Below, piece by piece: positions 1 through 64,000 of a DNA stretch of 64,000 nt. Under the pieces are notes generated by a model. That model saw nothing but the letters and a program-made list of their open reading frames with translations, was not told where the DNA came from and ran no database searches. Numbering within the stretch: position 1 is the first letter of the stretch; each line of letters starts with the position of its first letter. Position numbers and translations under genes: made by a program. Source of the stretch: an uncultured Acidobacteriota bacterium. GTDB taxonomy: Bacteria > Acidobacteriota > Terriglobia > Terriglobales > Acidobacteriaceae. Where the stretch lies: positions 62,001-126,000 of the forward strand of contig CAILAC010000002.1 in assembly GCA_903832055.1 (NCBI GenBank). The letters are read 5' to 3'.

Positions 1-1
1 C

Positions 2-991
2 TTCGCAGAAAACTGGGGCTATCAGTCGGTTGAGACAGACTGGCGTGCGCTGGTCGCCCGGCCCGACATCGATCTCATCGATATCGCCAGCCCCAACGAC
101 ACACATGCCGAGATCGCCATCGCCGCTGCAAAAGCCGGCAAGATGGTCCTCTGCGAAAAGCCGCTCGGCCGCACCGCGCTCGAAGCCAAAGCCATGGTTG
201 ACGCCGTCGAGGCCGCCAACGTGCCCAACATGGTCTGGTACAACTACCGCCGCGTTCCCGCCGTCGTCATGCTCAAAAAGCTGCTCGACGAAGACCGATT
301 CGGCCGCATCTTTCACTACCGCTCACAATTCCTTCAGGATTGGACCATCTCACAGGACCTGCCCCAGGGCGGTGAAGGCTTGTGGCGCCTCGATAGCTCA
401 GTCGCAGGCAGCGGCGTCACCGGCGATCTCCTCGCGCACAACATCGACATGGCCCTGTGGCTCAATGGCCCGATCGTCGAAGTCTCGGCAATGACAGAGA
501 CGTTCATCAAGGAGCGCAAACACAATCTCACCGGCCACGTAGAGCCGGTCAAAATCGACGACGCCAGCGCCTTCCTCTGCCGGTTTGAAAACGGCTCAAT
601 GGCGATCTTCGAGGCCACTCGCTACGCCCGGGGACACAAAGCCCTCTTCACGCTTGAAATCAACGGCGAGCGCGCATCGGCCTCATGGGATCTGCACGAC
701 CTGCATCGCCTCGAATACTTTGACCATCGCGATGAAGGCCAATTGCGCGGGTGGAAAAATATCCACATGACCGATGGTGACCATCCATACATGAAGAACT
801 GGTGGGTCCCCGGACTCCAAATCGGCTACGAGCACACCTTCATCCATCAGGTCGCCGATTTCATCCTCGGCCTCGACGGCGGCATACCGGCTGCCCCCAC
901 ATTCCGCGACGGATTGGCTACCGAATACGTCACCGACTCGGTTCTCAAATCGGCAAAGACCAAACAGTGGGAAAAAGTCCCCACCGCCTGA
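2..991 (+). CDS. Gfo/Idh/MocA-family oxidoreductase (5' truncated)
   Basis: The reading frame is open from the window edge, so the N-terminal Rossmann GxGxxG segment lies outside the window. What is visible starts in the Rossmann half with an [10 protein letters not shown] stretch and the family EKPLG motif (nt 155-169). The C-terminal alpha/beta substrate domain follows. Enzymes of this family use NAD(P) to oxidise or reduce sugars, inositols and related pyranosides. The next gene is a DUF1080 3-keto-glycoside hydrolase, so oxidation of a glycoside to its 3-keto form is a reasonable guess. The substrate cannot be told from sequence. It is likely the first visible gene of a three-gene operon. 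Confidence 0.9.
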
Positions 992-1030
992 TCGTCATTC
1001 ATAGTGAGTGTCGCTGGAAGGATTAGAACA

Positions 1031-1918
1031 ATGATTTCACGCAAACAGAGCACGGTCATGAACCCGAAAACTCTTACCGCCATTTCCCTGGCCATCATCA
1101 GCCTGACCTGTGCGAACACAGGCATCGCGCAGGCGGCAAAGCCTGCACACAAGAAAGTGCCAGCCTTCCACTTCGTGCAGCCGGAGCCCATCAACTTTGA
1201 CGATCACGACGGCTGGACCCAGATCTTCGACGGCCAGACCCTCAAAAACTGGGATGGCGACACCGACGTGTGGCACGTTGAAGACGGCGCAATCGTCGGC
1301 GAATCCAGCCCCGAGCATCCTTCCGGCACCACCAACATCATCTGGCGCGGCGGCGAGCCCGCAAACTTTGAACTCAAGCTCGAAATGAAGCTTGAAGGCA
1401 ACGGCGCCAATGGCGGCGTGCAATATCGCAGTTTCCACGTCGAGCCAAAATTCGAGCCTCTGCCCGCCGATCTGACGCCCGAGCAACGCGCACAGAGGCA
1501 GCAGCACCAGGACCTCGACAAGAAGCATGCAAAGTGGAATCTATCCGGATATCAGGCCGACTTCGACTATGCCAACCAATACACCGGCCAGCTCTATGAG
1601 CAGAGTTCACCCCGCGGTATCATCGCCTGGCGTGGTCAGGTCGTAGCCACCGAACCAAACAAAAAGCCGGTGCTGCTGGCCCTGCTTGGTACCTCCGACG
1701 AGATGAAAGCCTTCATCAAACCAGACCAGTGGAATCAGGTCGAAATCATCGCCGAGGGCAATCTGCTCACCCACATCATCAACGGCCACATCATGTCTGT
1801 CCTGCTCGATACAGACACCAAATACAGCCAGGCCAAAGGCGTAATCGCTCTTGAAATCGAAGGCCCCGGCAACCTCAAAATCCGGCACCGCAACATCTGG
1901 TTGAAAAAGCTGCCGTGA
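1031..1918 (+). CDS. Secreted DUF1080 (3-keto-disaccharide hydrolase-like) protein
   Basis: The 295-aa product starts with a hydrophobic signal peptide ending near AQA, then a DUF1080 jelly-roll domain beginning with the typical 'DGWTQIFDGQTLKNW' stretch. DUF1080 proteins are concanavalin-like; some members hydrolyse 3-keto-glycosides. ATG 1031 is chosen because GGAAGGA lies 8 nt upstream; a GTG at 1004 in the same frame lacks such a site. It sits 39 nt after the oxidoreductase and overlaps the next gene by 4 bp. The pairing of a Gfo/Idh/MocA enzyme with a DUF1080 hydrolase suggests oxidation followed by cleavage of a glycoside; the role is inferred. Confidence 0.88.
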   Translation: MISRKQSTVMNPKTLTAISLAIISLTCANTGIAQAAKPAHKKVPAFHFVQPEPINFDDHDGWTQIFDGQTLKNWDGDTDVWHVEDGAIVGESSPEHPSGTTNIIWRGGEPANFELKLEMKLEGNGANGGVQYRSFHVEPKFEPLPADLTPEQRAQRQQHQDLDKKHAKWNLSGYQADFDYANQYTGQLYEQSSPRGIIAWRGQVVATEPNKKPVLLALLGTSDEMKAFIKPDQWNQVEIIAEGNLLTHIINGHIMSVLLDTDTKYSQAKGVIALEIEGPGNLKIRHRNIWLKKLP

Positions 1919-2964
1919 GCCGCGTCCAGTTCAAAGGCCGTCAAGCCGTTAGCATCGAAAATGAAGCCCTGCGGCTCACAGTCCTCATCGAGGGCGGCCA
2001 CATTGCCGAAGTCTTTGACAAGCGCGCCGGCGTCAGCCCCCTTTGGATTCCGCACTGGACCTCCATTGAACCCTCCAGCTTCGGGCCCGCCCAGTATGCT
2101 CAATTCGGAGCTGGTCCAGACGCCCCCCTGCTCGTCGGCATCATGGGTCACAATCTCTGTCTTGATCTCTTCGGCGGCCCTTCAGTCGAAGAGGCTGCAG
2201 CAGGCCTTACCGTGCACGGTGAGGCCTCAGTCAATCCATATGACATCACCGAGCTCCCCGATGAGCTACTACTACAGGTGACACTGCCCCTTGCACAGCT
2301 CAAATTCTCGCGGTCCATTAAGCTCCGTGGCCAGCAATTACGCATCGTCGAAACCGTCGAGAACCTCGCTGCAATCGACCGCCCTCTTGCATGGACGCAG
2401 CACGTCACTCTCAGCCCGCCTTTTCTCGATCCCGCAACCACCCAGTTCCGGGCATCTATGGGCCGCTCTATCGTGTCGGAGACAGATCCTGGCTTCAGCG
2501 CCTACCTGAGTCCCGGCGTTGAATTTCAGTGGCCCATGGCCCCTCAACCTGACGGCCAGCAAGCCGATCTGCGTCAGATGAAATCAACCGCCCCGGCCAG
2601 CGGATACACCGCCCATCTCGCCGACCCGCAGAGCAGCGATGCCTGGTTCGTCGCCTTCGCGCCACAGTACCGGCTCGCCTTCGGTTATATCTGGAAGCGC
2701 AGCGACTTCCCCTGGCTCGGCATCTGGGAGGAAAACTGCAGCCGCAAAGCCACTCCCTGGGACGGCCAGACGATAACGAGAGGCATGGAGTTCGGCGTCT
2801 CGCCCTTCCCTGAATCGCGACGCGAAATGATCGATCGCAGCCGCCTGCTTGACGCCCCCACCTACAAATGGCTGCCTGCAAAAGGGCTCCTTGAGGCCGA
2901 GTACTGCATCGTCAGCTCCATCGCTGATTCCATCCCCGAGTCACTCAGCTGGCCGGTGGCTTAG
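1915..2964 (+). CDS. Aldose-1-epimerase-like (galactose mutarotase fold) protein
   Basis: The 349-aa product has no signal peptide and begins on GTG in a GTGA overlap with the DUF1080 stop, so the two are translationally coupled. It reads as a beta-rich mutarotase-superfamily protein ('IENEALRLTVLIEGGHIAEVFDK' region near residues 15-40, trimmed here), a fold shared with aldose epimerases and several carbohydrate-processing enzymes. I cannot point to a confident catalytic His/Glu pair, so epimerase activity is not certain. Its place in the operon suggests it handles the sugar released by the upstream hydrolase. Its 3' end overlaps the convergent cytochrome gene by 20 bp. Confidence 0.65.
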   Translation: MSRVQFKGRQAVSIENEALRLTVLIEGGHIAEVFDKRAGVSPLWIPHWTSIEPSSFGPAQYAQFGAGPDAPLLVGIMGHNLCLDLFGGPSVEEAAAGLTVHGEASVNPYDITELPDELLLQVTLPLAQLKFSRSIKLRGQQLRIVETVENLAAIDRPLAWTQHVTLSPPFLDPATTQFRASMGRSIVSETDPGFSAYLSPGVEFQWPMAPQPDGQQADLRQMKSTAPASGYTAHLADPQSSDAWFVAFAPQYRLAFGYIWKRSDFPWLGIWEENCSRKATPWDGQTITRGMEFGVSPFPESRREMIDRSRLLDAPTYKWLPAKGLLEAEYCIVSSIADSIPESLSWPVA

Positions 2965-3535
2965 GCGAACCAGCACCAAAAATCAGCCGGTCCTTCTTCG
3001 CGTCAATCTTCTTGACATCCACGTTTGGTACCAGCTTCATATCATCGATTGACTTGAACCCCTGCTGCTTGTCCCGGTAAGCCACAATGGCCTTGGCGTC
3101 GTCGAGGCTGATCTCCAGAACAGCCGCAATCTGCTTGTCCGTAGCCATATTCACAAAGACTTTCTGAACCTCCGACGGAGGAAAGTATTTCGTCAGATAA
3201 TCCGCGATGTCGCTGAAGTCATCATCATCGCCCGTCGCCCCCATCCGCACCATCTTCGTGATCGTGTTTTCCCATCCGAGCCTGGTTTGCCCGGAAGCAA
3301 GAATAATGTTCGGCGAATGGCAGCGGACACACAAGCGCATGACCGCTTCACGTCCATCTCCCTCTGGAAATTCCGGATGCGCATTGGCAGAGTCTGAAGC
3401 AGCATTTTGTCCCGCGGAAACAGACGACGCGGGCCAAGTAGCAAACGCAATCAAACCTGCGCTGATGGCCAGAAGTGTCCACCCGCTTAATCGTCGATGA
3501 AAATTACCTGCTCTGCCTTGAACCAGCTTCACCAT
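2945..3535 (-). CDS. Exported c-type cytochrome with helix-hairpin-helix domain
   Basis: The 196-aa product has an N-terminal hydrophobic export segment (about residues 17-40), a CVRCH haem-binding motif (C69, C72, H73), and a C-terminal helix-hairpin-helix-like segment (roughly residues 120-180) resembling the small ComEA/T2SK-type HHH module. The CxxCH box indicates covalent haem attachment in the periplasm by the Ccm system, part of which is encoded at 53,130-56,082. ATG 3535 was chosen over an in-frame TTG at 3553; AGGAG precedes it closely. It may accept electrons from a periplasmic sugar dehydrogenase; this is speculation from its neighbours. Confidence 0.8.
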   Translation of the reverse strand: MVKLVQGRAGNFHRRLSGWTLLAISAGLIAFATWPASSVSAGQNAASDSANAHPEFPEGDGREAVMRLCVRCHSPNIILASGQTRLGWENTITKMVRMGATGDDDDFSDIADYLTKYFPPSEVQKVFVNMATDKQIAAVLEISLDDAKAIVAYRDKQQGFKSIDDMKLVPNVDVKKIDAKKDRLIFGAGSPKPPAS

Positions 3536-3601
3536 TACTCCTGACCTGTACAAGAGGACGCAAATTGCCCGTCGCGAATTGCACTTTGTTCATGCTGAAA
3601 A

Positions 3602-3613
3602 TGAGACGTCTCA
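3602..3613. promoter_or_regulatory. Palindromic candidate LacI-family operator
   Basis: TGAGACGTCTCA is a perfect 12-bp palindrome with a central CG step, the usual layout of LacI/GalR operators. It lies in the 182-bp gap between the divergent cytochrome gene and the LacI-family gene, 104 bp before the regulator start. Autoregulation and control of the cytochrome are inferred. Confidence 0.45.
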
Positions 3614-3717
3614 ATACGCGTTAAAATTATTCGTTCCACGATAACGCTGTCAACTATCCCTCAACGCAAATCCCGAATCGGGCTTCGCTCCTAACCCGTC
3701 ACTATAGAGTTGAACGA

Positions 3718-4746
3718 ATGACGACGCAAAAAGAACTCGCAAAACTCGCCGGAGTTTCTGCTGGAACCGTCTCCAATGTCATCAGTGGGTCCACCCGAGT
3801 GAGCGAAGCGGCGCGGCGCAAAGTGCTCGAAGCAATCCGCGTCCTCAAATATCAGCCCAACCTAATCGCCCGCAGCCTCAAGACAAACCGCACCAACACC
3901 CTCGGCATCATCGTCCCCGACATCACCATCCCATTCTTCCCCAAAATCATCCGAGGCGCCGAAGCCGCAGCCAGAGAACGCGGCTACTTCCTCATCGTCC
4001 TCGATTCCCAGCGAAGTCACGATCTGGAAATCGACATGCTTGGCCTTCTGCGGCAGCGAGTCGACGGCATTCTGCTCGTAACAGCCGGAGAGAGCAAATG
4101 GTCAGCGGAGAGAGCGGCCGCAATTGCAGCAGGGCCGCCCGTAGTCTGCGTGGATCGACTTCCGGTAGGCCTTGACACCGATACCGTCTGCGTCGATGAC
4201 AGCGGTGCCGCTGAACTCGGCGTCAAGCATCTGCTCTCGCTCGGCCACCGACAGATCGCCGTCATCACGGGGCCACTCACACTTCGCAATGAGCAGGAAC
4301 GCCTGCGAGGCTACCGACGCGCAATGAAGGCTGCCCGTCTGCCGACCGATTCTTCACTCATCTGGTCCGCCAGCTTTGACGCAGATGACATCCATGCCGT
4401 CTGCCAGCGAGGGCTCCTGCGCCAGAAGCCCAAACCCACAGCACTCTTCGCCACCAACGGGCTTACCGGAATGTGCGCGCTCAAGAGTCTCTACTCGCTC
4501 GGCTTCACAACGCCCGGGAGCATCGCCTTCGTCACCTTTGACGAACTGATCGAGGAGGACTTTTTTCAACCCCGCATTACATCGATCGTCCAGCCCACCT
4601 ATGCCATCGGCCACAAAGCCGTCGAAGTGCTCTTTGACCGCATCGCCCGAGTCGACAACACTGAGGGCATCTCAAGCATCCGTCTGCCGGCAACTCTCGT
4701 CGTCCGCGATTCCTCACGACTGCAGTTAGCTGCCCGTCCGCGCTGA
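3718..4746 (+). CDS. LacI/GalR-family transcriptional regulator
   Basis: The 342-aa product has the full LacI layout: an N-terminal helix-turn-helix ('KELAKLAGVSAGTVSNVIS', residues about 4-22), a hinge helix with the ARSLKTN pattern, and a periplasmic-binding-like effector domain (from about residue 60, 'TLGIIVPDITIPFFP'). Family members repress sugar-use genes until a sugar or sugar phosphate binds. ATG 3718 places the HTH at the N-terminus as usual. It lies between the 3-keto-glycoside operon and the esterase/arabinofuranosidase operon and could control either; the palindrome at 3602-3613 is a candidate site. Confidence 0.93.
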   Translation: MTTQKELAKLAGVSAGTVSNVISGSTRVSEAARRKVLEAIRVLKYQPNLIARSLKTNRTNTLGIIVPDITIPFFPKIIRGAEAAARERGYFLIVLDSQRSHDLEIDMLGLLRQRVDGILLVTAGESKWSAERAAAIAAGPPVVCVDRLPVGLDTDTVCVDDSGAAELGVKHLLSLGHRQIAVITGPLTLRNEQERLRGYRRAMKAARLPTDSSLIWSASFDADDIHAVCQRGLLRQKPKPTALFATNGLTGMCALKSLYSLGFTTPGSIAFVTFDELIEEDFFQPRITSIVQPTYAIGHKAVEVLFDRIARVDNTEGISSIRLPATLVVRDSSRLQLAARPR

Positions 4747-4832
4747 AACACCAGTGAAAGAGACAGCCAGATCATCCGCATTTAGGTTTCACTGAAAGTT
4801 GGCTTAAACCTTCGATTCGCCATGTCTTCAGC

Positions 4833-4865
4833 AAGGTCACGACGAGGACAATTCATCGTGACCTT
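4833..4865. terminator. Hairpin between convergent genes
   Basis: A 10-bp perfect stem (AAGGTCACGA / TCGTGACCTT) with a 13-nt loop sits in the 133-bp gap between the convergent lacI and esterase genes. There is no clear T-tract, so termination is only a guess from position. Confidence 0.35.
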
Positions 4866-4879
4866 CCTCGCGAATAAAA

Positions 4880-5986
4880 CTACTTGCAGCCAGTCTCAAA
4901 GCAAAGATTCTTGCTGAAGAATGGCAACACATGGTTCTGAAATCGATCAGCTACCGCGCTCGTATGCGTACCCGGATAGATTTCGAAGCTGTTTGCGATT
5001 CCGTACTTGTCGAATACATCGTGCAGCTTGGCAGCGTCCACTCGCAGCCCGTCCTGGTCGCCCACATCCATTGCAATTGCGCGATATCGCTTCAAATTCC
5101 CGATGTACTGATCGACAAACATCAGTGGCGCATTGGCCGCATACTTTGCCTGCACCTCTGGAACCGGAACCCCGTCCTTCGTCGGCAGGTCAAGGTAGAG
5201 CGGAGGGTTCTTCGGGTTGGGTGCCCAGGCTGCGGCAGTCGCCAGTTGTGCAATACCAAAGCCCGGCAGGGCTGCAGGAGCATCCGTTGGCGATTTCAAT
5301 CCGGCGATCTTCTTTTCATTTTCAATCGCCATCTCTTTCATGCGGTCAGCGGGTCCGGGTCCTCCGCCTCCCATTGGAGACAGGCAGCAAGGGCTCATGA
5401 TGTAAAGGCTGCCAAAGATATCGGCGTGCTTCATGCCGATACGCGAAGCTCCGTAGCCGCCCATCGAGTGGCCTACCAATCCACGGCTCTCACGGTTCGG
5501 GATTGTGCGGTAGTGCGCGTCAATATAGGAGACGACGTCGTGGGCGACGTAGTTCTCAAAGTCGCCCGTAGTCACTGAGCTCGAATACATCGAGCCGTTG
5601 TAGATGGTCTTCGAGTCGGGCAGAACGACGATCATGTCCCTGGCACCCTGCGCAAATGCACCTTCAATCGTCTGCGGTACGTGAATCTCTCCCGTCCACT
5701 GAGCCGCTCCAATGAAGAACCCATGCAACGCATAGACGACCGGATAGTGCCGATGCTTCTCCTTGGCGTAGCTCGGTGGCAGGAACACGATCGCGTCTCG
5801 ATCGACCACATCGCCTTCCAGGTTTCCTTCAAGTGCCGCCCCATGAATCTTGATGTGTTCTACAGCTACGGCCTTTGCACCTGCGACAACCGGAGGAACC
5901 ATCGTCTGCACTTGCGCCCATACAAAGGGCGCGGGAGCAACTGCGACAGCCAACACTAATGCACAGCATAGTTTCGTAATTCTCAT
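4880..5986 (-). CDS. Secreted CE1/esterase D-like alpha/beta hydrolase
   Basis: The 368-aa protein has a signal peptide (about residues 1-24) and an alpha/beta-hydrolase fold of the esterase D / feruloyl-esterase (CE1) type. The nucleophile elbow is GHSMGG with Ser174, and a C-terminal 'YPGTHTS' carries the probable catalytic His. The start at 5986 follows GAGG at good spacing; an upstream in-frame start at 6085 would overlap the previous gene. It is the last gene of a four-gene minus-strand operon with two arabinofuranosidases and another esterase, so removal of acyl or feruloyl groups from arabinose side chains is likely but unproven. Confidence 0.85.
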   Translation of the reverse strand: MRITKLCCALVLAVAVAPAPFVWAQVQTMVPPVVAGAKAVAVEHIKIHGAALEGNLEGDVVDRDAIVFLPPSYAKEKHRHYPVVYALHGFFIGAAQWTGEIHVPQTIEGAFAQGARDMIVVLPDSKTIYNGSMYSSSVTTGDFENYVAHDVVSYIDAHYRTIPNRESRGLVGHSMGGYGASRIGMKHADIFGSLYIMSPCCLSPMGGGGPGPADRMKEMAIENEKKIAGLKSPTDAPAALPGFGIAQLATAAAWAPNPKNPPLYLDLPTKDGVPVPEVQAKYAANAPLMFVDQYIGNLKRYRAIAMDVGDQDGLRVDAAKLHDVFDKYGIANSFEIYPGTHTSAVADRFQNHVLPFFSKNLCFETGCK

Positions 5987-6050
5987 CTCTGACCTCATTC
6001 GGATATTTGTTGAGTCACGTGGGCAAAACGCCGGTCTGGCTGACGCAGGG

Positions 6051-10851
<4,801 letters not shown>

Positions 10852-10963
10852 TCATTTCTCCGGATAGCAACGCCGCACCCCAATAGCTTGCCGCGAATGG
10901 TCTGTTATGAGCATCAAGTTCGATCGTCCAATATCTGGGAGCCTGGGAGCGGTGCGGCCCCTC

Positions 10964-12550
10964 TCATGGCTCGAGCGAAAGCACCGTCACCGATTTAGGC
11001 GCAACCGTGATCGAAAGCCTGCCGTCTTTCACCGTTGCCGAGATTGGCTTTGGCACCACTGCCCCCGGCGCTGCAAACGTATTGATGCTGTCGACCGCCG
11101 GGGCAGTCAGCGTTTCCCCCTTCGCCGACCTGGCGGTTGCGCCAGTGATTCCCGCTTCGATCGTCAGCGGCTTATCCGGGTCCAGATTCGTGATTTCAAT
11201 CCACAGTTTGCCATTCGCATCTTTTGCCGCTACAGCATCCACGCGCGGTAAAGCAACACTGCCCTGGGTGTATGTGCCTGCGTCAAAAGTGACCGGAATA
11301 AACGTTGCATCCTGAAACGGAACGTACATCTTGAAGACGTAATAGGTTGGAGTGAGAACCATCTTCTCCTGATCGGTAAGGATCATCGCCTGCAGCACAT
11401 TCACCATCTGCGCAATGTTCGCCATTCGAACGCGATCAGCGTGACGCGCAAAAATGTTGAGGTTCAGCGATGCCAGAATTGCATCCCGCAGGCTGTTTTG
11501 CTGGACAAGAAAGTCCTTGTTCGTGCCCGGAAGCGGCGCAAGCCACGCGCCCCACTCATCCACAACCAGCGCAACCTTCTTCTGCGGGTCGTACTTGTCC
11601 ATCACCGCTTCCTGCTTGCGCAGAAACTCATCCATGAAAAGCGTAGACTTCATCGTCTTGGCGTAGTCCTCAACGCCAAACCCCGTCGAGGGCAGCGAAG
11701 GTGGCCATCCCGTCGGCACCGTGTACCAGTGCAGCGACAGGCCATTGAAGTCCCAGCTCCAGTCATGTTTCTGCCAGACCTTCATCATGGCCTCGGTCCA
11801 ATCCGTCTCAGGAAAGCCCGGACCAACCGCGATCTTGAGCATCTGGTTTGGACCCTTCTGAGAGGGATTGTCATTGTTGACGAATCGGCTGTAGATCTTC
11901 AGCTGGCTCAGGTAGTAGTCCGCCGTCATGTCGCCGCCGCAGCTCCAGCTTTCGTTCCCAATCCCCATCAATGCGACGTTGTAAGGCTCCGCGTGACCAT
12001 TGGCTGCGCGTTCTTTAGCCAGCGCCGTAGGCGCGGCGGCAGTCATGTACTCCAGCCAGTCGGCTGCTTCCTGCGGAGTCCCTGATCCGACGTTCACCGA
12101 AACGTATGCCTGGCTGCCAATCTGTTGGATGAAGTCCATGAATTCGTCGGTGCCAAAGGCATTGCTGTCCACCACTCCGCCCCAGGCAGAGTTCAGCGTC
12201 GCTGGCCGCTGCGCCGCAGGGCCAATCCCTTTTCGCCAGTGGTATTGGTCGGCAAAGCACCCGCCCGGCCAGCGAACATTGGGGACCTTGAGTTCACGCA
12301 GTGCCGACACCACGTCATTGCGTATCCCGCGCGTGTTGGGAATCGGGGAGGTCGGGCCAACCCAGATACCCTCATAAAGCCCGTGCCCAAGATTCTCTGC
12401 AAACTGACCGAACAGATTCCGGTCAATTCTAGCTCCGGCTTTGGATGCATCGATCGACAAGTGGGCAGTCTGCTGGGCCATCGCTGGCACGGTCGGAATC
12501 AGCAGCAGAAGAGACAGGGGAAAGGCGAATCGAACTCGGCCGAAGTTCAT
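10964..12550 (-). CDS. Secreted GH51 alpha-L-arabinofuranosidase (short form)
   Basis: The 528-aa product has a signal peptide ending near AMAQQ and a GH51 catalytic domain without the CBM-like insert of its neighbour. The acid/base is Glu200 in GIGNESW and the nucleophile Glu332 in VDEWGAW. The start at 12550 follows GAGGAG; an upstream start at 12607 is less likely since it precedes the signal peptide by 19 residues. This is the first gene of the arabinose-releasing operon, behind a candidate promoter and LysR-type box (12,659-12,725). The two GH51 proteins differ enough to be separate subfamilies rather than a recent duplication. Confidence 0.93.
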   Translation of the reverse strand: MNFGRVRFAFPLSLLLLIPTVPAMAQQTAHLSIDASKAGARIDRNLFGQFAENLGHGLYEGIWVGPTSPIPNTRGIRNDVVSALRELKVPNVRWPGGCFADQYHWRKGIGPAAQRPATLNSAWGGVVDSNAFGTDEFMDFIQQIGSQAYVSVNVGSGTPQEAADWLEYMTAAAPTALAKERAANGHAEPYNVALMGIGNESWSCGGDMTADYYLSQLKIYSRFVNNDNPSQKGPNQMLKIAVGPGFPETDWTEAMMKVWQKHDWSWDFNGLSLHWYTVPTGWPPSLPSTGFGVEDYAKTMKSTLFMDEFLRKQEAVMDKYDPQKKVALVVDEWGAWLAPLPGTNKDFLVQQNSLRDAILASLNLNIFARHADRVRMANIAQMVNVLQAMILTDQEKMVLTPTYYVFKMYVPFQDATFIPVTFDAGTYTQGSVALPRVDAVAAKDANGKLWIEITNLDPDKPLTIEAGITGATARSAKGETLTAPAVDSINTFAAPGAVVPKPISATVKDGRLSITVAPKSVTVLSLEP

Positions 12551-12658
12551 GAGGACTCCTCGAGAAACGACCGCGTATCGACTGACCTGATTCAAGCCAG
12601 CGGACAAGCTGCCGCAGAATCAGGCCGTCAATTTGCGAAAACGTTCTCTGGAAGATGA

Positions 12659-12688
12659 ACTATACAGTCCCCAAAGGACTCTGAGCAA
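12659..12688 (-). promoter_or_regulatory. Candidate sigma70-like promoter of the GH51 operon
   Basis: On the minus strand TTGCTC (12,688-12,683) and TATAGT (12,664-12,659) are separated by 18 bp. Transcription would start near 12,652, about 100 nt before the GH51 ATG. The inverted repeat at 12,711-12,725 would then be centred near -66, where LysR-type regulators usually bind. Confidence 0.4.
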
Positions 12689-12710
12689 GTTAAATAAATC
12701 GCTTTATTCA

Positions 12711-12725
12711 ATCGATTTTGTCGAT
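12711..12725. promoter_or_regulatory. LysR-type box (ATCGA-N5-TCGAT), GH51 operon copy
   Basis: The inverted repeat ATCGA-TTTTG-TCGAT (arms extend by one base each side to AATCGA/TCGATT) satisfies the T-N11-A rule for LysR boxes. The same arms with the same 5-bp spacer occur upstream of lysR at 13,652-13,666. It lies 26 bp beyond the lysR stop and about 160 bp before the GH51 start. Confidence 0.55.
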
Positions 12726-12750
12726 TAAAACCCATCTATTCCATTCCTGG

Positions 12751-14978
<2,228 letters not shown>

Positions 14979-15557
14979 AGAGTTACAGAATTTCCGGGAC
15001 CGTCGCACCACGAGTGTTACGCGCGGAACAATTTGGGGCGCGGTAGCCCCTATCAGAAAAGGAACAACTGAGGGTGGCCTACATCTCGCTTTTGAGATGT
15101 GGGTCTCGGCCAAGCCTGACTCTCTTCACGCATGCGTCCACCATGACTCCATCTCCACCGCGCCTCTGTCTCCCATGATCGATTAGCGGTAGCTTGACCT
15201 TGGCAGGATTGTAAATCGGAAGACAGAGTTGCGTGTCTGTTTTATGAGGGTGTTGGGTTTTGAGAAACCCACATTTCAGAAGCGAGATGTGGGGCACCCT
15301 CAATGGTTACTTTTCCAGATATGGGCCACCCGCCGACTAAGAATACTCTGCTTTGATTAAAGGGTTGAGCTTGGCGAAACCCACATCTCAAAAGCGAGAT
15401 GTGGGGCACCCGCAGTGGTTACTTTTTCAGATCGGGGCCACCCGCCCCGTGAAGCGGGATGTACAAACGACAGGTGCAATCATAGAGGCAGGATGTCCGT
15501 CGTAATCTCACTTTGGATTGCGAATCTTCCGAGGGTCCCAGTGGACTGAAGTGATTG
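14979..15557. repeat. Intergenic block of dispersed GC-rich stem-loop repeats
   Basis: No gene is seen here. Three copies of the family are present: an inverted copy at about 15,072-15,112 and two direct copies at about 15,253-15,334 and 15,366-15,446. Each has an imperfect hairpin of the form CCCACATCTC ... GAGATGTGGGGCACCC followed by 'GGTTACTTTTnCAGAT' and 'GGGCCACCCGCC'. Related copies lie at 17,615-17,758, 20,088-20,117, 30,885-31,012, 32,845-32,999 and 55,706-55,752. Short ORFs that run through these copies are spurious. Confidence 0.8.
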
Positions 15558-16091
15558 TCAGTTGCTGCAAGCGGCGACAGCATCGGAAGACGGAGTCCTC
15601 AGGTACTCCATTGCATCGAGATCGCTCACCCTAAAGTTATGATCGCGAAGAACACGCCGAAAATCGTATGTGGCCGCCTGTGCCAAGTAGATGCCGACGA
15701 TCCCTCTACCGTAAGCATAGTGGAATAGGTAATGGGGACTGGCATCAAAAACGAACCAGGCATCATTATGCAGTCTTGATACAACCTTCGGAGGGAATTT
15801 GAGAAGGCTGTAATCTCCGAGACCCGCGTCCCTACACTTGCGAAAATACGAGAACGAAAATCCATGATGGTCCGTTAAGCACACCTGAAGTTTGTCACTG
15901 CAATCTTCGAGCCTAGTATCCCGTGAGCGTGGTGTGACGAGAGTTTTAGCTTTTGTGTCAAGTTCGATCAACCCCCCAGTCAATAAGGAGAATTTAGCTT
16001 GAATGGCCGGGTGATCTGACCATACCGGTTGAGCGGTCGCTACCGAAAGCAGCGTTGCGAGCACAGTGCATAGTAGGGCAGTGCGCGTCAT
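15558..16091 (-). CDS. Exported protein of unknown function, candidate immunity partner of RHS tip 1
   Basis: The 177-aa product has a clear signal peptide (about residues 1-20, ending ATAQP), is not otherwise recognisable, and carries four cysteines in the mature part that could form disulfides. Its ATG overlaps the stop of the RHS gene in an ATGA junction, so the pair is translationally coupled. In polymorphic toxin systems the gene directly after an RHS C-terminal tip usually encodes the cognate immunity protein. A periplasmic inhibitor of the metallopeptidase-like tip is the inference. No family match is claimed. Confidence 0.6.
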   Translation of the reverse strand: MTRTALLCTVLATLLSVATAQPVWSDHPAIQAKFSLLTGGLIELDTKAKTLVTPRSRDTRLEDCSDKLQVCLTDHHGFSFSYFRKCRDAGLGDYSLLKFPPKVVSRLHNDAWFVFDASPHYLFHYAYGRGIVGIYLAQAATYDFRRVLRDHNFRVSDLDAMEYLRTPSSDAVAACSN

Positions 16092-17512
16092 TGGCAGCCT
16101 CCTGGGATTGAGCAGTCAAAGGAAGCCCCAACCCCTTGGGACATCCGGCTGCCTGCAGAGCTTGCACCATGTTCACGCGGCCAAGAAAGCTCTGGCGTTA
16201 CTGGATATTGGCGCGTCAATGCCTCTCCAAAGTGAGTTTCATGTCCCAGCTCGTGAAAGATCAAGGTGGTGAATCCGACCCGCCAAGGCTCGTTTCGTGC
16301 GCCTGCGGCATTGCCGTAATCCGCAACAACACCCGGATTGAGACGACTTTGACCTGAAAACGAATTTCCACTCCAACTGCCGCCTGTTCCCCCACCCCCA
16401 CCACCGTTATTGAATTGCTGGTTTGTCACGGTAAAGGATGTTCCATTCCAAACGGCCTTGATCTCTTGGCCAGTCATCGAGCCAGTAATCTTCCCGTTCG
16501 AGTCCCGAATATTGAATTTCCCCTTGTCATCCAGAGCATTGACAGCCTTGTCATACTTGTTCAATATGCCTTCCAACTGTTTGCCCGCCCTTGCGCCTGC
16601 CTTTCCCGTATCGGCGTCCACATTCACTTTGCAGGACCCGTCTTTATAGTGATCGGCACAATGCCCGTCGGCATCGAATCTGCTTAACGGGTTGTTGCCG
16701 ACGTATGCGTAGAGGTTCAAGGTCTGCGGATTGTCGAGCTTCGCGTAAGGGACTGGTTCAGCTTTTACCGCCCAATCTGGCGACATCCACCGGCCCATAC
16801 TTGATCCGTAGTACCGGGCCGGGAAGTAATCTAGGCCGCTCTCGCTATCGCGTTCTTTGCCGGTGAAGTGGTTTTCTGTGGCGTCGTCTGCGGTGGCTAA
16901 GCCTGCGGTGAGGGAGCAGTTGAGCTGGTCGCCGAAGGGCAGGCTTTGGCAGGTCTCTTCGATGGATCCTTTGTAGTTGGCCTGCACCCGCCGCGTTCCG
17001 AGCGGGTCGGCGAGGTGAAAGTGCAGCGCGGGGACCTGCGTCGAGACGTTGTTGACCAATTCGGTGACCAGATCGTAGGTCGCCGTGAGGTGCGATCCTG
17101 CCCATACGTTGGAGTGCTTCCAGGCTCCCGCGCCGTCAAGTTCGGTGACCTGGTCGCCGCTTAGGTCGAGCAGGTACTGGTTGGTAAGCTGGAAGCCCGC
17201 CGCCGCTCCCGGAGCCGCACAGGTCGTGTTGGCCGCCGGGAAGGTCCCGGTAAAGGAGGCCTTGCCGACGCGCACTCCGGCGGCGTTGTAGAGGTACTGG
17301 TACTGCGCGACCGGGGTATTCCCAACGAGCACCTGCACGGCGCAGAGCCGCCCTTCAGCGTCGTAGGCGTAGTTGTTTCTGCCGTCGTTGATCACGTTGC
17401 CCGCCGCATCGTAGTAGAAGCCGTTCACCGCTGCATTGAGCGTGGTCCAGCTAACTCTGTTACCAGGAGTATAGCTCGCGTTGACCAGGTTTGCGTTGTA
17501 GCAGTCGCTCAC
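16088..17512 (-). CDS. Orphan RHS core/tip with HExxH metallopeptidase-like C-terminus
   Basis: The frame contains YD-type repeats (about residues 30-90), the RHS core 'HFTGKERDSESGLDYFPARY' (about 215-234, trimmed), 'NPLSRFDADGH' at about 274-284, then a variable tip. The tip has a Gly-rich linker (370-378) and an HELGH motif (420-424), the HExxH zinc signature. The chosen GTG 17512 is only the first start codon; RHS-like codons (YGYDSFGNR) continue upstream to about 17,590 where an in-frame TAG and the repeat block begin. The long N-terminal half of a normal RHS protein, with secretion or PAAR signals, is missing, so this is a displaced tip cassette. Toxin activity is inferred. Confidence 0.78.
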   Translation of the reverse strand: MSDCYNANLVNASYTPGNRVSWTTLNAAVNGFYYDAAGNVINDGRNNYAYDAEGRLCAVQVLVGNTPVAQYQYLYNAAGVRVGKASFTGTFPAANTTCAAPGAAAGFQLTNQYLLDLSGDQVTELDGAGAWKHSNVWAGSHLTATYDLVTELVNNVSTQVPALHFHLADPLGTRRVQANYKGSIEETCQSLPFGDQLNCSLTAGLATADDATENHFTGKERDSESGLDYFPARYYGSSMGRWMSPDWAVKAEPVPYAKLDNPQTLNLYAYVGNNPLSRFDADGHCADHYKDGSCKVNVDADTGKAGARAGKQLEGILNKYDKAVNALDDKGKFNIRDSNGKITGSMTGQEIKAVWNGTSFTVTNQQFNNGGGGGGTGGSWSGNSFSGQSRLNPGVVADYGNAAGARNEPWRVGFTTLIFHELGHETHFGEALTRQYPVTPELSWPREHGASSAGSRMSQGVGASFDCSIPGGCQ

Positions 17513-17591
17513 GGTAAGCGCGGCGATTGTGCGGTTGCCGAAACTGTCGTAGCCGTAGCTTTCTTTAACTGTATAACTCGCTGTGCCCTAT

Positions 17592-17809
17592 TGCCCTATT
17601 GGTAGATAGGTGAGTCCCACCCTTCGCCAGTGCGCGAAGGATGGGGCACACAGATTGGTTTTTGGGAAGGATCACAAAGGATGCGCCACCCGCCATCGTT
17701 TCGAGATCCCCGGTCCCCAAAGGCGAGAGACCTGGGGCACCCGGTGACCCGCCAGTGGTACGATTCATCGCCCGTTCATACCCCGGCGATAGGCTGATTT
17801 GAGGCACTC
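17592..17809. repeat. Dispersed stem-loop repeats at the 5' break of RHS tip 1
   Basis: Two hairpin units of the dispersed family lie here: one around 17,615-17,665 (CCCACCCTTCGCC ... GCGAAGGATGGGGCAC) and one around 17,701-17,758 (CCCCGGTCCCCAAAGGCGAG ... CCTGGGGCACCC). RHS similarity stops at their edge. No gene is seen between this block and the repressor gene that ends at 17,810. Confidence 0.7.
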
Positions 17810-18082
17810 TTACTTCAGATAAGAGCGAACCAGGTCAATCAGATCTTCTGCCAGTTCAGGGGCGATCTTTTCCTTTGATCCATCCGTCAGGTGAAAGCGG
17901 ATATGCGTTTCGAGTACCTCGCCCATCAGGCTGTTGACCCCTCCCCGCACAGCGGCGAGCAGCATCAACTGGTCGCCGCAGTCTTCTTTTGCCTCAAGCG
18001 CTCGCTCCACTGCATCGAGTTGGCCACGCAGTTTGCGCACACGCAACAGCAACTTCATTTTTTCCCGCTCATCATGGGCCAT
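17810..18082 (-). CDS. CsoR/RcnR-family metal-sensing repressor (RcnR-type ligands)
   Basis: The 90-aa all-helical product matches the CsoR/RcnR/FrmR family ('QLMLLAAVRGGVNSLMGEV', about residues 38-56). The metal-site positions are His3, Cys35, His60 and His64, the fingerprint of the Ni/Co sensor RcnR, while copper CsoR has Cys at the last site. The ATG follows GGAG at good spacing. It is divergent from an outer-membrane protein, and the gap holds two operators (18,120-18,158) of the ATACCC-N5-GGGTAT type. Repression of itself and of the divergent gene, relieved by metal, is the expected mode. Ni/Co specificity is inferred from ligands only. Confidence 0.9.
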   Translation of the reverse strand: MAHDEREKMKLLLRVRKLRGQLDAVERALEAKEDCGDQLMLLAAVRGGVNSLMGEVLETHIRFHLTDGSKEKIAPELAEDLIDLVRSYLK

Positions 18083-18119
18083 CGTTCATCTCCGTTCAGG
18101 CGAATCAGTACATCTTGCT

Positions 18120-18158
18120 ATACCCACAGGGGGTATGGTATATACCCAGGTAGGGTAT
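18120..18158. promoter_or_regulatory. Two tandem CsoR/RcnR-type operators
   Basis: Two inverted repeats of identical arms and spacing, ATACCC-N5-GGGTAT, lie at 18,120-18,136 and 18,142-18,158, centre to centre 22 bp (two helical turns). This is the layout bound by CsoR-family tetramers. They are 38 bp before the repressor start and about 50 bp before the porin-like gene. Confidence 0.8.
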
Positions 18159-18206
18159 AGTTTCCACCATCATATCTCACCTCATTCCCGTCACGGAGTC
18201 CTTCTT

Positions 18207-19676
18207 TTGCGCCTCATCCGCACTCTCCTCGCCGCAGCGCTGCTCGTCCTCTGCCTGGCCAGCGCGCACAGCCAGGCATTTACGACGTTGCCGGCAGCGC
18301 CGACTCCGGCGAGCGCGCAGTTTCCCGGTGGCATCGGAATCAAGGCAGGCGACGTCAGCCCGCACGGCACTGAACGCACCGACGCGCCGATTGTCGCGAT
18401 GTTTCCCCACCCTGAGAACACGCAGTGGTGGCTCTCTGGCCAGGCCAACATCATTTATCAGGGCCGTCTTCCCTTCCACTCCGCTTACGAGGGTTCCAAC
18501 AGCTTTCGCAGTTCGGCTGAATACAAGACTTCGCTGATTGGCACGCTCTACTCCGGCATCCGGCTGAACCATTCCATCGGCCACAACACCGACCTGATTC
18601 TCGATGTTGAGTCTGCCGGCGGCCGAGGCCTCTCGCAAGCACTAGGAATCGCAGGGTTTACCAACCTCGACGTGGTGCGCAATCCCAACCTCGGCTCGAA
18701 ACCCTACCTGGCCCGATACCAGATTCACCAGACCATCGGGCTATCGCAGGCCAGTACCGAGCAGGAGCCGGGCCCTTTTGCGCTGGCCGCCCGAGTGCCG
18801 GTTCGACGCATTGAACTGCGTGCGGGAAAGATGACGCTGCCTGATTTTTTTGACATCAATTCAGTTGGCTCTGACAGCCACCTGCAGTTTCTGAACTGGA
18901 CAATCGACAACAATGGCGCGTGGGATTATGCCGCCGATACCCGTGGCTACACAGTCGGCGGCATCGTCGAATATGACGACCGCAACTGGTCTATCCGCTA
19001 CGGCCTGTTTGCGATGCCGGTGATCGCCAACGGAATCGACCTCGACTGGGCATTCAGCCGCGCGCACGGTCACAACGGCGAATTTGAATTGCGCCACAGC
19101 TGGATTGCGAAGCAAAAGGGGGTTTCGCGGCTGCTTTTCTTTGCAAACCGCGCCCACATGGGCACCTACCGCGAGGCAAGTGATGCATTTATCAGCCATC
19201 AGGATGCAACGCCGGACATCACGAAACATGCCCATTTTGGCGCGCTCAAGTACGGTTTTGGTTATAGCGCCGAGCAGGCCTTCAGTGGCAATCTGCGGGC
19301 ATTTGTGCGGTTTGGCTGGAACGAGGGCGCGCATGAATCCTACGCGTACACCGAGGTCGATCAGACTTTTGGGGGCGGTGTGGATTATGCCGGAACCCGC
19401 TGGAAGAGGCCGGTAGACAAGCTGGCGATTGCCATCGTTTCAAACGCGATTAAAAGCGATCACCAGGAGTATTTGCGGCTGGGCGGCAAGGGCTTTTTGC
19501 TGGGCGACGGGCGGCTCAACTATGGGCGCGAAACAATAGTCGAGGGTTACTACACCTGGCACGCGTGGCGAGGGCTTTTCTATTCGCTCGACGCGCAGCA
19601 CGTCAACAATCCCGGATACAACCGTGACCGCGGCCCGGCATGGGTAGGGTCGGTGCGGGCGCACGTGGATTTTTAG
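18207..19676 (+). CDS. Outer-membrane porin-like protein (OprB/alginate-export type)
   Basis: The 489-aa product has a signal peptide (about residues 1-22) and a long beta-strand-rich body ending in an aromatic-rich strand with a C-terminal Phe, typical of outer-membrane barrels. The sequence looks like OprB-type carbohydrate-selective porins ('WWLSGQANIIYQGRLPF' near residue 72). TTG 18207 is taken as the start because GGAG lies 8 nt upstream and the signal peptide follows directly; the longer open frame upstream would read through the operators. Divergence from a metal repressor suggests metal-dependent expression. Substrate unknown. Confidence 0.75.
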   Translation: MRLIRTLLAAALLVLCLASAHSQAFTTLPAAPTPASAQFPGGIGIKAGDVSPHGTERTDAPIVAMFPHPENTQWWLSGQANIIYQGRLPFHSAYEGSNSFRSSAEYKTSLIGTLYSGIRLNHSIGHNTDLILDVESAGGRGLSQALGIAGFTNLDVVRNPNLGSKPYLARYQIHQTIGLSQASTEQEPGPFALAARVPVRRIELRAGKMTLPDFFDINSVGSDSHLQFLNWTIDNNGAWDYAADTRGYTVGGIVEYDDRNWSIRYGLFAMPVIANGIDLDWAFSRAHGHNGEFELRHSWIAKQKGVSRLLFFANRAHMGTYREASDAFISHQDATPDITKHAHFGALKYGFGYSAEQAFSGNLRAFVRFGWNEGAHESYAYTEVDQTFGGGVDYAGTRWKRPVDKLAIAIVSNAIKSDHQEYLRLGGKGFLLGDGRLNYGRETIVEGYYTWHAWRGLFYSLDAQHVNNPGYNRDRGPAWVGSVRAHVDF

Positions 19677-19677
19677 C

Positions 19678-20061
19678 CTACTGACGCGCGGGCGCTGCCG
19701 GAGTTTGTGGTGCTGATTCTGCAGGCAGGGCGTAGATGATTTCGTTGGGGCGGGCGTAGTGGAGGCGTTCTCGCGCCTCGTGCTCGATGGCGCCGGGATC
19801 TGACTTGAGGCGGTCAACGTGCTGGCTCAGGCGGGCGTTTTCTGCGGTGAGCTGCTCTACCTCAATGGCCAGGGCCTTGTTTTCTGCGCGTTTCTGCTGC
19901 CAGCTCGTGAGGCCGTTGCGTCCGTTGACGACGTGCCAGGCGAGGAGCATGGCTACGGCAAAAGCGGCGACGGTGACGAGGCGGCGTCGGTTGGAGACGA
20001 GCGTCTTCAGGCCGGTTTTTTCGGAGATGGCGGGGTTGGCGGGTTTGGGTGACTGGGTCAT
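19678..20061 (-). CDS. ftsB: Septum formation initiator FtsB/DivIC-family protein
   Basis: The 127-aa product has a short cytoplasmic N-terminus, one membrane helix (about residues 28-45), and a periplasmic coiled coil rich in Asn/Leu ('EVEQLTAENARLSQHVDRLK', about 67-86), followed by the family 'IEHEARERLHYARPNEIIY' region. FtsB works with FtsL and FtsQ in the divisome. It ends one base from the convergent porin-like gene and follows the phosphohexomutase gene on the same strand across a 92-bp gap that holds a stem-loop repeat. Confidence 0.87.
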   Translation of the reverse strand: MTQSPKPANPAISEKTGLKTLVSNRRRLVTVAAFAVAMLLAWHVVNGRNGLTSWQQKRAENKALAIEVEQLTAENARLSQHVDRLKSDPGAIEHEARERLHYARPNEIIYALPAESAPQTPAAPARQ

Positions 20062-20087
20062 CTTGGTCTGAGATTGGTGGAATCCCA

Positions 20088-20117
20088 GGTCTCAGAACAG
20101 AGACCTGGGGCACCCGA
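20088..20117. repeat. Short copy of the dispersed stem-loop repeat
   Basis: CCCAGGTCTC-AGAACA-GAGACCTGGG followed by GCACCC forms a perfect 10-bp hairpin. It lies between the phosphohexomutase stop and ftsB start and could attenuate transcription between them. Three near-repeats of 'CCTGCACCYGAATTYCTGC' type follow up to the mutase stop. Confidence 0.7.
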
Positions 20118-20152
20118 ATTCCTGCACCTGAATTCCTGCACCCGAATTTCTG

Positions 20153-21559
20153 CTAGGACAGGACAAAGGCTTTTGCTGCTGCTGAGAGAGAGGCCATGTC
20201 AGCTTCATTTCTCGCTTCAGTGTAGGCGCGGACAACTGGTTCCGTGCCGGAAAGGCGGTAGCAAACCCAGGAGCCATCGTCCAGCACCAGTTTAAGACCG
20301 TCGGTGCGAACGACAGCGGTAACTTTGCGGCCGCCGAGCTCGGTAGGATCTACCTTCAACTTCTGAGTGAAATTGGCTTTGGCCTCCGGGGTCAAGTGGA
20401 AGTTCTCACGAACTGGATAGAAGGAACCTACTTTGGCAAATAACTCCTGTAACTGGGCACCGAGTGATTTGCCGCGGCGGGCGACCATTTCAGCCACGAG
20501 CAGGCCGGCGATGACGCCGTCTTTTTCAGGGACGTGACCGCGGATTGTGAGGCCCGCGGATTCTTCGCCGCCGATGGCAATCTTGTCCGCAATGATGAGT
20601 TCGCCAATGTATTTGAAGCCGACGGGAGTTTCGAACAGTGGGACTTTGTGGAAGTCGGCGAGGGCATTGATGAGGTTGGTGGTTGCGACGGATTTTGCGA
20701 CGCCGTTGCGCCAGCCGCGGGTTTCGACGAGGTAGTCAAAGAGCAGAGCGATGATGTAGTTGGGCTGCAGGAATGTGCCGTCGATGTCGACAATGCCAAA
20801 GCGGTCTGCGTCGCCGTCGGTAGCGATGACCAGGCTGGCACCAATTTCATTCATTTTGGCCTTCGCTTCGTTGAGCAAGTGGTCGTCTGGCTCGGGGGCG
20901 TGACCGCCAAAGAGGACGTCGCGGTAGTCGTGGACCGTAGCGACTTCAACGCCGACTGAGCGGAGGATGTGGCAACTGTAGCCGCGCCCTGCTCCCCAGA
21001 ATGGGTCGAAGACCACCTTGATGCCTGCGTTGGCGATGGCCTGCAGATCGACCAGTTCCGCAATCCTGGCCAGATAGGCGGGCTTGACGTCTATGGTTTC
21101 AAAGCCGGGGTTGGGGTCGTTGAGACGGGGGATCTGCGGGTCGTCGCCGAGGGCCATGATAGCGGCCTCGACTTGTTTTGTGACTTCAGGGAGGGCAGGC
21201 GCGCCGTCGTGCGTGCTGAACTTGATGCCGTTGTATTCAGGCGGATTGTGGCTGGCGGTGAAATTGATGGCGCCCGATGCCTTGAGCGTAGTGACGGCGT
21301 AGCTGATGGCCGGAGTAGGAGCCGCGTCAGGAATCACGATGGGGGTGATGCCGTGGCCGGCGAGGATACGGGCCGCTTCGTCGACGAAAGTTTCGCCCAG
21401 AAAGCGCGGATCGCGGCCAACCAGCACGCGGTGCGGGGTGGGCTGCGTAAGCACATAGGCGGAGATGCCAGCGACCGCGCGGCGGATGTTGGCAATGGTG
21501 AATTCGTCGGCGACGATGGAACGCCAGCCGGAGGTACCAAATTTAATGGGCGTGGGCAT
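20153..21559 (-). CDS. Phosphoglucomutase/phosphomannomutase
   Basis: The 468-aa product is a complete alpha-D-phosphohexomutase: FGTSGWR at the N-terminus, phosphoserine loop TASHNPPEYNG with Ser103, metal loop DGDADRFG, sugar-binding loop GEESAG, and a C-terminal phosphate-binding 'RLSGTEP' segment. It interconverts hexose-1- and 6-phosphates. ATG 21559 follows GAGG and gives the normal N-terminus; the 20-residue upstream extension is not conserved. Glucose versus mannose preference cannot be fixed from these motifs alone. Confidence 0.93.
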   Translation of the reverse strand: MPTPIKFGTSGWRSIVADEFTIANIRRAVAGISAYVLTQPTPHRVLVGRDPRFLGETFVDEAARILAGHGITPIVIPDAAPTPAISYAVTTLKASGAINFTASHNPPEYNGIKFSTHDGAPALPEVTKQVEAAIMALGDDPQIPRLNDPNPGFETIDVKPAYLARIAELVDLQAIANAGIKVVFDPFWGAGRGYSCHILRSVGVEVATVHDYRDVLFGGHAPEPDDHLLNEAKAKMNEIGASLVIATDGDADRFGIVDIDGTFLQPNYIIALLFDYLVETRGWRNGVAKSVATTNLINALADFHKVPLFETPVGFKYIGELIIADKIAIGGEESAGLTIRGHVPEKDGVIAGLLVAEMVARRGKSLGAQLQELFAKVGSFYPVRENFHLTPEAKANFTQKLKVDPTELGGRKVTAVVRTDGLKLVLDDGSWVCYRLSGTEPVVRAYTEARNEADMASLSAAAKAFVLS

Positions 21560-21816
21560 TGTGGAATTTCCTCGGAGTAGCTGCACAGTAATCTTGCCGT
21601 ACTCGGGCGCGGTCGGCAAGCGGGAATCACCAGTGACCCCGATTTTGATGGGATTGGGAGGGCGGGGATGGCGTTCTGATATTCTTCGGGTTAAGGCAGT
21701 GTTTCTGTGATGGGTGCTTGCTCGGGCAAGTTGAGTGCCGTTTTTCGCGCGGGAGAGCTACGCGACAACGGTGGTGGACGAGTTGAGCGATTAGGAGACG
21801 TACAGAATCTGTGCTG

Positions 21817-21984
21817 ATGAATTGGCTACTGGTGGGACTGGCGGTTTCAGTTGCTGCGCTGTTGATAGCGGCCGTGCTGCTGGCACGTTTCATCAAGCGA
21901 TGGCGGCATGAACGTTCGGATGAAAAAGCCGGCGTGCAGCCGGACCGGAAAAAGCCCGACAATAGGGATGGAGATAAGGCATGA
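21817..21984 (+). CDS. Small single-span membrane protein coupled to bioY
   Basis: A 55-aa frame begins ATG at 21,817 (or in-frame GTG 21,811, which is nearer to GGAG at 21,794). It has one hydrophobic helix (about residues 3-24) followed by a basic, charged tail rich in Lys/Arg/Asp. Its TGA overlaps the bioY ATG as ATGA, which argues that it is a real, co-translated gene. No family is recognised. Confidence 0.55.
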   Translation: MNWLLVGLAVSVAALLIAAVLLARFIKRWRHERSDEKAGVQPDRKKPDNRDGDKA

Positions 21985-22574
21985 ATCGGATTGCGGAGAA
22001 TGTTGCGGTAGGGTCTGAACTGGTTTCGTCGCCAAGCCTGGCCGAGACTCTGCTGCGGAGCGGCGGTCTTGCGCTGGCCGGCAGCGCGCTGGTGGCGGTT
22101 TGTGCGCACGTGGCGATTCCCCTGGGCTTTACGCCGGTGCCGGTGACTTTGCAGCCGTTTGCCGTGCTGCTGCTAGCACTGCTGATGAGCCCCCGTCTGG
22201 CTTTTGCGACGATGGTTGCTTATCTGGCTGAGGGCGCGGCAGGGTTGCCGGTCTTCACGCCACATGGCCTGGGTGGAGTCGCCCAGTTGCTGGGGCCTAC
22301 GGGCGGATATCTGCTGAGCTACCCGGTGGTGGCTCCGCTGGTCAGCTGGATGCATCGGCAGGGATCGCGCGGTTTCTACCGCAGCGTAGCGATTACTGGT
22401 GCAGGCAGTCTGGTGACGTTGGCCATGGGCGCAGTTTGGCTAGGCCTGTTTACGCACGCGGCGGCGAGCGCAGTCCTGACGCATGCAGTGCTGCCGTTTC
22501 TGCCGGGCGATGTGCTCAAAGTTGTGGCTGCGGCAGGAATTGCCGTTGGAGTATCGCGATTCAGGCGCAGCTAG
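21981..22574 (+). CDS. bioY: Biotin transporter BioY (ECF substrate-binding component)
   Basis: The 197-aa product is a six-helix BioY protein: 'PVPVTLQPFAVLLLALL' near residues 51-67, the 'YLAEGAAGLPVF' loop and 'GPTGGYLLSYP'. BioY binds biotin in the inner membrane and works alone or with the EcfA/EcfT energising module, which is not in this window. GGAG before ATG 21981 and an ATGA overlap with the small upstream ORF support the start. Confidence 0.92.
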   Translation: MNRIAENVAVGSELVSSPSLAETLLRSGGLALAGSALVAVCAHVAIPLGFTPVPVTLQPFAVLLLALLMSPRLAFATMVAYLAEGAAGLPVFTPHGLGGVAQLLGPTGGYLLSYPVVAPLVSWMHRQGSRGFYRSVAITGAGSLVTLAMGAVWLGLFTHAAASAVLTHAVLPFLPGDVLKVVAAAGIAVGVSRFRRS

Positions 22575-22628
22575 CTGCTTGAGTCGTGCGAAAGAAATGG
22601 TCTTTGAAGTTGAAAGGAAGTTTTTGAC

Positions 22629-23501
22629 GTGAGTGACACTTTGACCAGCGCGGGACAGCTTTCGGGGACGCGCACGATCAGCATTGCGCACAGTCCGGAT
22701 TCGGACGATGCCTTTATGTTTTACGGCCTGGCAACGAACAAGATTCGCGTGCCGGGATTCAAGTTCACACATACGCTTTGCGACATTGAGACGCTGAACA
22801 AGCGGGCGATGGACGAGGCGTTCTTTGACATCACAGCGGTTTCGTTTCACGCCTATCCCTACATTCAGGAAAACTACACGCTGATGAGCTGCGGCGGCAG
22901 CGTCGGTGAGGGCTACGGACCGATGGTGGTTTCGAGCCGTCCGATGACGACTGACGACTTGAAGAAGATCAAGATCGCTGTGCCGGGCACGATGACGACG
23001 GCTTACCTGGCGTTGAAGATTTTCAATCCTGAAATCGAGACTGAAGTGGTGCCTTTTGACCAGATCATTCCTGAGATTCAGGCGGGTCGGTTTGAGGCGG
23101 GTCTGATCATTCACGAGGGGCAGTTGACCTACGCGACCAGCGGTCTGCGCAAGGTCATTGACCTGGGAGTTTGGTGGCGCGAGCAGACCGGCCTGGTGCT
23201 GCCGCTGGGCGGCAATGCCGTGCGACGCAGCCTGGGAGCAGAGACGCTGCACACGGTCACGCAGGCGCTGCGAGACTCGATTCAACATGGGCTGGACAAC
23301 CGCGAGCAGGGGCTGGAGTACGCGATGCAGTTTGCACGCGACCTGGACGTGAACCTGGCGAACCGCTTCGTGAGCATGTACGTCAACGAACGGACACTCA
23401 GCTACGGGGCCGACGGGCAAGAGGCGATTCGCCGGCTGCTGGCTCTGGGGCACGAGCGGGGAATTATTCCCATTGCCCCCAAGGTTGATTTCGTCGACTA
23501 G
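22629..23501 (+). CDS. MqnD-like 1,4-dihydroxy-6-naphthoate synthase (futalosine menaquinone pathway)
   Basis: The 290-aa product has the periplasmic-binding-like fold of the MqnA/MqnD family: 'IAHSPDSDDAFMFYGL' at the N-terminus, 'DITAVSFHAYPYI' and 'LPLGGNAVRR'. MqnD converts cyclic de-hypoxanthine futalosine to 1,4-dihydroxy-6-naphthoate. The N-terminal motif differs slightly from canonical MqnD, so a sister family is possible. GTG 22629 is preceded by GGAAG. Menaquinone made this way would serve the respiratory chain; other mqn genes are not in this window. A terminator follows. Confidence 0.75.
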   Translation: MSDTLTSAGQLSGTRTISIAHSPDSDDAFMFYGLATNKIRVPGFKFTHTLCDIETLNKRAMDEAFFDITAVSFHAYPYIQENYTLMSCGGSVGEGYGPMVVSSRPMTTDDLKKIKIAVPGTMTTAYLALKIFNPEIETEVVPFDQIIPEIQAGRFEAGLIIHEGQLTYATSGLRKVIDLGVWWREQTGLVLPLGGNAVRRSLGAETLHTVTQALRDSIQHGLDNREQGLEYAMQFARDLDVNLANRFVSMYVNERTLSYGADGQEAIRRLLALGHERGIIPIAPKVDFVD

Positions 23502-23531
23502 TTTGTCAGGTTGAAAATCAAACGAAAATCG

Positions 23532-23578
23532 GCTCGCGGCATCTGGAAAGAACTTTTCTCGATACCGCGAGCTTTTTT
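23532..23578 (+). terminator. Rho-independent terminator after mqnD-like gene
   Basis: GCTCGCGG (23,532-23,539) pairs with CCGCGAGC (23,565-23,572) and is followed by a run of six T. It lies 30 nt after the stop. Confidence 0.75.
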
Positions 23579-25248
23579 CAATTGCTTGCGCGGAATGGCT
23601 TCTGAGCGCTTTCGCTCTGTTCTTCAACGCGAAATCTGGACATGACAGCACTGAGGCTGACGGCGAGTTCACTGAGGGCTTCGCAGGCTTTAGCTGATTG
23701 TCGGGCTCCGGAGGCAGTCAGATCAGAGATTTTGGCAATCTCGCTGACGGAGTGATTCACTTCTTCGGTGGTGCTGGTTTGATGCGTCGCGGCAGCAGCA
23801 ATCTGGTTTACCATGATTGCTGCCTCCTGTGCGCCATCGATAATCAGCCGCAGCTTGATGCCCGCTTCTCCAGTCGCTGTCACTCCTTTGCTTACCTGAA
23901 TGGTTCCCTTGCTCATGGCTTCGACGGCGGCTTCAGTTTCCTGCTGGATGGCTCCAATCATTTCGGCGATTTCCTTGGTCGCTTTGGCGGTGCGTTCGGC
24001 CAGGTTGCGCACTTCACCAGCGACGACGGCGAATCCGCGCCCCTGTTCACCGGCGCGTGCCGCTTCGATGGCAGCGTTGAGCGCGAGCAGGTTGGTGCGA
24101 CCGGCAATTTCGTCGATGACATCGACTATCTGCCCGACCTGGGTCGAGCGCTCGCCGAGACCGGCAATCTGGGCCGAGACGCGACCGACGGATTCCGTGA
24201 CACTCTGCATCATGGCAATTGTCTGATCGACTACCTGCCCACCGTCAGCCGCGTCTTCGGCGGCTTTACGAGTTTTGAGGGCGGCGTTGTTGGAATTGCG
24301 GGAGACTTCGAGGACCGTTGCCGACATCTCGTGCATCGCCGAGGCTACATGGGCTGTCTGGCCTTGCTGGGTTTCGGCTCCCAGGGCCATCTGGGCTGCT
24401 GATGCCGTCAGCTCTTCGCTGGCTGCGGCCAGCTTAACGGTGTTGGCTTTGACCTGGCGCATGGCGTCCTGCAGCTTGTTGAGGAACTCGTTGAACCAGA
24501 TACCGACTTCGTCAATTTCATTTTTCCCTACAATGAGCACGCGCTGGGTAAGATCGCCCTCACCTTCCGCAATATCCTGAATGCGAAGTGCAAGCGCTCG
24601 CAGCGGCAGAACCACCTTGAACTGAACGACCCACCAGGTCGCAGCGCAACTCATCAGGGCAAAGACGCACATCACCGTTCCGGTAACTCGGCTGCGAAGA
24701 GACCATGCATCGACGGTATCCAACTGAGCCTGAAAGTCCGAAGCAATGTCTTTGTCAAAGGCTGCCATCGTGTCCGACAGATCTTTGTTTTGTTTCCCAA
24801 GTTTGCTCATCTGCGCCATCATGTCGTCGCCGGGAGTGCCCTTTGCATTGAGCACAGCGGCATAGAACTCATGATCGCGTGCACGCATCGCAGTGAATCG
24901 GCTAGCGAGACTATCTGCCTTGCTGCCCAAACCAGGTATTTGTTGCAGCGCCGTTCTCACAAAAGTGATAGAAGCCTCGGTTTGTTCGGCATCCTTTTCG
25001 GCATTGTCAAAGGATGCCTGGTCCTGAAGAACGATAGCGTCTCCATAATGCTTTTTCATGCGCTCGTAGCTGGCCTCCGCCTCCTGTGTACGCAGAGCGG
25101 CGGGAAACAGGGCCGACGAAATCTGCGACATCCGGTTATGGGTGATGGAGGCAGAGATCAGAACCATCGCGAGCACCAGGAGGTATCCGGCAACCAGGAC
25201 GCTGAGGATACTCAGAATGCGCGACTTGATTTTCATCGACTGGAACAT
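23578..25248 (-). CDS. Methyl-accepting chemotaxis protein
   Basis: The 556-aa product has an N-terminal membrane helix (about residues 12-33), a four-helix-bundle ligand domain (to about 190), a second helix, a HAMP domain, and a long cytoplasmic signalling coiled coil with the conserved hairpin '[20 protein letters not shown]' (trimmed). There is no obvious C-terminal CheR-binding pentapeptide. ATG 25248 is preceded by AGGTAGG and lies 3 nt after the stop of a PBP-like gene. With the porin it forms an operon, so it may sense a solute bound by that periplasmic protein. Confidence 0.93.
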
Positions 25249-25251
25249 GAC

Positions 25252-25674
25252 CTACCTCACCGCCAGAACTTTGACGCCATCATGAGGAGTCGCAGCGCTG
25301 ATGTAGCCAACCGCGCCGGCATTATGGGCAACGTAGTCAACGACGGCTGCCTCGGAGTCCAGTGACTTTGGCATGGAGGCCTGACCTGAAAAGACGAGGC
25401 TGCGCCATGTCGCGCGGAAGGCTGCGTCGTTTTTGCCAATATATTCCGAGAGGAACTGGTCGTTGACTCCTCCTGCTTTGAGCAGGACGGGGGTGACTTT
25501 CGAGCCGTCTTTCAGACTCGATAAGCCTCCCGTAAACACATCTCTAAGGTCTGATTTGGCGACGGTTGCAGATTTGACGCTGTTGTTTGCGATCACCAGG
25601 ACTTCGGCGTATGCCTGACTCGCCGAGGGGAGCATGGCAGCCACGAGAAGGAGCAAGCAAAACTTGATTTTCAT
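25252..25674 (-). CDS. Short periplasmic PstS-like substrate-binding protein
   Basis: The 140-aa product has a signal peptide (about residues 1-22) and half-length PBP-like sequence: 'VLVIANNSVKSATVAKSDLRD' trimmed at the N-terminus and 'AVGYISAATPHDGVKVL' at the C-terminus, resembling phosphate-binding PstS fragments. Full PstS proteins are about 300 aa; this shorter form recurs beside porins and signalling genes. ATG 25674 is preceded by AAGGAG; an upstream frame to 25,755 overlaps the porin end. It probably presents a ligand to the adjacent chemoreceptor. Ligand unknown. Confidence 0.7.
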   Translation of the reverse strand: MKIKFCLLLLVAAMLPSASQAYAEVLVIANNSVKSATVAKSDLRDVFTGGLSSLKDGSKVTPVLLKAGGVNDQFLSEYIGKNDAAFRATWRSLVFSGQASMPKSLDSEAAVVDYVAHNAGAVGYISAATPHDGVKVLAVR

Positions 25675-25699
25675 GGGGATATTCTCCTTTCGATGAGAT

Positions 25700-26875
25700 T
25701 TAGAAGCTGACGCCGATTTTGAGGACGGTGAGCTGGGTATCGGGCTTGAGTCCATCGGGATTCAGAGCCGTGTCATAGTCCAGCGCAGTACCGTGAACAA
25801 AGTGCTGTTCTGCCTTGGCGTAGAAATACTGGTTAAAGTCGTAGCGCGCTGCAATGGCCCAATCCAGTGAGTCCCGAGCTGGCCCCAGTAAGGCATGGTG
25901 GTCAACGGACTGGCTGTTATAGACGCCGGCAGTGAACCTGTCTGTGACCTTATAGCTCGCCATGGCAAACCAGGCGCGCTGATCAATCCGAAGCGGATTT
26001 GTGGGCAACGGAGCCAGGACGACCGCTCCGGAAACAGGTAGGCGATTCCATTCTGCGGCAACCATGAGCTTGTCTTTTTCGTAGCGGGCAAAGAAGTTTT
26101 GTGTATTGAGAGGATTGATGATCTCCTTGCCCTGCAAGGCTCCGCCGCCAGCGGTAATCACAGACGACCATTTGGCATCTTTGATGTCAGAGGCACCGAT
26201 CATGAGTCCGGGGATGGGGGTTTTCCAGCGGAGCGCGCCTCCGAGGGTGACGCCGCTCAGACCGTTGGGCAGGTCCAGTCCGCTCTCTTTTTGTGTGACG
26301 AAATAGCCGTCATCGGTGCCCAGGACGCGTTCTCCACCCCAGGCGCGATACTCCAGTTTGCCCAGTTTTTCTCCGAGTTTAACGGTGCCATAAACGACGC
26401 CACCGTAGTGGGCCAACAGAGAGTTGCGGCTCCCAATCGGGTAGACGCCCTGCGGCAGCAAGGCCCAAAGATACGAGGGATCGATATCCTGAATTTCGTT
26501 GTAGAGACCCGATGGGGTCTTCACTTTTCCAAAGCGGATGCCAAAACGGTCATCAACCTTGTAGTCGGCCGAGGCCCAGTCAAGGGTAATGGCGTTGCCA
26601 AAGTTGCCGAGCAGAAAGTACCGACCCTGCACACCGATGCGCAGTTTAGGGATGGGCTGCGCCGTAATGTTGACCACCGCTTCAGTCCAGGCCGGGCTCC
26701 CGTCACTGGAGCTGGTAGTGAACATGTTGTTTTGCGTGGTGTAAAGGAAGCCCTGCGTGGCATAGCCGTGGACCTGAATATTCAAATCATCGAGGCTCTG
26801 CGCCTGGGCGGTGGAAAGTATTGCGCTCAGGGCGAAAACCGCAAGCAGGATTTGCCTCTTCAATGGTGTCAGCAC
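25700..26875 (-). CDS. Outer-membrane porin
   Basis: The 391-aa product has a signal peptide (ending AQAQ) and alternating amphipathic strands, ending in a C-terminal Phe. It resembles the porin O/P-type 16-strand family. GTG 26875 is chosen since AGGA lies 8 nt before it and the signal peptide follows; in-frame starts at 26,896 and 26,959 lack a ribosome site. It leads an operon with a PBP-like protein and a chemoreceptor. Substrate is unknown. Confidence 0.78.
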   Translation of the reverse strand: MLTPLKRQILLAVFALSAILSTAQAQSLDDLNIQVHGYATQGFLYTTQNNMFTTSSSDGSPAWTEAVVNITAQPIPKLRIGVQGRYFLLGNFGNAITLDWASADYKVDDRFGIRFGKVKTPSGLYNEIQDIDPSYLWALLPQGVYPIGSRNSLLAHYGGVVYGTVKLGEKLGKLEYRAWGGERVLGTDDGYFVTQKESGLDLPNGLSGVTLGGALRWKTPIPGLMIGASDIKDAKWSSVITAGGGALQGKEIINPLNTQNFFARYEKDKLMVAAEWNRLPVSGAVVLAPLPTNPLRIDQRAWFAMASYKVTDRFTAGVYNSQSVDHHALLGPARDSLDWAIAARYDFNQYFYAKAEQHFVHGTALDYDTALNPDGLKPDTQLTVLKIGVSF

Positions 26876-27174
26876 GTGGTGTGTCCTTTCCGACATAAAT
26901 TTGCGTGTAGCTGTCTCATCGGCAGACAACCGAACTGCGTGAGTATCAACCTGGGTCAAGCTCCAACTTGTTCAAAAAATCATCTTTTGCACGCAGTCCA
27001 CCCAAACCGGTGTTCCAGGATGGAACCTCAGGATTCGAATCATCAATCGGAGTAGCGAAGGTCGCGTTGAATGTTGCTCGATGTATTTGTGTTTTGAAAT
27101 GACTAAGCCCGACAAGGAATTGAGGCTAAGGATTTCTTAATCGCTGACGATAAGCAGTGTGTGGAGGAAGACCC

Positions 27175-28194
27175 ATGCACTCGAAAAACCTGCCTGACGG
27201 GCCGCACCCAAAGGCGTTGCTGGTTTCGCTCGATTCGTTGCTCAAATCTCAATTGCAGTGCTTCTTTGAAGCGTTCGGCATGCCGCTTGAGATGGTCTGC
27301 TGCGCTGGGGCAGTCATTGATGCCGCTTACAGCACCGCTGCGCCTAAAGTGATATTGCTTGATTGCAGGCTGCCAGCAGTTGCCCAAGGTCAGATGCTGG
27401 CCGCTTTGCATGAGGCGGGAATACGACGCATCTGCGCATTGGCAATGATTGCAAACGAGGTCTCAGATGAGTGGATTGCGCGGCTTCGAGAGGGAGCAAT
27501 TGACGATATTGTTCCGCGCGATGCCGACAGCGGCGCGTGGCGGGCTCATCTCAGCGCGATGAAGAGAGGTCATGCGCTGTTTTGCGAACTGGAGAATTTG
27601 CGGGAGACGGCACATTTTGCGCTCGATCTTGACAGGGTGACCGGGGCTTTCAACCGGGAGACGATGCTGTCGATTCTCTTCAGAGAGACCGACCGGGTAC
27701 AGCGGCAGAGGGGGGCGCTCTGCGTGGTGATGTTTGACGTGGATGACTTTGCCCATTGGAAGAGCGAGCTTGGCGCCGAAGTTGGAGACTTGTTGTTGCG
27801 AGAGATGGCGGAACGGACGGGCCGCATCATGCGCAGTTACGATGCGCTGGGCCGGATGGCCGACGAGCGTTTCATGATGGTGCTGCCGGGATGCAGCTTG
27901 ATCAATGCAGAAATGCTGGCCGAGCGAATGCGGCTGGAGGTGTTCGGCGAATTATTTGTCATGACGGACCGGAACCAGGAACGTGTGCCGGTGCGAATGA
28001 CGGCTTCGTTTGGGTTGAATTCAAGCCGCGGGCGTTCACCGGTAGTTGTTGTGCAGGAGGCTGAACAGGTACTGGAAGGCGGGAAATTGGAGGGACCGAA
28101 CTCGATTCGAACTGTGAGCGATACTCCGCCCAGACTGAGGAGTGACGAGGATGCTTTGCGGCTTTTTCCAGAGGTTGAGTTGCTGATGGGATAG
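27175..28194 (+). CDS. Receiver-like/degenerate GGDEF protein
   Basis: The 339-aa product has an N-terminal receiver-like domain (about residues 14-125, Asp63 in ILLDCRLP) and a C-terminal GGDEF-like domain (about 155-310). The metal-binding 'FDVDDF' is present, but the active-site loop reads ADERF (229-233) instead of GGDEF, so c-di-GMP synthesis is unlikely. Such domains often act as GTP or c-di-GMP sensors. ATG 27175 follows GGAGGAAG. It is divergent from the porin/chemoreceptor operon and ends in a strong terminator. Confidence 0.82.
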   Translation: MHSKNLPDGPHPKALLVSLDSLLKSQLQCFFEAFGMPLEMVCCAGAVIDAAYSTAAPKVILLDCRLPAVAQGQMLAALHEAGIRRICALAMIANEVSDEWIARLREGAIDDIVPRDADSGAWRAHLSAMKRGHALFCELENLRETAHFALDLDRVTGAFNRETMLSILFRETDRVQRQRGALCVVMFDVDDFAHWKSELGAEVGDLLLREMAERTGRIMRSYDALGRMADERFMMVLPGCSLINAEMLAERMRLEVFGELFVMTDRNQERVPVRMTASFGLNSSRGRSPVVVVQEAEQVLEGGKLEGPNSIRTVSDTPPRLRSDEDALRLFPEVELLMG

Positions 28195-28214
28195 GTTTCT
28201 CATTTTGACGACGC

Positions 28215-28250
28215 GGCCCCAGGTCTCCGGCAGAGGCCTGGGGCCTTTTT
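28215..28250 (+). terminator. Rho-independent terminator
   Basis: GGCCCCAGGTCTC pairs with GAGGCCTGGGGCC (one bulge or mismatch) followed by TTTTT. It lies 21 nt after the GGDEF stop. The stem shares the CCCAGGTCTC core with the dispersed repeats. Confidence 0.85.
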
Positions 28251-28333
28251 GCGCGTGAGCATGAGCAAAGTTGATATGAATCTTTGCGTCAGCAGACAGT
28301 ATCTTGAGTGTAGAGATCAAGGAGGGTTGAACC

Positions 28334-28546
28334 ATGGCGGAAGTGACTTTACGGATTGACGGGATGCATTGCGGGTCGTGCGTGCGCAGGGTGACGCAGA
28401 CCATTGGCGCAGCGGGTCCGTATGCGGTGAAGGAAGTGCGCATTGGAGCGGCTCGCTTTGAGGTTTCGGCGGCCGATGCCACCACGGTGGAGCCGGTGAT
28501 CGCGGCGATGGCCAAGGCCGGGTTCAAGGCACACCTGGAGGCTTAG
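28334..28546 (+). CDS. copZ: Heavy-metal-associated (HMA) domain protein, CopZ-like
   Basis: The 70-aa product is a single HMA domain with GMHCGSC near the N-terminus, the metal-binding MxCxxC loop. Such proteins carry Cu(I) to P-type ATPases. AGGAGG precedes ATG 28334. Its TAG shares one base with the GTG of the downstream ATPase. A copper role rests on the pairing with CopA. Confidence 0.88.
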   Translation: MAEVTLRIDGMHCGSCVRRVTQTIGAAGPYAVKEVRIGAARFEVSAADATTVEPVIAAMAKAGFKAHLEA

Positions 28547-30780
28547 TGGCGACAGAGACGGTGGAAATGCCGGTGCTGGGGATGACGTGCGCGGCATGTC
28601 AGCGGCACGTGGAGGCGGCCTTGACGGCTGCCCCTGGGGTGACGGCAGCGCGCGTTGACCTGATGCGGCACCGGGCGCGGGTGGAGTTTGACCCGGCGAT
28701 CGCCGGGCCGGAGGCCCTGGTGGAGGCGATTCGCGAGTCAGGCTATGACGCCGTTTTGCCGCGGAGCTCTGGCGTTGCCGCACCTGTGGTGACGGATGCC
28801 TGGGCTGGGATCAAGGCCGGGCTGACGATTGGGGCAGGTGTTGTGGCGATGGTGGCGGCGATGCCGCTCGGCTCACCTGCGTCCATGGGACGAATGGACC
28901 ACGGGTTGATGCAGTTGTTGCCGTGGCTCTACGCGCTGCCGGCTTCAGGGCTTCGCTGGGGATTGCTGCTGGTGACGGCGGTGCTGGCAGTGTGGGCGGG
29001 CGCGCCGATTTACCGCAGCGCATGGAAGGCGATGCTGCACCGCGAGACGAATATGAACACGCTGGTTTCGCTGGGAACTGGGGTGGCGCTGGTGTATTCG
29101 GCGTGGGTAACGGTGCTGGGCGGGCGGGGCGAGGTCTACTTTGACTCGGTGCTGCTGATACTTGGGTTTCTGCTGCTGGGGAAGTGGCTTGAGGGGCGTG
29201 CCCGGCATGCGGCTTTGGCTGCTGTGGATGCGCTGGCGCAGTTGCTGCCGGCGAAGGCGCGGGTAAGGCGAGGTGCCGAAGAGGTGCTGATCCCTCTGGA
29301 TGATGTGCGGGTTGGGGATCTGGTGGTGATCTTGCCGGGGGAGCGGATGCCGGCGGATGCGCTGATTGAGTCGGGCCGGACGACGGTGGATGAATCCATG
29401 CTGACGGGGGAATCTGTGCCGCTGCAGCGCGGAATGGGCGGGCGAGTGCTGGCCGGCAGCCTGAACTACGACGGAGCGGTGGCGGCGCGGGTGGAGCAGG
29501 CTGGCGAAGGGACGACGCTGCGGCAGATTGCGCGGCTTGTGGAGCAGGCGCAGGGTTCGCGTGCGCCCATGGAGCGGCTGGCGGACCGGGCCAGCGCGGT
29601 GTTTGTGCCGGTGGTACTGGGGTTGGCGGTGCTGACGTTTGTGGGCTGGCTGGTCGCGGCGCATGATCTGACGCAGGCGGTGGCGGCAACTGTGGCGGTG
29701 CTGGTGATTGCCTGCCCTTGCGCGATGGGGCTGGCGGTGCCGGCGGCGCTGACGGTGGCGATTGGGCGCGGGGCGCAGATGGGTGTGCTGATCAAGGGCG
29801 GCGAGGCGCTGGAGCGGCTGGCCGGACTGCAAGCCGTGGTGATGGACAAGACCGGGACGCTGACGATGGGCACTCCCACGCTGGTGGGGATTGGCGTGCT
29901 GGGGGATTTCGCGGAGGAGAGCCTGCTGCGCATGGCGGCGACGGCTGAGGATCATGCGGCTCATCCGCTGGCGCATGCGGTGGTGGAGGCGGCGCGGAAG
30001 CGCGGGTTGACATGGAGTGCGGCCGAGGATGTGCAGGCAGCGCCGGGGCGAGGTTTGGCGGCAACGGTTGAGGGCCGCGCTGTGTTGCTGGGCAATGTGG
30101 AGCTGATGCAGGAGTGGTCAGTTCCCTGCACCGGAGAAGCTGCAGAGGCTGGCGTTACCCGGCTTTGGATGGCGGTTGAGGGCAAGCTGGCTGGGTACTT
30201 CGATGCCATTGACACTGCGCGACCGGCGGCGAAGGCCGTGGTTGCCTGGCTGCATTCTGCGGGGCTGACGGTGGAGATGCTTACGGGCGACTCGGCGCGG
30301 GCGGCGGAGACGGTGGCTGCGGCGGTGGGGATTTCCGAGGTCCGCGCGGGGCTGATGCCTGCCGACAAGGTGAGCCGGATCAGGGAGTTGCAGGCTGGCG
30401 GCGTGCGCGTGGCGATGGTTGGCGACGGCATCAATGATGCTGCTGCGCTGGCGCAGGCGGATGCGGGCATGGCGATGGGTGCGGGAGCGGCGCTGGCGCA
30501 GGAGGCTGGAGACGTGCTGCTGATGCAGAGCGATCCGCAGGGGATTTGCACGGCGATTGCGCTGGCGCGGGCAACGGTCAAGGTGATGCGGCAGAATCTG
30601 GGTTGGGCGATGGGCTACAACGTGGTGGGGATTCCGCTGGCTGCGGGGCTGCTTTGGCCCGTGTTTCATGTGATGCTGACGCCGTGGATGGCAGCGGCGG
30701 CGATGGCGTTCAGTTCAGTAAGCGTGCTGGCGAACAGTCTGCGGCTGCGAGGTTGGCGAGGGCCTGAGCTGGCGGGTTGA
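28546..30780 (+). CDS. copA: P1B-type copper-transporting ATPase CopA
   Basis: The 744-aa product has an N-terminal HMA domain (GMTCAAC), a TGES actuator loop, the intramembrane CPC in IACPCAMG, the DKTGTLT phosphorylation motif, an HP motif in 'DHAAHPLAHA', GDGIND, and the YN-GIPLAAG last helices of Cu(I) ATPases. It would export Cu(I) from the cytoplasm using ATP. The GTG start overlaps the copZ stop by one base. No copper-sensing regulator is adjacent; the CsoR-type gene at 17,810 is 10 kb away and carries RcnR-type ligands. Confidence 0.93.
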   Translation: MATETVEMPVLGMTCAACQRHVEAALTAAPGVTAARVDLMRHRARVEFDPAIAGPEALVEAIRESGYDAVLPRSSGVAAPVVTDAWAGIKAGLTIGAGVVAMVAAMPLGSPASMGRMDHGLMQLLPWLYALPASGLRWGLLLVTAVLAVWAGAPIYRSAWKAMLHRETNMNTLVSLGTGVALVYSAWVTVLGGRGEVYFDSVLLILGFLLLGKWLEGRARHAALAAVDALAQLLPAKARVRRGAEEVLIPLDDVRVGDLVVILPGERMPADALIESGRTTVDESMLTGESVPLQRGMGGRVLAGSLNYDGAVAARVEQAGEGTTLRQIARLVEQAQGSRAPMERLADRASAVFVPVVLGLAVLTFVGWLVAAHDLTQAVAATVAVLVIACPCAMGLAVPAALTVAIGRGAQMGVLIKGGEALERLAGLQAVVMDKTGTLTMGTPTLVGIGVLGDFAEESLLRMAATAEDHAAHPLAHAVVEAARKRGLTWSAAEDVQAAPGRGLAATVEGRAVLLGNVELMQEWSVPCTGEAAEAGVTRLWMAVEGKLAGYFDAIDTARPAAKAVVAWLHSAGLTVEMLTGDSARAAETVAAAVGISEVRAGLMPADKVSRIRELQAGGVRVAMVGDGINDAAALAQADAGMAMGAGAALAQEAGDVLLMQSDPQGICTAIALARATVKVMRQNLGWAMGYNVVGIPLAAGLLWPVFHVMLTPWMAAAAMAFSSVSVLANSLRLRGWRGPELAG

Positions 30781-31305
30781 GCTGGGAGTTATAGGACCTC
30801 TGGGTGTTTACCTTTTAATTACAGGAAGCCTTTGAAAATAAAGAGGGGGGGGGATACTTCTCTTTTTGATGACCATGATTGGCGGGTGGCCCAAATCTCA
30901 CTTTTTTCTCTCCTGAGGGTGCCCCACATTGGTTAATTTCAGATCTGGGCGAGTGGCCGAACTCTCATCCCCGGTCCCCAAAGGCGAGGGACCGGGGCCA
31001 CCCGCCTGGGGTGAACGAAAGCCATCTCGTGACCTTGAATGGGCACTCTCGCACCCAGCAGTAGGCCGGGTGTCCGCATAGAAGCATCATGGTCTGTAGC
31101 TTAGGGCCGTATCGATGGTTGGTGAAGCGGTTTCGCCCACCGTTTAGGTGATGCAGCGCGATTCAAACCGGAGCTCTGGTCCTCAACCTCTCTGGCAAAA
31201 ATCGCGGCGCTCACGCACCGCACAGGAAATCTGTGCATTGACAAAGCCTTCGACCTGATCGAGGGCCACCCGCCTGGGCCACCTGTCAGCAAAAGGTCAG
31301 TCCGT
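30781..31305. repeat. Intergenic region with dispersed repeats (left flank of RHS module 2)
   Basis: No gene is supported here. A run of nine G lies at about 30,845. A dispersed repeat spans about 30,885-31,012, and a further short copy of 'GGCCACCCGCCTGGG' occurs near 31,264-31,278. The segment 30,928-30,997 is repeated in direct orientation at 32,898-32,967 with one mismatch. Confidence 0.75.
30928..30997 (+). repeat. 70-bp direct repeat, left copy
   Basis: This segment is identical to 32,898-32,967 but for one base (C at 30,945 versus A at 32,915). The two copies are 1,970 bp apart and flank the RHS tip/immunity-like pair. Confidence 0.9.
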
Positions 31306-31686
31306 TTACCAACCATCCAAGATTGCCAGAGTAATCGCAAGAAAAGCGGAGCCAAGTAAAGTCAGCCCATAGGAGATGATCGCAGGCAGCAAGTTCACGT
31401 CGCATCCAAGATTGCAAATAAGTTTCCTGGTCTTCCGATACGCAGCTAAGGTCATAAGCGAAAGCATCAGTGGAATGAATATGTTTACCACTACTACGGA
31501 AAGCAGGCTGAATTGCGATCCACTTTCGTTCCTCCGGAGCAATCTAAAAGCTCCTATTCCCTCCAACACTAGGAATTGAAAAATACAGAACACAACTGCT
31601 GACCAAAATTGCGCCCCATTTACAAAACCTGTTTGCGTCGGAACAGGATTAGTAGGGACAGGAGGATTTTCACTTGACTCGTTCAT
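31306..31686 (-). CDS. Three-helix membrane protein, candidate immunity partner of RHS tip 2
   Basis: The 126-aa product has a short polar N-terminus rich in Pro/Asn and three predicted membrane helices (about residues 25-45, 55-80 and 95-120). Its ATG at 31,686 overlaps the RHS stop as ATGA, the same junction as in module 1. A longer frame up to 31,827 exists but would run into the RHS gene. No family is recognised. Position and coupling suggest an integral-membrane immunity protein against a membrane-acting toxin tip. Confidence 0.6.
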   Translation of the reverse strand: MNESSENPPVPTNPVPTQTGFVNGAQFWSAVVFCIFQFLVLEGIGAFRLLRRNESGSQFSLLSVVVVNIFIPLMLSLMTLAAYRKTRKLICNLGCDVNLLPAIISYGLTLLGSAFLAITLAILDGW

Positions 31687-32868
31687 CGATAGCACCCCGT
31701 CGAAATGCCGAACACTCCCAAAAGAACGGCGACGCCCTTCAATACCTTTCCTACAGCCGGATTTAAGAAATCTGCTCCATACCCGGCCGCACCCATGAGA
31801 ACAGTGTCGGTTTTGATTTGGTTGCACTGATCTTTGTGCGTGTCAAAAGTCTCTGGATAGCCGCCATTTGGCTTCCACCGTGGATCAAATGGCCCGATAC
31901 GGTTGTATGGTGGTTGCACTCCATTACTTGAGCCGCCTGATGCGCCTGATCCCCCGCCGGGCGATGAACCCTGAGGGTCATATGCTGCAGAAGAACTGGA
32001 AATCGTTATGGACCCGCATGGCGTTCCACCGCAGTTGAGATTACCGTATTCGTCCACGGTAATTCCGGACCCCAGCTGATCAGGGACAATCAGCGAGAGG
32101 GCGAGTAGTGAGTAGGTGGTGGAAATTCCACTGGAATTGATCGTTGCGTAGTAATCCCACCCAAAATTGCTCGCAGACATTTCCAAGCCTCCGTAAAATG
32201 CTCCGCCCCCGCCGCCACTACCGCACCCTAGTGAAGCAAGTAGATAGCAGATAGAGGGATCGCTATCATCGCCATCTGGGTCGGTGTAGAACATGGGATT
32301 ATCGAGCACGTATGCATACCGGTTATAGCTTTGTGGATTTCCGAGACTGTAACTCCCGGTGTAATGGTCGGGGCTCAGCCATCGCCCCTGCGTATTCGAG
32401 TACTGCCGATACAGCGCGTGGTCTGTGTTCGATGTGGAATCGTAATCCAGCGCTGCGAAGTAGTACGAGTCACCCCCCGACTCAGTCGTCTGGGCATCCC
32501 CAAAGGGCAACGATGTCAGCGTAGCTTCCACGCCCCCATTGTACGTCGTGCGCACCCGCTCCGTACCCAGCCAATCCTGATGCTCAAAGTGACTCTGCGC
32601 GCCGGGATTGTAGTACGCAACCGGGCGCGCCCCCCCAGTAATACTGCCCCTGCAACTGGTGGTTGCTCGAGTCCCAGATCGAAACCCGCTGACCGCCCGC
32701 ATTGAAAACGAAGTTCGTCACCGTCGCCCCTACCGTCGTGCTCACCCGCTGATTCAATGCGTTATAGGTGTACTGCGCCGTGCTGCCGTTATCGACCTTG
32801 GTCACACCTCGCTCCGCACCGTAACAAGCTTCTTCTCTGCGTAAAAGGTTGAGCTTGGAGAAACCCAC
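31683..32868 (-). pseudogene. RHS core/tip fragment, 5'-truncated and frameshifted
   Basis: RHS YD-repeat sequence ('YTYNALNQRVSTTV') begins right after the dispersed repeat near 32,845. It reads in one frame to about 32,637, where a run of seven C on the plus strand (32,630-32,636) shifts the frame; with six, the frame continues as 'GARPVAYYNPGAQ'. The rest holds the RHS core (HFEHQDWLGTERVR, 'YSNTQGRWLSPD', 'YVLDNPMFYTDPDG') and a unique tip of about 200 residues, Gly/Ser-rich, ending in a hydrophobic helix. The N-terminal bulk of an RHS protein is absent. The tip frame itself is intact, and the overlapping downstream gene is kept. Confidence 0.75.
32630..32636. other. C7 homopolymer at RHS frameshift
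   Basis: A run of seven C (G7 on the coding strand) marks the point where the RHS frame breaks. One base less restores a continuous reading frame. It may be a phase-variable tract or a sequencing error. Confidence 0.7.
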
Positions 32869-33197
32869 ATCTCAAAAGCGAGATGTGGGGCACCCTCATT
32901 GGTTAATTTCAGATATGGGCGAGTGGCCGAACTCTCATCCCCGGTCCCCAAAGGCGAGGGACCGGGGGCACCCTCAGTGGTTGCTTTTCAGATCTGGGCG
33001 ACAGGTCGTTTGTTTGATTTGCTGGGAAGTGCCGGGGGAGAAGCAGATTCCCTGCGGGAATGACAACCAAAAAGGCAATGGCAAGGGCAGAAGCAACAGC
33101 AGGTCCTTCACTGCGTGCAGGATGACAAGTTGGTTTATTCGGGGGTGGGGAAATGGGGTTTGGGGTGGGGCTGTAGACTCTTTGCAGGCGCTTAATT
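32845..33197. repeat. Dispersed repeats (right flank of RHS module 2) and non-coding leader
   Basis: Two tandem hairpin units lie at about 32,860-32,895 and 32,938-32,975; 32,898-32,967 is the right copy of the 70-bp direct repeat. From 33,000 to the lptFG start no gene is seen; a purine-rich stretch 'GGGGGTGGGGAAATGGGG' lies just before it. Confidence 0.75.
32898..32967 (+). repeat. 70-bp direct repeat, right copy
   Basis: This segment matches 30,928-30,997 with a single mismatch, same orientation. See that entry for the arrangement. Confidence 0.9.
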
Positions 33198-35636
33198 GTG
33201 AAGATTCTTAGTCGGTACATTTTCGGGGAGATTGCTTCGCACTCGTTGATTGGGTGTGCGCTGTTTACGTTCATTTTGTTCATGAAGGACCTGGGGCACA
33301 TTCTGGAGATGGTGGTCCGGAACAGCTCAAGCCTGGTGGCTGTGGCGCAGATTTTTCTGTTTACGCTGCCGAATACGTTTCTGGTGACGATTCCGATGGC
33401 GGTGCTGGTGGGGGTGCTGCTGGGGCTGAGCCGGCTGGCTGCGGACTCTGAGATTACGGCGATGCGGGCGTCGGGGTTTGGCATCTGGTATTTCGTCAGG
33501 GTGGCGTCGGTGGTGGCGTTTATCGGGACGGGGCTGGGGCTGGTGAATTCGCTGTATGTTGCGCCGCGGGCCAATCAGGCGATTTTGGATATGCAGCGCG
33601 AGCTGGAGACGGCGCAGGCGTCGTTTGAGATTCAGCCGCGCGTGTTCTATGAGGACTTCAAAAACACGGTTATTTATGTGCAGGATGTGCGGGCGGGGAC
33701 GGGTGTTTCGAACTGGCGGCAGTTGTTTATAGCCGATGTGAGCGACCCGACGGCACCGAGGATTACGACGGCAGAATCCGCGACGGTGGCCGAGGATGTG
33801 GGCGAAAACCGGGGTCAGGGGCTGCTGATCAGGCTGCGCAACGGGGCAGAACATGAGTCGGGGCATGAGAGTGCTGCTGGAATCTCTGGCCAGGCGGGGC
33901 AGTACAACATTTCTACGTTTGCGACGACGGACCGGCCGCTGACGTTCAATCCGCAAAGCGACATTCATCTGGGCCGGATGGACACGCCGATTTTTGCGAT
34001 GGGGAACCGGCAGTTGCTGAAGGAGATTCACGCGGCAAAGCCGGGGGATGCGGCGGGGAAGCATTACCTGATTGAGCTGAACCGGCGGCTGGCTTTCCCG
34101 GTGGCGTGCCTGGTGCTGATGCTGATTGGGGTGCCTCTGGGGACTGCTTCGCGGCGAGGCGGCAAGAGCAGCGGGTTCATTTTTACGATTTTGCTGGTGC
34201 TGGTGTACTACGTGCTGTCGAATTTTGGCATTGCCTGGGCGAAGCAGGGGCGTTTGCCTGCGGTGGCCGGGGTGTGGCTGGCCAATGTGGTGTTTGCGGC
34301 GGCGGGCTTGTTTTTGCTGAGCCAGATGGCGAGCGGCGGCAAGGTGCTGAGCGCAATTTCTGGCTGGTTTACGCGACGGCCCACGGCGCGGGCGCTGACC
34401 GCTGAGGAACTGCGGCTGGAAGCGGAGCGGAGCGCGGAAAAAGACTGGCAGACGGCGGCGAAGGAGCGTTGGCGGCGGCGGTTTCATCCTCCGCTGACGC
34501 AGACGTTTCACCGCTTCAAGCGGCGGGGGTTTCCGCTGATATTGGATGAGTATGTGCTGCGGGAGTTCATGCAGACGTTTTTGATGGTGCTGCTGGGGCT
34601 TGTGCTGCTGATGCTGGTGTTTACGTATTTTGAACTGGTGCCGGATATCTGGCGGAACCATCCGGGAGTAACGACGATTGGGGCATATCTGCTGAATCTG
34701 GCGCCAAGGATGCTGTACCAGATGACGCCGCTGGGGGTGCTGATTGGGGTGCTGGTGACGTTTGGCGTGCTGAACCGGTCGAGCGAGCTGATTGCGATGA
34801 AGGCGACGGGGATCAGCATTTACCGGCTGGTGATTCCGGTGCTGGTGATTGCGGGGATTTTGGCGGGGGGCTTGTTTGCGTTTGACCAGTACTACCTGCC
34901 GCAGGCGAACCGCAAACAAGAGGCGTTGCGCAACATCATCAAGGGGCGGCCGGCGCAGACGACGCTGAATCCTGACCAGAAGTGGATTTTTGGGCAGCAG
35001 CGGGCGGGGGAGCCGGGAAGGATTTTCTACTACCAGTTCTTTGACCCCGACCAGGATGCGTTCGCAAACCTGAGCCTTTTTGAGTTTGACCCGGTGACGT
35101 TTTCGCTATCAAAGCGGATATTTGCAGGGCGAGCGGTGTGGGATGCGCGGCAGCGGATGTGGAGCTTTGAGAATGGCTGGGAGCGAACGATGCAGGGGGC
35201 AAATGTGACTGGCTTCCGGGAGTTCCAGCAGGCGAGCTTTGCCGAGGTGCACGAGGAGCCGGGCTACTTCAAAAAAGAGAGCCTGCAATCGCAGGAGATG
35301 AACTTTGGGCAGTTGCAGCGGTACATCAGTGACCTGCAGCAGAGCGGTTTTGACACGATCAGACTGCGGGTGCAGCTGTATGACAAGCTGGCGTACCCGA
35401 TGGTGACGATTGTGATGGCGGTGCTGGCGATACCGTTTGCGCTGTCGATGGGCAGGCGCGGTTCGCTGACCGGGGTGGCGGCGGCGATTGGGATAGGCCT
35501 TGGGTACTGGGTGATTGCGGGGTTGTTTGACGCGATGGGGAGTGTAAATTACTTGCCGTCGGCGGTGGCGGCGTGGTCGCCGGATATCTTGTTTGGGCTG
35601 ACGGGCGGATATTTGCTGCTGCGGACTCCGACATAG
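33198..35636 (+). CDS. Fused LptF-LptG-type LPS export permease
   Basis: The 812-aa product holds two LptF/LptG (YjgP/YjgQ) units in tandem: about residues 1-400 and 455-810, each with N-terminal and C-terminal membrane helix groups around a periplasmic beta-jellyroll. The second unit begins 'LILDEYVLREFMQTF', the usual start of these proteins, after a basic linker of about 50 residues. LptF and LptG, normally separate about 360-aa chains, pair with LptB2 to extract LPS from the inner membrane. A single chain of 812 aa would fix a 1:1 ratio. GTG 33198 begins at the first helix; the ribosome site is weak. Confidence 0.88.
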   Translation: MKILSRYIFGEIASHSLIGCALFTFILFMKDLGHILEMVVRNSSSLVAVAQIFLFTLPNTFLVTIPMAVLVGVLLGLSRLAADSEITAMRASGFGIWYFVRVASVVAFIGTGLGLVNSLYVAPRANQAILDMQRELETAQASFEIQPRVFYEDFKNTVIYVQDVRAGTGVSNWRQLFIADVSDPTAPRITTAESATVAEDVGENRGQGLLIRLRNGAEHESGHESAAGISGQAGQYNISTFATTDRPLTFNPQSDIHLGRMDTPIFAMGNRQLLKEIHAAKPGDAAGKHYLIELNRRLAFPVACLVLMLIGVPLGTASRRGGKSSGFIFTILLVLVYYVLSNFGIAWAKQGRLPAVAGVWLANVVFAAAGLFLLSQMASGGKVLSAISGWFTRRPTARALTAEELRLEAERSAEKDWQTAAKERWRRRFHPPLTQTFHRFKRRGFPLILDEYVLREFMQTFLMVLLGLVLLMLVFTYFELVPDIWRNHPGVTTIGAYLLNLAPRMLYQMTPLGVLIGVLVTFGVLNRSSELIAMKATGISIYRLVIPVLVIAGILAGGLFAFDQYYLPQANRKQEALRNIIKGRPAQTTLNPDQKWIFGQQRAGEPGRIFYYQFFDPDQDAFANLSLFEFDPVTFSLSKRIFAGRAVWDARQRMWSFENGWERTMQGANVTGFREFQQASFAEVHEEPGYFKKESLQSQEMNFGQLQRYISDLQQSGFDTIRLRVQLYDKLAYPMVTIVMAVLAIPFALSMGRRGSLTGVAAAIGIGLGYWVIAGLFDAMGSVNYLPSAVAAWSPDILFGLTGGYLLLRTPT

Positions 35637-35798
35637 GTACTGACCCGGATTGAGACAGTGCAGCAACTTATGTTGGGCGTAGCTCAATTGTTTCCTTTGA
35701 CTTGAATGAATTGGGTATTTAGACTCATGCCGGGTTGCGGTTTGCGCGTCGCGGCGCTCCAGCCAGATTCCCCACCCCCAATCAGATCGAGGACTCAT

Positions 35799-36917
35799 AT
35801 GCAATTTGGACATATACGGAAGTTGACGACTCTGGCGCTGGTATTGGCTGCGCCCAGCTATCTTTTCGCAGGAGACTTCAGCTATCAGGAGTCCACGCAG
35901 GTTACGGGCGGCTCGATGCTGAGCATGATGAAGATGGCGGGCATGTTCAGTTCGCAGGCGCGGAAGATGGGCGAACCCGTCATTTCGACGATTTATCTGA
36001 AAGACAACCGGATGGCGCGGGTCTCTGCCGACAGCATTGAGATTATCGATCTGGACAAGGAAGCGATTACCCGGATTGACACCGTGAAGCGCACCTATAC
36101 AGTGGAGACTTTTCAGGAAATGAGGGAACAGATGCTGAAAGCGCAGCAGGAGGCCGAGAAGCATCAGGCCGAGCATCCCGCGCCCGCGCCAAAAGCCAAT
36201 CCTGATGCGAACCAGGTGCAGATGAGTTATGACGTGCATGTGCGGCAGACGGGCGCGGCAAAGAACGTGAGCGGGCTTGCGGCAAAAGAAGCGATCATGA
36301 CGATGATGATGAACGCGACAGACAAGAAGAGCCAGCAGACGGGCACGATGGCGATTACCAACGATATGTGGATGGTGCCAGAGATTCCGGGTTACTCGGC
36401 GGTTCGCGATTTTTACATGCGGATGGCGACGAAGATGGGGAAGATGTATTCGGGATCGGGCGGATCTGGCGGATCTGGAATGGATATGAGCCGGATGTTT
36501 GCGGCGAATCCAGGAGCGGGCCAGGCGATGTCAGATATGGCCAAGGAGATGGAGAAGCTGAAGGGTGTGCCGGTGATGCAGGTGATGCGCATGGGCACGA
36601 CGACGGATGGCAAGCCGCTGCCCGCCGCCTCAGAAGCGCCTCTGCCACCTGAGAGCTCTGGTGCAGCACCAAGCGGTGGCGACATGGCCAAGCAGGGATT
36701 GGCCGGGGCGCTGTCGAGTCATTTTGGCCTGGGCGGCTTTGGCCACAAAAAGGATCAGGACCCGCCGCCTCCGAGCGGTGATGCAGGCAATAAGCAGCCA
36801 ACCAGCGCAATTTTGATGGAGTCACAGAGCTCGTATTCGAATTTCTCGTCGGCACCGGTGGATGCTTCGCACTTTGAGGTGCCTGCGGGTTACAAGCAGT
36901 TGCAGGCGCAGAAGTAA
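35799..36917 (+). CDS. Secreted Met-rich protein of unknown function
   Basis: The 372-aa product has a signal peptide (ending at about residue 24, LFAG) and a mature part unusually rich in Met ('MLSMMKMAGMFSSQARKMG' near residues 37-55), a Lys/Glu/Ala coiled segment (about 108-128), and Gly/Ser- and Pro-rich low-complexity C-terminal parts. It may relate to DUF4412-like secreted proteins, but this is weak. ATG 35799 follows GAGG; an open frame from 35,706 lacks a site. It lies between lptFG and the GH31 gene with no clear functional link. Confidence 0.65.
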   Translation: MQFGHIRKLTTLALVLAAPSYLFAGDFSYQESTQVTGGSMLSMMKMAGMFSSQARKMGEPVISTIYLKDNRMARVSADSIEIIDLDKEAITRIDTVKRTYTVETFQEMREQMLKAQQEAEKHQAEHPAPAPKANPDANQVQMSYDVHVRQTGAAKNVSGLAAKEAIMTMMMNATDKKSQQTGTMAITNDMWMVPEIPGYSAVRDFYMRMATKMGKMYSGSGGSGGSGMDMSRMFAANPGAGQAMSDMAKEMEKLKGVPVMQVMRMGTTTDGKPLPAASEAPLPPESSGAAPSGGDMAKQGLAGALSSHFGLGGFGHKKDQDPPPPSGDAGNKQPTSAILMESQSSYSNFSSAPVDASHFEVPAGYKQLQAQK

Positions 36918-36956
36918 CGGACGGGCCTCAGCGAGCGGAGAAGAGGGGATGAATCA

Positions 36957-36992
36957 AGAGGGCGTGGCTGCGGCTGCGCCCTCTTCTGTTCT
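36957..36992 (+). terminator. Probable terminator after the Met-rich protein gene
   Basis: AGAGGGCG (36,957-36,964) pairs with CGCCCTCT (36,977-36,984), followed by TTCTGTTCTG. It lies 40 nt after the stop. Confidence 0.6.
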
Positions 36993-37056
36993 GTAGATTA
37001 TTGGCGCTTGGTCCTTGGTTGAATTTGATATGATTTGGCGTTTTGAGAGGCTCTTG

Positions 37057-39621
37057 ATGAAATATCCGACTCAGTTTCGCTTCCCTGCCCTTGTGTCCTT
37101 GGTGATTGTATTGACGGCCTTTGCGGGGCTGAAGGTTTTGGCCGCCACACCGCGATTGACGGTAGAGGAAGTGACGGCCTCCAAACCGCTGCGAGACGGC
37201 ATTGATATTCAGGCGGGGGCAGCGACGATTCGCATTACGGCGCTGCGTGAGGATATTGTGCGGGTGCGGATTGCCCAAGGGGGAACGCTGCCCGAGGACG
37301 CCTCATGGGCGGTTTTGCCGGAGCGGCGTGAGCAGTCAGTGGATGTAAAGCCGCTGGAGGACGTTGGATTTGTGGGTTTCAAGACGGCAGTGCTTGAGGT
37401 GCGGGTGGAGCGGAGTCCGCTTCGGCTGCTCGTCCGCGACCTCAACGGCAACCACATCTGCAATGACGCGCTGGACAATCCGACCGAATTCCGCAATGGC
37501 GGCTTCGAGGTGCACAAGCAGATGCCGACCGACGAGCGCTTCTATGGCCTGGGAGACAAGACAGGCTCGTTTGACCGGCGCGGCCAGGCCTATGAGCTTT
37601 GGAACCGCGACCATGGCGTTGAAGATACCGCTGACCCGCTGTACAAGAGCATCCCCTTCTTTATGGGTGTAACGGGTGGCCGCAGCTACGGCCTCTTTCT
37701 CGATAACACTTTTCGGACGTGGTTTGATTTTGGCAAGCAATCCCGCGACAGCTTTTCGTTTGGCGCGGAGGGTGGGCCGCTCAATTATTACGTGATCTAC
37801 GGGCCGACGCCAAAGCAGGTGGTGGAGGGCTACGCGTATCTGACGGGTACGCCGCCGATGCCGCCGATGTGGGCGCTTGGCTTTCAGCAGTCGCGGTATA
37901 GCTACACGCCGGAGTCAATGCTGCGGGTGGTGGCAGACAAGCTGCGGTCGGACCGGATTCCTGCAGACGCGGTGTATCTGGACATTGACTACCAGTTCCG
38001 GAACCGGCCGTTTACCGTGGACCCGGTGAATTTTCCGGGCTTTCCGGGGTTGGTGGCAGACCTGAAGAAAGAGCATCTGCACCTGGTGACGATTACCGAT
38101 CTGCATGTGGCCCATGTCGCGGGAGAGGGCTACATGCCCTATGAAACGGGCCATGCCGGCGACCATTTTGTGAAGAAGGCGGATGGGAGCGAGTATGTGG
38201 GGATTGTGTGGCCGGGGCCGGCGGTTTTCCCTGACTTTACGCGGGCTGAGACGCGGAAGTGGTGGGGTGGGTTGTATGCCGAGTTTGTGAAGGATGGAGT
38301 TTCGGGATTCTGGAATGACATGAACGAGCCTTCGGTGTTTGACGGGCCGGGGATGACGATGCCGCTCGATAACATCCACCGAATTGAGGAGCCGGGATTT
38401 GCGCCGAGGACGGCGACCCATGCCGAGATTCACAACATTGTGGGGATGCAGAATGAGCGGGCGACATTTGAGGGCTTGCTCAAGCTGCGGCCGGATGAGC
38501 GGCCATTTGTGCTGACGCGGGCGACGTACGCGGGCGGACAGCGGTTTGGGTTTACGTGGACGGGCGACAACGCCTCGACCTGGAGCCAGTTGCGGCTGGG
38601 AACGCAGATGCTGCTGAATCTGGGTTTGAGCGGCATTTCGATGGTCGGAGACGATATTGGCGGGTTTGGCGGGTCGGCTGCTCCCGATTTGCTGACACGC
38701 TGGATTGAGATTGGCGCGTTTAACCCCATGTACCGCGACCACTCGACAATTGGCTCGATGCCGCAGGAGGTCTGGGCGCATGGGCCGGAGCAGGAGGCGA
38801 TCCGCAGGCGATATATCGAAACGCGCTACCGTCTGCTGCCCTACATTTACACGCTGGCCGAGGAGGCGCACCGGACGGGGCTGCCGATGGTGAGGCCGCT
38901 GTTTCTGGAATTCCCCAATGATTTTGACGGGGTAGATACGGAGTTCATGTTTGGCGCGAACCTGCTTGTAGCTCCGCCGCCGTATGGAGAGATGCCGGAG
39001 GGGTACTCGGTGGCGTATCCAGAGGGCGAGTGGTACGACTTCTGGACGGGTGCGAAAGCGGTGCGGTCGCCGGGGCAGCCGTCGATTGTGGAGGTTTCAA
39101 ACACGATTGCGGCTGGCGAATCGCTGAGCAAATTTCCGCCGCCGGTAGTGATTCATCCCGGCCTGGACACGCTGCCGGTCTATGTGAGGGCGGGGAGCGT
39201 GGTGCCGATGCAGCCGCTGGTGCAGAGTACGGATGAAACTCCGCAGGGACCGCTGGAGCTGCGGGTATATCCAGACTGGCCGGACAAAGGGGCCAGAGCG
39301 GGCAGGAATTGCGGTGGTTCGCTGTATCTGGACGACGGGCACACGTTCAAGTTTGAGCGCGGAGAGTATTTGCGGCAGGCGTTTACCTGCCAGGCGCAGG
39401 GACGCGAAGTGACGGTGGGATTTGGCGCGCGAACGGGCAGCTACGCTCCGTGGTGGAAGATGATGGAGGTCGTGGTGTACGGGTGGCCTTCAGCGCAGGC
39501 GGTTGCGCAAATTACCGGAACTACCGACTCGCTCAAAACGAGCTATGACGAGGCGGCTCACGCGCTGCACATCATGGTGCCAGACCTGGCGGGAAAACAG
39601 GAGCTGCGGGTGAGGGAGTAG
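37057..39621 (+). CDS. Exported GH31 alpha-glucosidase family enzyme
   Basis: The 854-aa product has a signal peptide (about residues 1-27) and the GH31 layout: N-terminal beta-sandwich, (beta/alpha)8 barrel with nucleophile Asp421 in GFWNDMNEP and acid/base Asp504 in WTGDNAST, then C-terminal beta domains. The family mostly cleaves alpha-glucosidic (sometimes alpha-xylosidic) bonds from non-reducing ends. ATG 37057 is preceded by GAGAGG; starts at 37,015 (TTG) and 37,030 are less well placed. Export suggests action on periplasmic or outside oligosaccharides. Confidence 0.92.
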   Translation: MKYPTQFRFPALVSLVIVLTAFAGLKVLAATPRLTVEEVTASKPLRDGIDIQAGAATIRITALREDIVRVRIAQGGTLPEDASWAVLPERREQSVDVKPLEDVGFVGFKTAVLEVRVERSPLRLLVRDLNGNHICNDALDNPTEFRNGGFEVHKQMPTDERFYGLGDKTGSFDRRGQAYELWNRDHGVEDTADPLYKSIPFFMGVTGGRSYGLFLDNTFRTWFDFGKQSRDSFSFGAEGGPLNYYVIYGPTPKQVVEGYAYLTGTPPMPPMWALGFQQSRYSYTPESMLRVVADKLRSDRIPADAVYLDIDYQFRNRPFTVDPVNFPGFPGLVADLKKEHLHLVTITDLHVAHVAGEGYMPYETGHAGDHFVKKADGSEYVGIVWPGPAVFPDFTRAETRKWWGGLYAEFVKDGVSGFWNDMNEPSVFDGPGMTMPLDNIHRIEEPGFAPRTATHAEIHNIVGMQNERATFEGLLKLRPDERPFVLTRATYAGGQRFGFTWTGDNASTWSQLRLGTQMLLNLGLSGISMVGDDIGGFGGSAAPDLLTRWIEIGAFNPMYRDHSTIGSMPQEVWAHGPEQEAIRRRYIETRYRLLPYIYTLAEEAHRTGLPMVRPLFLEFPNDFDGVDTEFMFGANLLVAPPPYGEMPEGYSVAYPEGEWYDFWTGAKAVRSPGQPSIVEVSNTIAAGESLSKFPPPVVIHPGLDTLPVYVRAGSVVPMQPLVQSTDETPQGPLELRVYPDWPDKGARAGRNCGGSLYLDDGHTFKFERGEYLRQAFTCQAQGREVTVGFGARTGSYAPWWKMMEVVVYGWPSAQAVAQITGTTDSLKTSYDEAAHALHIMVPDLAGKQELRVRE

Positions 39622-39674
39622 TTTTGCGTGATCGGAGGAAGCCGATGGCGGTGGCGAGCGACTAGACTTCTCGT

Positions 39675-40271
39675 ATGAACCTTTCGCCGATGATACAGAT
39701 TGTCGATCCTCTTGAGCTGTTTGATGCGTGGTTGAGTGAGGCTCAGAAGAGTGAGCCGAATGACCCCAATGCCGTCGCGCTGGCGACAACAACGGCTGAT
39801 GGCTGGCCGAGCGTGCGCATGGTGCTGGCAAAGCAAGTGGGGGAGGAGCGATTCTGCTTCTTCACCAATGCTTTGAGCCACAAGGGCACGGATCTAGCGG
39901 AGAATCCTCGGGCTGCGATGTGTTTTCACTGGAAGACGCTGCGGCGACAGGTAAGAGTCGAGGGCGCGGTGACGGAGCTATCGGCAGAGGCGAGCGACGG
40001 GTATTTTCACAGCCGGTCGCGGGCCAGCCAGATTGGCGCGGCCATTTCAGACCAGAGCCGAGCGCTGAGCAGTCGCGAAGAACTGGAGGCGCGCTGGCGG
40101 GCTTTTGGCGAGGCGCATCCTGGGGTGATTCCGCGGCCGGAGTATTGGCGCGGGTATTGCGTGCAGGCGGCGCGGATTGAGTTTTGGATGGATGGGGCGC
40201 ACCGATTGCATGACCGCTTCCTCTTTACCAGGGATGGGGATGGATGGGCCAAGTCGCGGCTTTATCCTTGA
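39675..40271 (+). CDS. pdxH: Pyridoxamine 5'-phosphate oxidase
   Basis: The 198-aa product is a full-length FMN split-barrel PdxH: 'ALATTTADGWPSVRMVL' (FMN site), 'FFTNALSHKGTDLAENP', 'RVEGAVTEL', and the C-terminal 'FWMDGAHRLHDRFLF' and 'LYP' end. It oxidises pyridoxine or pyridoxamine phosphate to pyridoxal phosphate with O2. It converges on the msrB gene with 9 bp between stops. Confidence 0.95.
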   Translation: MNLSPMIQIVDPLELFDAWLSEAQKSEPNDPNAVALATTTADGWPSVRMVLAKQVGEERFCFFTNALSHKGTDLAENPRAAMCFHWKTLRRQVRVEGAVTELSAEASDGYFHSRSRASQIGAAISDQSRALSSREELEARWRAFGEAHPGVIPRPEYWRGYCVQAARIEFWMDGAHRLHDRFLFTRDGDGWAKSRLYP

Positions 40272-40280
40272 TTCCGCAGC

Positions 40281-40886
40281 TCAGGCTTTGATGAAGTGCA
40301 TCGCGGCCGAGTTCATGCAGTAGCGCAGACCGGTTGGCTCGGGGCCGTCGGAGAAGACGTGGCCGAGGTGGGCTTCGCAGCGCACGCACTGGACCTCTGT
40401 GCGTTCGACGCCAAGTGAGAGATCGGGGTTTTCGACGATGTTTTCCTTAGCGATGGGTGCCCAGAAGCTGGGCCAGCCGGTGCCGGATTCAAACTTGGTC
40501 TTTGAACTGAAGAGCGCGGTTTCGCAGCAGAGGCAGCGGTAGAGGCCGAGGGAGTGCTCCTTCCAGGTGACGCCGGAGAATGGCATTTCAGTGTCTGCCT
40601 GGCGGGCGATGCCAAAGGAGTTTGCGCCCAACTGGCGGTACCATTCGCCATCGGTCTTCACGATTTTTGGGACTTCCTGAATATCGAGTCGGACGCCGTC
40701 GGCGCTGAAGTTGACGATGCGGACTCGTCCCGGCGAGCCGTGGATGGCGGCGCTGGCCTCAATGCCCGGCGCTTTGAAGAGCCAGGCAGCGCCAACCGCG
40801 GCAATGGCTCCTGCACCGCTCAGGAAGAAGACGCGGCGGGTCATCTTTTGGGATTGATCACTCGGGCTGACGTCTGACTCAAACAT
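40281..40886 (-). CDS. msrB: Exported peptide-methionine (R)-S-oxide reductase MsrB
   Basis: The 201-aa product has an N-terminal twin-Arg-type signal (TRRVFFLSG, then a hydrophobic stretch) followed by a full MsrB domain: zinc ligands in CLCC and CVRC, FESGTGWPSF, and the catalytic Cys in RYCMNSAAM. It would repair methionine-R-sulfoxide in exported proteins with an unidentified reductant. ATG 40886 is chosen as AGGA lies 8 nt upstream. A Tat route fits a folded zinc protein. Confidence 0.9.
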   Translation of the reverse strand: MFESDVSPSDQSQKMTRRVFFLSGAGAIAAVGAAWLFKAPGIEASAAIHGSPGRVRIVNFSADGVRLDIQEVPKIVKTDGEWYRQLGANSFGIARQADTEMPFSGVTWKEHSLGLYRCLCCETALFSSKTKFESGTGWPSFWAPIAKENIVENPDLSLGVERTEVQCVRCEAHLGHVFSDGPEPTGLRYCMNSAAMHFIKA

Positions 40887-41096
40887 GCTGAAGTTCCTGT
40901 GGATGCTCTCCCCCATTGTGATGATGCGCGCAAGAGAAGGTTACACAAGATGAAAGGGCCGCGACCGATTTGAGTTTTGACGCATCAAAGTCGATAGTTC
41001 GACAAGTTTGGGGCTGGGCAGGCGCGACGCAATGGTACGAAGGTCAAAGGCGCGAATCGTCGGGGCTGCGCGCAGCTTTCCCGGTAGAATGAGAGC

Positions 41097-42863
41097 ATGT
41101 TGCGAGATTTGAAGCCGTTGTTCCGGTACATGGCGCGGTACCGCTGGGGGTATCTGTGGGGGACTCTGGCCCTGACGGCGACCAACGCGATTTGGGTGCT
41201 GTTTCCAAAGGTAATTGAAGCGGCGGTCAATGACCTGAACCGGGTGGGTCTGGACTCGGCTGCGATGCGGCAGAAGATTCTGTTTTACGCGGGTCTGCTG
41301 GTGGGCGTGGCGCTGCTCAAGGGCGTGTTTTTGTATGCTTCACGCTGGATTTTGATCGGGATTTCGCGGGAGATTGAATTTGACCTGCGCAATGACCTGT
41401 TCAAGCAACTGGAACGGCAGGATTCTGGCTACTATCAGCGGAACCGGACGGGCGACATCATGGCCCGGCTGACGAACGACCTGAACGCGGTGCGCCAGTT
41501 GCTGGGGCCGGCGATCATGTACAGCGCCAATACGGTGCTGTTTTCAGCATTTGCGCTGTACTTTCTGCTGCGAATTTCGCCGTGGCTGACGCTGGTGGCG
41601 CTGGCACCGATGCCGATTGCGTCGATTCTGGTGCAGTACTTCGGAGCGCGGATTCATGAGCGGTTTGAGCGGATTCAGGCGAGTTTTTCTGAAATCACTT
41701 CACATGCGCAGGAGAATTTTTCCGGGGCGCGACTGATTCGGGCCTTTGCGCGTGAGGAGTCGCAGATTGATTCCTTTGAAAAGGCCAATCAGCAGTACAT
41801 TGGCCGGGCGCTGCGGCTCGTTCAACTGATGGGCATGCTTTGGCCGACGCTTGAATTTGTGCTCGGCGTGGCGCTGGTAATCACCTTGCTGGCCGGCGGA
41901 CGGCTGGTGTTGCAACACAAGATTGATGTCGGCAGCTTCATTGCGTTTAACACCTACATGATTTTGCTGACGTTTCCGATTATTGCGGTGGGCTGGGTGA
42001 TCAATCTTTTCCAGCGCGGCACGGCGAGCATCAAGCGCATTGACGAGATTTTGCGAGCCGAGCCGGAGATTGACGACGCCGGTGCAGACAAGACGATTCC
42101 CGAGGGTACTGTGCTGCGGGGCGAGATCGAGTTTCGCGGGCTGAGCTTCAGCTACGGCGAGACCCAGGTGCTGAAGAACATCAGCCTGCGCGTTCCAGCG
42201 GGTTCCACACTGGCCATTGTCGGGCCGACAGGGTCAGGGAAATCGACGGTCATCGGGTTGATTCCGCGCCTTTTGGACGTGCATGAAGATACGCTGCTCG
42301 TCGATGGGCGGCCAATCCGGGAGTATCCGCTGAAGGTGCTGCGTTCAAATATCGGCGTCGTTCCGCAGGAGACATTTCTCTTCAGCGAGACGATTCGAGA
42401 GAACCTGTGCTTTGGCGCTCCAGATGCGACGGCAGAAGAGATGCTTGAGGCGGCGGAGGCGGCGCAGATCCGGCGCGAGTTTGAGGAGTTTCCGCAGGGT
42501 TTTGAAACGATGGTGGGCGAGCGCGGCGTTACGCTTTCAGGCGGGCAGAAGCAGCGGACTTCGATTGCGCGGGCTCTGCTGCGACGGCCTCGGATCCTGA
42601 TTCTGGATGACGCGTTGGCGAGCGTGGACACGTATACGGAAGAGCGGATTTTGCAGGGTCTCAGGGAGTATGCGACGGACTGCACGACGATTCTGATTTC
42701 GCACCGCATCTCGACGGTGCGCGAGGCGGATCAGATTGCAGTGCTGGCAGACGGGCGGATTCTCGAGCTGGGCACGCATAGCGAATTGCTGGCAAATGGC
42801 GGATATTACGCCGGCCTGTATGAGAAGCAACTGCTTGAGGAAGAGCTCTCAGTGACCCGGTAG
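41097..42863 (+). CDS. ABC exporter (fused membrane and ATPase domains)
   Basis: The 588-aa half-transporter has six membrane helices (about residues 1-320) and a nucleotide-binding domain with Walker A GPTGSGKST, signature LSGGQKQR, and Walker B LILDDAL followed by the H-loop. Such proteins dimerise and export lipids, drugs or peptides; the sequence is in the MsbA/YheI multidrug group. ATG 41097 starts the N-terminal helix region. No partner gene is adjacent, so a homodimer is likely. Substrate unknown. Confidence 0.9.
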   Translation: MLRDLKPLFRYMARYRWGYLWGTLALTATNAIWVLFPKVIEAAVNDLNRVGLDSAAMRQKILFYAGLLVGVALLKGVFLYASRWILIGISREIEFDLRNDLFKQLERQDSGYYQRNRTGDIMARLTNDLNAVRQLLGPAIMYSANTVLFSAFALYFLLRISPWLTLVALAPMPIASILVQYFGARIHERFERIQASFSEITSHAQENFSGARLIRAFAREESQIDSFEKANQQYIGRALRLVQLMGMLWPTLEFVLGVALVITLLAGGRLVLQHKIDVGSFIAFNTYMILLTFPIIAVGWVINLFQRGTASIKRIDEILRAEPEIDDAGADKTIPEGTVLRGEIEFRGLSFSYGETQVLKNISLRVPAGSTLAIVGPTGSGKSTVIGLIPRLLDVHEDTLLVDGRPIREYPLKVLRSNIGVVPQETFLFSETIRENLCFGAPDATAEEMLEAAEAAQIRREFEEFPQGFETMVGERGVTLSGGQKQRTSIARALLRRPRILILDDALASVDTYTEERILQGLREYATDCTTILISHRISTVREADQIAVLADGRILELGTHSELLANGGYYAGLYEKQLLEEELSVTR

Positions 42864-42892
42864 CGTCGCTATGGTGTCAGATCAGGTCGTTT

Positions 42893-43342
42893 TCAGGCAG
42901 TCCAGCGGGCGGGCAGGTCGGCCTCTTGGGCGGTCTGAATGAATCGGGCCACGCGGGGCGCGGCGACACTGACTTCTGGGTTGACCGTGGCATCAACTGC
43001 GACCTGACGCCAGGCGTCACGGATGTTGCGGACACAACCGATGACCTGTTCAAAGCGCCTTGGGTCTGCTCCAACCGAGGCCTGCAGGATCAGTGCAAAC
43101 ATTGAGGCGTAGAACTCGCTCAGGACCTGAGCGGGGCGGCCGCCAATGTCCATGCGCAGGCGCGCCTGAAGGTGGATGAGGATGGCGAGGGCGCGCTTGA
43201 CGGCGATGCGACGGCCGTGAACATCACCGCGCTCGACGGCGGCAATGGCGGCGTAGAGGAAGCGAATGATTCCGTCATAAAGGGCGACAACCAGTTCGAC
43301 CGGCGAGGCTCCGTCGAGCGCGTGCTGCTGATAAGTGGACAT
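42893..43342 (-). CDS. fliS: Flagellar export chaperone FliS
   Basis: The 149-aa helical product has the FliS pattern 'SPVELVVALYDGIIRFL' at residues about 13-29 and the 'RALAILIHLQARL' helix. FliS binds the flagellin C-terminus and keeps it from polymerising in the cytoplasm. It lies 14 bp after fliD on the same strand, the usual fliC-fliD-fliS order. Confidence 0.92.
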   Translation of the reverse strand: MSTYQQHALDGASPVELVVALYDGIIRFLYAAIAAVERGDVHGRRIAVKRALAILIHLQARLRMDIGGRPAQVLSEFYASMFALILQASVGADPRRFEQVIGCVRNIRDAWRQVAVDATVNPEVSVAAPRVARFIQTAQEADLPARWTA

Positions 43343-43356
43343 GAAAGTCTCCGCCC

Positions 43357-44742
43357 CTAGAATCTAGGAGCTCTGTAGCCGGTAACTGCGGAGTAGAGTT
43401 CACTGACGCCGTTGAGATTTGTGGGGATGGACTGGAGGATTTCGTTGGCGCGGGTGAGCTCGAGGGTCAGGTTGACCTGCTGGGTCGAGATGAGCCGGTC
43501 TTCGTTGGTGATGTTCTGGTTGAGGGACTTTTCGATGGAAGCATTCGACTTGAGGGCCAGGCTGAGGGAGCCGGTGACTGAGGTATTGCCAAGATTGCTG
43601 AGGGTAGTAGAAAAACTGGTGCCCCAGCTGCCCGCATTCTGAAAGAAGCTGACAACGCCGGAGTAATCGGAGTTCAACTCGCTGTTGAGGGCGCTGCTGT
43701 CGAGCGTGAGGGTGCCGTTGTTATTGACGCTGATACCAAGCTGGGTGAGGGTCTTGATGTTGCCCTGGGTGTTGGTGGAGTTGATGGCACCGAAAAGCTG
43801 TTCCTGGAGTAGGTTGAGTGTCGGCGTGCCAAAGAGGGGCGCCGGAGTGCCAGAGGATGAGTTGGTCTCCTGGGCGTTGATGGCGCTGACGACGTTGTTG
43901 TAGTTGGAGACGAACTGGCCCATGGCAGTCACAACAGCAGAGTTGTTGTTGAGGACCTGAACCTGAATCTGCTCTGCGGTTCCGCCGGTAACCGGAGAGG
44001 GGGCAAGCAGTTGGAAGGTGATACCGGGAATAACGGAGCTGACGGTATTCGAAGCAGATGAGATGTTGACGCCGTCAACGGTGAGGTTGGCGTTGGCTCC
44101 GACCGCTGCCGTGTTGTATGCGAGCGCAGTGGAGGTGGTGATATCGGTGACAGAGGAACTGACGGTGAGATTGCCCGCAGTGCCCGAGGTGGAGGACACC
44201 AGGGAGAGGCGCGAACCATTGGTGTCGGTGAGGACTGAAGCGGTGACCCCGTAGCTGCCGGAGTTGATCGCGGCTGAAAGCTTCGCCAGGGTATTGTTGG
44301 TGGAATCAATGGTGATGGTTTGCGCAGTGCCGGAGCCCACCTGAATCGAGAGGGATCCGGAGAGTGTGTCAGCGGCGTTGGTGATTGAGTTCAGATAGCC
44401 GGAAGATGTAGCGGCGAGTGAATTGACCACGATCGAGTGGGTGCCGGCGATCGCGGCGTTGGAGGCAGAGGTGAGGGTCAGCACGTTGTTGTCAGAGCTG
44501 GAACCCTGTTTACCGGCGAGGACGCCCTGGAAATCTGTGAAGCCCTGAACATTGGATGAGAGCGATGACAGCAGACTGCCGAGAGCCGAAATAGCGGCGT
44601 CCTGGCTCTGTGCAGCGGAAAGTTCAGTCTTCCACGGAGACTCGATGAGCTTGAGGTTGTCAACGATCTGGCTGACGGTCGAGCTGACGTTGAAGCCGGT
44701 GCCGCCCGTGGGTGAACCGAAATTGATGCCTACTGTGCCCAT
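43357..44742 (-). CDS. fliD: Flagellar filament cap FliD
   Basis: The 461-aa product has a FliD N-terminal domain ('SSTVSQIVDNLKLIESPWKTEL', trimmed) and the C-terminal coiled coil ending 'ELYSAVTGY'. It caps the growing filament and directs flagellin insertion. GAGG precedes the ATG. The central part is Thr/Ser-rich and variable, as usual for exposed domains. Confidence 0.93.
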   Translation of the reverse strand: MGTVGINFGSPTGGTGFNVSSTVSQIVDNLKLIESPWKTELSAAQSQDAAISALGSLLSSLSSNVQGFTDFQGVLAGKQGSSSDNNVLTLTSASNAAIAGTHSIVVNSLAATSSGYLNSITNAADTLSGSLSIQVGSGTAQTITIDSTNNTLAKLSAAINSGSYGVTASVLTDTNGSRLSLVSSTSGTAGNLTVSSSVTDITTSTALAYNTAAVGANANLTVDGVNISSASNTVSSVIPGITFQLLAPSPVTGGTAEQIQVQVLNNNSAVVTAMGQFVSNYNNVVSAINAQETNSSSGTPAPLFGTPTLNLLQEQLFGAINSTNTQGNIKTLTQLGISVNNNGTLTLDSSALNSELNSDYSGVVSFFQNAGSWGTSFSTTLSNLGNTSVTGSLSLALKSNASIEKSLNQNITNEDRLISTQQVNLTLELTRANEILQSIPTNLNGVSELYSAVTGYRAPRF

Positions 44743-44877
44743 CTGAACCTCAACATTCTGTCAATCCCTCGCTTGCAACAAGGCAAACAAGTGGCCGCTG
44801 TGGCTAGCCAGCGGGTTAGAAATGTCTTTTGAAATCGCCGTCGATGCTTTGACCTGAGCGCCAGTAACGAGGGCAAT

Positions 44878-44904
44878 GGGGAAGACGAGAGTACCGTCTT
44901 CCCC
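44878..44904 (-). terminator. Hairpin between fliC and fliD
   Basis: GGGGAAGAC and GTCTTCCCC form a perfect 9-bp stem with a 9-nt loop, 28 nt after the fliC stop. There is no T-tract, so it may be a stabiliser of the fliC mRNA rather than a terminator. Confidence 0.45.
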
Positions 44905-44931
44905 GCTGCCGGTTGCTCACGCATCTGGTTT

Positions 44932-46209
44932 TTACTGCAACAGTTTGGTGACTTCCTGCTGCAGGCTGTTGGCCTGTGCCAGGGCCGAAATACCGGTCTG
45001 GGACAGGATTTCGTACTTGGAGAGCTGCGTGGTTGCAGCAGCGTAGTCGGTGGCCTGCACTGCGTTCTGGGCACCGGTTACGTTTTGCTGCTGCGTGGTT
45101 GCGACTGAGGAGAAAGCGTTCAGGGTGTTGACCTGGGCGCCGAGGTAGCCTCGCTGTGCGGCCACGTTGCTGATGGCCGAGTTGATCTGGAGCAGTGCGG
45201 CCTGCGCATTGCCCTGGCTGGAGAGATCCGTGGCCGCCAGGTTGGTGGACTGTTCGTTGGCACCGAGCTGGTAGCTGATGGTCTCGGTGGACTTGGTGGA
45301 TGCAAACAGCGAGGTTGCGCCTTCACCAGTTGTTGTATCGAGCAGCGTGGCGTCGGCGATGACGACACTGGAGTTGGTGTTGGAGACGAGGATGCCCGTA
45401 TCCGCGAGGGCTGCGGTAGCACCACCCACTCCGCCGACTGCTCCGAGAGTGGTGAGGCTGGCGGTGACGCCGGCGATGCCATCCTTGTTGATTTCAGATA
45501 CCAGGCCACCGACTGTGGTTGCCGTGGTGGTGAAGTTGTGTGTGGTGCCGTCAGCGTTGGTGATGGTGAACTTCAGACCGCCGGAAACCGTGTCGCCCGA
45601 GAGTGCGCCGGTGGTAAGGACGCTGGCCGCCGCCTTGGAGAGGTCAACGAACTGGCCCGAGGAGCTCTGCACAACCGAGCCGCCAGAGTCGCCAACGGTT
45701 GCCGAGGAAAGCGACGCGAAGTGAAGGTTATCAATCGCTGAACCCTGGCTGGATGAGTCACCGACATAGATGCTGGTGCCCGCAGCCGATCCGCTGAATA
45801 CTTGGTTGGAGTTGTAGGTCGTTGTCGAGCCGATGTTGTTGATTTCCGACAGAATCGACTGATATTCCTGGTTGGCCGCAGCCGACTGGGTGCTGTTGAG
45901 GGTGCCGTTCGAGGTCTCAGTGGCCAGCGTAACAGCACGGTTGAGCAGGTTCGTCACTTGCGAGAGAGCGCCATCGGCAACCTGGAGCAGGCCTACACCC
46001 TCAGTGGCGTTGGTGGCGGATTGCGTGAGCGCGGTGGAGTTGGCCTGAAGCCCGTTTACCAGGGACAGTCCAGCGGCATCGTCAGAGCCCGAGTTGATTT
46101 TTGAGCCCGAAGAGAGCTGTTGCAGAACGCCCTGCAGACTGCTGTTGGTGCTATTCAGATTGTTCTCTGCGTAGAGTGCGGAGAGGTTGTTCAATACGCC
46201 CAAAGCCAT
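44932..46209 (-). CDS. fliC: Flagellin
   Basis: The 425-aa product has conserved D0/D1 ends ('NLNSTNSSLQGVLQQLSSG' near residues 16-34; C-terminal 'YEILSQTGISALAQANSL') and a variable middle. ATG 46209 is chosen because AGGAG precedes it and the flagellin N-terminus begins there; the same frame stays open far upstream to 47,733 but that is antisense to motA and flbD. A sigma28 promoter lies about 100 bp upstream. The chain is short relative to enterobacterial flagellin. Confidence 0.95.
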   Translation of the reverse strand: MALGVLNNLSALYAENNLNSTNSSLQGVLQQLSSGSKINSGSDDAAGLSLVNGLQANSTALTQSATNATEGVGLLQVADGALSQVTNLLNRAVTLATETSNGTLNSTQSAAANQEYQSILSEINNIGSTTTYNSNQVFSGSAAGTSIYVGDSSSQGSAIDNLHFASLSSATVGDSGGSVVQSSSGQFVDLSKAAASVLTTGALSGDTVSGGLKFTITNADGTTHNFTTTATTVGGLVSEINKDGIAGVTASLTTLGAVGGVGGATAALADTGILVSNTNSSVVIADATLLDTTTGEGATSLFASTKSTETISYQLGANEQSTNLAATDLSSQGNAQAALLQINSAISNVAAQRGYLGAQVNTLNAFSSVATTQQQNVTGAQNAVQATDYAAATTQLSKYEILSQTGISALAQANSLQQEVTKLLQ

Positions 46210-46312
46210 GGGGGAACTCCTGATTGATGCGTGGATTTGCGAATGATTTCCTGCGCTGCCACTAAAACCCTGGAAGTGCCGATTGGGAAGCCTGTCGCCG
46301 CATCTGGGGTGT

Positions 46313-46339
46313 GTATCGGCACCGGGCACGGCGACTTTA
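46313..46339 (-). promoter_or_regulatory. Sigma28 (FliA) promoter of fliC
   Basis: On the minus strand TAAA (46,339-46,336), a 15-bp spacer and GCCGATAC (46,320-46,313) match the sigma28 consensus TAAA-N15-GCCGATAA in 11 of 12 positions. The start would be near 46,306, giving a leader of about 97 nt. Confidence 0.82.
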
Positions 46340-46506
46340 GCCGCTGCACAGCTGGCATTCGCCTGAGCCCGTATTTGCTGGTGATTTGAAAACCTCGTCT
46401 TCAACGTTGCAGGTTGCGTCGCCAGGCGCTGTAGGGCAAAGTCTGGGCGGGCTATTGCATTTTCGCTGTTCAGCCGATGACCGGAAGAGCAGGAGGGTAT
46501 GGAGCA

Positions 46507-46872
46507 ATGATTGAGGTAACTCGTCTGAATGGCAACGCGATGATCTTGAACAGCGATCTGATCAAGACGGCGGAGGCTTCCCCGGATACGATGCTGACTC
46601 TGATTCATGGGGAAAAACTCATTGTGCGCGAAAGCTGCGCGGAGATTCTGGAAAAAGTGTTGGCTTACCGGGCGCTGCTGCTGGCTGCAGTTGCGGCGCG
46701 CGACAAAGGCGCGGGCGACCTGCCGCGGCTGGTGGCGCTGGCAAGCCTGAGCCCTGAGATGGGACGGGAGATGGGACAGGCCAGCAGCAGTTCGGCAGCA
46801 TCCTTTGCAGCCAAGAGCCGGCCCACGCTGGTTGACCCGGCGCGCAGCCGAGCCGACGCTGGGCAGATGTAG
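46507..46872 (+). CDS. flbD: FlbD-family flagellar protein
   Basis: The 121-aa product begins with the FlbD signature 'MIEVTRLNGNAMILNSDLI' and a beta-rich core of about 65 residues; the C-terminal half is an Ala/Arg-rich tail not seen in short FlbD proteins. ATG 46507 is chosen since it starts the conserved core; a GTG-like extension upstream is less likely. It lies 33 nt before motA, a common order. Confidence 0.85.
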   Translation: MIEVTRLNGNAMILNSDLIKTAEASPDTMLTLIHGEKLIVRESCAEILEKVLAYRALLLAAVAARDKGAGDLPRLVALASLSPEMGREMGQASSSSAASFAAKSRPTLVDPARSRADAGQM

Positions 46873-46905
46873 GCACTGAACCTTGGAAACCTTGGAGGGT
46901 TGGGA

Positions 46906-47676
46906 ATGGACAAGGCGAGCTTTTTTGGGATTCTGTTGGCTGTGGTCGGCATTGTCGCCGGGCTGCTGCTGGAGGGCGGAAACCTGGGGCAGATTGTGCA
47001 GCCGACGGCGGCAATGATCGTCTTTGGCGGGACGCTGGGAGCAGTACTGTTGCAATTCCCACTGCGCACAGTGCTCGATGCCTTTCGGCGGCTGGGGCAT
47101 GTGTTCGTCACGCCGAAAGGTCAGAACAAGAAGCTGATCCAGGTGCTGGTGGGCTTTGCGAACAAGGCGCGGCGGTCGGGCGTGGTGTCGCTGGACTCCG
47201 ATTTGAAGACGATTGAGGATCCCTTTCTGCGCCAGGCGCTCACCCTCGCCGTCGACGGAAGCGAACCTGCTGAACTGCGCAAGATGATGAATCTGGCACT
47301 CGATACAAGGGCCGAAAGCGAAGACCGGCAGCCGGCAGTGTTTGAATCGGCGGGCGGATTTTCGCCGACCATCGGTATTCTGGGCGCAGTGCTGGGTCTG
47401 ATTCAGGTGATGCAGCATCTGGACAAGATTGACGAGGTGGGCAAAGGAATCGCAGTCGCATTTGTCGCGACGATTTATGGCGTGGGCGCCGCAAATCTCT
47501 TCTTTTTGCCCATGGCCGGCAAATTGCGGATTCGCATCAAGGATGAGCACCAGCGGCGGGAGATGATGCTGGAAGGGGTGATCTCGATTCTCGAGGGCAT
47601 CAACCCACGGATGCTGGAGTTGAAATTGAGCGGGTATCTGGACGACGCCACGGAAGTACGTGAGCAGGCGGCATGA
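46906..47676 (+). CDS. motA: Flagellar motor stator MotA
   Basis: The 256-aa product has four membrane helices, the cytoplasmic loop after the second, and the MotA/TolQ/ExbB region 'SPTIGILGAVLGLIQVM' (third helix). MotA and MotB form the ion-driven stator. ATG 46906 follows GGAGG. Its TGA overlaps the motB ATG. Confidence 0.93.
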   Translation: MDKASFFGILLAVVGIVAGLLLEGGNLGQIVQPTAAMIVFGGTLGAVLLQFPLRTVLDAFRRLGHVFVTPKGQNKKLIQVLVGFANKARRSGVVSLDSDLKTIEDPFLRQALTLAVDGSEPAELRKMMNLALDTRAESEDRQPAVFESAGGFSPTIGILGAVLGLIQVMQHLDKIDEVGKGIAVAFVATIYGVGAANLFFLPMAGKLRIRIKDEHQRREMMLEGVISILEGINPRMLELKLSGYLDDATEVREQAA

Positions 47677-48497
47677 TGCGACGGCGAGAGCGACGGCACA
47701 CGCACGGCAGCCACGAGCGGTGGCTGGTTTCATACGCTGACTTTATAACGCTGCTTTTTGCGTTCTTTGTGGTGCTCTATGCCTCTTCAAAGGCTGACCA
47801 GAAGAAGCAGCAGCAGGTAGCGCAGGCGATTGACTCGGCCTTTCACAAGCTGGGCGTGTTTCCGGTTATGGGGGGCAAGCAGGCCAACTTGGAGGGCATC
47901 TCGGCGATCAGCCGGGAGCAGGCGGAGCCGCTCAATTTGATGATGAGAGAGGATGTGGTTGCTCCGGCAAAGGTGAAGCAGGATCTGACCGAGGTGCAGA
48001 AGCGGCTGGAGCGGGTTTTATCCGACGAGATTGCGCAGCACACGGTGTCGATTCACATGGGCAAAGACGGGCTGGTCATCAGCCTGCGTGAGGCGGGATT
48101 TTTCAGCTCAGGGTCAGCGACGCCGCATCCGGGCACGCTGCCGATTCTGCGGCAGATTGCCGAGGCGCTGGGCCAGACGCCGTATGACATGCGGATTGAG
48201 GGACATACGGACAATGTGCCGATTCACAATGAGGAGTTTGACTCAAACTGGGAGCTGAGCGCGGCGCGGGCGACACGCATTACGCGGATCTTTCTGGCGA
48301 CCGGGCTGATCCGGGCCGAGCGGATTTCGGCGGCAGGGTTTGCGGAGTTTCACCCGGTGACGACAAATGAAACGGCTGTGGGCCGCGGTGAGAACCGGCG
48401 CGTAGACCTGGTGGTAAAACCGCAGACCAAGGTGAACCTCGCGATGCCCGAGGGAGACGCCGCAAACGCGAACTGGCGGCGGATTACGGATGAATGA
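47673..48497 (+). CDS. motB: Flagellar motor stator MotB
   Basis: The 274-aa product has one membrane helix with the essential Asp in 'WLVSYADFITLLFAFFVVLY' (residue 22-23 area) and a C-terminal OmpA-like peptidoglycan-binding domain ('RIEGHTDNVPI'). It anchors the stator. The ATGA overlap with motA indicates coupling. Confidence 0.94.
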   Translation: MMRRRERRHTHGSHERWLVSYADFITLLFAFFVVLYASSKADQKKQQQVAQAIDSAFHKLGVFPVMGGKQANLEGISAISREQAEPLNLMMREDVVAPAKVKQDLTEVQKRLERVLSDEIAQHTVSIHMGKDGLVISLREAGFFSSGSATPHPGTLPILRQIAEALGQTPYDMRIEGHTDNVPIHNEEFDSNWELSAARATRITRIFLATGLIRAERISAAGFAEFHPVTTNETAVGRGENRRVDLVVKPQTKVNLAMPEGDAANANWRRITDE

Positions 48498-48559
48498 AGC
48501 AGGGATTGATGTTAACCACTTGATTGAGGGCACCTCCTTTTTCAATCGATATGGTTCTC

Positions 48560-48579
48560 TCTGGTCTCAATTGACCAGA
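48560..48579. promoter_or_regulatory. Inverted repeat upstream of small ORF
   Basis: TCTGGTC-TCAATT-GACCAGA is a perfect 7-bp-arm inverted repeat in the 227-bp gap after motB. It could be an operator or weak hairpin; no regulator is adjacent. Confidence 0.3.
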
Positions 48580-48724
48580 ACTTCCGACAAGCGATGAGTA
48601 CCCTGAAGCCCTGCTGGCCCTGAGATTGATGAGCTATTTCTGGGCGGCGGTGGGAAGCCCTGACGTGCAACAGCCGTCGAGTTGCCGGGGGCTGAAACGC
48701 CATGGCAGAGAATTCAGGAAGACT

Positions 48725-48913
48725 ATGACCCAAAGTCCGCACGACCGTATTGCTGAACTCCACAACTTCGCTTCACATGCTCATTTGGCGGCTGCCTCCG
48801 CGCATGAAAAGGGCGACCACCTTACGGCGCATGAGCTTTCAAAGAAGGCACTGGAGCATTCGCGCGAGGCTTACAGCCGCTCAGAACAAATGCGGCATGA
48901 TGCCGGGAAGTGA
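48725..48913 (+). CDS. Small His/Ala-rich conserved protein
   Basis: The 62-aa product is helical and rich in His, Ala and Glu ('HDRIAELHNFASHAHLAAA', residues about 6-24). Small proteins of this look recur in proteobacterial and acidobacterial genomes, but no function is known to me. AGGAAG precedes ATG 48725; a longer frame to 48,626 has no site. Confidence 0.6.
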   Translation: MTQSPHDRIAELHNFASHAHLAAASAHEKGDHLTAHELSKKALEHSREAYSRSEQMRHDAGK

Positions 48914-48965
48914 TATTCGCAGCCCGAACGTCGCCTTCCGATAGCTGCGCATCCAGCTGCAACTT

Positions 48966-49316
48966 TCAAATTGCGATTCTGGTGTCGATGGTGTCGTAGT
49001 CGGCGCTGAGTTTTCCCGAACGGGTATCGAGGAGTCCGGCGGCTGAAAGGGCCTGCACGTCGGCGTGAACATTACTGTAATCGCGCTTGAGCGCCTGGGC
49101 CAACGCTCGAATGCTGGTGACGTTGTGGCGGCGGACATGGCTCAATACCTCCATCCGCTTGGCGGTCAAAACGCGCGCCAGTGCATCCCAGCTTTCAAAG
49201 GCCAGGTGACGCTCGGCGAAGGTTTCTCCAAGCTCAGCGCGATGCCAGGCCCTGACGAATCGATTGGATGCATCCTCTTCGATTGCTCCGCCGACGGTAA
49301 CTTTTAGCTGAGTCAT
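48966..49316 (-). CDS. Winged-HTH antitoxin-like regulator (TumA-like)
   Basis: The 116-aa product has a C-terminal winged HTH ('TSIRALAQALKRDYSNVHADV', about residues 67-87), of the HVO_A0114-type DNA-binding family paired with TumE-like toxins. Its ATG overlaps the stop of the toxin gene as ATGA. It would neutralise the toxin and repress the pair. The order is toxin first, antitoxin second. Confidence 0.75.
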   Translation of the reverse strand: MTQLKVTVGGAIEEDASNRFVRAWHRAELGETFAERHLAFESWDALARVLTAKRMEVLSHVRRHNVTSIRALAQALKRDYSNVHADVQALSAAGLLDTRSGKLSADYDTIDTRIAI

Positions 49317-49600
49317 TGTTCCCCTCGAATTTCTCTGACGTCTGCCCAGAAGTCAGCGATGAGTTGCTCGACGGTGGTGAAGCTGTACGGCAGTTCAACG
49401 TCAAGCAGATGTTTGTGGTCGCCTTTGCCGCGCTCGTTGTCGTAGCCGACCTGCCGAATCCCGGGACGACCGTAAAAGAGTGAATACTTCAAGCCATGCA
49501 AGGATGGCGGAACCGGCGCGGGAACTCGCCAAAGCTTCAGTTCTACGATGGCTCCGTCGTAGTAGTCGATGCGCTGGTGAAAGAGGAGTTCGGCTTTCAT
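49313..49600 (-). CDS. TumE-like toxin (DUF6516)
   Basis: The 95-aa product reads as DUF6516/TumE: 'MKAELLFHQRIDYYDGAIVE', 'PPSLHGLKYSLFYGRPG', 'VGYDNERGKGDHKH' and 'FTTVEQLIADF'. The conserved GYDNERGKGDH stretch looks like the functional core. ATG 49600 fits the family N-terminus; a longer frame to 49,840 runs through a repeat and is not used. It is coupled to the downstream HTH protein by a 4-bp overlap. Confidence 0.8.
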   Translation of the reverse strand: MKAELLFHQRIDYYDGAIVELKLWRVPAPVPPSLHGLKYSLFYGRPGIRQVGYDNERGKGDHKHLLDVELPYSFTTVEQLIADFWADVREIRGEQ

Positions 49601-49639
49601 CGCGCGTCCATGATGGTATTCTAGGCCATATGGTGTAAT

Positions 49640-49800
49640 GGCACAAGGGTTGTCTTTCCGGATGATTTCCGGAGGCCCGTCGCGGAGATGGGGCGGGCTT
49701 TCAGCCCTTGGGGTTTCTTTGGGCTGGTGACCTAGGGCGATGCCCTGGGCTGTTATTACGCGCGCCTTTGGCGCTGGGGGTAGCCCTTCTCCGGAATCGC
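49640..49800. repeat. REP-like palindromic element
   Basis: The 292-bp gap between the TA pair and uvrB holds several nested palindromic pieces: 'GGGCGGGCTTTCAGCCC', 'GGGCTGGTGACCTAGGGC' with 'GCCCTGGGCTG', and 'GCGCGCCTTTGGCGC'. This is the look of a REP/RAYT-associated repeat. No transposase is in the window. Nothing else is seen up to the uvrB start. Confidence 0.55.
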
Positions 49801-49892
49801 GCGATAGCTTTACGCCATTAACGCAGCATCTTGCTGGCATTCCTATTTCATTTTTTCGCCTTGTGTTCGCCTTCAGGATATACTGTTGCTCT

Positions 49893-51884
49893 ATGGACTT
49901 TCAGCTTGTGACGCCGTATCAGCCCAAGGGAGATCAGCCTCGGGCTATTGAGGAATTGGTGCAGGGGTTGGCTGCCGGGGAGCAGCACCAGGTGTTGCTT
50001 GGGGTCACCGGGTCGGGTAAGACGTTTACCATGGCCAAGGTGATTGAGGAGCTGAACCGGCCTGCCTTGATCCTGGCACATAACAAGACGCTGGCGGCGC
50101 AGCTCTATAACGAGTTCAAGCAGTTCTTCCCCAACAACGCCGTCGAATACTTTGTGAGTTATTACGACTACTACCAGCCGGAGGCGTATATCCCGGCCGG
50201 TGACTTATATATCGAGAAGGAAGCTACAGTCAATGAAGAGCTGGACAAGCTGCGGCTCTCGGCCACGCGAAGCCTCTTTGAGCGGCGCGATGCAATCATC
50301 GTCAGTTCAGTAAGCTGCATCTACGGTCTCGGTTCGCCGGAGGCTTACTTTGGCATGCTCCTGCTGCTTGAAAAGGGCCAGCGCATTCATCGACAGGATA
50401 TCGTCCGGCGGCTGGTAGAGATACTCTATGAGCGCAATGACCATGATTTCCGGCGCGGGACTTTTCGCGTACGCGGCGATGTGATTGAGGTCTTTCCGAC
50501 TTATGACGAGAATGCTTACCGGATTGAGTTGTTTGGCGATGAGATTGAGTCGCTGGCGCAGATTGACCCGCTCTTTGGCACAGTGAAGCAGAAGTATGCG
50601 CGGCTGCCGATTTATCCCAAGAGCCACTATGTCGTACAGCCCGAGCGTAAGTCGGCTGCAGTCGATACGATTGTGGCCGAGTTAGTGGATTGGGAAGCGG
50701 AGTTGGAGAAGCAGGGCCGCATGGTGGAGGCGCAGCGCATCCACCAGCGTGTGCGGTTTGACCTGGAGATGATCAAAAGCATGGGTTACTGCCATGGGAT
50801 TGAGAATTACTCGCGACACTTTTCCGGGCGCCTGCCAGGGGAGCCTCCGCCGACGCTGCTGGATTACTTTCCGCGCGACTTCCTGTTATTCATCGACGAG
50901 TCGCATGTAACTATCCCCCAGGTACATGGGATGTGGCACGGGGACAGGAGCCGGAAGCAGAACCTGGTGGATTACGGGTTTCGATTGCCGTCGGCAATGG
51001 ACAACCGGCCGCTGAAGTTTGACGAGTTTGAGAACCGGATCAACCAGACGATCTATGTCTCGGCGACGCCGGGGCCGTTTGAGTTGACCAAGGCGGCTGG
51101 CGTGGTGGTGGAGCAGGTGATTCGGCCGACGGGCCTGGTGGACCCTGAGGTGGAGATACGGCCTGTGAAAGGGCAGATTGACGATCTGCTGGGGGAGATT
51201 CGCGAGCGGGTCAAGCGCAACGAACGGGTGCTGGTGACGACGCTGACCAAGCGCATGAGCGAGGACCTTGCGGGGTACTACACCGAGGTCGGGGTACGCT
51301 GCCGGTACATGCACTCTGAGATTGAGACGCTGGAGCGGATCAAGATTCTGGCTGGCCTGCGCAAAGGCGAGTTTGACGCGCTGATCGGCATCAACCTGCT
51401 CCGGGAGGGGTTGGATCTGCCGGAGGTTAGCCTGGTGGCGATTTTGGACGCGGACAAGGAAGGGTTTCTGCGCTCGACAGGGGCGCTGATCCAGACGATT
51501 GGGCGTGCAGCGAGGAATGTCGAGGGCAGGGCAATCCTGTATGCCGACAAGATGACCGACTCGATGCGGCGGGCGATTGACGAGACCGACCGCAGACGGA
51601 CAGTGCAGCGGGCGTACAACGAGGAGCACGGGATTACGCCTACCTCGATCTTGTCGAAGCTGGACAATTCGCTGGCGTCTATATTGAAGGCGGAATATGG
51701 CGACCCGACCGAAGAAGCGGCGGAGGGGATGCCGGAGTTTGCTTCTCAACCGGAGTTGGAGAAGTACATTGAGGGCCTGGAGGCGCAAATGCGCGAGGCC
51801 GCGAAGAAGTTTGAGTTTGAAAAGGCCGCGCGGTTGCGGGACACGATCAAGGACTTGCGGTCAAAGGAGTTTTTGTTCGGATAG
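49893..51884 (+). CDS. uvrB: Excinuclease ABC subunit B
   Basis: The 663-aa product has Walker [11 protein letters not shown], the beta-hairpin '[12 protein letters not shown]', DESH motif II in [10 protein letters not shown], helicase motifs up to 'QTIGRAARN', and a C-terminal UVR domain ('[15 protein letters not shown]'). UvrB checks damage with UvrA and recruits UvrC in nucleotide excision repair. The open frame starts at 49,740, but ATG 49893 begins the conserved '[14 protein letters not shown]' N-terminus. Confidence 0.97.
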
Positions 51885-52001
51885 CGGCGAGAAAATTGAT
51901 TTATTTCAAACGACCGTATACAACCTTTGCAATTTTTTGCACATCGAAGTTGTTTAGTTAGTAATTAGGGCGTTTCAGGAAAGCAAAAATGAGGGCTTTC
52001 G

Positions 52002-52412
52002 ATGCTGCGTTTCATCGAGCCGCGGGCTGTAATGGAAACAATTCTGTTGGTTGACGATAATCCGCTTCGAGCGTTGCTGCGTAAATCGCTGCTTGAAGAC
52101 TACGCGCCAGCGGTAATGCGGGTGATGGATGCAGGCGAGGCACTCTGCCTGGTGGAGTCGCCCGAGATTGCGCTGAGCCTGACGCTCGTGATTACGGGCC
52201 ACAAGATGTCGGGCATCTCTGGTCCGGAGTTTGTGGCTGAACTGCGCAGCCGGTTGCCCCATGTGGTGGTGCTGGTGCTGAGCACATCCCCAGGCGCGGA
52301 GAACGAATATCAGGGGATGCAGGGGGTTTTCTACTCTGAGACCAAGTCCACTGACGACCTGCGAATTCTGGCGGCGCGGTTACTGAGTCTGGGCGAGAAG
52401 CAGACGGCGTAA
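52002..52412 (+). CDS. Degenerate response-regulator receiver
   Basis: The 136-aa product is a stand-alone receiver: acidic pair Asp18-Asp19 (LLVDDN) and Lys115 are present, but the phospho-acceptor position reads ITGHKM, with Gly66 in place of Asp. Phosphorylation at the usual site is therefore not expected. GAGGG precedes ATG 52002; METILL at 52,032 is an alternative. It lies between uvrB and a DUF2809 gene. Confidence 0.75.
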   Translation: MLRFIEPRAVMETILLVDDNPLRALLRKSLLEDYAPAVMRVMDAGEALCLVESPEIALSLTLVITGHKMSGISGPEFVAELRSRLPHVVVLVLSTSPGAENEYQGMQGVFYSETKSTDDLRILAARLLSLGEKQTA

Positions 52413-52448
52413 TCCGCAAGCATCTGCAAATTCTGATAGAACCAGAGC

Positions 52449-52877
52449 GTGGCACTGGAACGCATATCGCGCAATGGAACGCAGTTAAGCCGCATTTCTG
52501 TATGCCTTGGTTTGTCCGTGGCGACGGTGATTACGGGCCTGGTACTGCGGCTGGTTCCTCTGGGAATTCCCTATTCAATTACAAAATATGGCGGCTCGGC
52601 GCTGTGGGCGGTGATGGTTTACCTGCTGATGGCGGCGGGGATGCCACGCGTGCGCCCGGCACATCTGGCGGCGGTGGTAGTGGCATTTGCGTGGGCGGTC
52701 GAGCTTTCGCGGCTGTTTCACTCGCCGGGGATGGACGCTTTCAGACTGACGCTGGCCGGGGCGTTGCTGCTGGGCAGGGTATTTTCCTGGTGGCATCTGC
52801 TGATCTATGGTTTGGCGATCGGGCTGACGGCAATTGCAGATGATGTCATGAGCGGCAGGGGTCGTTCGCTGAAATAG
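52449..52877 (+). CDS. DUF2809-like membrane protein
   Basis: The 142-aa product has four predicted membrane helices with the family pattern 'GLVLRLVPLGIPYSITKYGGSALWAV' (trimmed to pattern). DUF2809 proteins have no known role. GTG 52449 is the first start. The next 252 bp before ccmF hold no gene I can support. Confidence 0.7.
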   Translation: MALERISRNGTQLSRISVCLGLSVATVITGLVLRLVPLGIPYSITKYGGSALWAVMVYLLMAAGMPRVRPAHLAAVVVAFAWAVELSRLFHSPGMDAFRLTLAGALLLGRVFSWWHLLIYGLAIGLTAIADDVMSGRGRSLK

Positions 52878-53129
52878 TCTTGCACGCGAAACAGATGAAA
52901 TCGGCATCGCGTGTGATTTCGGACACAGCAGGTCGAAATATCAATCGTTAGAGTGAATACAGAGAAACTGAATTCCGTAGGATGGGATTGGTTAGCCGTC
53001 GCGCGTTGTGAGGTGGTGTGGCGGATGCGACAATCTATGTGAGATCTCTTGCTCACACATTGCGGCAGGTCGAGTCCCTAAAGACAAAGCGAAGTGCAGA
53101 GAAGGATTGGCTGAGGTTGCGGAATATCT

Positions 53130-55202
53130 ATGGCGGCATTTGGTAGTTTTGCACTGATTATCGCGCTGGCACTGGCGGCGTACAACCTGTTTGCCGGGGG
53201 CATAGCGTTGCGGTTGCTGGCGGTAGGCGGGCCGGCAAGGGTGTCACCAGAACGGCTGGCGGAGACGGCGCGGCGGGCGGGTATTGCCAGCTTTGTAGCG
53301 GTGTCTGCGGCGGCATTTGCGCTCATCTGGTCGGTCTTTCACAACGATTTTTCCATTGAATACATCGTTGAACACTCCAACAAGGCGCTGCCCTCGGCGT
53401 ACAAGTTTGCCGCGTTGTGGAGCGGTCAGGAGGGTTCGCTGCTCTTATGGGCGTGGCTGCTGGCCGGTTATGGCTTTGTGCTGCGGCTGACGCACAAGTC
53501 TGACGTCAAGCTGCATGCCTACGCGGGCACGATTCTGGCTGCTGTGCAGACCTTTTTCCTGATGCTTCTGGTCATCAAGGTGCCTCCCTTTGGCGGGGTG
53601 CGGGGCGGCGTTGCTCCACTGGACGGCAACGGACTGAACCCGCTGCTGCAGTATCCCGAGATGGTCATTCATCCCCCGATGCTGTACCTGGGATACGTCG
53701 GCTTTACCGTGCCGTTTGCTTTCGCTTTGGGCGCGCTGATGATGCGGTATCCGGGCGAAAAGTGGATTCGCATTACGCGACGCTGGACGATGTTTACCTG
53801 GCTGTTTTTGACCATTGGCATCTTTCTGGGCATGCACTGGGCGTATGCAGTACTGGGCTGGGGCGGATACTGGGGCTGGGACCCGGTTGAAAATGCTTCG
53901 CTGATGCCGTGGCTGACGGGCACTGCCTTCCTGCATTCGGTCATGATGCAGGAGAAGCGCGGCATGATGAAGCAGTGGAACGTCTGGCTCATCTTCTCCA
54001 CATTTCTGCTGTCGATTCTGGGTACATTGCTGACGCGCGCCGGGCTGGTGAGTTCAGTGCATGCGTTTGCACAGTCGTCTATCGGGAACTGGTTCGTCGC
54101 GTTCCTGGTAATCACGCTGGCGGTTTGCATCTTTACCTACGTCCTGCAGCGGGATCATCTGAAGAGTGAGCATCGGGTAGAGTCGGTGGTGAGCCGCGAG
54201 GCAAGCTTCCTGTTCAACAACCTGGTACTGCTGGCGGCCTGCTTCACGATTCTGTGGGGAACACTGTTCCCGGTGCTCTCGGAGTACATCGAGGGGACCA
54301 AAACGACGCTTGCAGGCGCGTATTACAGCCATATCGCGGTGCCGATTGGGGTGTTTCTACTGCTGTTGACGGGCGTTGGGCCGTTGCTCGCGTGGCGCGC
54401 CTCTTCTCTGAAGAGCCTGCGGCGGAACTTCATCGTGCCGGGAGCAGCCTTTGTCGTGACAGCGCTGGGATGCCTCGTTGGCGGCTTGAAGCCGTGGGCA
54501 GATGAGGGCGTGTTCTATGCGCTGATGACCTGGGCGCTTTCAGCAGCGGTGGCCACGGCCATTTTGTCTGAGTTCGTTCGCGGAGCGGGCGTGATTCATC
54601 GCCAGACCGGCAAGAACGTGGCTGAGGCCATGCTGCTGCTGATCCGGCGTGGCACGCGGCGGTATGGCGGATTCATCGTGCACCTGGGCGTCGTGATCAT
54701 CTTCATCGGGTTTGCGGGATACGCGTTTAACCAGAGCGCCGAGTCCACGATGGCACCCGGCGACAAGATGCAGATTGGGCCGTACACGCTGGTGAACCTG
54801 GGCAACACGCAGGAATCAAACGCGAACTACGACACCGAATTTTCGCAGCTGGACGTATACGAGAACGGCAAAAAGATTCAGGCTGAGCCCATGTCTCCTG
54901 AGAAGCGGGTGTACCTTTCCAACGGGCAGCCGCAGACGATGGTGGCCAACCACTCGATGATGCGTTGGGACCTGTATGTGGTCTACGAGGGCAGGAACGC
55001 TGATAGCGGGCTGCCAATCATCAAGGCATTTCTGAATCCTCTGGTGATGTGGATCTGGGTGGGCCTGGCGGTCGTTGTCTTTGGAACTCTCGTGGCGCTG
55101 GTGCCAAGTGTGAGCCTGGCGCGGGTTGCGGTAGTGGTTCCGGCGAAACCGGGAACACTGCCCGGGCAGGCCGCAGTGAGCGCAACTGGAGGTGGAGATT
55201 GA
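53130..55202 (+). CDS. ccmF: Cytochrome c haem lyase subunit CcmF
   Basis: The 690-aa polytopic membrane protein has the haem-handling WWD-type motif 'WGGYWGWDPVENASLMPW' and many helices. CcmF with CcmH ligates haem to apocytochromes at CxxCH in the periplasm. The ATG at 53130 begins the first helix. Its TGA shares one base with the ccmH ATG. The cytochrome at 2,945 would be one client. Confidence 0.94.
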   Translation: MAAFGSFALIIALALAAYNLFAGGIALRLLAVGGPARVSPERLAETARRAGIASFVAVSAAAFALIWSVFHNDFSIEYIVEHSNKALPSAYKFAALWSGQEGSLLLWAWLLAGYGFVLRLTHKSDVKLHAYAGTILAAVQTFFLMLLVIKVPPFGGVRGGVAPLDGNGLNPLLQYPEMVIHPPMLYLGYVGFTVPFAFALGALMMRYPGEKWIRITRRWTMFTWLFLTIGIFLGMHWAYAVLGWGGYWGWDPVENASLMPWLTGTAFLHSVMMQEKRGMMKQWNVWLIFSTFLLSILGTLLTRAGLVSSVHAFAQSSIGNWFVAFLVITLAVCIFTYVLQRDHLKSEHRVESVVSREASFLFNNLVLLAACFTILWGTLFPVLSEYIEGTKTTLAGAYYSHIAVPIGVFLLLLTGVGPLLAWRASSLKSLRRNFIVPGAAFVVTALGCLVGGLKPWADEGVFYALMTWALSAAVATAILSEFVRGAGVIHRQTGKNVAEAMLLLIRRGTRRYGGFIVHLGVVIIFIGFAGYAFNQSAESTMAPGDKMQIGPYTLVNLGNTQESNANYDTEFSQLDVYENGKKIQAEPMSPEKRVYLSNGQPQTMVANHSMMRWDLYVVYEGRNADSGLPIIKAFLNPLVMWIWVGLAVVVFGTLVALVPSVSLARVAVVVPAKPGTLPGQAAVSATGGGD

Positions 55203-55693
55203 TGCGAACTCTACGCAGTTTTGCTTTCTCCCGGCTGGCGCAGGCGTCGCTGGTCGCTGTGCTGGTTTGTTTTTCGCTGGGGGCAACCGATGCCGTCGGG
55301 CGATTTAATGATCTGGGCCACAAGATGATGTGCACCTGCGGCTGCGGTCAGGTACTGCTGGAGTGCAACCACGTGGGCTGCACCGTTTCTGGCGGCATGC
55401 GCGACGAGTTGACGAACAACATTGCCAGCGGGCAAAACGACAGCCTCATCCTGCAGAGCTTTGTGCAGCGCTATGGCGCGACGGTGCTGGCTGCTCCAAC
55501 GACACAGGGCTTTGACCTGGTGGCGTGGATCATGCCGTTCGCGGTTTCGGCGATCGCACTCATCGGGACGATCTTTCTGGTGCGGAACTGGGCAAGGAAT
55601 CAGCCGAAGCTTGCCGTGGCGACAGGCGCGTCGAGCAATCCGGCAGAGGAAGCACTGCGGGAGCGCATCCGGCGGGAGACTGGCACAGAGTGA
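55202..55693 (+). CDS. ccmH: CcmH-like thiol protein with CxCxC motif
   Basis: The 163-aa product has an N-terminal export helix, a Cys-rich segment MMCTCGCGQVLLECN (Cys44, 46, 48, 55, and Cys60), and a C-terminal membrane helix (about residues 113-135). Classical CcmH has one LRCxxC motif that reduces the apocytochrome CxxCH thiols; here the motif is replaced by CxCxC plus two further Cys. It starts in a TGATG junction with ccmF, so is coupled to it. A CcmH role is likely from context. Confidence 0.85.
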   Translation: MRTLRSFAFSRLAQASLVAVLVCFSLGATDAVGRFNDLGHKMMCTCGCGQVLLECNHVGCTVSGGMRDELTNNIASGQNDSLILQSFVQRYGATVLAAPTTQGFDLVAWIMPFAVSAIALIGTIFLVRNWARNQPKLAVATGASSNPAEEALRERIRRETGTE

Positions 55694-55705
55694 AACCGCC
55701 CCCAG

Positions 55706-55752
55706 CCTTTGCCAGATGCGCGAAGCATTGCGCGAAGGACGGGGCACCCGGT
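55706..55752. repeat. Copy of the dispersed stem-loop repeat
   Basis: A GCCAGATGCGCGAAGCATTG-type hairpin ending in GGACGGGGCACCCG sits between ccmH and the ccmI-like gene. It belongs to the same family as the copies near 17,620 and 32,860. Confidence 0.6.
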
Positions 55753-55797
55753 TTGTTGAGTTTTCGATAGCAATACGCGATTTTCGAGGTCATGGTT

Positions 55798-56082
55798 ATG
55801 TCGAGCGATACAGGAATCATTTTGGGTGGAGTTCTGGCGCTGGCGCTGTTTCTTTACGCCTTCTGGCCAGAGAAACACGCGATTGTGCAGCGGCAAAAGA
55901 CGCGGCTGGACTTTTTGGAAGAGCTGAAAGAGCAGATCTACGTCAACCTGCGTGATTTGAACTTCGAGTTCCAGGCGGGGAAATATCCGCAGGAGGACTA
56001 CGCGACGCAGCGGGCGATTCTGGAGAAGGAAGCAGCGGCGGTGCTGGCGGAGATGGATTTTCTTGAGAAAGCTGCGGGATAG
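55798..56082 (+). CDS. Small CcmI-like membrane protein
   Basis: The 94-aa product has one N-terminal membrane helix (about residues 7-25) and a helical tail with 'DLNFEFQAGKYPQEDYATQR' (about 54-73), the pattern of the CcmI N-terminal module ('L-F-aGK-se-DY'). CcmI presents apocytochrome to CcmF/CcmH. The full TPR part of CcmI is absent. ATG 55798 is preferred since GAGGT lies 8 nt upstream; 55,792 is too near. Confidence 0.65.
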   Translation: MSSDTGIILGGVLALALFLYAFWPEKHAIVQRQKTRLDFLEELKEQIYVNLRDLNFEFQAGKYPQEDYATQRAILEKEAAAVLAEMDFLEKAAG

Positions 56083-56120
56083 CAGAGCTCTCAAAGATGA
56101 TTTTGGAACAGTTGAGACGG

Positions 56121-57479
56121 ATGAAAGGTACTGCTTTGAATCTGAGGATTTCTACTTCTTTTCGTTTGGCCGCGTTTGCGGCTGTTAGCCTCGTGGCGGT
56201 AAGCACGTCAGCATTTGCGGGCGCGATTCACGGTTCGGTGACCAACAAAACCTCGGGCAAGCCTGCGGTCGGCGACAAGGTTTCGCTGCTCAGCCTTGCC
56301 GGCGCAATGGATGAAGTTGGTACGACGAAGACAGACAGCCGGGGCGAGTTTACACTCAACACGCCGAGCGACGCTCCTTACCTCATCAAGGTAGAGCACC
56401 AGAAGGGCTCCTACTTCAAAAACATGCCGCCGGGCTCAACGACGGCCGCAATCACGGTGTATGACGTGGCGACAAAGGTTGACGGAGTTTCAACCGAGGC
56501 CGACGTGCTGCGCATGGAGGTTGAAAACGGCCAGTTGAAGGTGACGGAGAACTACTTTGTGAAGAACACCAGTTCCCCGCCCCGCACCCAGGCCGACCCG
56601 CACGGATACGAGATTGTGATGCCTTCAGAAGCGACGCTCGAAGGTGCGGCGACCGTCGGACCCAGCAACATGCCGCTGGCGGCTACTCCAGACCCGGCAA
56701 CGCCAAAGGGTCACTACACCTTTTCGTTTCCCATCCGGCCCAATGAGGGCGAGGCGGGAACGCGCTTTCAGTTGACCTATCACCTGCCGTACTCGGGCAG
56801 CTACAAGTTCAAGCCGACCCTGGTGCAGGGCGCGGACAATGTGGCGGTGATGCTGCCCAAGAGCATGACCTTTACCCCGGGTGCGGGATCGAGCTTCCAG
56901 TCAGTGCCGGATGACCCGAACGCGCAAACGTTCCTGATGCGCGGTGTTTCGCCGGGGCAGGCTGTGGAGTTTACGATTTCGGGCACCGGTTCTCTGCCGC
57001 GCGATGCGCAGGCGGGCGGTGGCGCAGGTGGAGGTCAAGGCGGCGCAGGCATGGGCGGCGCTGCGGCAGGGCCGGATGATAGCTCTACCGCAAGTGGGCC
57101 GGGGGGCAAGCCCGGTGGTGGATTGGGCAATCCCATTGACACGCCCGACCCGCTCAGCAAGTACAAGTACTGGATTCTGGGCGGTTTGGCGCTGGTTCTG
57201 GCGGCTGCGGCCGCGTTTCTTCTGAGGAAGCCGGCATGCGTTGCCGAGGCAGCCCCTGTGGCTGCGGTAAGCCATGCGGCGGCGTATTCTGTGCCGACGC
57301 CTGCGTACGTCACGACGGTTTCCGGAAACAAGAGCCAGTTGCTGCTGGAGGCGCTGAAGGAAGAGCTGTTTGCAATCGAGAGCGAAAAGATCGCCGGAAA
57401 ACTCTCAGCATCCGACTATGCCGAACAGAAAGCTGCGCTCGAAACCGTTCTGCGGCGGGCGCTGGGCCGGCAGGCGTAG
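56121..57479 (+). CDS. Exported carboxypeptidase-regulatory-like protein with C-terminal CcmI-like tail
   Basis: The 452-aa product has a signal peptide (about residues 1-34), a beta-sandwich regulatory-like domain ('GSVTNKTSGKPAVGDKVSLL', about 40-60), a Gly/Ala-rich linker (about 300-345), a membrane helix (about 355-375), and a final helical 'ALKEELFAIESEKIAGKLS' segment repeating the pattern of the upstream CcmI-like gene. It lies in the ccm cluster 38 nt after that gene. A role in cytochrome maturation is possible but unproven. ATG 56097 is an alternative start. Confidence 0.6.
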   Translation: MKGTALNLRISTSFRLAAFAAVSLVAVSTSAFAGAIHGSVTNKTSGKPAVGDKVSLLSLAGAMDEVGTTKTDSRGEFTLNTPSDAPYLIKVEHQKGSYFKNMPPGSTTAAITVYDVATKVDGVSTEADVLRMEVENGQLKVTENYFVKNTSSPPRTQADPHGYEIVMPSEATLEGAATVGPSNMPLAATPDPATPKGHYTFSFPIRPNEGEAGTRFQLTYHLPYSGSYKFKPTLVQGADNVAVMLPKSMTFTPGAGSSFQSVPDDPNAQTFLMRGVSPGQAVEFTISGTGSLPRDAQAGGGAGGGQGGAGMGGAAAGPDDSSTASGPGGKPGGGLGNPIDTPDPLSKYKYWILGGLALVLAAAAAFLLRKPACVAEAAPVAAVSHAAAYSVPTPAYVTTVSGNKSQLLLEALKEELFAIESEKIAGKLSASDYAEQKAALETVLRRALGRQA

Positions 57480-57488
57480 GATAGTCGC

Positions 57489-57986
57489 GTGAAGACACTG
57501 ATTCGCACATTGCTGCTGCTTTCGCTGGTGGTCTGGCTGGGGGCGGAGATTTTCTTTCCCGTGGTGGCGGCGGTGACCTTTGGCCAGCTCGCCCCCAACA
57601 CCCATGCAGCGGGGCAGATTGTCGGCGCTCTCCTGCAGATCGTGCACAAGATGGGTCTGGTGTGCGGCGTGGTGCTGTTGGCGCTGCTGGCGCTGGCGCC
57701 GGGCTGGGGCATCTTCAAGCCGCGAATGGCGTTGGCCGGGCTGGTACTTGTGCTCGGCATGGTGACGCTGACCACCTACTCGCAGTACGGCATCATTCCG
57801 GCGATGGAGCGGGACCGGACGGCAGTGGGCGGCGTCATTGACGCGGCCGCGGAGGACAACCCGGCGCGCGTGGACTTCAACCGGCTGCATCATCGCAGCA
57901 CCTGGGTGGAAGAGGCCGTCCTGCTGATGGGGATGGTGGTGGTAGTGATTGTGGCCGGGGCTGAGAGCGGGGCGGAGCGGCGATAG
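57489..57986 (+). CDS. DUF4149-like membrane protein
   Basis: The 165-aa product has four membrane helices; the first carries 'LVVWLGAEIFFPVVAA' and a later segment 'FNRLHHRSTWVEE', as in DUF4149/TMEM205-like proteins. Function is unknown. GTG 57489 lies 9 nt after the upstream stop, so it may belong to the ccm transcript. Confidence 0.75.
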   Translation: MKTLIRTLLLLSLVVWLGAEIFFPVVAAVTFGQLAPNTHAAGQIVGALLQIVHKMGLVCGVVLLALLALAPGWGIFKPRMALAGLVLVLGMVTLTTYSQYGIIPAMERDRTAVGGVIDAAAEDNPARVDFNRLHHRSTWVEEAVLLMGMVVVVIVAGAESGAERR

Positions 57987-58276
57987 TCGCCCGAACTTCC
58001 CTGCGCCCGTTTGCGCAGAATTATCCCTCATCAGCGTATCCTTGAATTGAACACAGGAGCCGCGACCCCCGGTCTCAACCCAAACGGTCATGAATGTGCG
58101 CGAAAAGTGCGCAAAAACACGCGAAAATACACCCGGTAACCAACCCGATAAGCGGCTCATAATCAATCGCTTGCGGACGATTTTCCACGAAAAACACCCA
58201 CCCCCCCCTTTAGGCCGCTTTGCGCATTTTCAGCCGTCCGCGCCGAGCGGTCTTGGCCGCCGTAGTATCCTGACGC
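57987..58276. other. Intergenic region, no gene seen
   Basis: These 290 bases hold no supported gene. A run of nine to ten C lies near 58,200. Frames crossing it are short and lack a ribosome site. Confidence 0.5.
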
Positions 58277-59002
58277 ATGCTGAAACTTTCACTATTACTG
58301 GGTGCGGCGGCGGCGCTGGCTGATGTGGCTGGTGCGCTGGTGCTCGTCCGCGCCCGGGGGATTCAGCGGTATTTGCGGTATTTTGTGGCGCTCGGTGCGG
58401 GCTTCCTGATGGCCACTTCAGTGCTGGAGATGCTTCCCGAAAGCCTCAGGCTGGATGCCCGACTGGCTCCCGTGCTGGTGATGGCAGGCTACTGCGCGGT
58501 GCACTTTCTGGAGCACACCATCAACGCGCACTTCCACTTTGGCGAAGAGACGCACGCGCATGAGTTTATTTCTGCCAAGACGAGCTACTCCGTGCTGGCG
58601 GGGCTGGGAGTGCATGCGCTGTTTGATGGCGTGGCCATCGGCTCAGGATTTGCGCTCTCCAATGCGCTGGGCTGGCTGATCTTTCTGGCAATTTTCCTGC
58701 ACAAGATGCCAGAGGGGTTCACGATGGCGTCGGTGATGCTGGCCAGCGGCAGCAGCCGGCGTACCGCGCTCAATGCGGCGGCAGCGCTCGCAGCGGCCAC
58801 GGTAGCAGGCGTGCTGGTGATTGAGCTGGTGCCCGGTCTGGTCCGGTTTGGCTTGCCGGTTTCAGCCGGCGTGGCACTTTACGTTGCTGCCACCGACCTG
58901 GTGCCTGAGGTGAACCGCGAGCCGGGGATTCGGATGGCACTGGTCTTTTTTGCAGGGGTGGCGGGTTTCCTGGTACTGCGCATGCTGCTGCCGGGAATGT
59001 GA
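58277..59002 (+). CDS. ZIP-family metal transporter
   Basis: The 241-aa product has about eight membrane helices with the ZIP metal-site helices 'HALFDGVAIGSGF' and 'HKMPEGFTMAS', and a His-rich loop (HFHFGEETHAHE) before the first of these. ZIP proteins bring Zn, Fe or other divalent metals into the cytoplasm. Metal preference cannot be told. ATG 58277 is the first start. Confidence 0.9.
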   Translation: MLKLSLLLGAAAALADVAGALVLVRARGIQRYLRYFVALGAGFLMATSVLEMLPESLRLDARLAPVLVMAGYCAVHFLEHTINAHFHFGEETHAHEFISAKTSYSVLAGLGVHALFDGVAIGSGFALSNALGWLIFLAIFLHKMPEGFTMASVMLASGSSRRTALNAAAALAAATVAGVLVIELVPGLVRFGLPVSAGVALYVAATDLVPEVNREPGIRMALVFFAGVAGFLVLRMLLPGM

Positions 59003-59102
59003 TGGGTTGGCACCGTGATTCGGTGTGGAGTTTGATTACCCATGCCAGCGGGGACCGTCGTATGATTGAGCTACGGAATCAAATGTAATTTTGGCTGGCT
59101 GA

Positions 59103-59900
59103 ATGATTAATGGCAAGCGGGTAGTTGCTGTGCTTCCGGCGTATAACGCTGAAAAAACGCTGACGCGCACAGTAAGTGAGATTCCAGATGCGGTCGATGC
59201 CTGCATTCTGGTGGACGACCACAGCACCGACAAAACCGCCGACCTGGCGCGCAGCCTAGGGCTTCAGGTGCACGAGCATGAGCGCAACCGTGGCTACGGC
59301 GGCAACCAGAAGACCTGCTACGCAGCGGCTCTGGAAGCTGGCGCCGATATCGTGGTGATGCTGCACCCGGATTACCAGTATTCGCCGCTGCTCGTGGAGC
59401 CGATGGCAAGCATGATTGCTTACGGAGTTTACGACCTCGTTCTGGGTTCGCGCATTCTGGGCGGCGGGGCCCTCCGGGGTGGCATGCCGCTGTACAAGTA
59501 CATTTCAAATCGTGGGCTGACGTTCATTCAAAACCTGCTGCTGGGGGCCAAGCTTTCGGAGTATCACACGGGGTTTCGCGCCTATAGCCGAGACATGCTG
59601 TTGTCACTGCCGCTGGAGAAAAACTCTGAAGATTTTGCCTTTGATAACCAGTTGCTGGCGCAATGCATTTATCTTGGCGCGCGAATTGGTGAGATTTCAT
59701 GCCCAACGCGGTATTTCCCCGAGGCATCGTCAATTAACCTGCGGCGGAGCACAATTTACGGCTTGAGCGTGCTGGGGACGACGATGGATTGCGTCGCGGC
59801 GCGCATAGGGCTTTACCTGCGTCCGATCTTCGACTTCCCTCCCCTGCAACTGAAGATTCCCGTGGAAGCAATATCGCTGGCCGTTGAGGAATATTCATGA
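59103..59900 (+). CDS. Glycosyltransferase family 2 (dolichyl-P-mannose synthase-like)
   Basis: The 265-aa product has the GT2 GT-A fold: 'VVAVLPAYNAEKTLTRTV' at the start, DDHSTDKT (metal-site Asp), and 'HPDYQYSP'. It lacks C-terminal membrane helices, as in the polyisoprenyl-phosphate sugar synthases. It overlaps the downstream membrane protein by 4 bp (59,897-59,900). A donor-lipid sugar used by the neighbour is a guess. Confidence 0.88.
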   Translation: MINGKRVVAVLPAYNAEKTLTRTVSEIPDAVDACILVDDHSTDKTADLARSLGLQVHEHERNRGYGGNQKTCYAAALEAGADIVVMLHPDYQYSPLLVEPMASMIAYGVYDLVLGSRILGGGALRGGMPLYKYISNRGLTFIQNLLLGAKLSEYHTGFRAYSRDMLLSLPLEKNSEDFAFDNQLLAQCIYLGARIGEISCPTRYFPEASSINLRRSTIYGLSVLGTTMDCVAARIGLYLRPIFDFPPLQLKIPVEAISLAVEEYS

Positions 59901-61381
59901 AAGCTGGCCCGGGCGGGCGTTTGCCTCTACTGCGTCTGGGAGCCTTAACTGCTGCGGCACTTGCAATTCACGGATATCATCTGGGCGTTGAAGACGCTGA
60001 GATCTACATTCCCGCGGCCAAGAAGCTGCTGAATCCGGCGCTGTATCCATTTGGGACGGAGTTTTTTCTTTCGCATGGACGGCTGTCGCTCTTCAGCCCG
60101 ATACTGGCGTGGACGGCGCGATTGACGCACCTATCCATGGACTGGACCATCCTGGGCTGGTACGTGGCAACGCTGTTTGCGATGCTGGCTTCGTGCTGGC
60201 TGCTGGCAGCGGCTTGCTTTGAAAACTCGCGGGCACGATGGGGTGCGCTGCTGGTAATGACGGCCCTCCTGTCGATGCCGGCAACGAACACCGCGCTGCT
60301 GCTGATGGACCCCTACCTGACGGCGCGGTCACTTTCGACACCCCTGACGCTGTTTGCGCTGGCGAATTTTCTTGAGCGGAAGTGGTTTCGGGTGGGGGCA
60401 GCGATTGTGGTCACAGCGTCCATTCATCCGCAGATGGTGGTGTACCTGGTCTTTTTAACGGTCGTCATGTGGATCGCTGAGACGAGCAAGACAAGGACAA
60501 ACCAGCGCGTTCCTGTGATGGCGGCGATCGCCGGCGCTCTGCCAACGGGATTTCATCTGAATGCCGCAACAGGGCCCTATCGTGAGGCGCTGTATTCGCG
60601 CGACTACTTCTTTTTGAGCAACTGGGAGTGGTATCACTGGCTGGGGATGCTGGCGCCGATGGCAATTCTAGCCTGGTTCTGGAAGGGGAAGCTGCGCGGG
60701 ACCCGCAAGGGGTTTGAACTGCTGAGCTTTGCCATGATTCCGTTTGGGGTGGTTTCGATTGCGGCGGGGCTGGTGTTTTCAAGCTCTCATGCGCTTGACA
60801 TGTTCGCACGATTGCAGCCGTTGCGGTGCTTTCACCTGATTACGATTGTGTTTATGTTGCTGCTGGGCGGGGTGATTGGGGAGTACGCGGCGAAGGGCCG
60901 GGTGTGGGTGCTGGCGGCGGTCTCAGTGCCGCTGGCGGTGGGCATGTACTTTGTGTCGCGCTCGACCTACCCAACAAGTCCGCAGATCGAGTGGCCAGCG
61001 GAAACAAGCACCAACGGGTGGGTGAATGCACTGTTGTGGGTGCGGCGGAACACACCGACAGATGCAGTGTTTGCCGTGGATTCACGCTACTTCAAGGACG
61101 AAGGAACGGATGTGCACGGCTTCCGCGCGGTTTCAGAGCGGTCGGCGCTGGCAGACTACTTCAAAGATGGTGGGGTGGTTTCTCTGTTCCCTGACCTGGC
61201 GGCAGAGTGGAAGCAGATGAGCAACGCCACCTATGGGCTGAACCACTTTACCGCAGGAGATTTTGCGCGACTGCGAACCGAGTATCCGGCGGTGTCGATG
61301 GCAGTGGTGCATGGGGCTGCGCCCTCGGGGATGGATTGCCCATATCAGGAGCGGGGATACGCAGTTTGCCGGATTCCCTGA
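59897..61381 (+). CDS. Polytopic membrane protein, GT-C-like, function unknown
   Basis: The 494-aa product has about ten to eleven membrane helices and a C-terminal soluble part (about residues 375-494) with 'RYFKDEGTDVHGFRAVSERSAL' (trimmed). An early loop after the first helix holds two acidic residues (VEDAEIYIP), as in GT-C glycosyltransferases. It may resemble DUF6798. Coupling with a GT2 gene suggests use of a lipid-linked sugar. No confident family call. Confidence 0.6.
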   Translation: MKAGPGGRLPLLRLGALTAAALAIHGYHLGVEDAEIYIPAAKKLLNPALYPFGTEFFLSHGRLSLFSPILAWTARLTHLSMDWTILGWYVATLFAMLASCWLLAAACFENSRARWGALLVMTALLSMPATNTALLLMDPYLTARSLSTPLTLFALANFLERKWFRVGAAIVVTASIHPQMVVYLVFLTVVMWIAETSKTRTNQRVPVMAAIAGALPTGFHLNAATGPYREALYSRDYFFLSNWEWYHWLGMLAPMAILAWFWKGKLRGTRKGFELLSFAMIPFGVVSIAAGLVFSSSHALDMFARLQPLRCFHLITIVFMLLLGGVIGEYAAKGRVWVLAAVSVPLAVGMYFVSRSTYPTSPQIEWPAETSTNGWVNALLWVRRNTPTDAVFAVDSRYFKDEGTDVHGFRAVSERSALADYFKDGGVVSLFPDLAAEWKQMSNATYGLNHFTAGDFARLRTEYPAVSMAVVHGAAPSGMDCPYQERGYAVCRIP

Positions 61382-61525
61382 GATTGCCGTCAATTCCCCG
61401 CCTGATAAGAGGCTGATTGGCCAGTAAAGGGCTATAAAGGATTATTGGGACAAAGTTTCCCGCCTTGAGTGCGAATGGCTCGTCAAGAGGTGGGCACCCG
61501 CTTTGGTTAAGTTGGAGGCAGGGAC

Positions 61526-63028
61526 TTGCTGAATCTGACGCAGCGATTGACGGTAGGTTGCACGCTGCTGGTGGTGATTTCTCTGGCTCTTGCGGTCTGG
61601 GTGCACAGGGAACTGGTGCCAGCGGGGGCCGCTAGAGGAAATGCGCCGCTGATACTATGGCTGCTTTCCGGGTCAGTGATTCTGGTTGCGACGGCCACGC
61701 TGGTCTTTGTACTGCGGCCGATTCAACAGCTTTCGCGCGACGTGCGGCGTATTTCTTCCGGGGATTTTGCGCATCGGACGGAGTGGGGAAGCGCCGGGAC
61801 ACGTAATGACAGCTTTGGGACCATTGCCAGCGAAATGAACCGGCTGGCGGTGCAGCTGCGGGAGCTTCGAGAGACCGAAGCGGGGCGGCGGCAGATGGAG
61901 TTTCAGCTCTCAGACGCGGTGCTGCAGTCGATTTTCGAACCCATCATCGTGACTGACAGTAAAGGGCACGTGTTGAAAGTGAACCAGGCGGCGGTGGAGG
62001 TGCTTGGGGGCGCAGCGAAGCCGAGCGGAGCTGATACAGAGACGATGAAGCCGTCTGCGGCCGAGCCAATGGATCATTTGGACCGGATGGCGCTGATCAA
62101 AATGGCGAATACACCCAGCGGAAATCGGATTCTGGAGGCGATTCGCAATGCGGTACAGATGCAGCGGGCGACTGCTACAGAAGATGAAGCGGCGCTGCTT
62201 CCGATGCGTATCGGTGACAATGAGCGGAGCTTTCGCTTGAGGACCACACCGATGCGGGACTCGGAAGGCCGGCTGCTGGGCACGGTGACAACGCTTGAAG
62301 ATGTAACCAGTTTGCAGAAGATTGACCGATTCAAGACGCAGTTCATCGGAGTGGCATCCAGCAAACTGCGCAATCCCCTGTTGCACCTGCGGCGCGGGCT
62401 GTATGCGCTGGGCATGGGCTTTGCCGGAGACCTGCGCCCCTTGCAACTGGAATTGATTACGGCGGCGAGCCACGAGGCGCAGAAACTGGATGACCTGATG
62501 GCCGACCTGATCGAAGTAGCCGAGCTTGACTCTGGCAAGCGTGAGCCGCAACTGGAAAAGCTGCGCCCTTATGATGAGCTGGTGCAGGCGCGGAATCGCG
62601 TCACAGACGATGCGGTGAACAAGGGCATCCGGCTGGAAGTAAAGGCGTTTGCCGACCTCTCCCACATCCAGGCTGACCGGCGTGCAGTGCGGACGATTCT
62701 GGATAATCTGCTGAGCAATGCAGTGCGCTTTACGCCCGAGGGCGGTGAAGTGACGCTGGAGGCGGAGGAACGGAAGAAGTTCATCCAATTTACGGTGCGC
62801 GACACGGGCAAAGGGATTCCAGCGGAGCGATTGGGAACGATTTTCGATCGTTTCAACGCTTTTTCTGACGGGGGAACAGGGCTTGGGCTGGCGCTGGTGC
62901 GGCGGCTGGTCGAGTCGCATGGAGGTCAAATCTCTGTTGAGAGCCGCCTGGGCAATGGGACAACCTTCCGTTTCACGCTGCCCGTAGCGGCGGTGGAAGC
63001 GACGCGGCATCCGGTTGAGGTGGGCTGA
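61526..63028 (+). CDS. HAMP-PAS sensor with kinase-like ATPase domain lacking the H-box histidine
   Basis: The 500-aa product has two membrane helices (about 10-25 and 42-64), HAMP (65-115), a PAS-like domain (125-265), a HisKA-like helix pair, and an HATPase domain with N-box (NLLSNAVRF), G1 (DTGKGIP) and G2 (GTGLGLA). The H-box reads VASSKLRNP (S279 where His is expected), so classical autophosphorylation is unlikely. TTG 61526 follows GGAGG. It ends 2 bp before kdpD. Confidence 0.85.
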   Translation: MLNLTQRLTVGCTLLVVISLALAVWVHRELVPAGAARGNAPLILWLLSGSVILVATATLVFVLRPIQQLSRDVRRISSGDFAHRTEWGSAGTRNDSFGTIASEMNRLAVQLRELRETEAGRRQMEFQLSDAVLQSIFEPIIVTDSKGHVLKVNQAAVEVLGGAAKPSGADTETMKPSAAEPMDHLDRMALIKMANTPSGNRILEAIRNAVQMQRATATEDEAALLPMRIGDNERSFRLRTTPMRDSEGRLLGTVTTLEDVTSLQKIDRFKTQFIGVASSKLRNPLLHLRRGLYALGMGFAGDLRPLQLELITAASHEAQKLDDLMADLIEVAELDSGKREPQLEKLRPYDELVQARNRVTDDAVNKGIRLEVKAFADLSHIQADRRAVRTILDNLLSNAVRFTPEGGEVTLEAEERKKFIQFTVRDTGKGIPAERLGTIFDRFNAFSDGGTGLGLALVRRLVESHGGQISVESRLGNGTTFRFTLPVAAVEATRHPVEVG

Positions 63029-63030
63029 GC

Positions 63031-64000
63031 ATGGCCGAGATCAAGCTCGAAGAAGTCAGGGAACGCGTCGCAGAACCGGCACGGCTGCGCATCTACATTG
63101 GCGCGGCTCCGGGCGTGGGCAAGACATTTCACATGCTCAATGATGCTCATTTGCTGCGCACGCAGGGCGTCGACATTGTGATCGGCCTGGTCGAGACACA
63201 TGGCCGGGCAGAAACTGCGGCGCAGGTTCGCGATCTGGAAGTGATTCCGCAGCGCGTGATTCCCTACCGGTCAGTTGAGCTGAAAGAGATGGATGTCGAC
63301 GCCATCCTTGAGCGACATCCCCATACGGTCGTGGTGGACGAGCTTGCGCATACCAACGTGCCGGGCAGCAAGAACCGCAAACGCTACGAGGATGTACTGG
63401 AACTGCTGGATGCCGGGATCAATGTGCTGACGGCAGTGAACATCCAGCATCTGGAAACGCTCAATGATGCAGTTGCGCGGTCGGCGAACACGACGATTCG
63501 CGAAACGGTGCCAGACAGCATTCTCAAGCGCGCCGATGAAGTGGTGAACGTAGACGTAACCGTGGATGAACTGCGAGGACGGCTGCGGCAGGGCAAGATC
63601 TATGCGTCTGAGAAAGTGGAGCAATCACTGGCCAACTTCTTTCGCAAGGGCAACCTGAATATGCTTCGCGAGCTGGCGCTGCGCACCACGGCGGAACAGG
63701 TAGGCAGCCGTGCGGCGGAGTATCGTCGCAACCAGGGCCTGGAGCAGGCACCAATCCCGGAGAAGGTAATGGTTTGCCTCTCAACCCGGCCGGGGACGGA
63801 AAAGCTGGTACGCGTGGGCGCACGCGTGGCGGGACGACTCGCGACCAACTGGTATGCGGTGTATGTTGAGAGGCCGGATGAGGACAAGGGCCATGCTGAC
63901 CCGGAGGGATATCAGCGGCTGCAGGATTCACAGAAGATGGCCCGTGACCTCGGCGCGCAGGTGATTACGCTGAAAGACAAGAACGTTGCCGATGCTCTCA
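63031..64000 (+). CDS. kdpD: KdpD sensor protein, N-terminal part (runs off window)
   Basis: The visible 323 residues comprise the KdpD N-terminal domain with Walker A GAAPGVGKT, Walker B VVVDELAHTN, 'NRKRYEDVLELL', and the start of a universal-stress-like domain (from about 245). GAGGTGGG precedes ATG 63031. KdpD senses K+ limitation and works with KdpE. Whether a transmembrane and kinase half follow cannot be seen. It may work with the upstream His-less kinase, but this is conjecture. Confidence 0.93.
   Translation, partial: MAEIKLEEVRERVAEPARLRIYIGAAPGVGKTFHMLNDAHLLRTQGVDIVIGLVETHGRAETAAQVRDLEVIPQRVIPYRSVELKEMDVDAILERHPHTVVVDELAHTNVPGSKNRKRYEDVLELLDAGINVLTAVNIQHLETLNDAVARSANTTIRETVPDSILKRADEVVNVDVTVDELRGRLRQGKIYASEKVEQSLANFFRKGNLNMLRELALRTTAEQVGSRAAEYRRNQGLEQAPIPEKVMVCLSTRPGTEKLVRVGARVAGRLATNWYAVYVERPDEDKGHADPEGYQRLQDSQKMARDLGAQVITLKDKNVADAL

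Follow-up and report, generated by a model that had tools for sequence, protein, structure and literature searches.

To our knowledge, the way in which orphan Rhs tips reach places without Rhs homology is poorly explained, and a locus in the 64 kb stretch of DNA analysed here (referred to as the window) raises this question directly. Two Rhs modules lie in the window, and the second of these (module 2) is set between a heavy-metal P-type ATPase gene and an lptFG-type gene and is bracketed by a pair of direct repeats. How did the module come to lie between these two genes, and do the repeats have a part in it? The analysis set out below suggests that hairpin repeats of this kind can serve as docking sites for the gain or loss of cassettes; at one of them, it appears, a cassette was acquired in the fairly recent past. 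If dispersed repeats associated with REP-associated tyrosine transposases (RAYTs) do supply the homology, then a long-known intergenic repeat would have a part in the spreading of bacterial competition weapons, and this docking idea is directly testable.

The repeat pair and the module between its copies

The preliminary description of the window had reported 70-bp near-perfect direct repeats on either side of an RHS tip/immunity pair, and the repeats themselves were borne out. Positions 30928-30997 and 32898-32967 are identical at 69 of 70 bases in direct orientation, the sole mismatch being TTCAGATCTGG in one copy and TTCAGATATGG in the other. A repeat search over the entire window extended the pair to 90-bp copies (30914-31003 and 32884-32973) in the same orientation with 92% identity, within which the best-matching part comprises 81 bp with 96.3% identity (Table 1). 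When a 30-base piece of the repeat was searched for in the window, it was found twice, once in each copy, compared with no match in 100 shuffles. Comparison of the repeat with the whole 4.57-Mb genome (G000) returned 13 matches, i.e. the two copies themselves (90 bp at 100% and 81 bp at 96%) and 11 partial matches, ten of which cover 33-45 bp and one 75 bp at 81%. The full composite is thus present only twice in the genome, both times at module 2.

As to what lies between the copies, the Rhs half of the proposed pair is real, and the immunity half is a matter of position. The core domain in window 32271-32507 (C2:94271-94507 in contig numbering) matches TIGR03696 (Rhs_assc_core) with 45 bits against a cut-off of 32.5, and the fragment that contains it is 5'-truncated with a broken frame (ORFs 32584-32868 and 31683-32702). 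An Rhs core without the N-terminal part, as in orphan modules, was found both here and in module 1 (45 bits and approximately 63.9-66.4 bits respectively). Neither the small ORF behind the tip nor a longer frame in the same place has a family match above cut-off, so that the term putative immunity gene refers to its position, and outside G000 the small ORF gave one marginal match (E 9.9e-4) in 300 genomes of the family. The stretch behind this ORF has a counterpart on contig C3, where it likewise follows a different Rhs tip with its small ORF.

The ORFs of at least 80 aa scanned between the copies (Rhs frames and the small ORF) do not include a recombinase gene of the module's own, and an integrase- or recombinase-borne cassette was rejected since the unit holds no recombinase family. 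A plasmid or phage origin was also rejected, as 30860-33010 has no match in the plasmid and phage collections. We found no confirmed relative elsewhere of either the module 2 tip or the Rhs region of contig C11; both searches used exact peptide patterns, near records possibly fall outside their scan, and they carry little weight. Eight Rhs cores above cut-off are present in the genome, and a full-length Rhs gene, for which the preliminary description had proposed to search, is not among them: PF05593 gave no match at E <= 0.05 in the genome, and the frames of the eight cores reach at most 515 aa, two of them being cut by contig ends.

Table 1. Positions in the window of the genes, Rhs fragments and repeats at modules 1 and 2
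Feature	Position	Strand	Remarks
Element E: inverted A hairpins around decayed RAYT gene end	15053..15335 (283 bp)	.	RAYT remnant 15069-15197, - strand
Further A repeat at module 1	15364..15446	+	87% to 15252-15334
ORF behind module 1 Rhs tip, putative immunity gene by position	15558..16091	-	No family
Module 1 Rhs tip fragment	16088..17512	-	TIGR03696, ~63.9-66.4 bits
Two hairpins, 5' side of module 1	17616..17742	+	AAGGATGGGG-type ~17616-17648; B hairpin 17706-17742
Heavy-metal P-type ATPase gene, left neighbour of module 2	28546..30780	+	Pfam E1-E2_ATPase, Hydrolase, HMA above cut-off
Inverted A repeat remnant, cut in hairpin stem	30881..30929	-	Foot GGCGGGTGGCCC and TGAGGGTGCCCCACAT; from comparison with other A copies
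Left copy of 81-bp composite (A tail + B hairpin)	30923..31003	+	96.3% to 32893-32973; contains 30928-30997
Stretch behind small ORF	31202..31274	-	Common to C3:1633-1705, 94.5% over 73 bp
Small ORF, putative immunity gene by position	31306..31686	-	126 aa
5'-truncated Rhs tip fragment, two frames	31683..32868	-	Core domain 32271-32507
A hairpin at truncated 5' end of Rhs fragment	32864..32889	+	
Right copy of composite	32893..32973	+	B hairpin from 32937, where G002 homology resumes
lptFG-type gene, right neighbour of module 2	33198..35636	+	Pfam LptF_LptG

Identity of the repeats

The composite is made up of two parts, of which the right is a hairpin of a type that we call B (ATCCCCGGTCCC...GGGACCGGGG) with a foot of GCACCC or CCACCC, and the left comes from the tail of another type, A (CCCACATCTC...GAGATGTGGGGCACCC), a tail that ends in GGGCCACCCGCC in other copies. 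Since a hairpin finder at loose settings gave many doubtful matches, repeat counts were based on strict patterns, which were chosen after the modules had been seen. One degenerate hairpin pattern matched the genome 78 times compared with 3 matches for the reversed control, i.e. a short palindrome with many dispersed copies as is usual for RAYT repeats, and the A tail pattern gave 13 matches compared with 0. The stems vary at several positions with pairing kept, and 341 of 350 cells pair in 35 distinct stems that had been preselected for at most two stem mismatches, the best of 1000 arm shuffles reaching 305.

Seven Y1-transposase genes are present in the genome and one of these, at C10:227251, scores as a REP-associated tyrosine transposase (NF047646, 101.6 bits, cut-off 80). 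This gene is flanked on both sides by inverted B hairpins and its 3' end runs into the repeat; the repeats thus have a cognate gene for an IS200-like tyrosine transposase in the same genome, set between inverted copies. As B hairpins bracket the RAYT gene and A hairpins enclose a decayed RAYT end in the structure that we term element E, both parts of the composite are RAYT-associated palindromic repeats. Element E recurs twice each on C12 and C16 and once on C9; among the matches listed, the RAYT remnant is present at least in the copy in the window, in both of those on C12, in one on C16 and in that on C9. Module 1 is bounded by members of the repeat family on both sides, as had been stated in the preliminary description, with element E and a further A repeat on one side and two hairpins on the other.

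By eye, the hairpin ends of the listed copies carry no GTAG or CGTC tag, their feet being GCACCC or CCACCC, and an assignment to the tagged REPs (GTAG/CGTC) of PMC3733652 was rejected on this basis. The B foot GGGGGCAC fits the TIR motif GGGGWSAS at seven of eight positions, with G in place of W; this motif is given in PMC3733652 for some TIRs only. A search of Rfam over window 14900-33200 returned a single match, fstAT, with 25.4 bits against a gathering threshold of 72 and away from the repeats.

Two further observations were made on repeats of this general kind. A second RAYT-type gene at G000:C2 ~403.7-404.6 kb (L120 1096-1994) has different, longer hairpins (TCCCACCTTAAAAACG...) alongside, three of them at 128-bp steps. 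In addition, of the 47 matches that could be placed (53 of the 78 were entered and six were unplaceable), 41 follow the local GC skew in their strand; the copies at module 1, at C12:208-209 kb and at C16:1135 kb make up five of the six exceptions. A tie of repeat orientation to replication was set aside, as the skew changes sign within contigs and gene orientation is the simpler cause.

The module 2 site in relatives and the repeats at other Rhs loci

Module 2 could not be aligned between the ATPase and lptFG genes in any of eight genomes of the same family. The aligned ends of the two genes are 23-151 bp apart in seven of them (G001, G004, G006, G009, G013, G014 and G016), and G010 has 2.7 kb of different sequence in this place. 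Module 2 is also absent from G002, the closest relative found, with 97% identity in the lptFG protein. A single B hairpin lies upstream of lptFG in G002, and its foot is doubled, with GGGGGCACCCGCC and GGGGGCACCCTCC adjacent to each other behind the hairpin; the G002 sequence differs upstream of this hairpin. Alignment of G002 to the window ends on the left at 30881, which is the edge of the inverted A remnant, and resumes on the right at 32937, the start of the B hairpin in the right copy, with 163 bp of other sequence between. The preliminary description had looked to relatives for an empty site holding one repeat copy, and G002 matches this in having one hairpin and no module; however, its ATPase gene is gone, which makes it a one-copy site and not a clean empty site. 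In G002 the last bases of the ATPase gene are joined to sequence that looks glycosyltransferase-like by eye and whose G000 counterpart adjoins the C11 Rhs array. The intergenic DNA that flanks the module is 79-81% identical between G000 and G002, whereas the two repeat copies are 96% alike, and on this comparison the pair probably arose after the two species had split.

The lptFG locus of G002 (C68; L039 14700-20000) can be described as a rearrangement breakpoint, since G002 joins to it genes from beside the C11 Rhs array of G000. Upstream of lptFG in the window, 33023-33128 belongs to a separate intergenic repeat family with copies at several other loci, some of them arrayed. At the module 1 locus, G002 also has Rhs genes beside CsoR-like and OprB-like genes, and in G011 and G006 the CsoR-like gene is preceded by other ORFs.

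The association of the repeats with Rhs cores was then assessed by nearness, for which the p values given here overstate significance because the null consisted of random positions in the whole genome, not intergenic ones, and because the modules had been seen before the patterns were chosen. Six of the eight cores in G000 lie within 3 kb of a repeat match compared with 8.6% of random places (p ~1e-5), and five of the eight within 3 kb of an A tail compared with 1.2% (p ~1.5e-8). Within 1.5 kb, the numbers are four of eight for the hairpin pattern (p 3e-4) and three of eight for the A tail (p 1.6e-5). With the window modules left out and the C11 pair counted once, three of five loci are still near a repeat in either test (hairpin pattern, p 0.005; A tail, p 1.4e-5). 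The distance from Rhs cores to repeats is therefore shorter than for random places, as measured against genome positions and not against the random intergenic positions named in the preliminary description. They are not special to tip cassettes, being RAYT-associated and dispersed, and most of the matches in the genome are not near Rhs.

Among relatives that are richer in the repeat, a strict match occurs within 3 kb of four of the 18 cores examined (G002 2/3, G001 1/4, G010 1/3, G006 0/5, G011 0/1 and G012 0/2). None of the seven cores in G004 (10 matches compared with 8 for the control) and G008 (4 compared with 5) is near a repeat. Six of these cores belong to G004, whose matches are at control level and none of whose cores has a pattern match nearby; Rhs cassettes do not depend on these repeats. 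This survey covered 25 of 34 cores in the relatives, the other nine being those of G005, G007, G009 and G014; per-genome counts of repeat matches are complete, positions are those among the matches listed, and the contigs of several relatives end near an examined core.

Several junctions between repeats and Rhs sequence were also found. A single A-hairpin/Rhs junction recurs at the ends of contigs C11 and C12, where the sequence past the hairpin belongs to different tail subtypes; an exchange within the hairpin would leave such a pattern. The terminal sequence of C16 is homologous to the tail of the C16:54 module, and this homology breaks off at approximately the first bases of a repeat foot. 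RAYT remnants adjoin two Rhs modules in G002, a 148-bp direct repeat with 84% identity, made up of hairpin and Rhs start, flanks an Rhs module in G001 (C14; L189 11654-13428), and two + strand hairpins that differ in type from each other flank an Rhs core in G010. Direct repeats across the core were found for nine of 30 Rhs cores (33 cores were entered and three dropped for cut-off flanks) compared with two of 150 random places. Of the nine, at least five (two on C11 and those of C16:54, G002 and G001) lie in or include Rhs sequence, a tally that does not extend to the nature of the two in G006 and the one in G008. The case of a bracketing repeat formed by the palindromic composite alone is module 2.

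Some of these loci have further features of their own. The Rhs tip module at G000:C16 ~53.8-56.9 kb (L136 5807-8924) starts just behind a tRNA-Pro gene, its flanking 303-bp direct repeat (94%) takes in the tRNA end and the Rhs start, and an ORF behind it matches a NikA-like mobilization protein with 28.7 bits (cut-off 27). The start of C3 and the ends of C11, C12 and C16 in G000 all lie in one conserved Rhs stretch with 115 identical bases, and therefore the assembly has broken up at least two more Rhs modules. Near the end of C12 (L149 ~7610-7660), a short palindromic insert that is missing from the C11 copy lies inside the Rhs frame, and a stretch similar to it is present in an Rhs gene of G002.

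Possible routes of the cassette and comparison with known systems

We put at roughly even the chances that the module 2 cassette, together with such repeats, was gained at a site with a resident B hairpin, most likely by homologous recombination between repeats. The site between the ATPase and lptFG genes would already have carried a B hairpin, and the incoming cassette, consisting of the orphan Rhs tip and the putative immunity gene, would have borne A-B repeats of its own. Entry would most likely have been via homologous recombination between repeat copies, by analogy with displaced Rhs tips that recombine through Rhs-core homology, and the event would have left the composite on both sides of the cassette, from where recombination between the copies could remove it again. 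We infer a gain rather than a loss, homologous recombination as its agent, the form of the donor and any ongoing exchange. A length of 81 bp is short for recombination, which counts against this account. The preliminary description had proposed that recombination between the repeats could insert, swap or delete cassettes, and the one-copy site in G002 with its breakpoints at 30881 and 32937 argues for insertion; swapping found no support.

The main rival is neutral co-location, in which the repeats and decaying orphan Rhs sequences share dispensable DNA and the pair would represent a local duplication or one doublet that landed twice, with no role in moving the cassette. Such a reading, which we consider possible if somewhat unlikely, is consistent with the broken frame of the module 2 Rhs fragment, with the position of most repeats away from Rhs, with the existence of Rhs tips without repeats and with REPs being known as intergenic repeats. 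However, it does not lead one to expect that G002 homology stops at repeat boundaries on both sides of the module, that the same repeat-Rhs junction is found at two places together with the 148-bp direct repeat in G001, or that Rhs nearness also holds outside the window (three of five loci).

A movement made by the RAYT itself, in which the transposase takes the outer repeats as ends and moves repeat, cassette and repeat together as single-stranded DNA in the manner of a composite element, seems improbable to us. The genome does encode a REP-associated transposase with B hairpins, and RAYT remnants lie beside Rhs modules in G000 and G002, but the direct orientation of the module 2 copies differs from the inverted one of the hairpins at the RAYT gene, neither a target site nor joined ends were seen at the module, and the RAYT gene is on another contig, so that the link is one of proximity. 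The loss of an old module in G002 by recombination between copies, with one hairpin left behind, would fit the adjacent feet GGGGGCACCCGCC and GGGGGCACCCTCC behind its single hairpin but is very unlikely, as the copies are much more alike than the flanks and the pair looks younger than the split, as the small ORF has one marginal match outside G000 in the 300 family genomes, and as the doubled foot may be a simple tandem duplication.

To return to gain at a resident hairpin, a wider form of this idea would be a genus-wide docking of Rhs tip/immunity cassettes at RAYT repeats, in which the repeat is fused to the Rhs 5' end and cassettes are gained, duplicated or lost by repeat-repeat exchange, possibly with involvement of the transposase; we regard this extension as rather doubtful. 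RAYT repeats and orphan Rhs tips are each known, and their combination would be new: we found no report of RAYT/REP repeats bordering rhs in the open papers, a search whose scope takes in few subscription-journal papers, and the word rhs is absent from PMC6006769 and PMC3733652.

The repeats themselves most resemble REPtrons and TIRtrons, i.e. the RAYT/TIRYT-associated palindromic repeats described in PMC3733652, in which a tyrosine transposase group of Acidobacteria is also named. Common to both are small dispersed hairpins that are single, paired or grouped, and inverted copies round an IS200-like tyrosine transposase gene that overlap its 3' end. In contrast, the hairpin copies read here have no GTAG tag and fit GGGGWSAS only in part, and a long composite bordering Rhs fragments is not part of the tyrosine transposase section of that paper. 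Element E is similar to the BIMEs (bacterial interspersed mosaic elements) of PMC2817692 in that its hairpins alternate in orientation and have a common spacer; however, this spacer is a decayed RAYT gene end, and element E is therefore better seen as an internally deleted RAYT element than as a BIME. With the orphan Rhs modules of Salmonella (PMC3967940), the modules examined here have in common a core fragment that lacks the N-terminal part and precedes a small gene, as well as direct repeats across the modules. The homology for recombination in the displaced-tip model for Salmonella is a 522 bp Rhs sequence (PMC3967940), to which those direct repeats that lie in or include Rhs sequence (at least five of nine) correspond, whereas module 2 is bracketed by a palindromic composite and is flanked by ATPase and lptFG genes, not by a main rhs gene.
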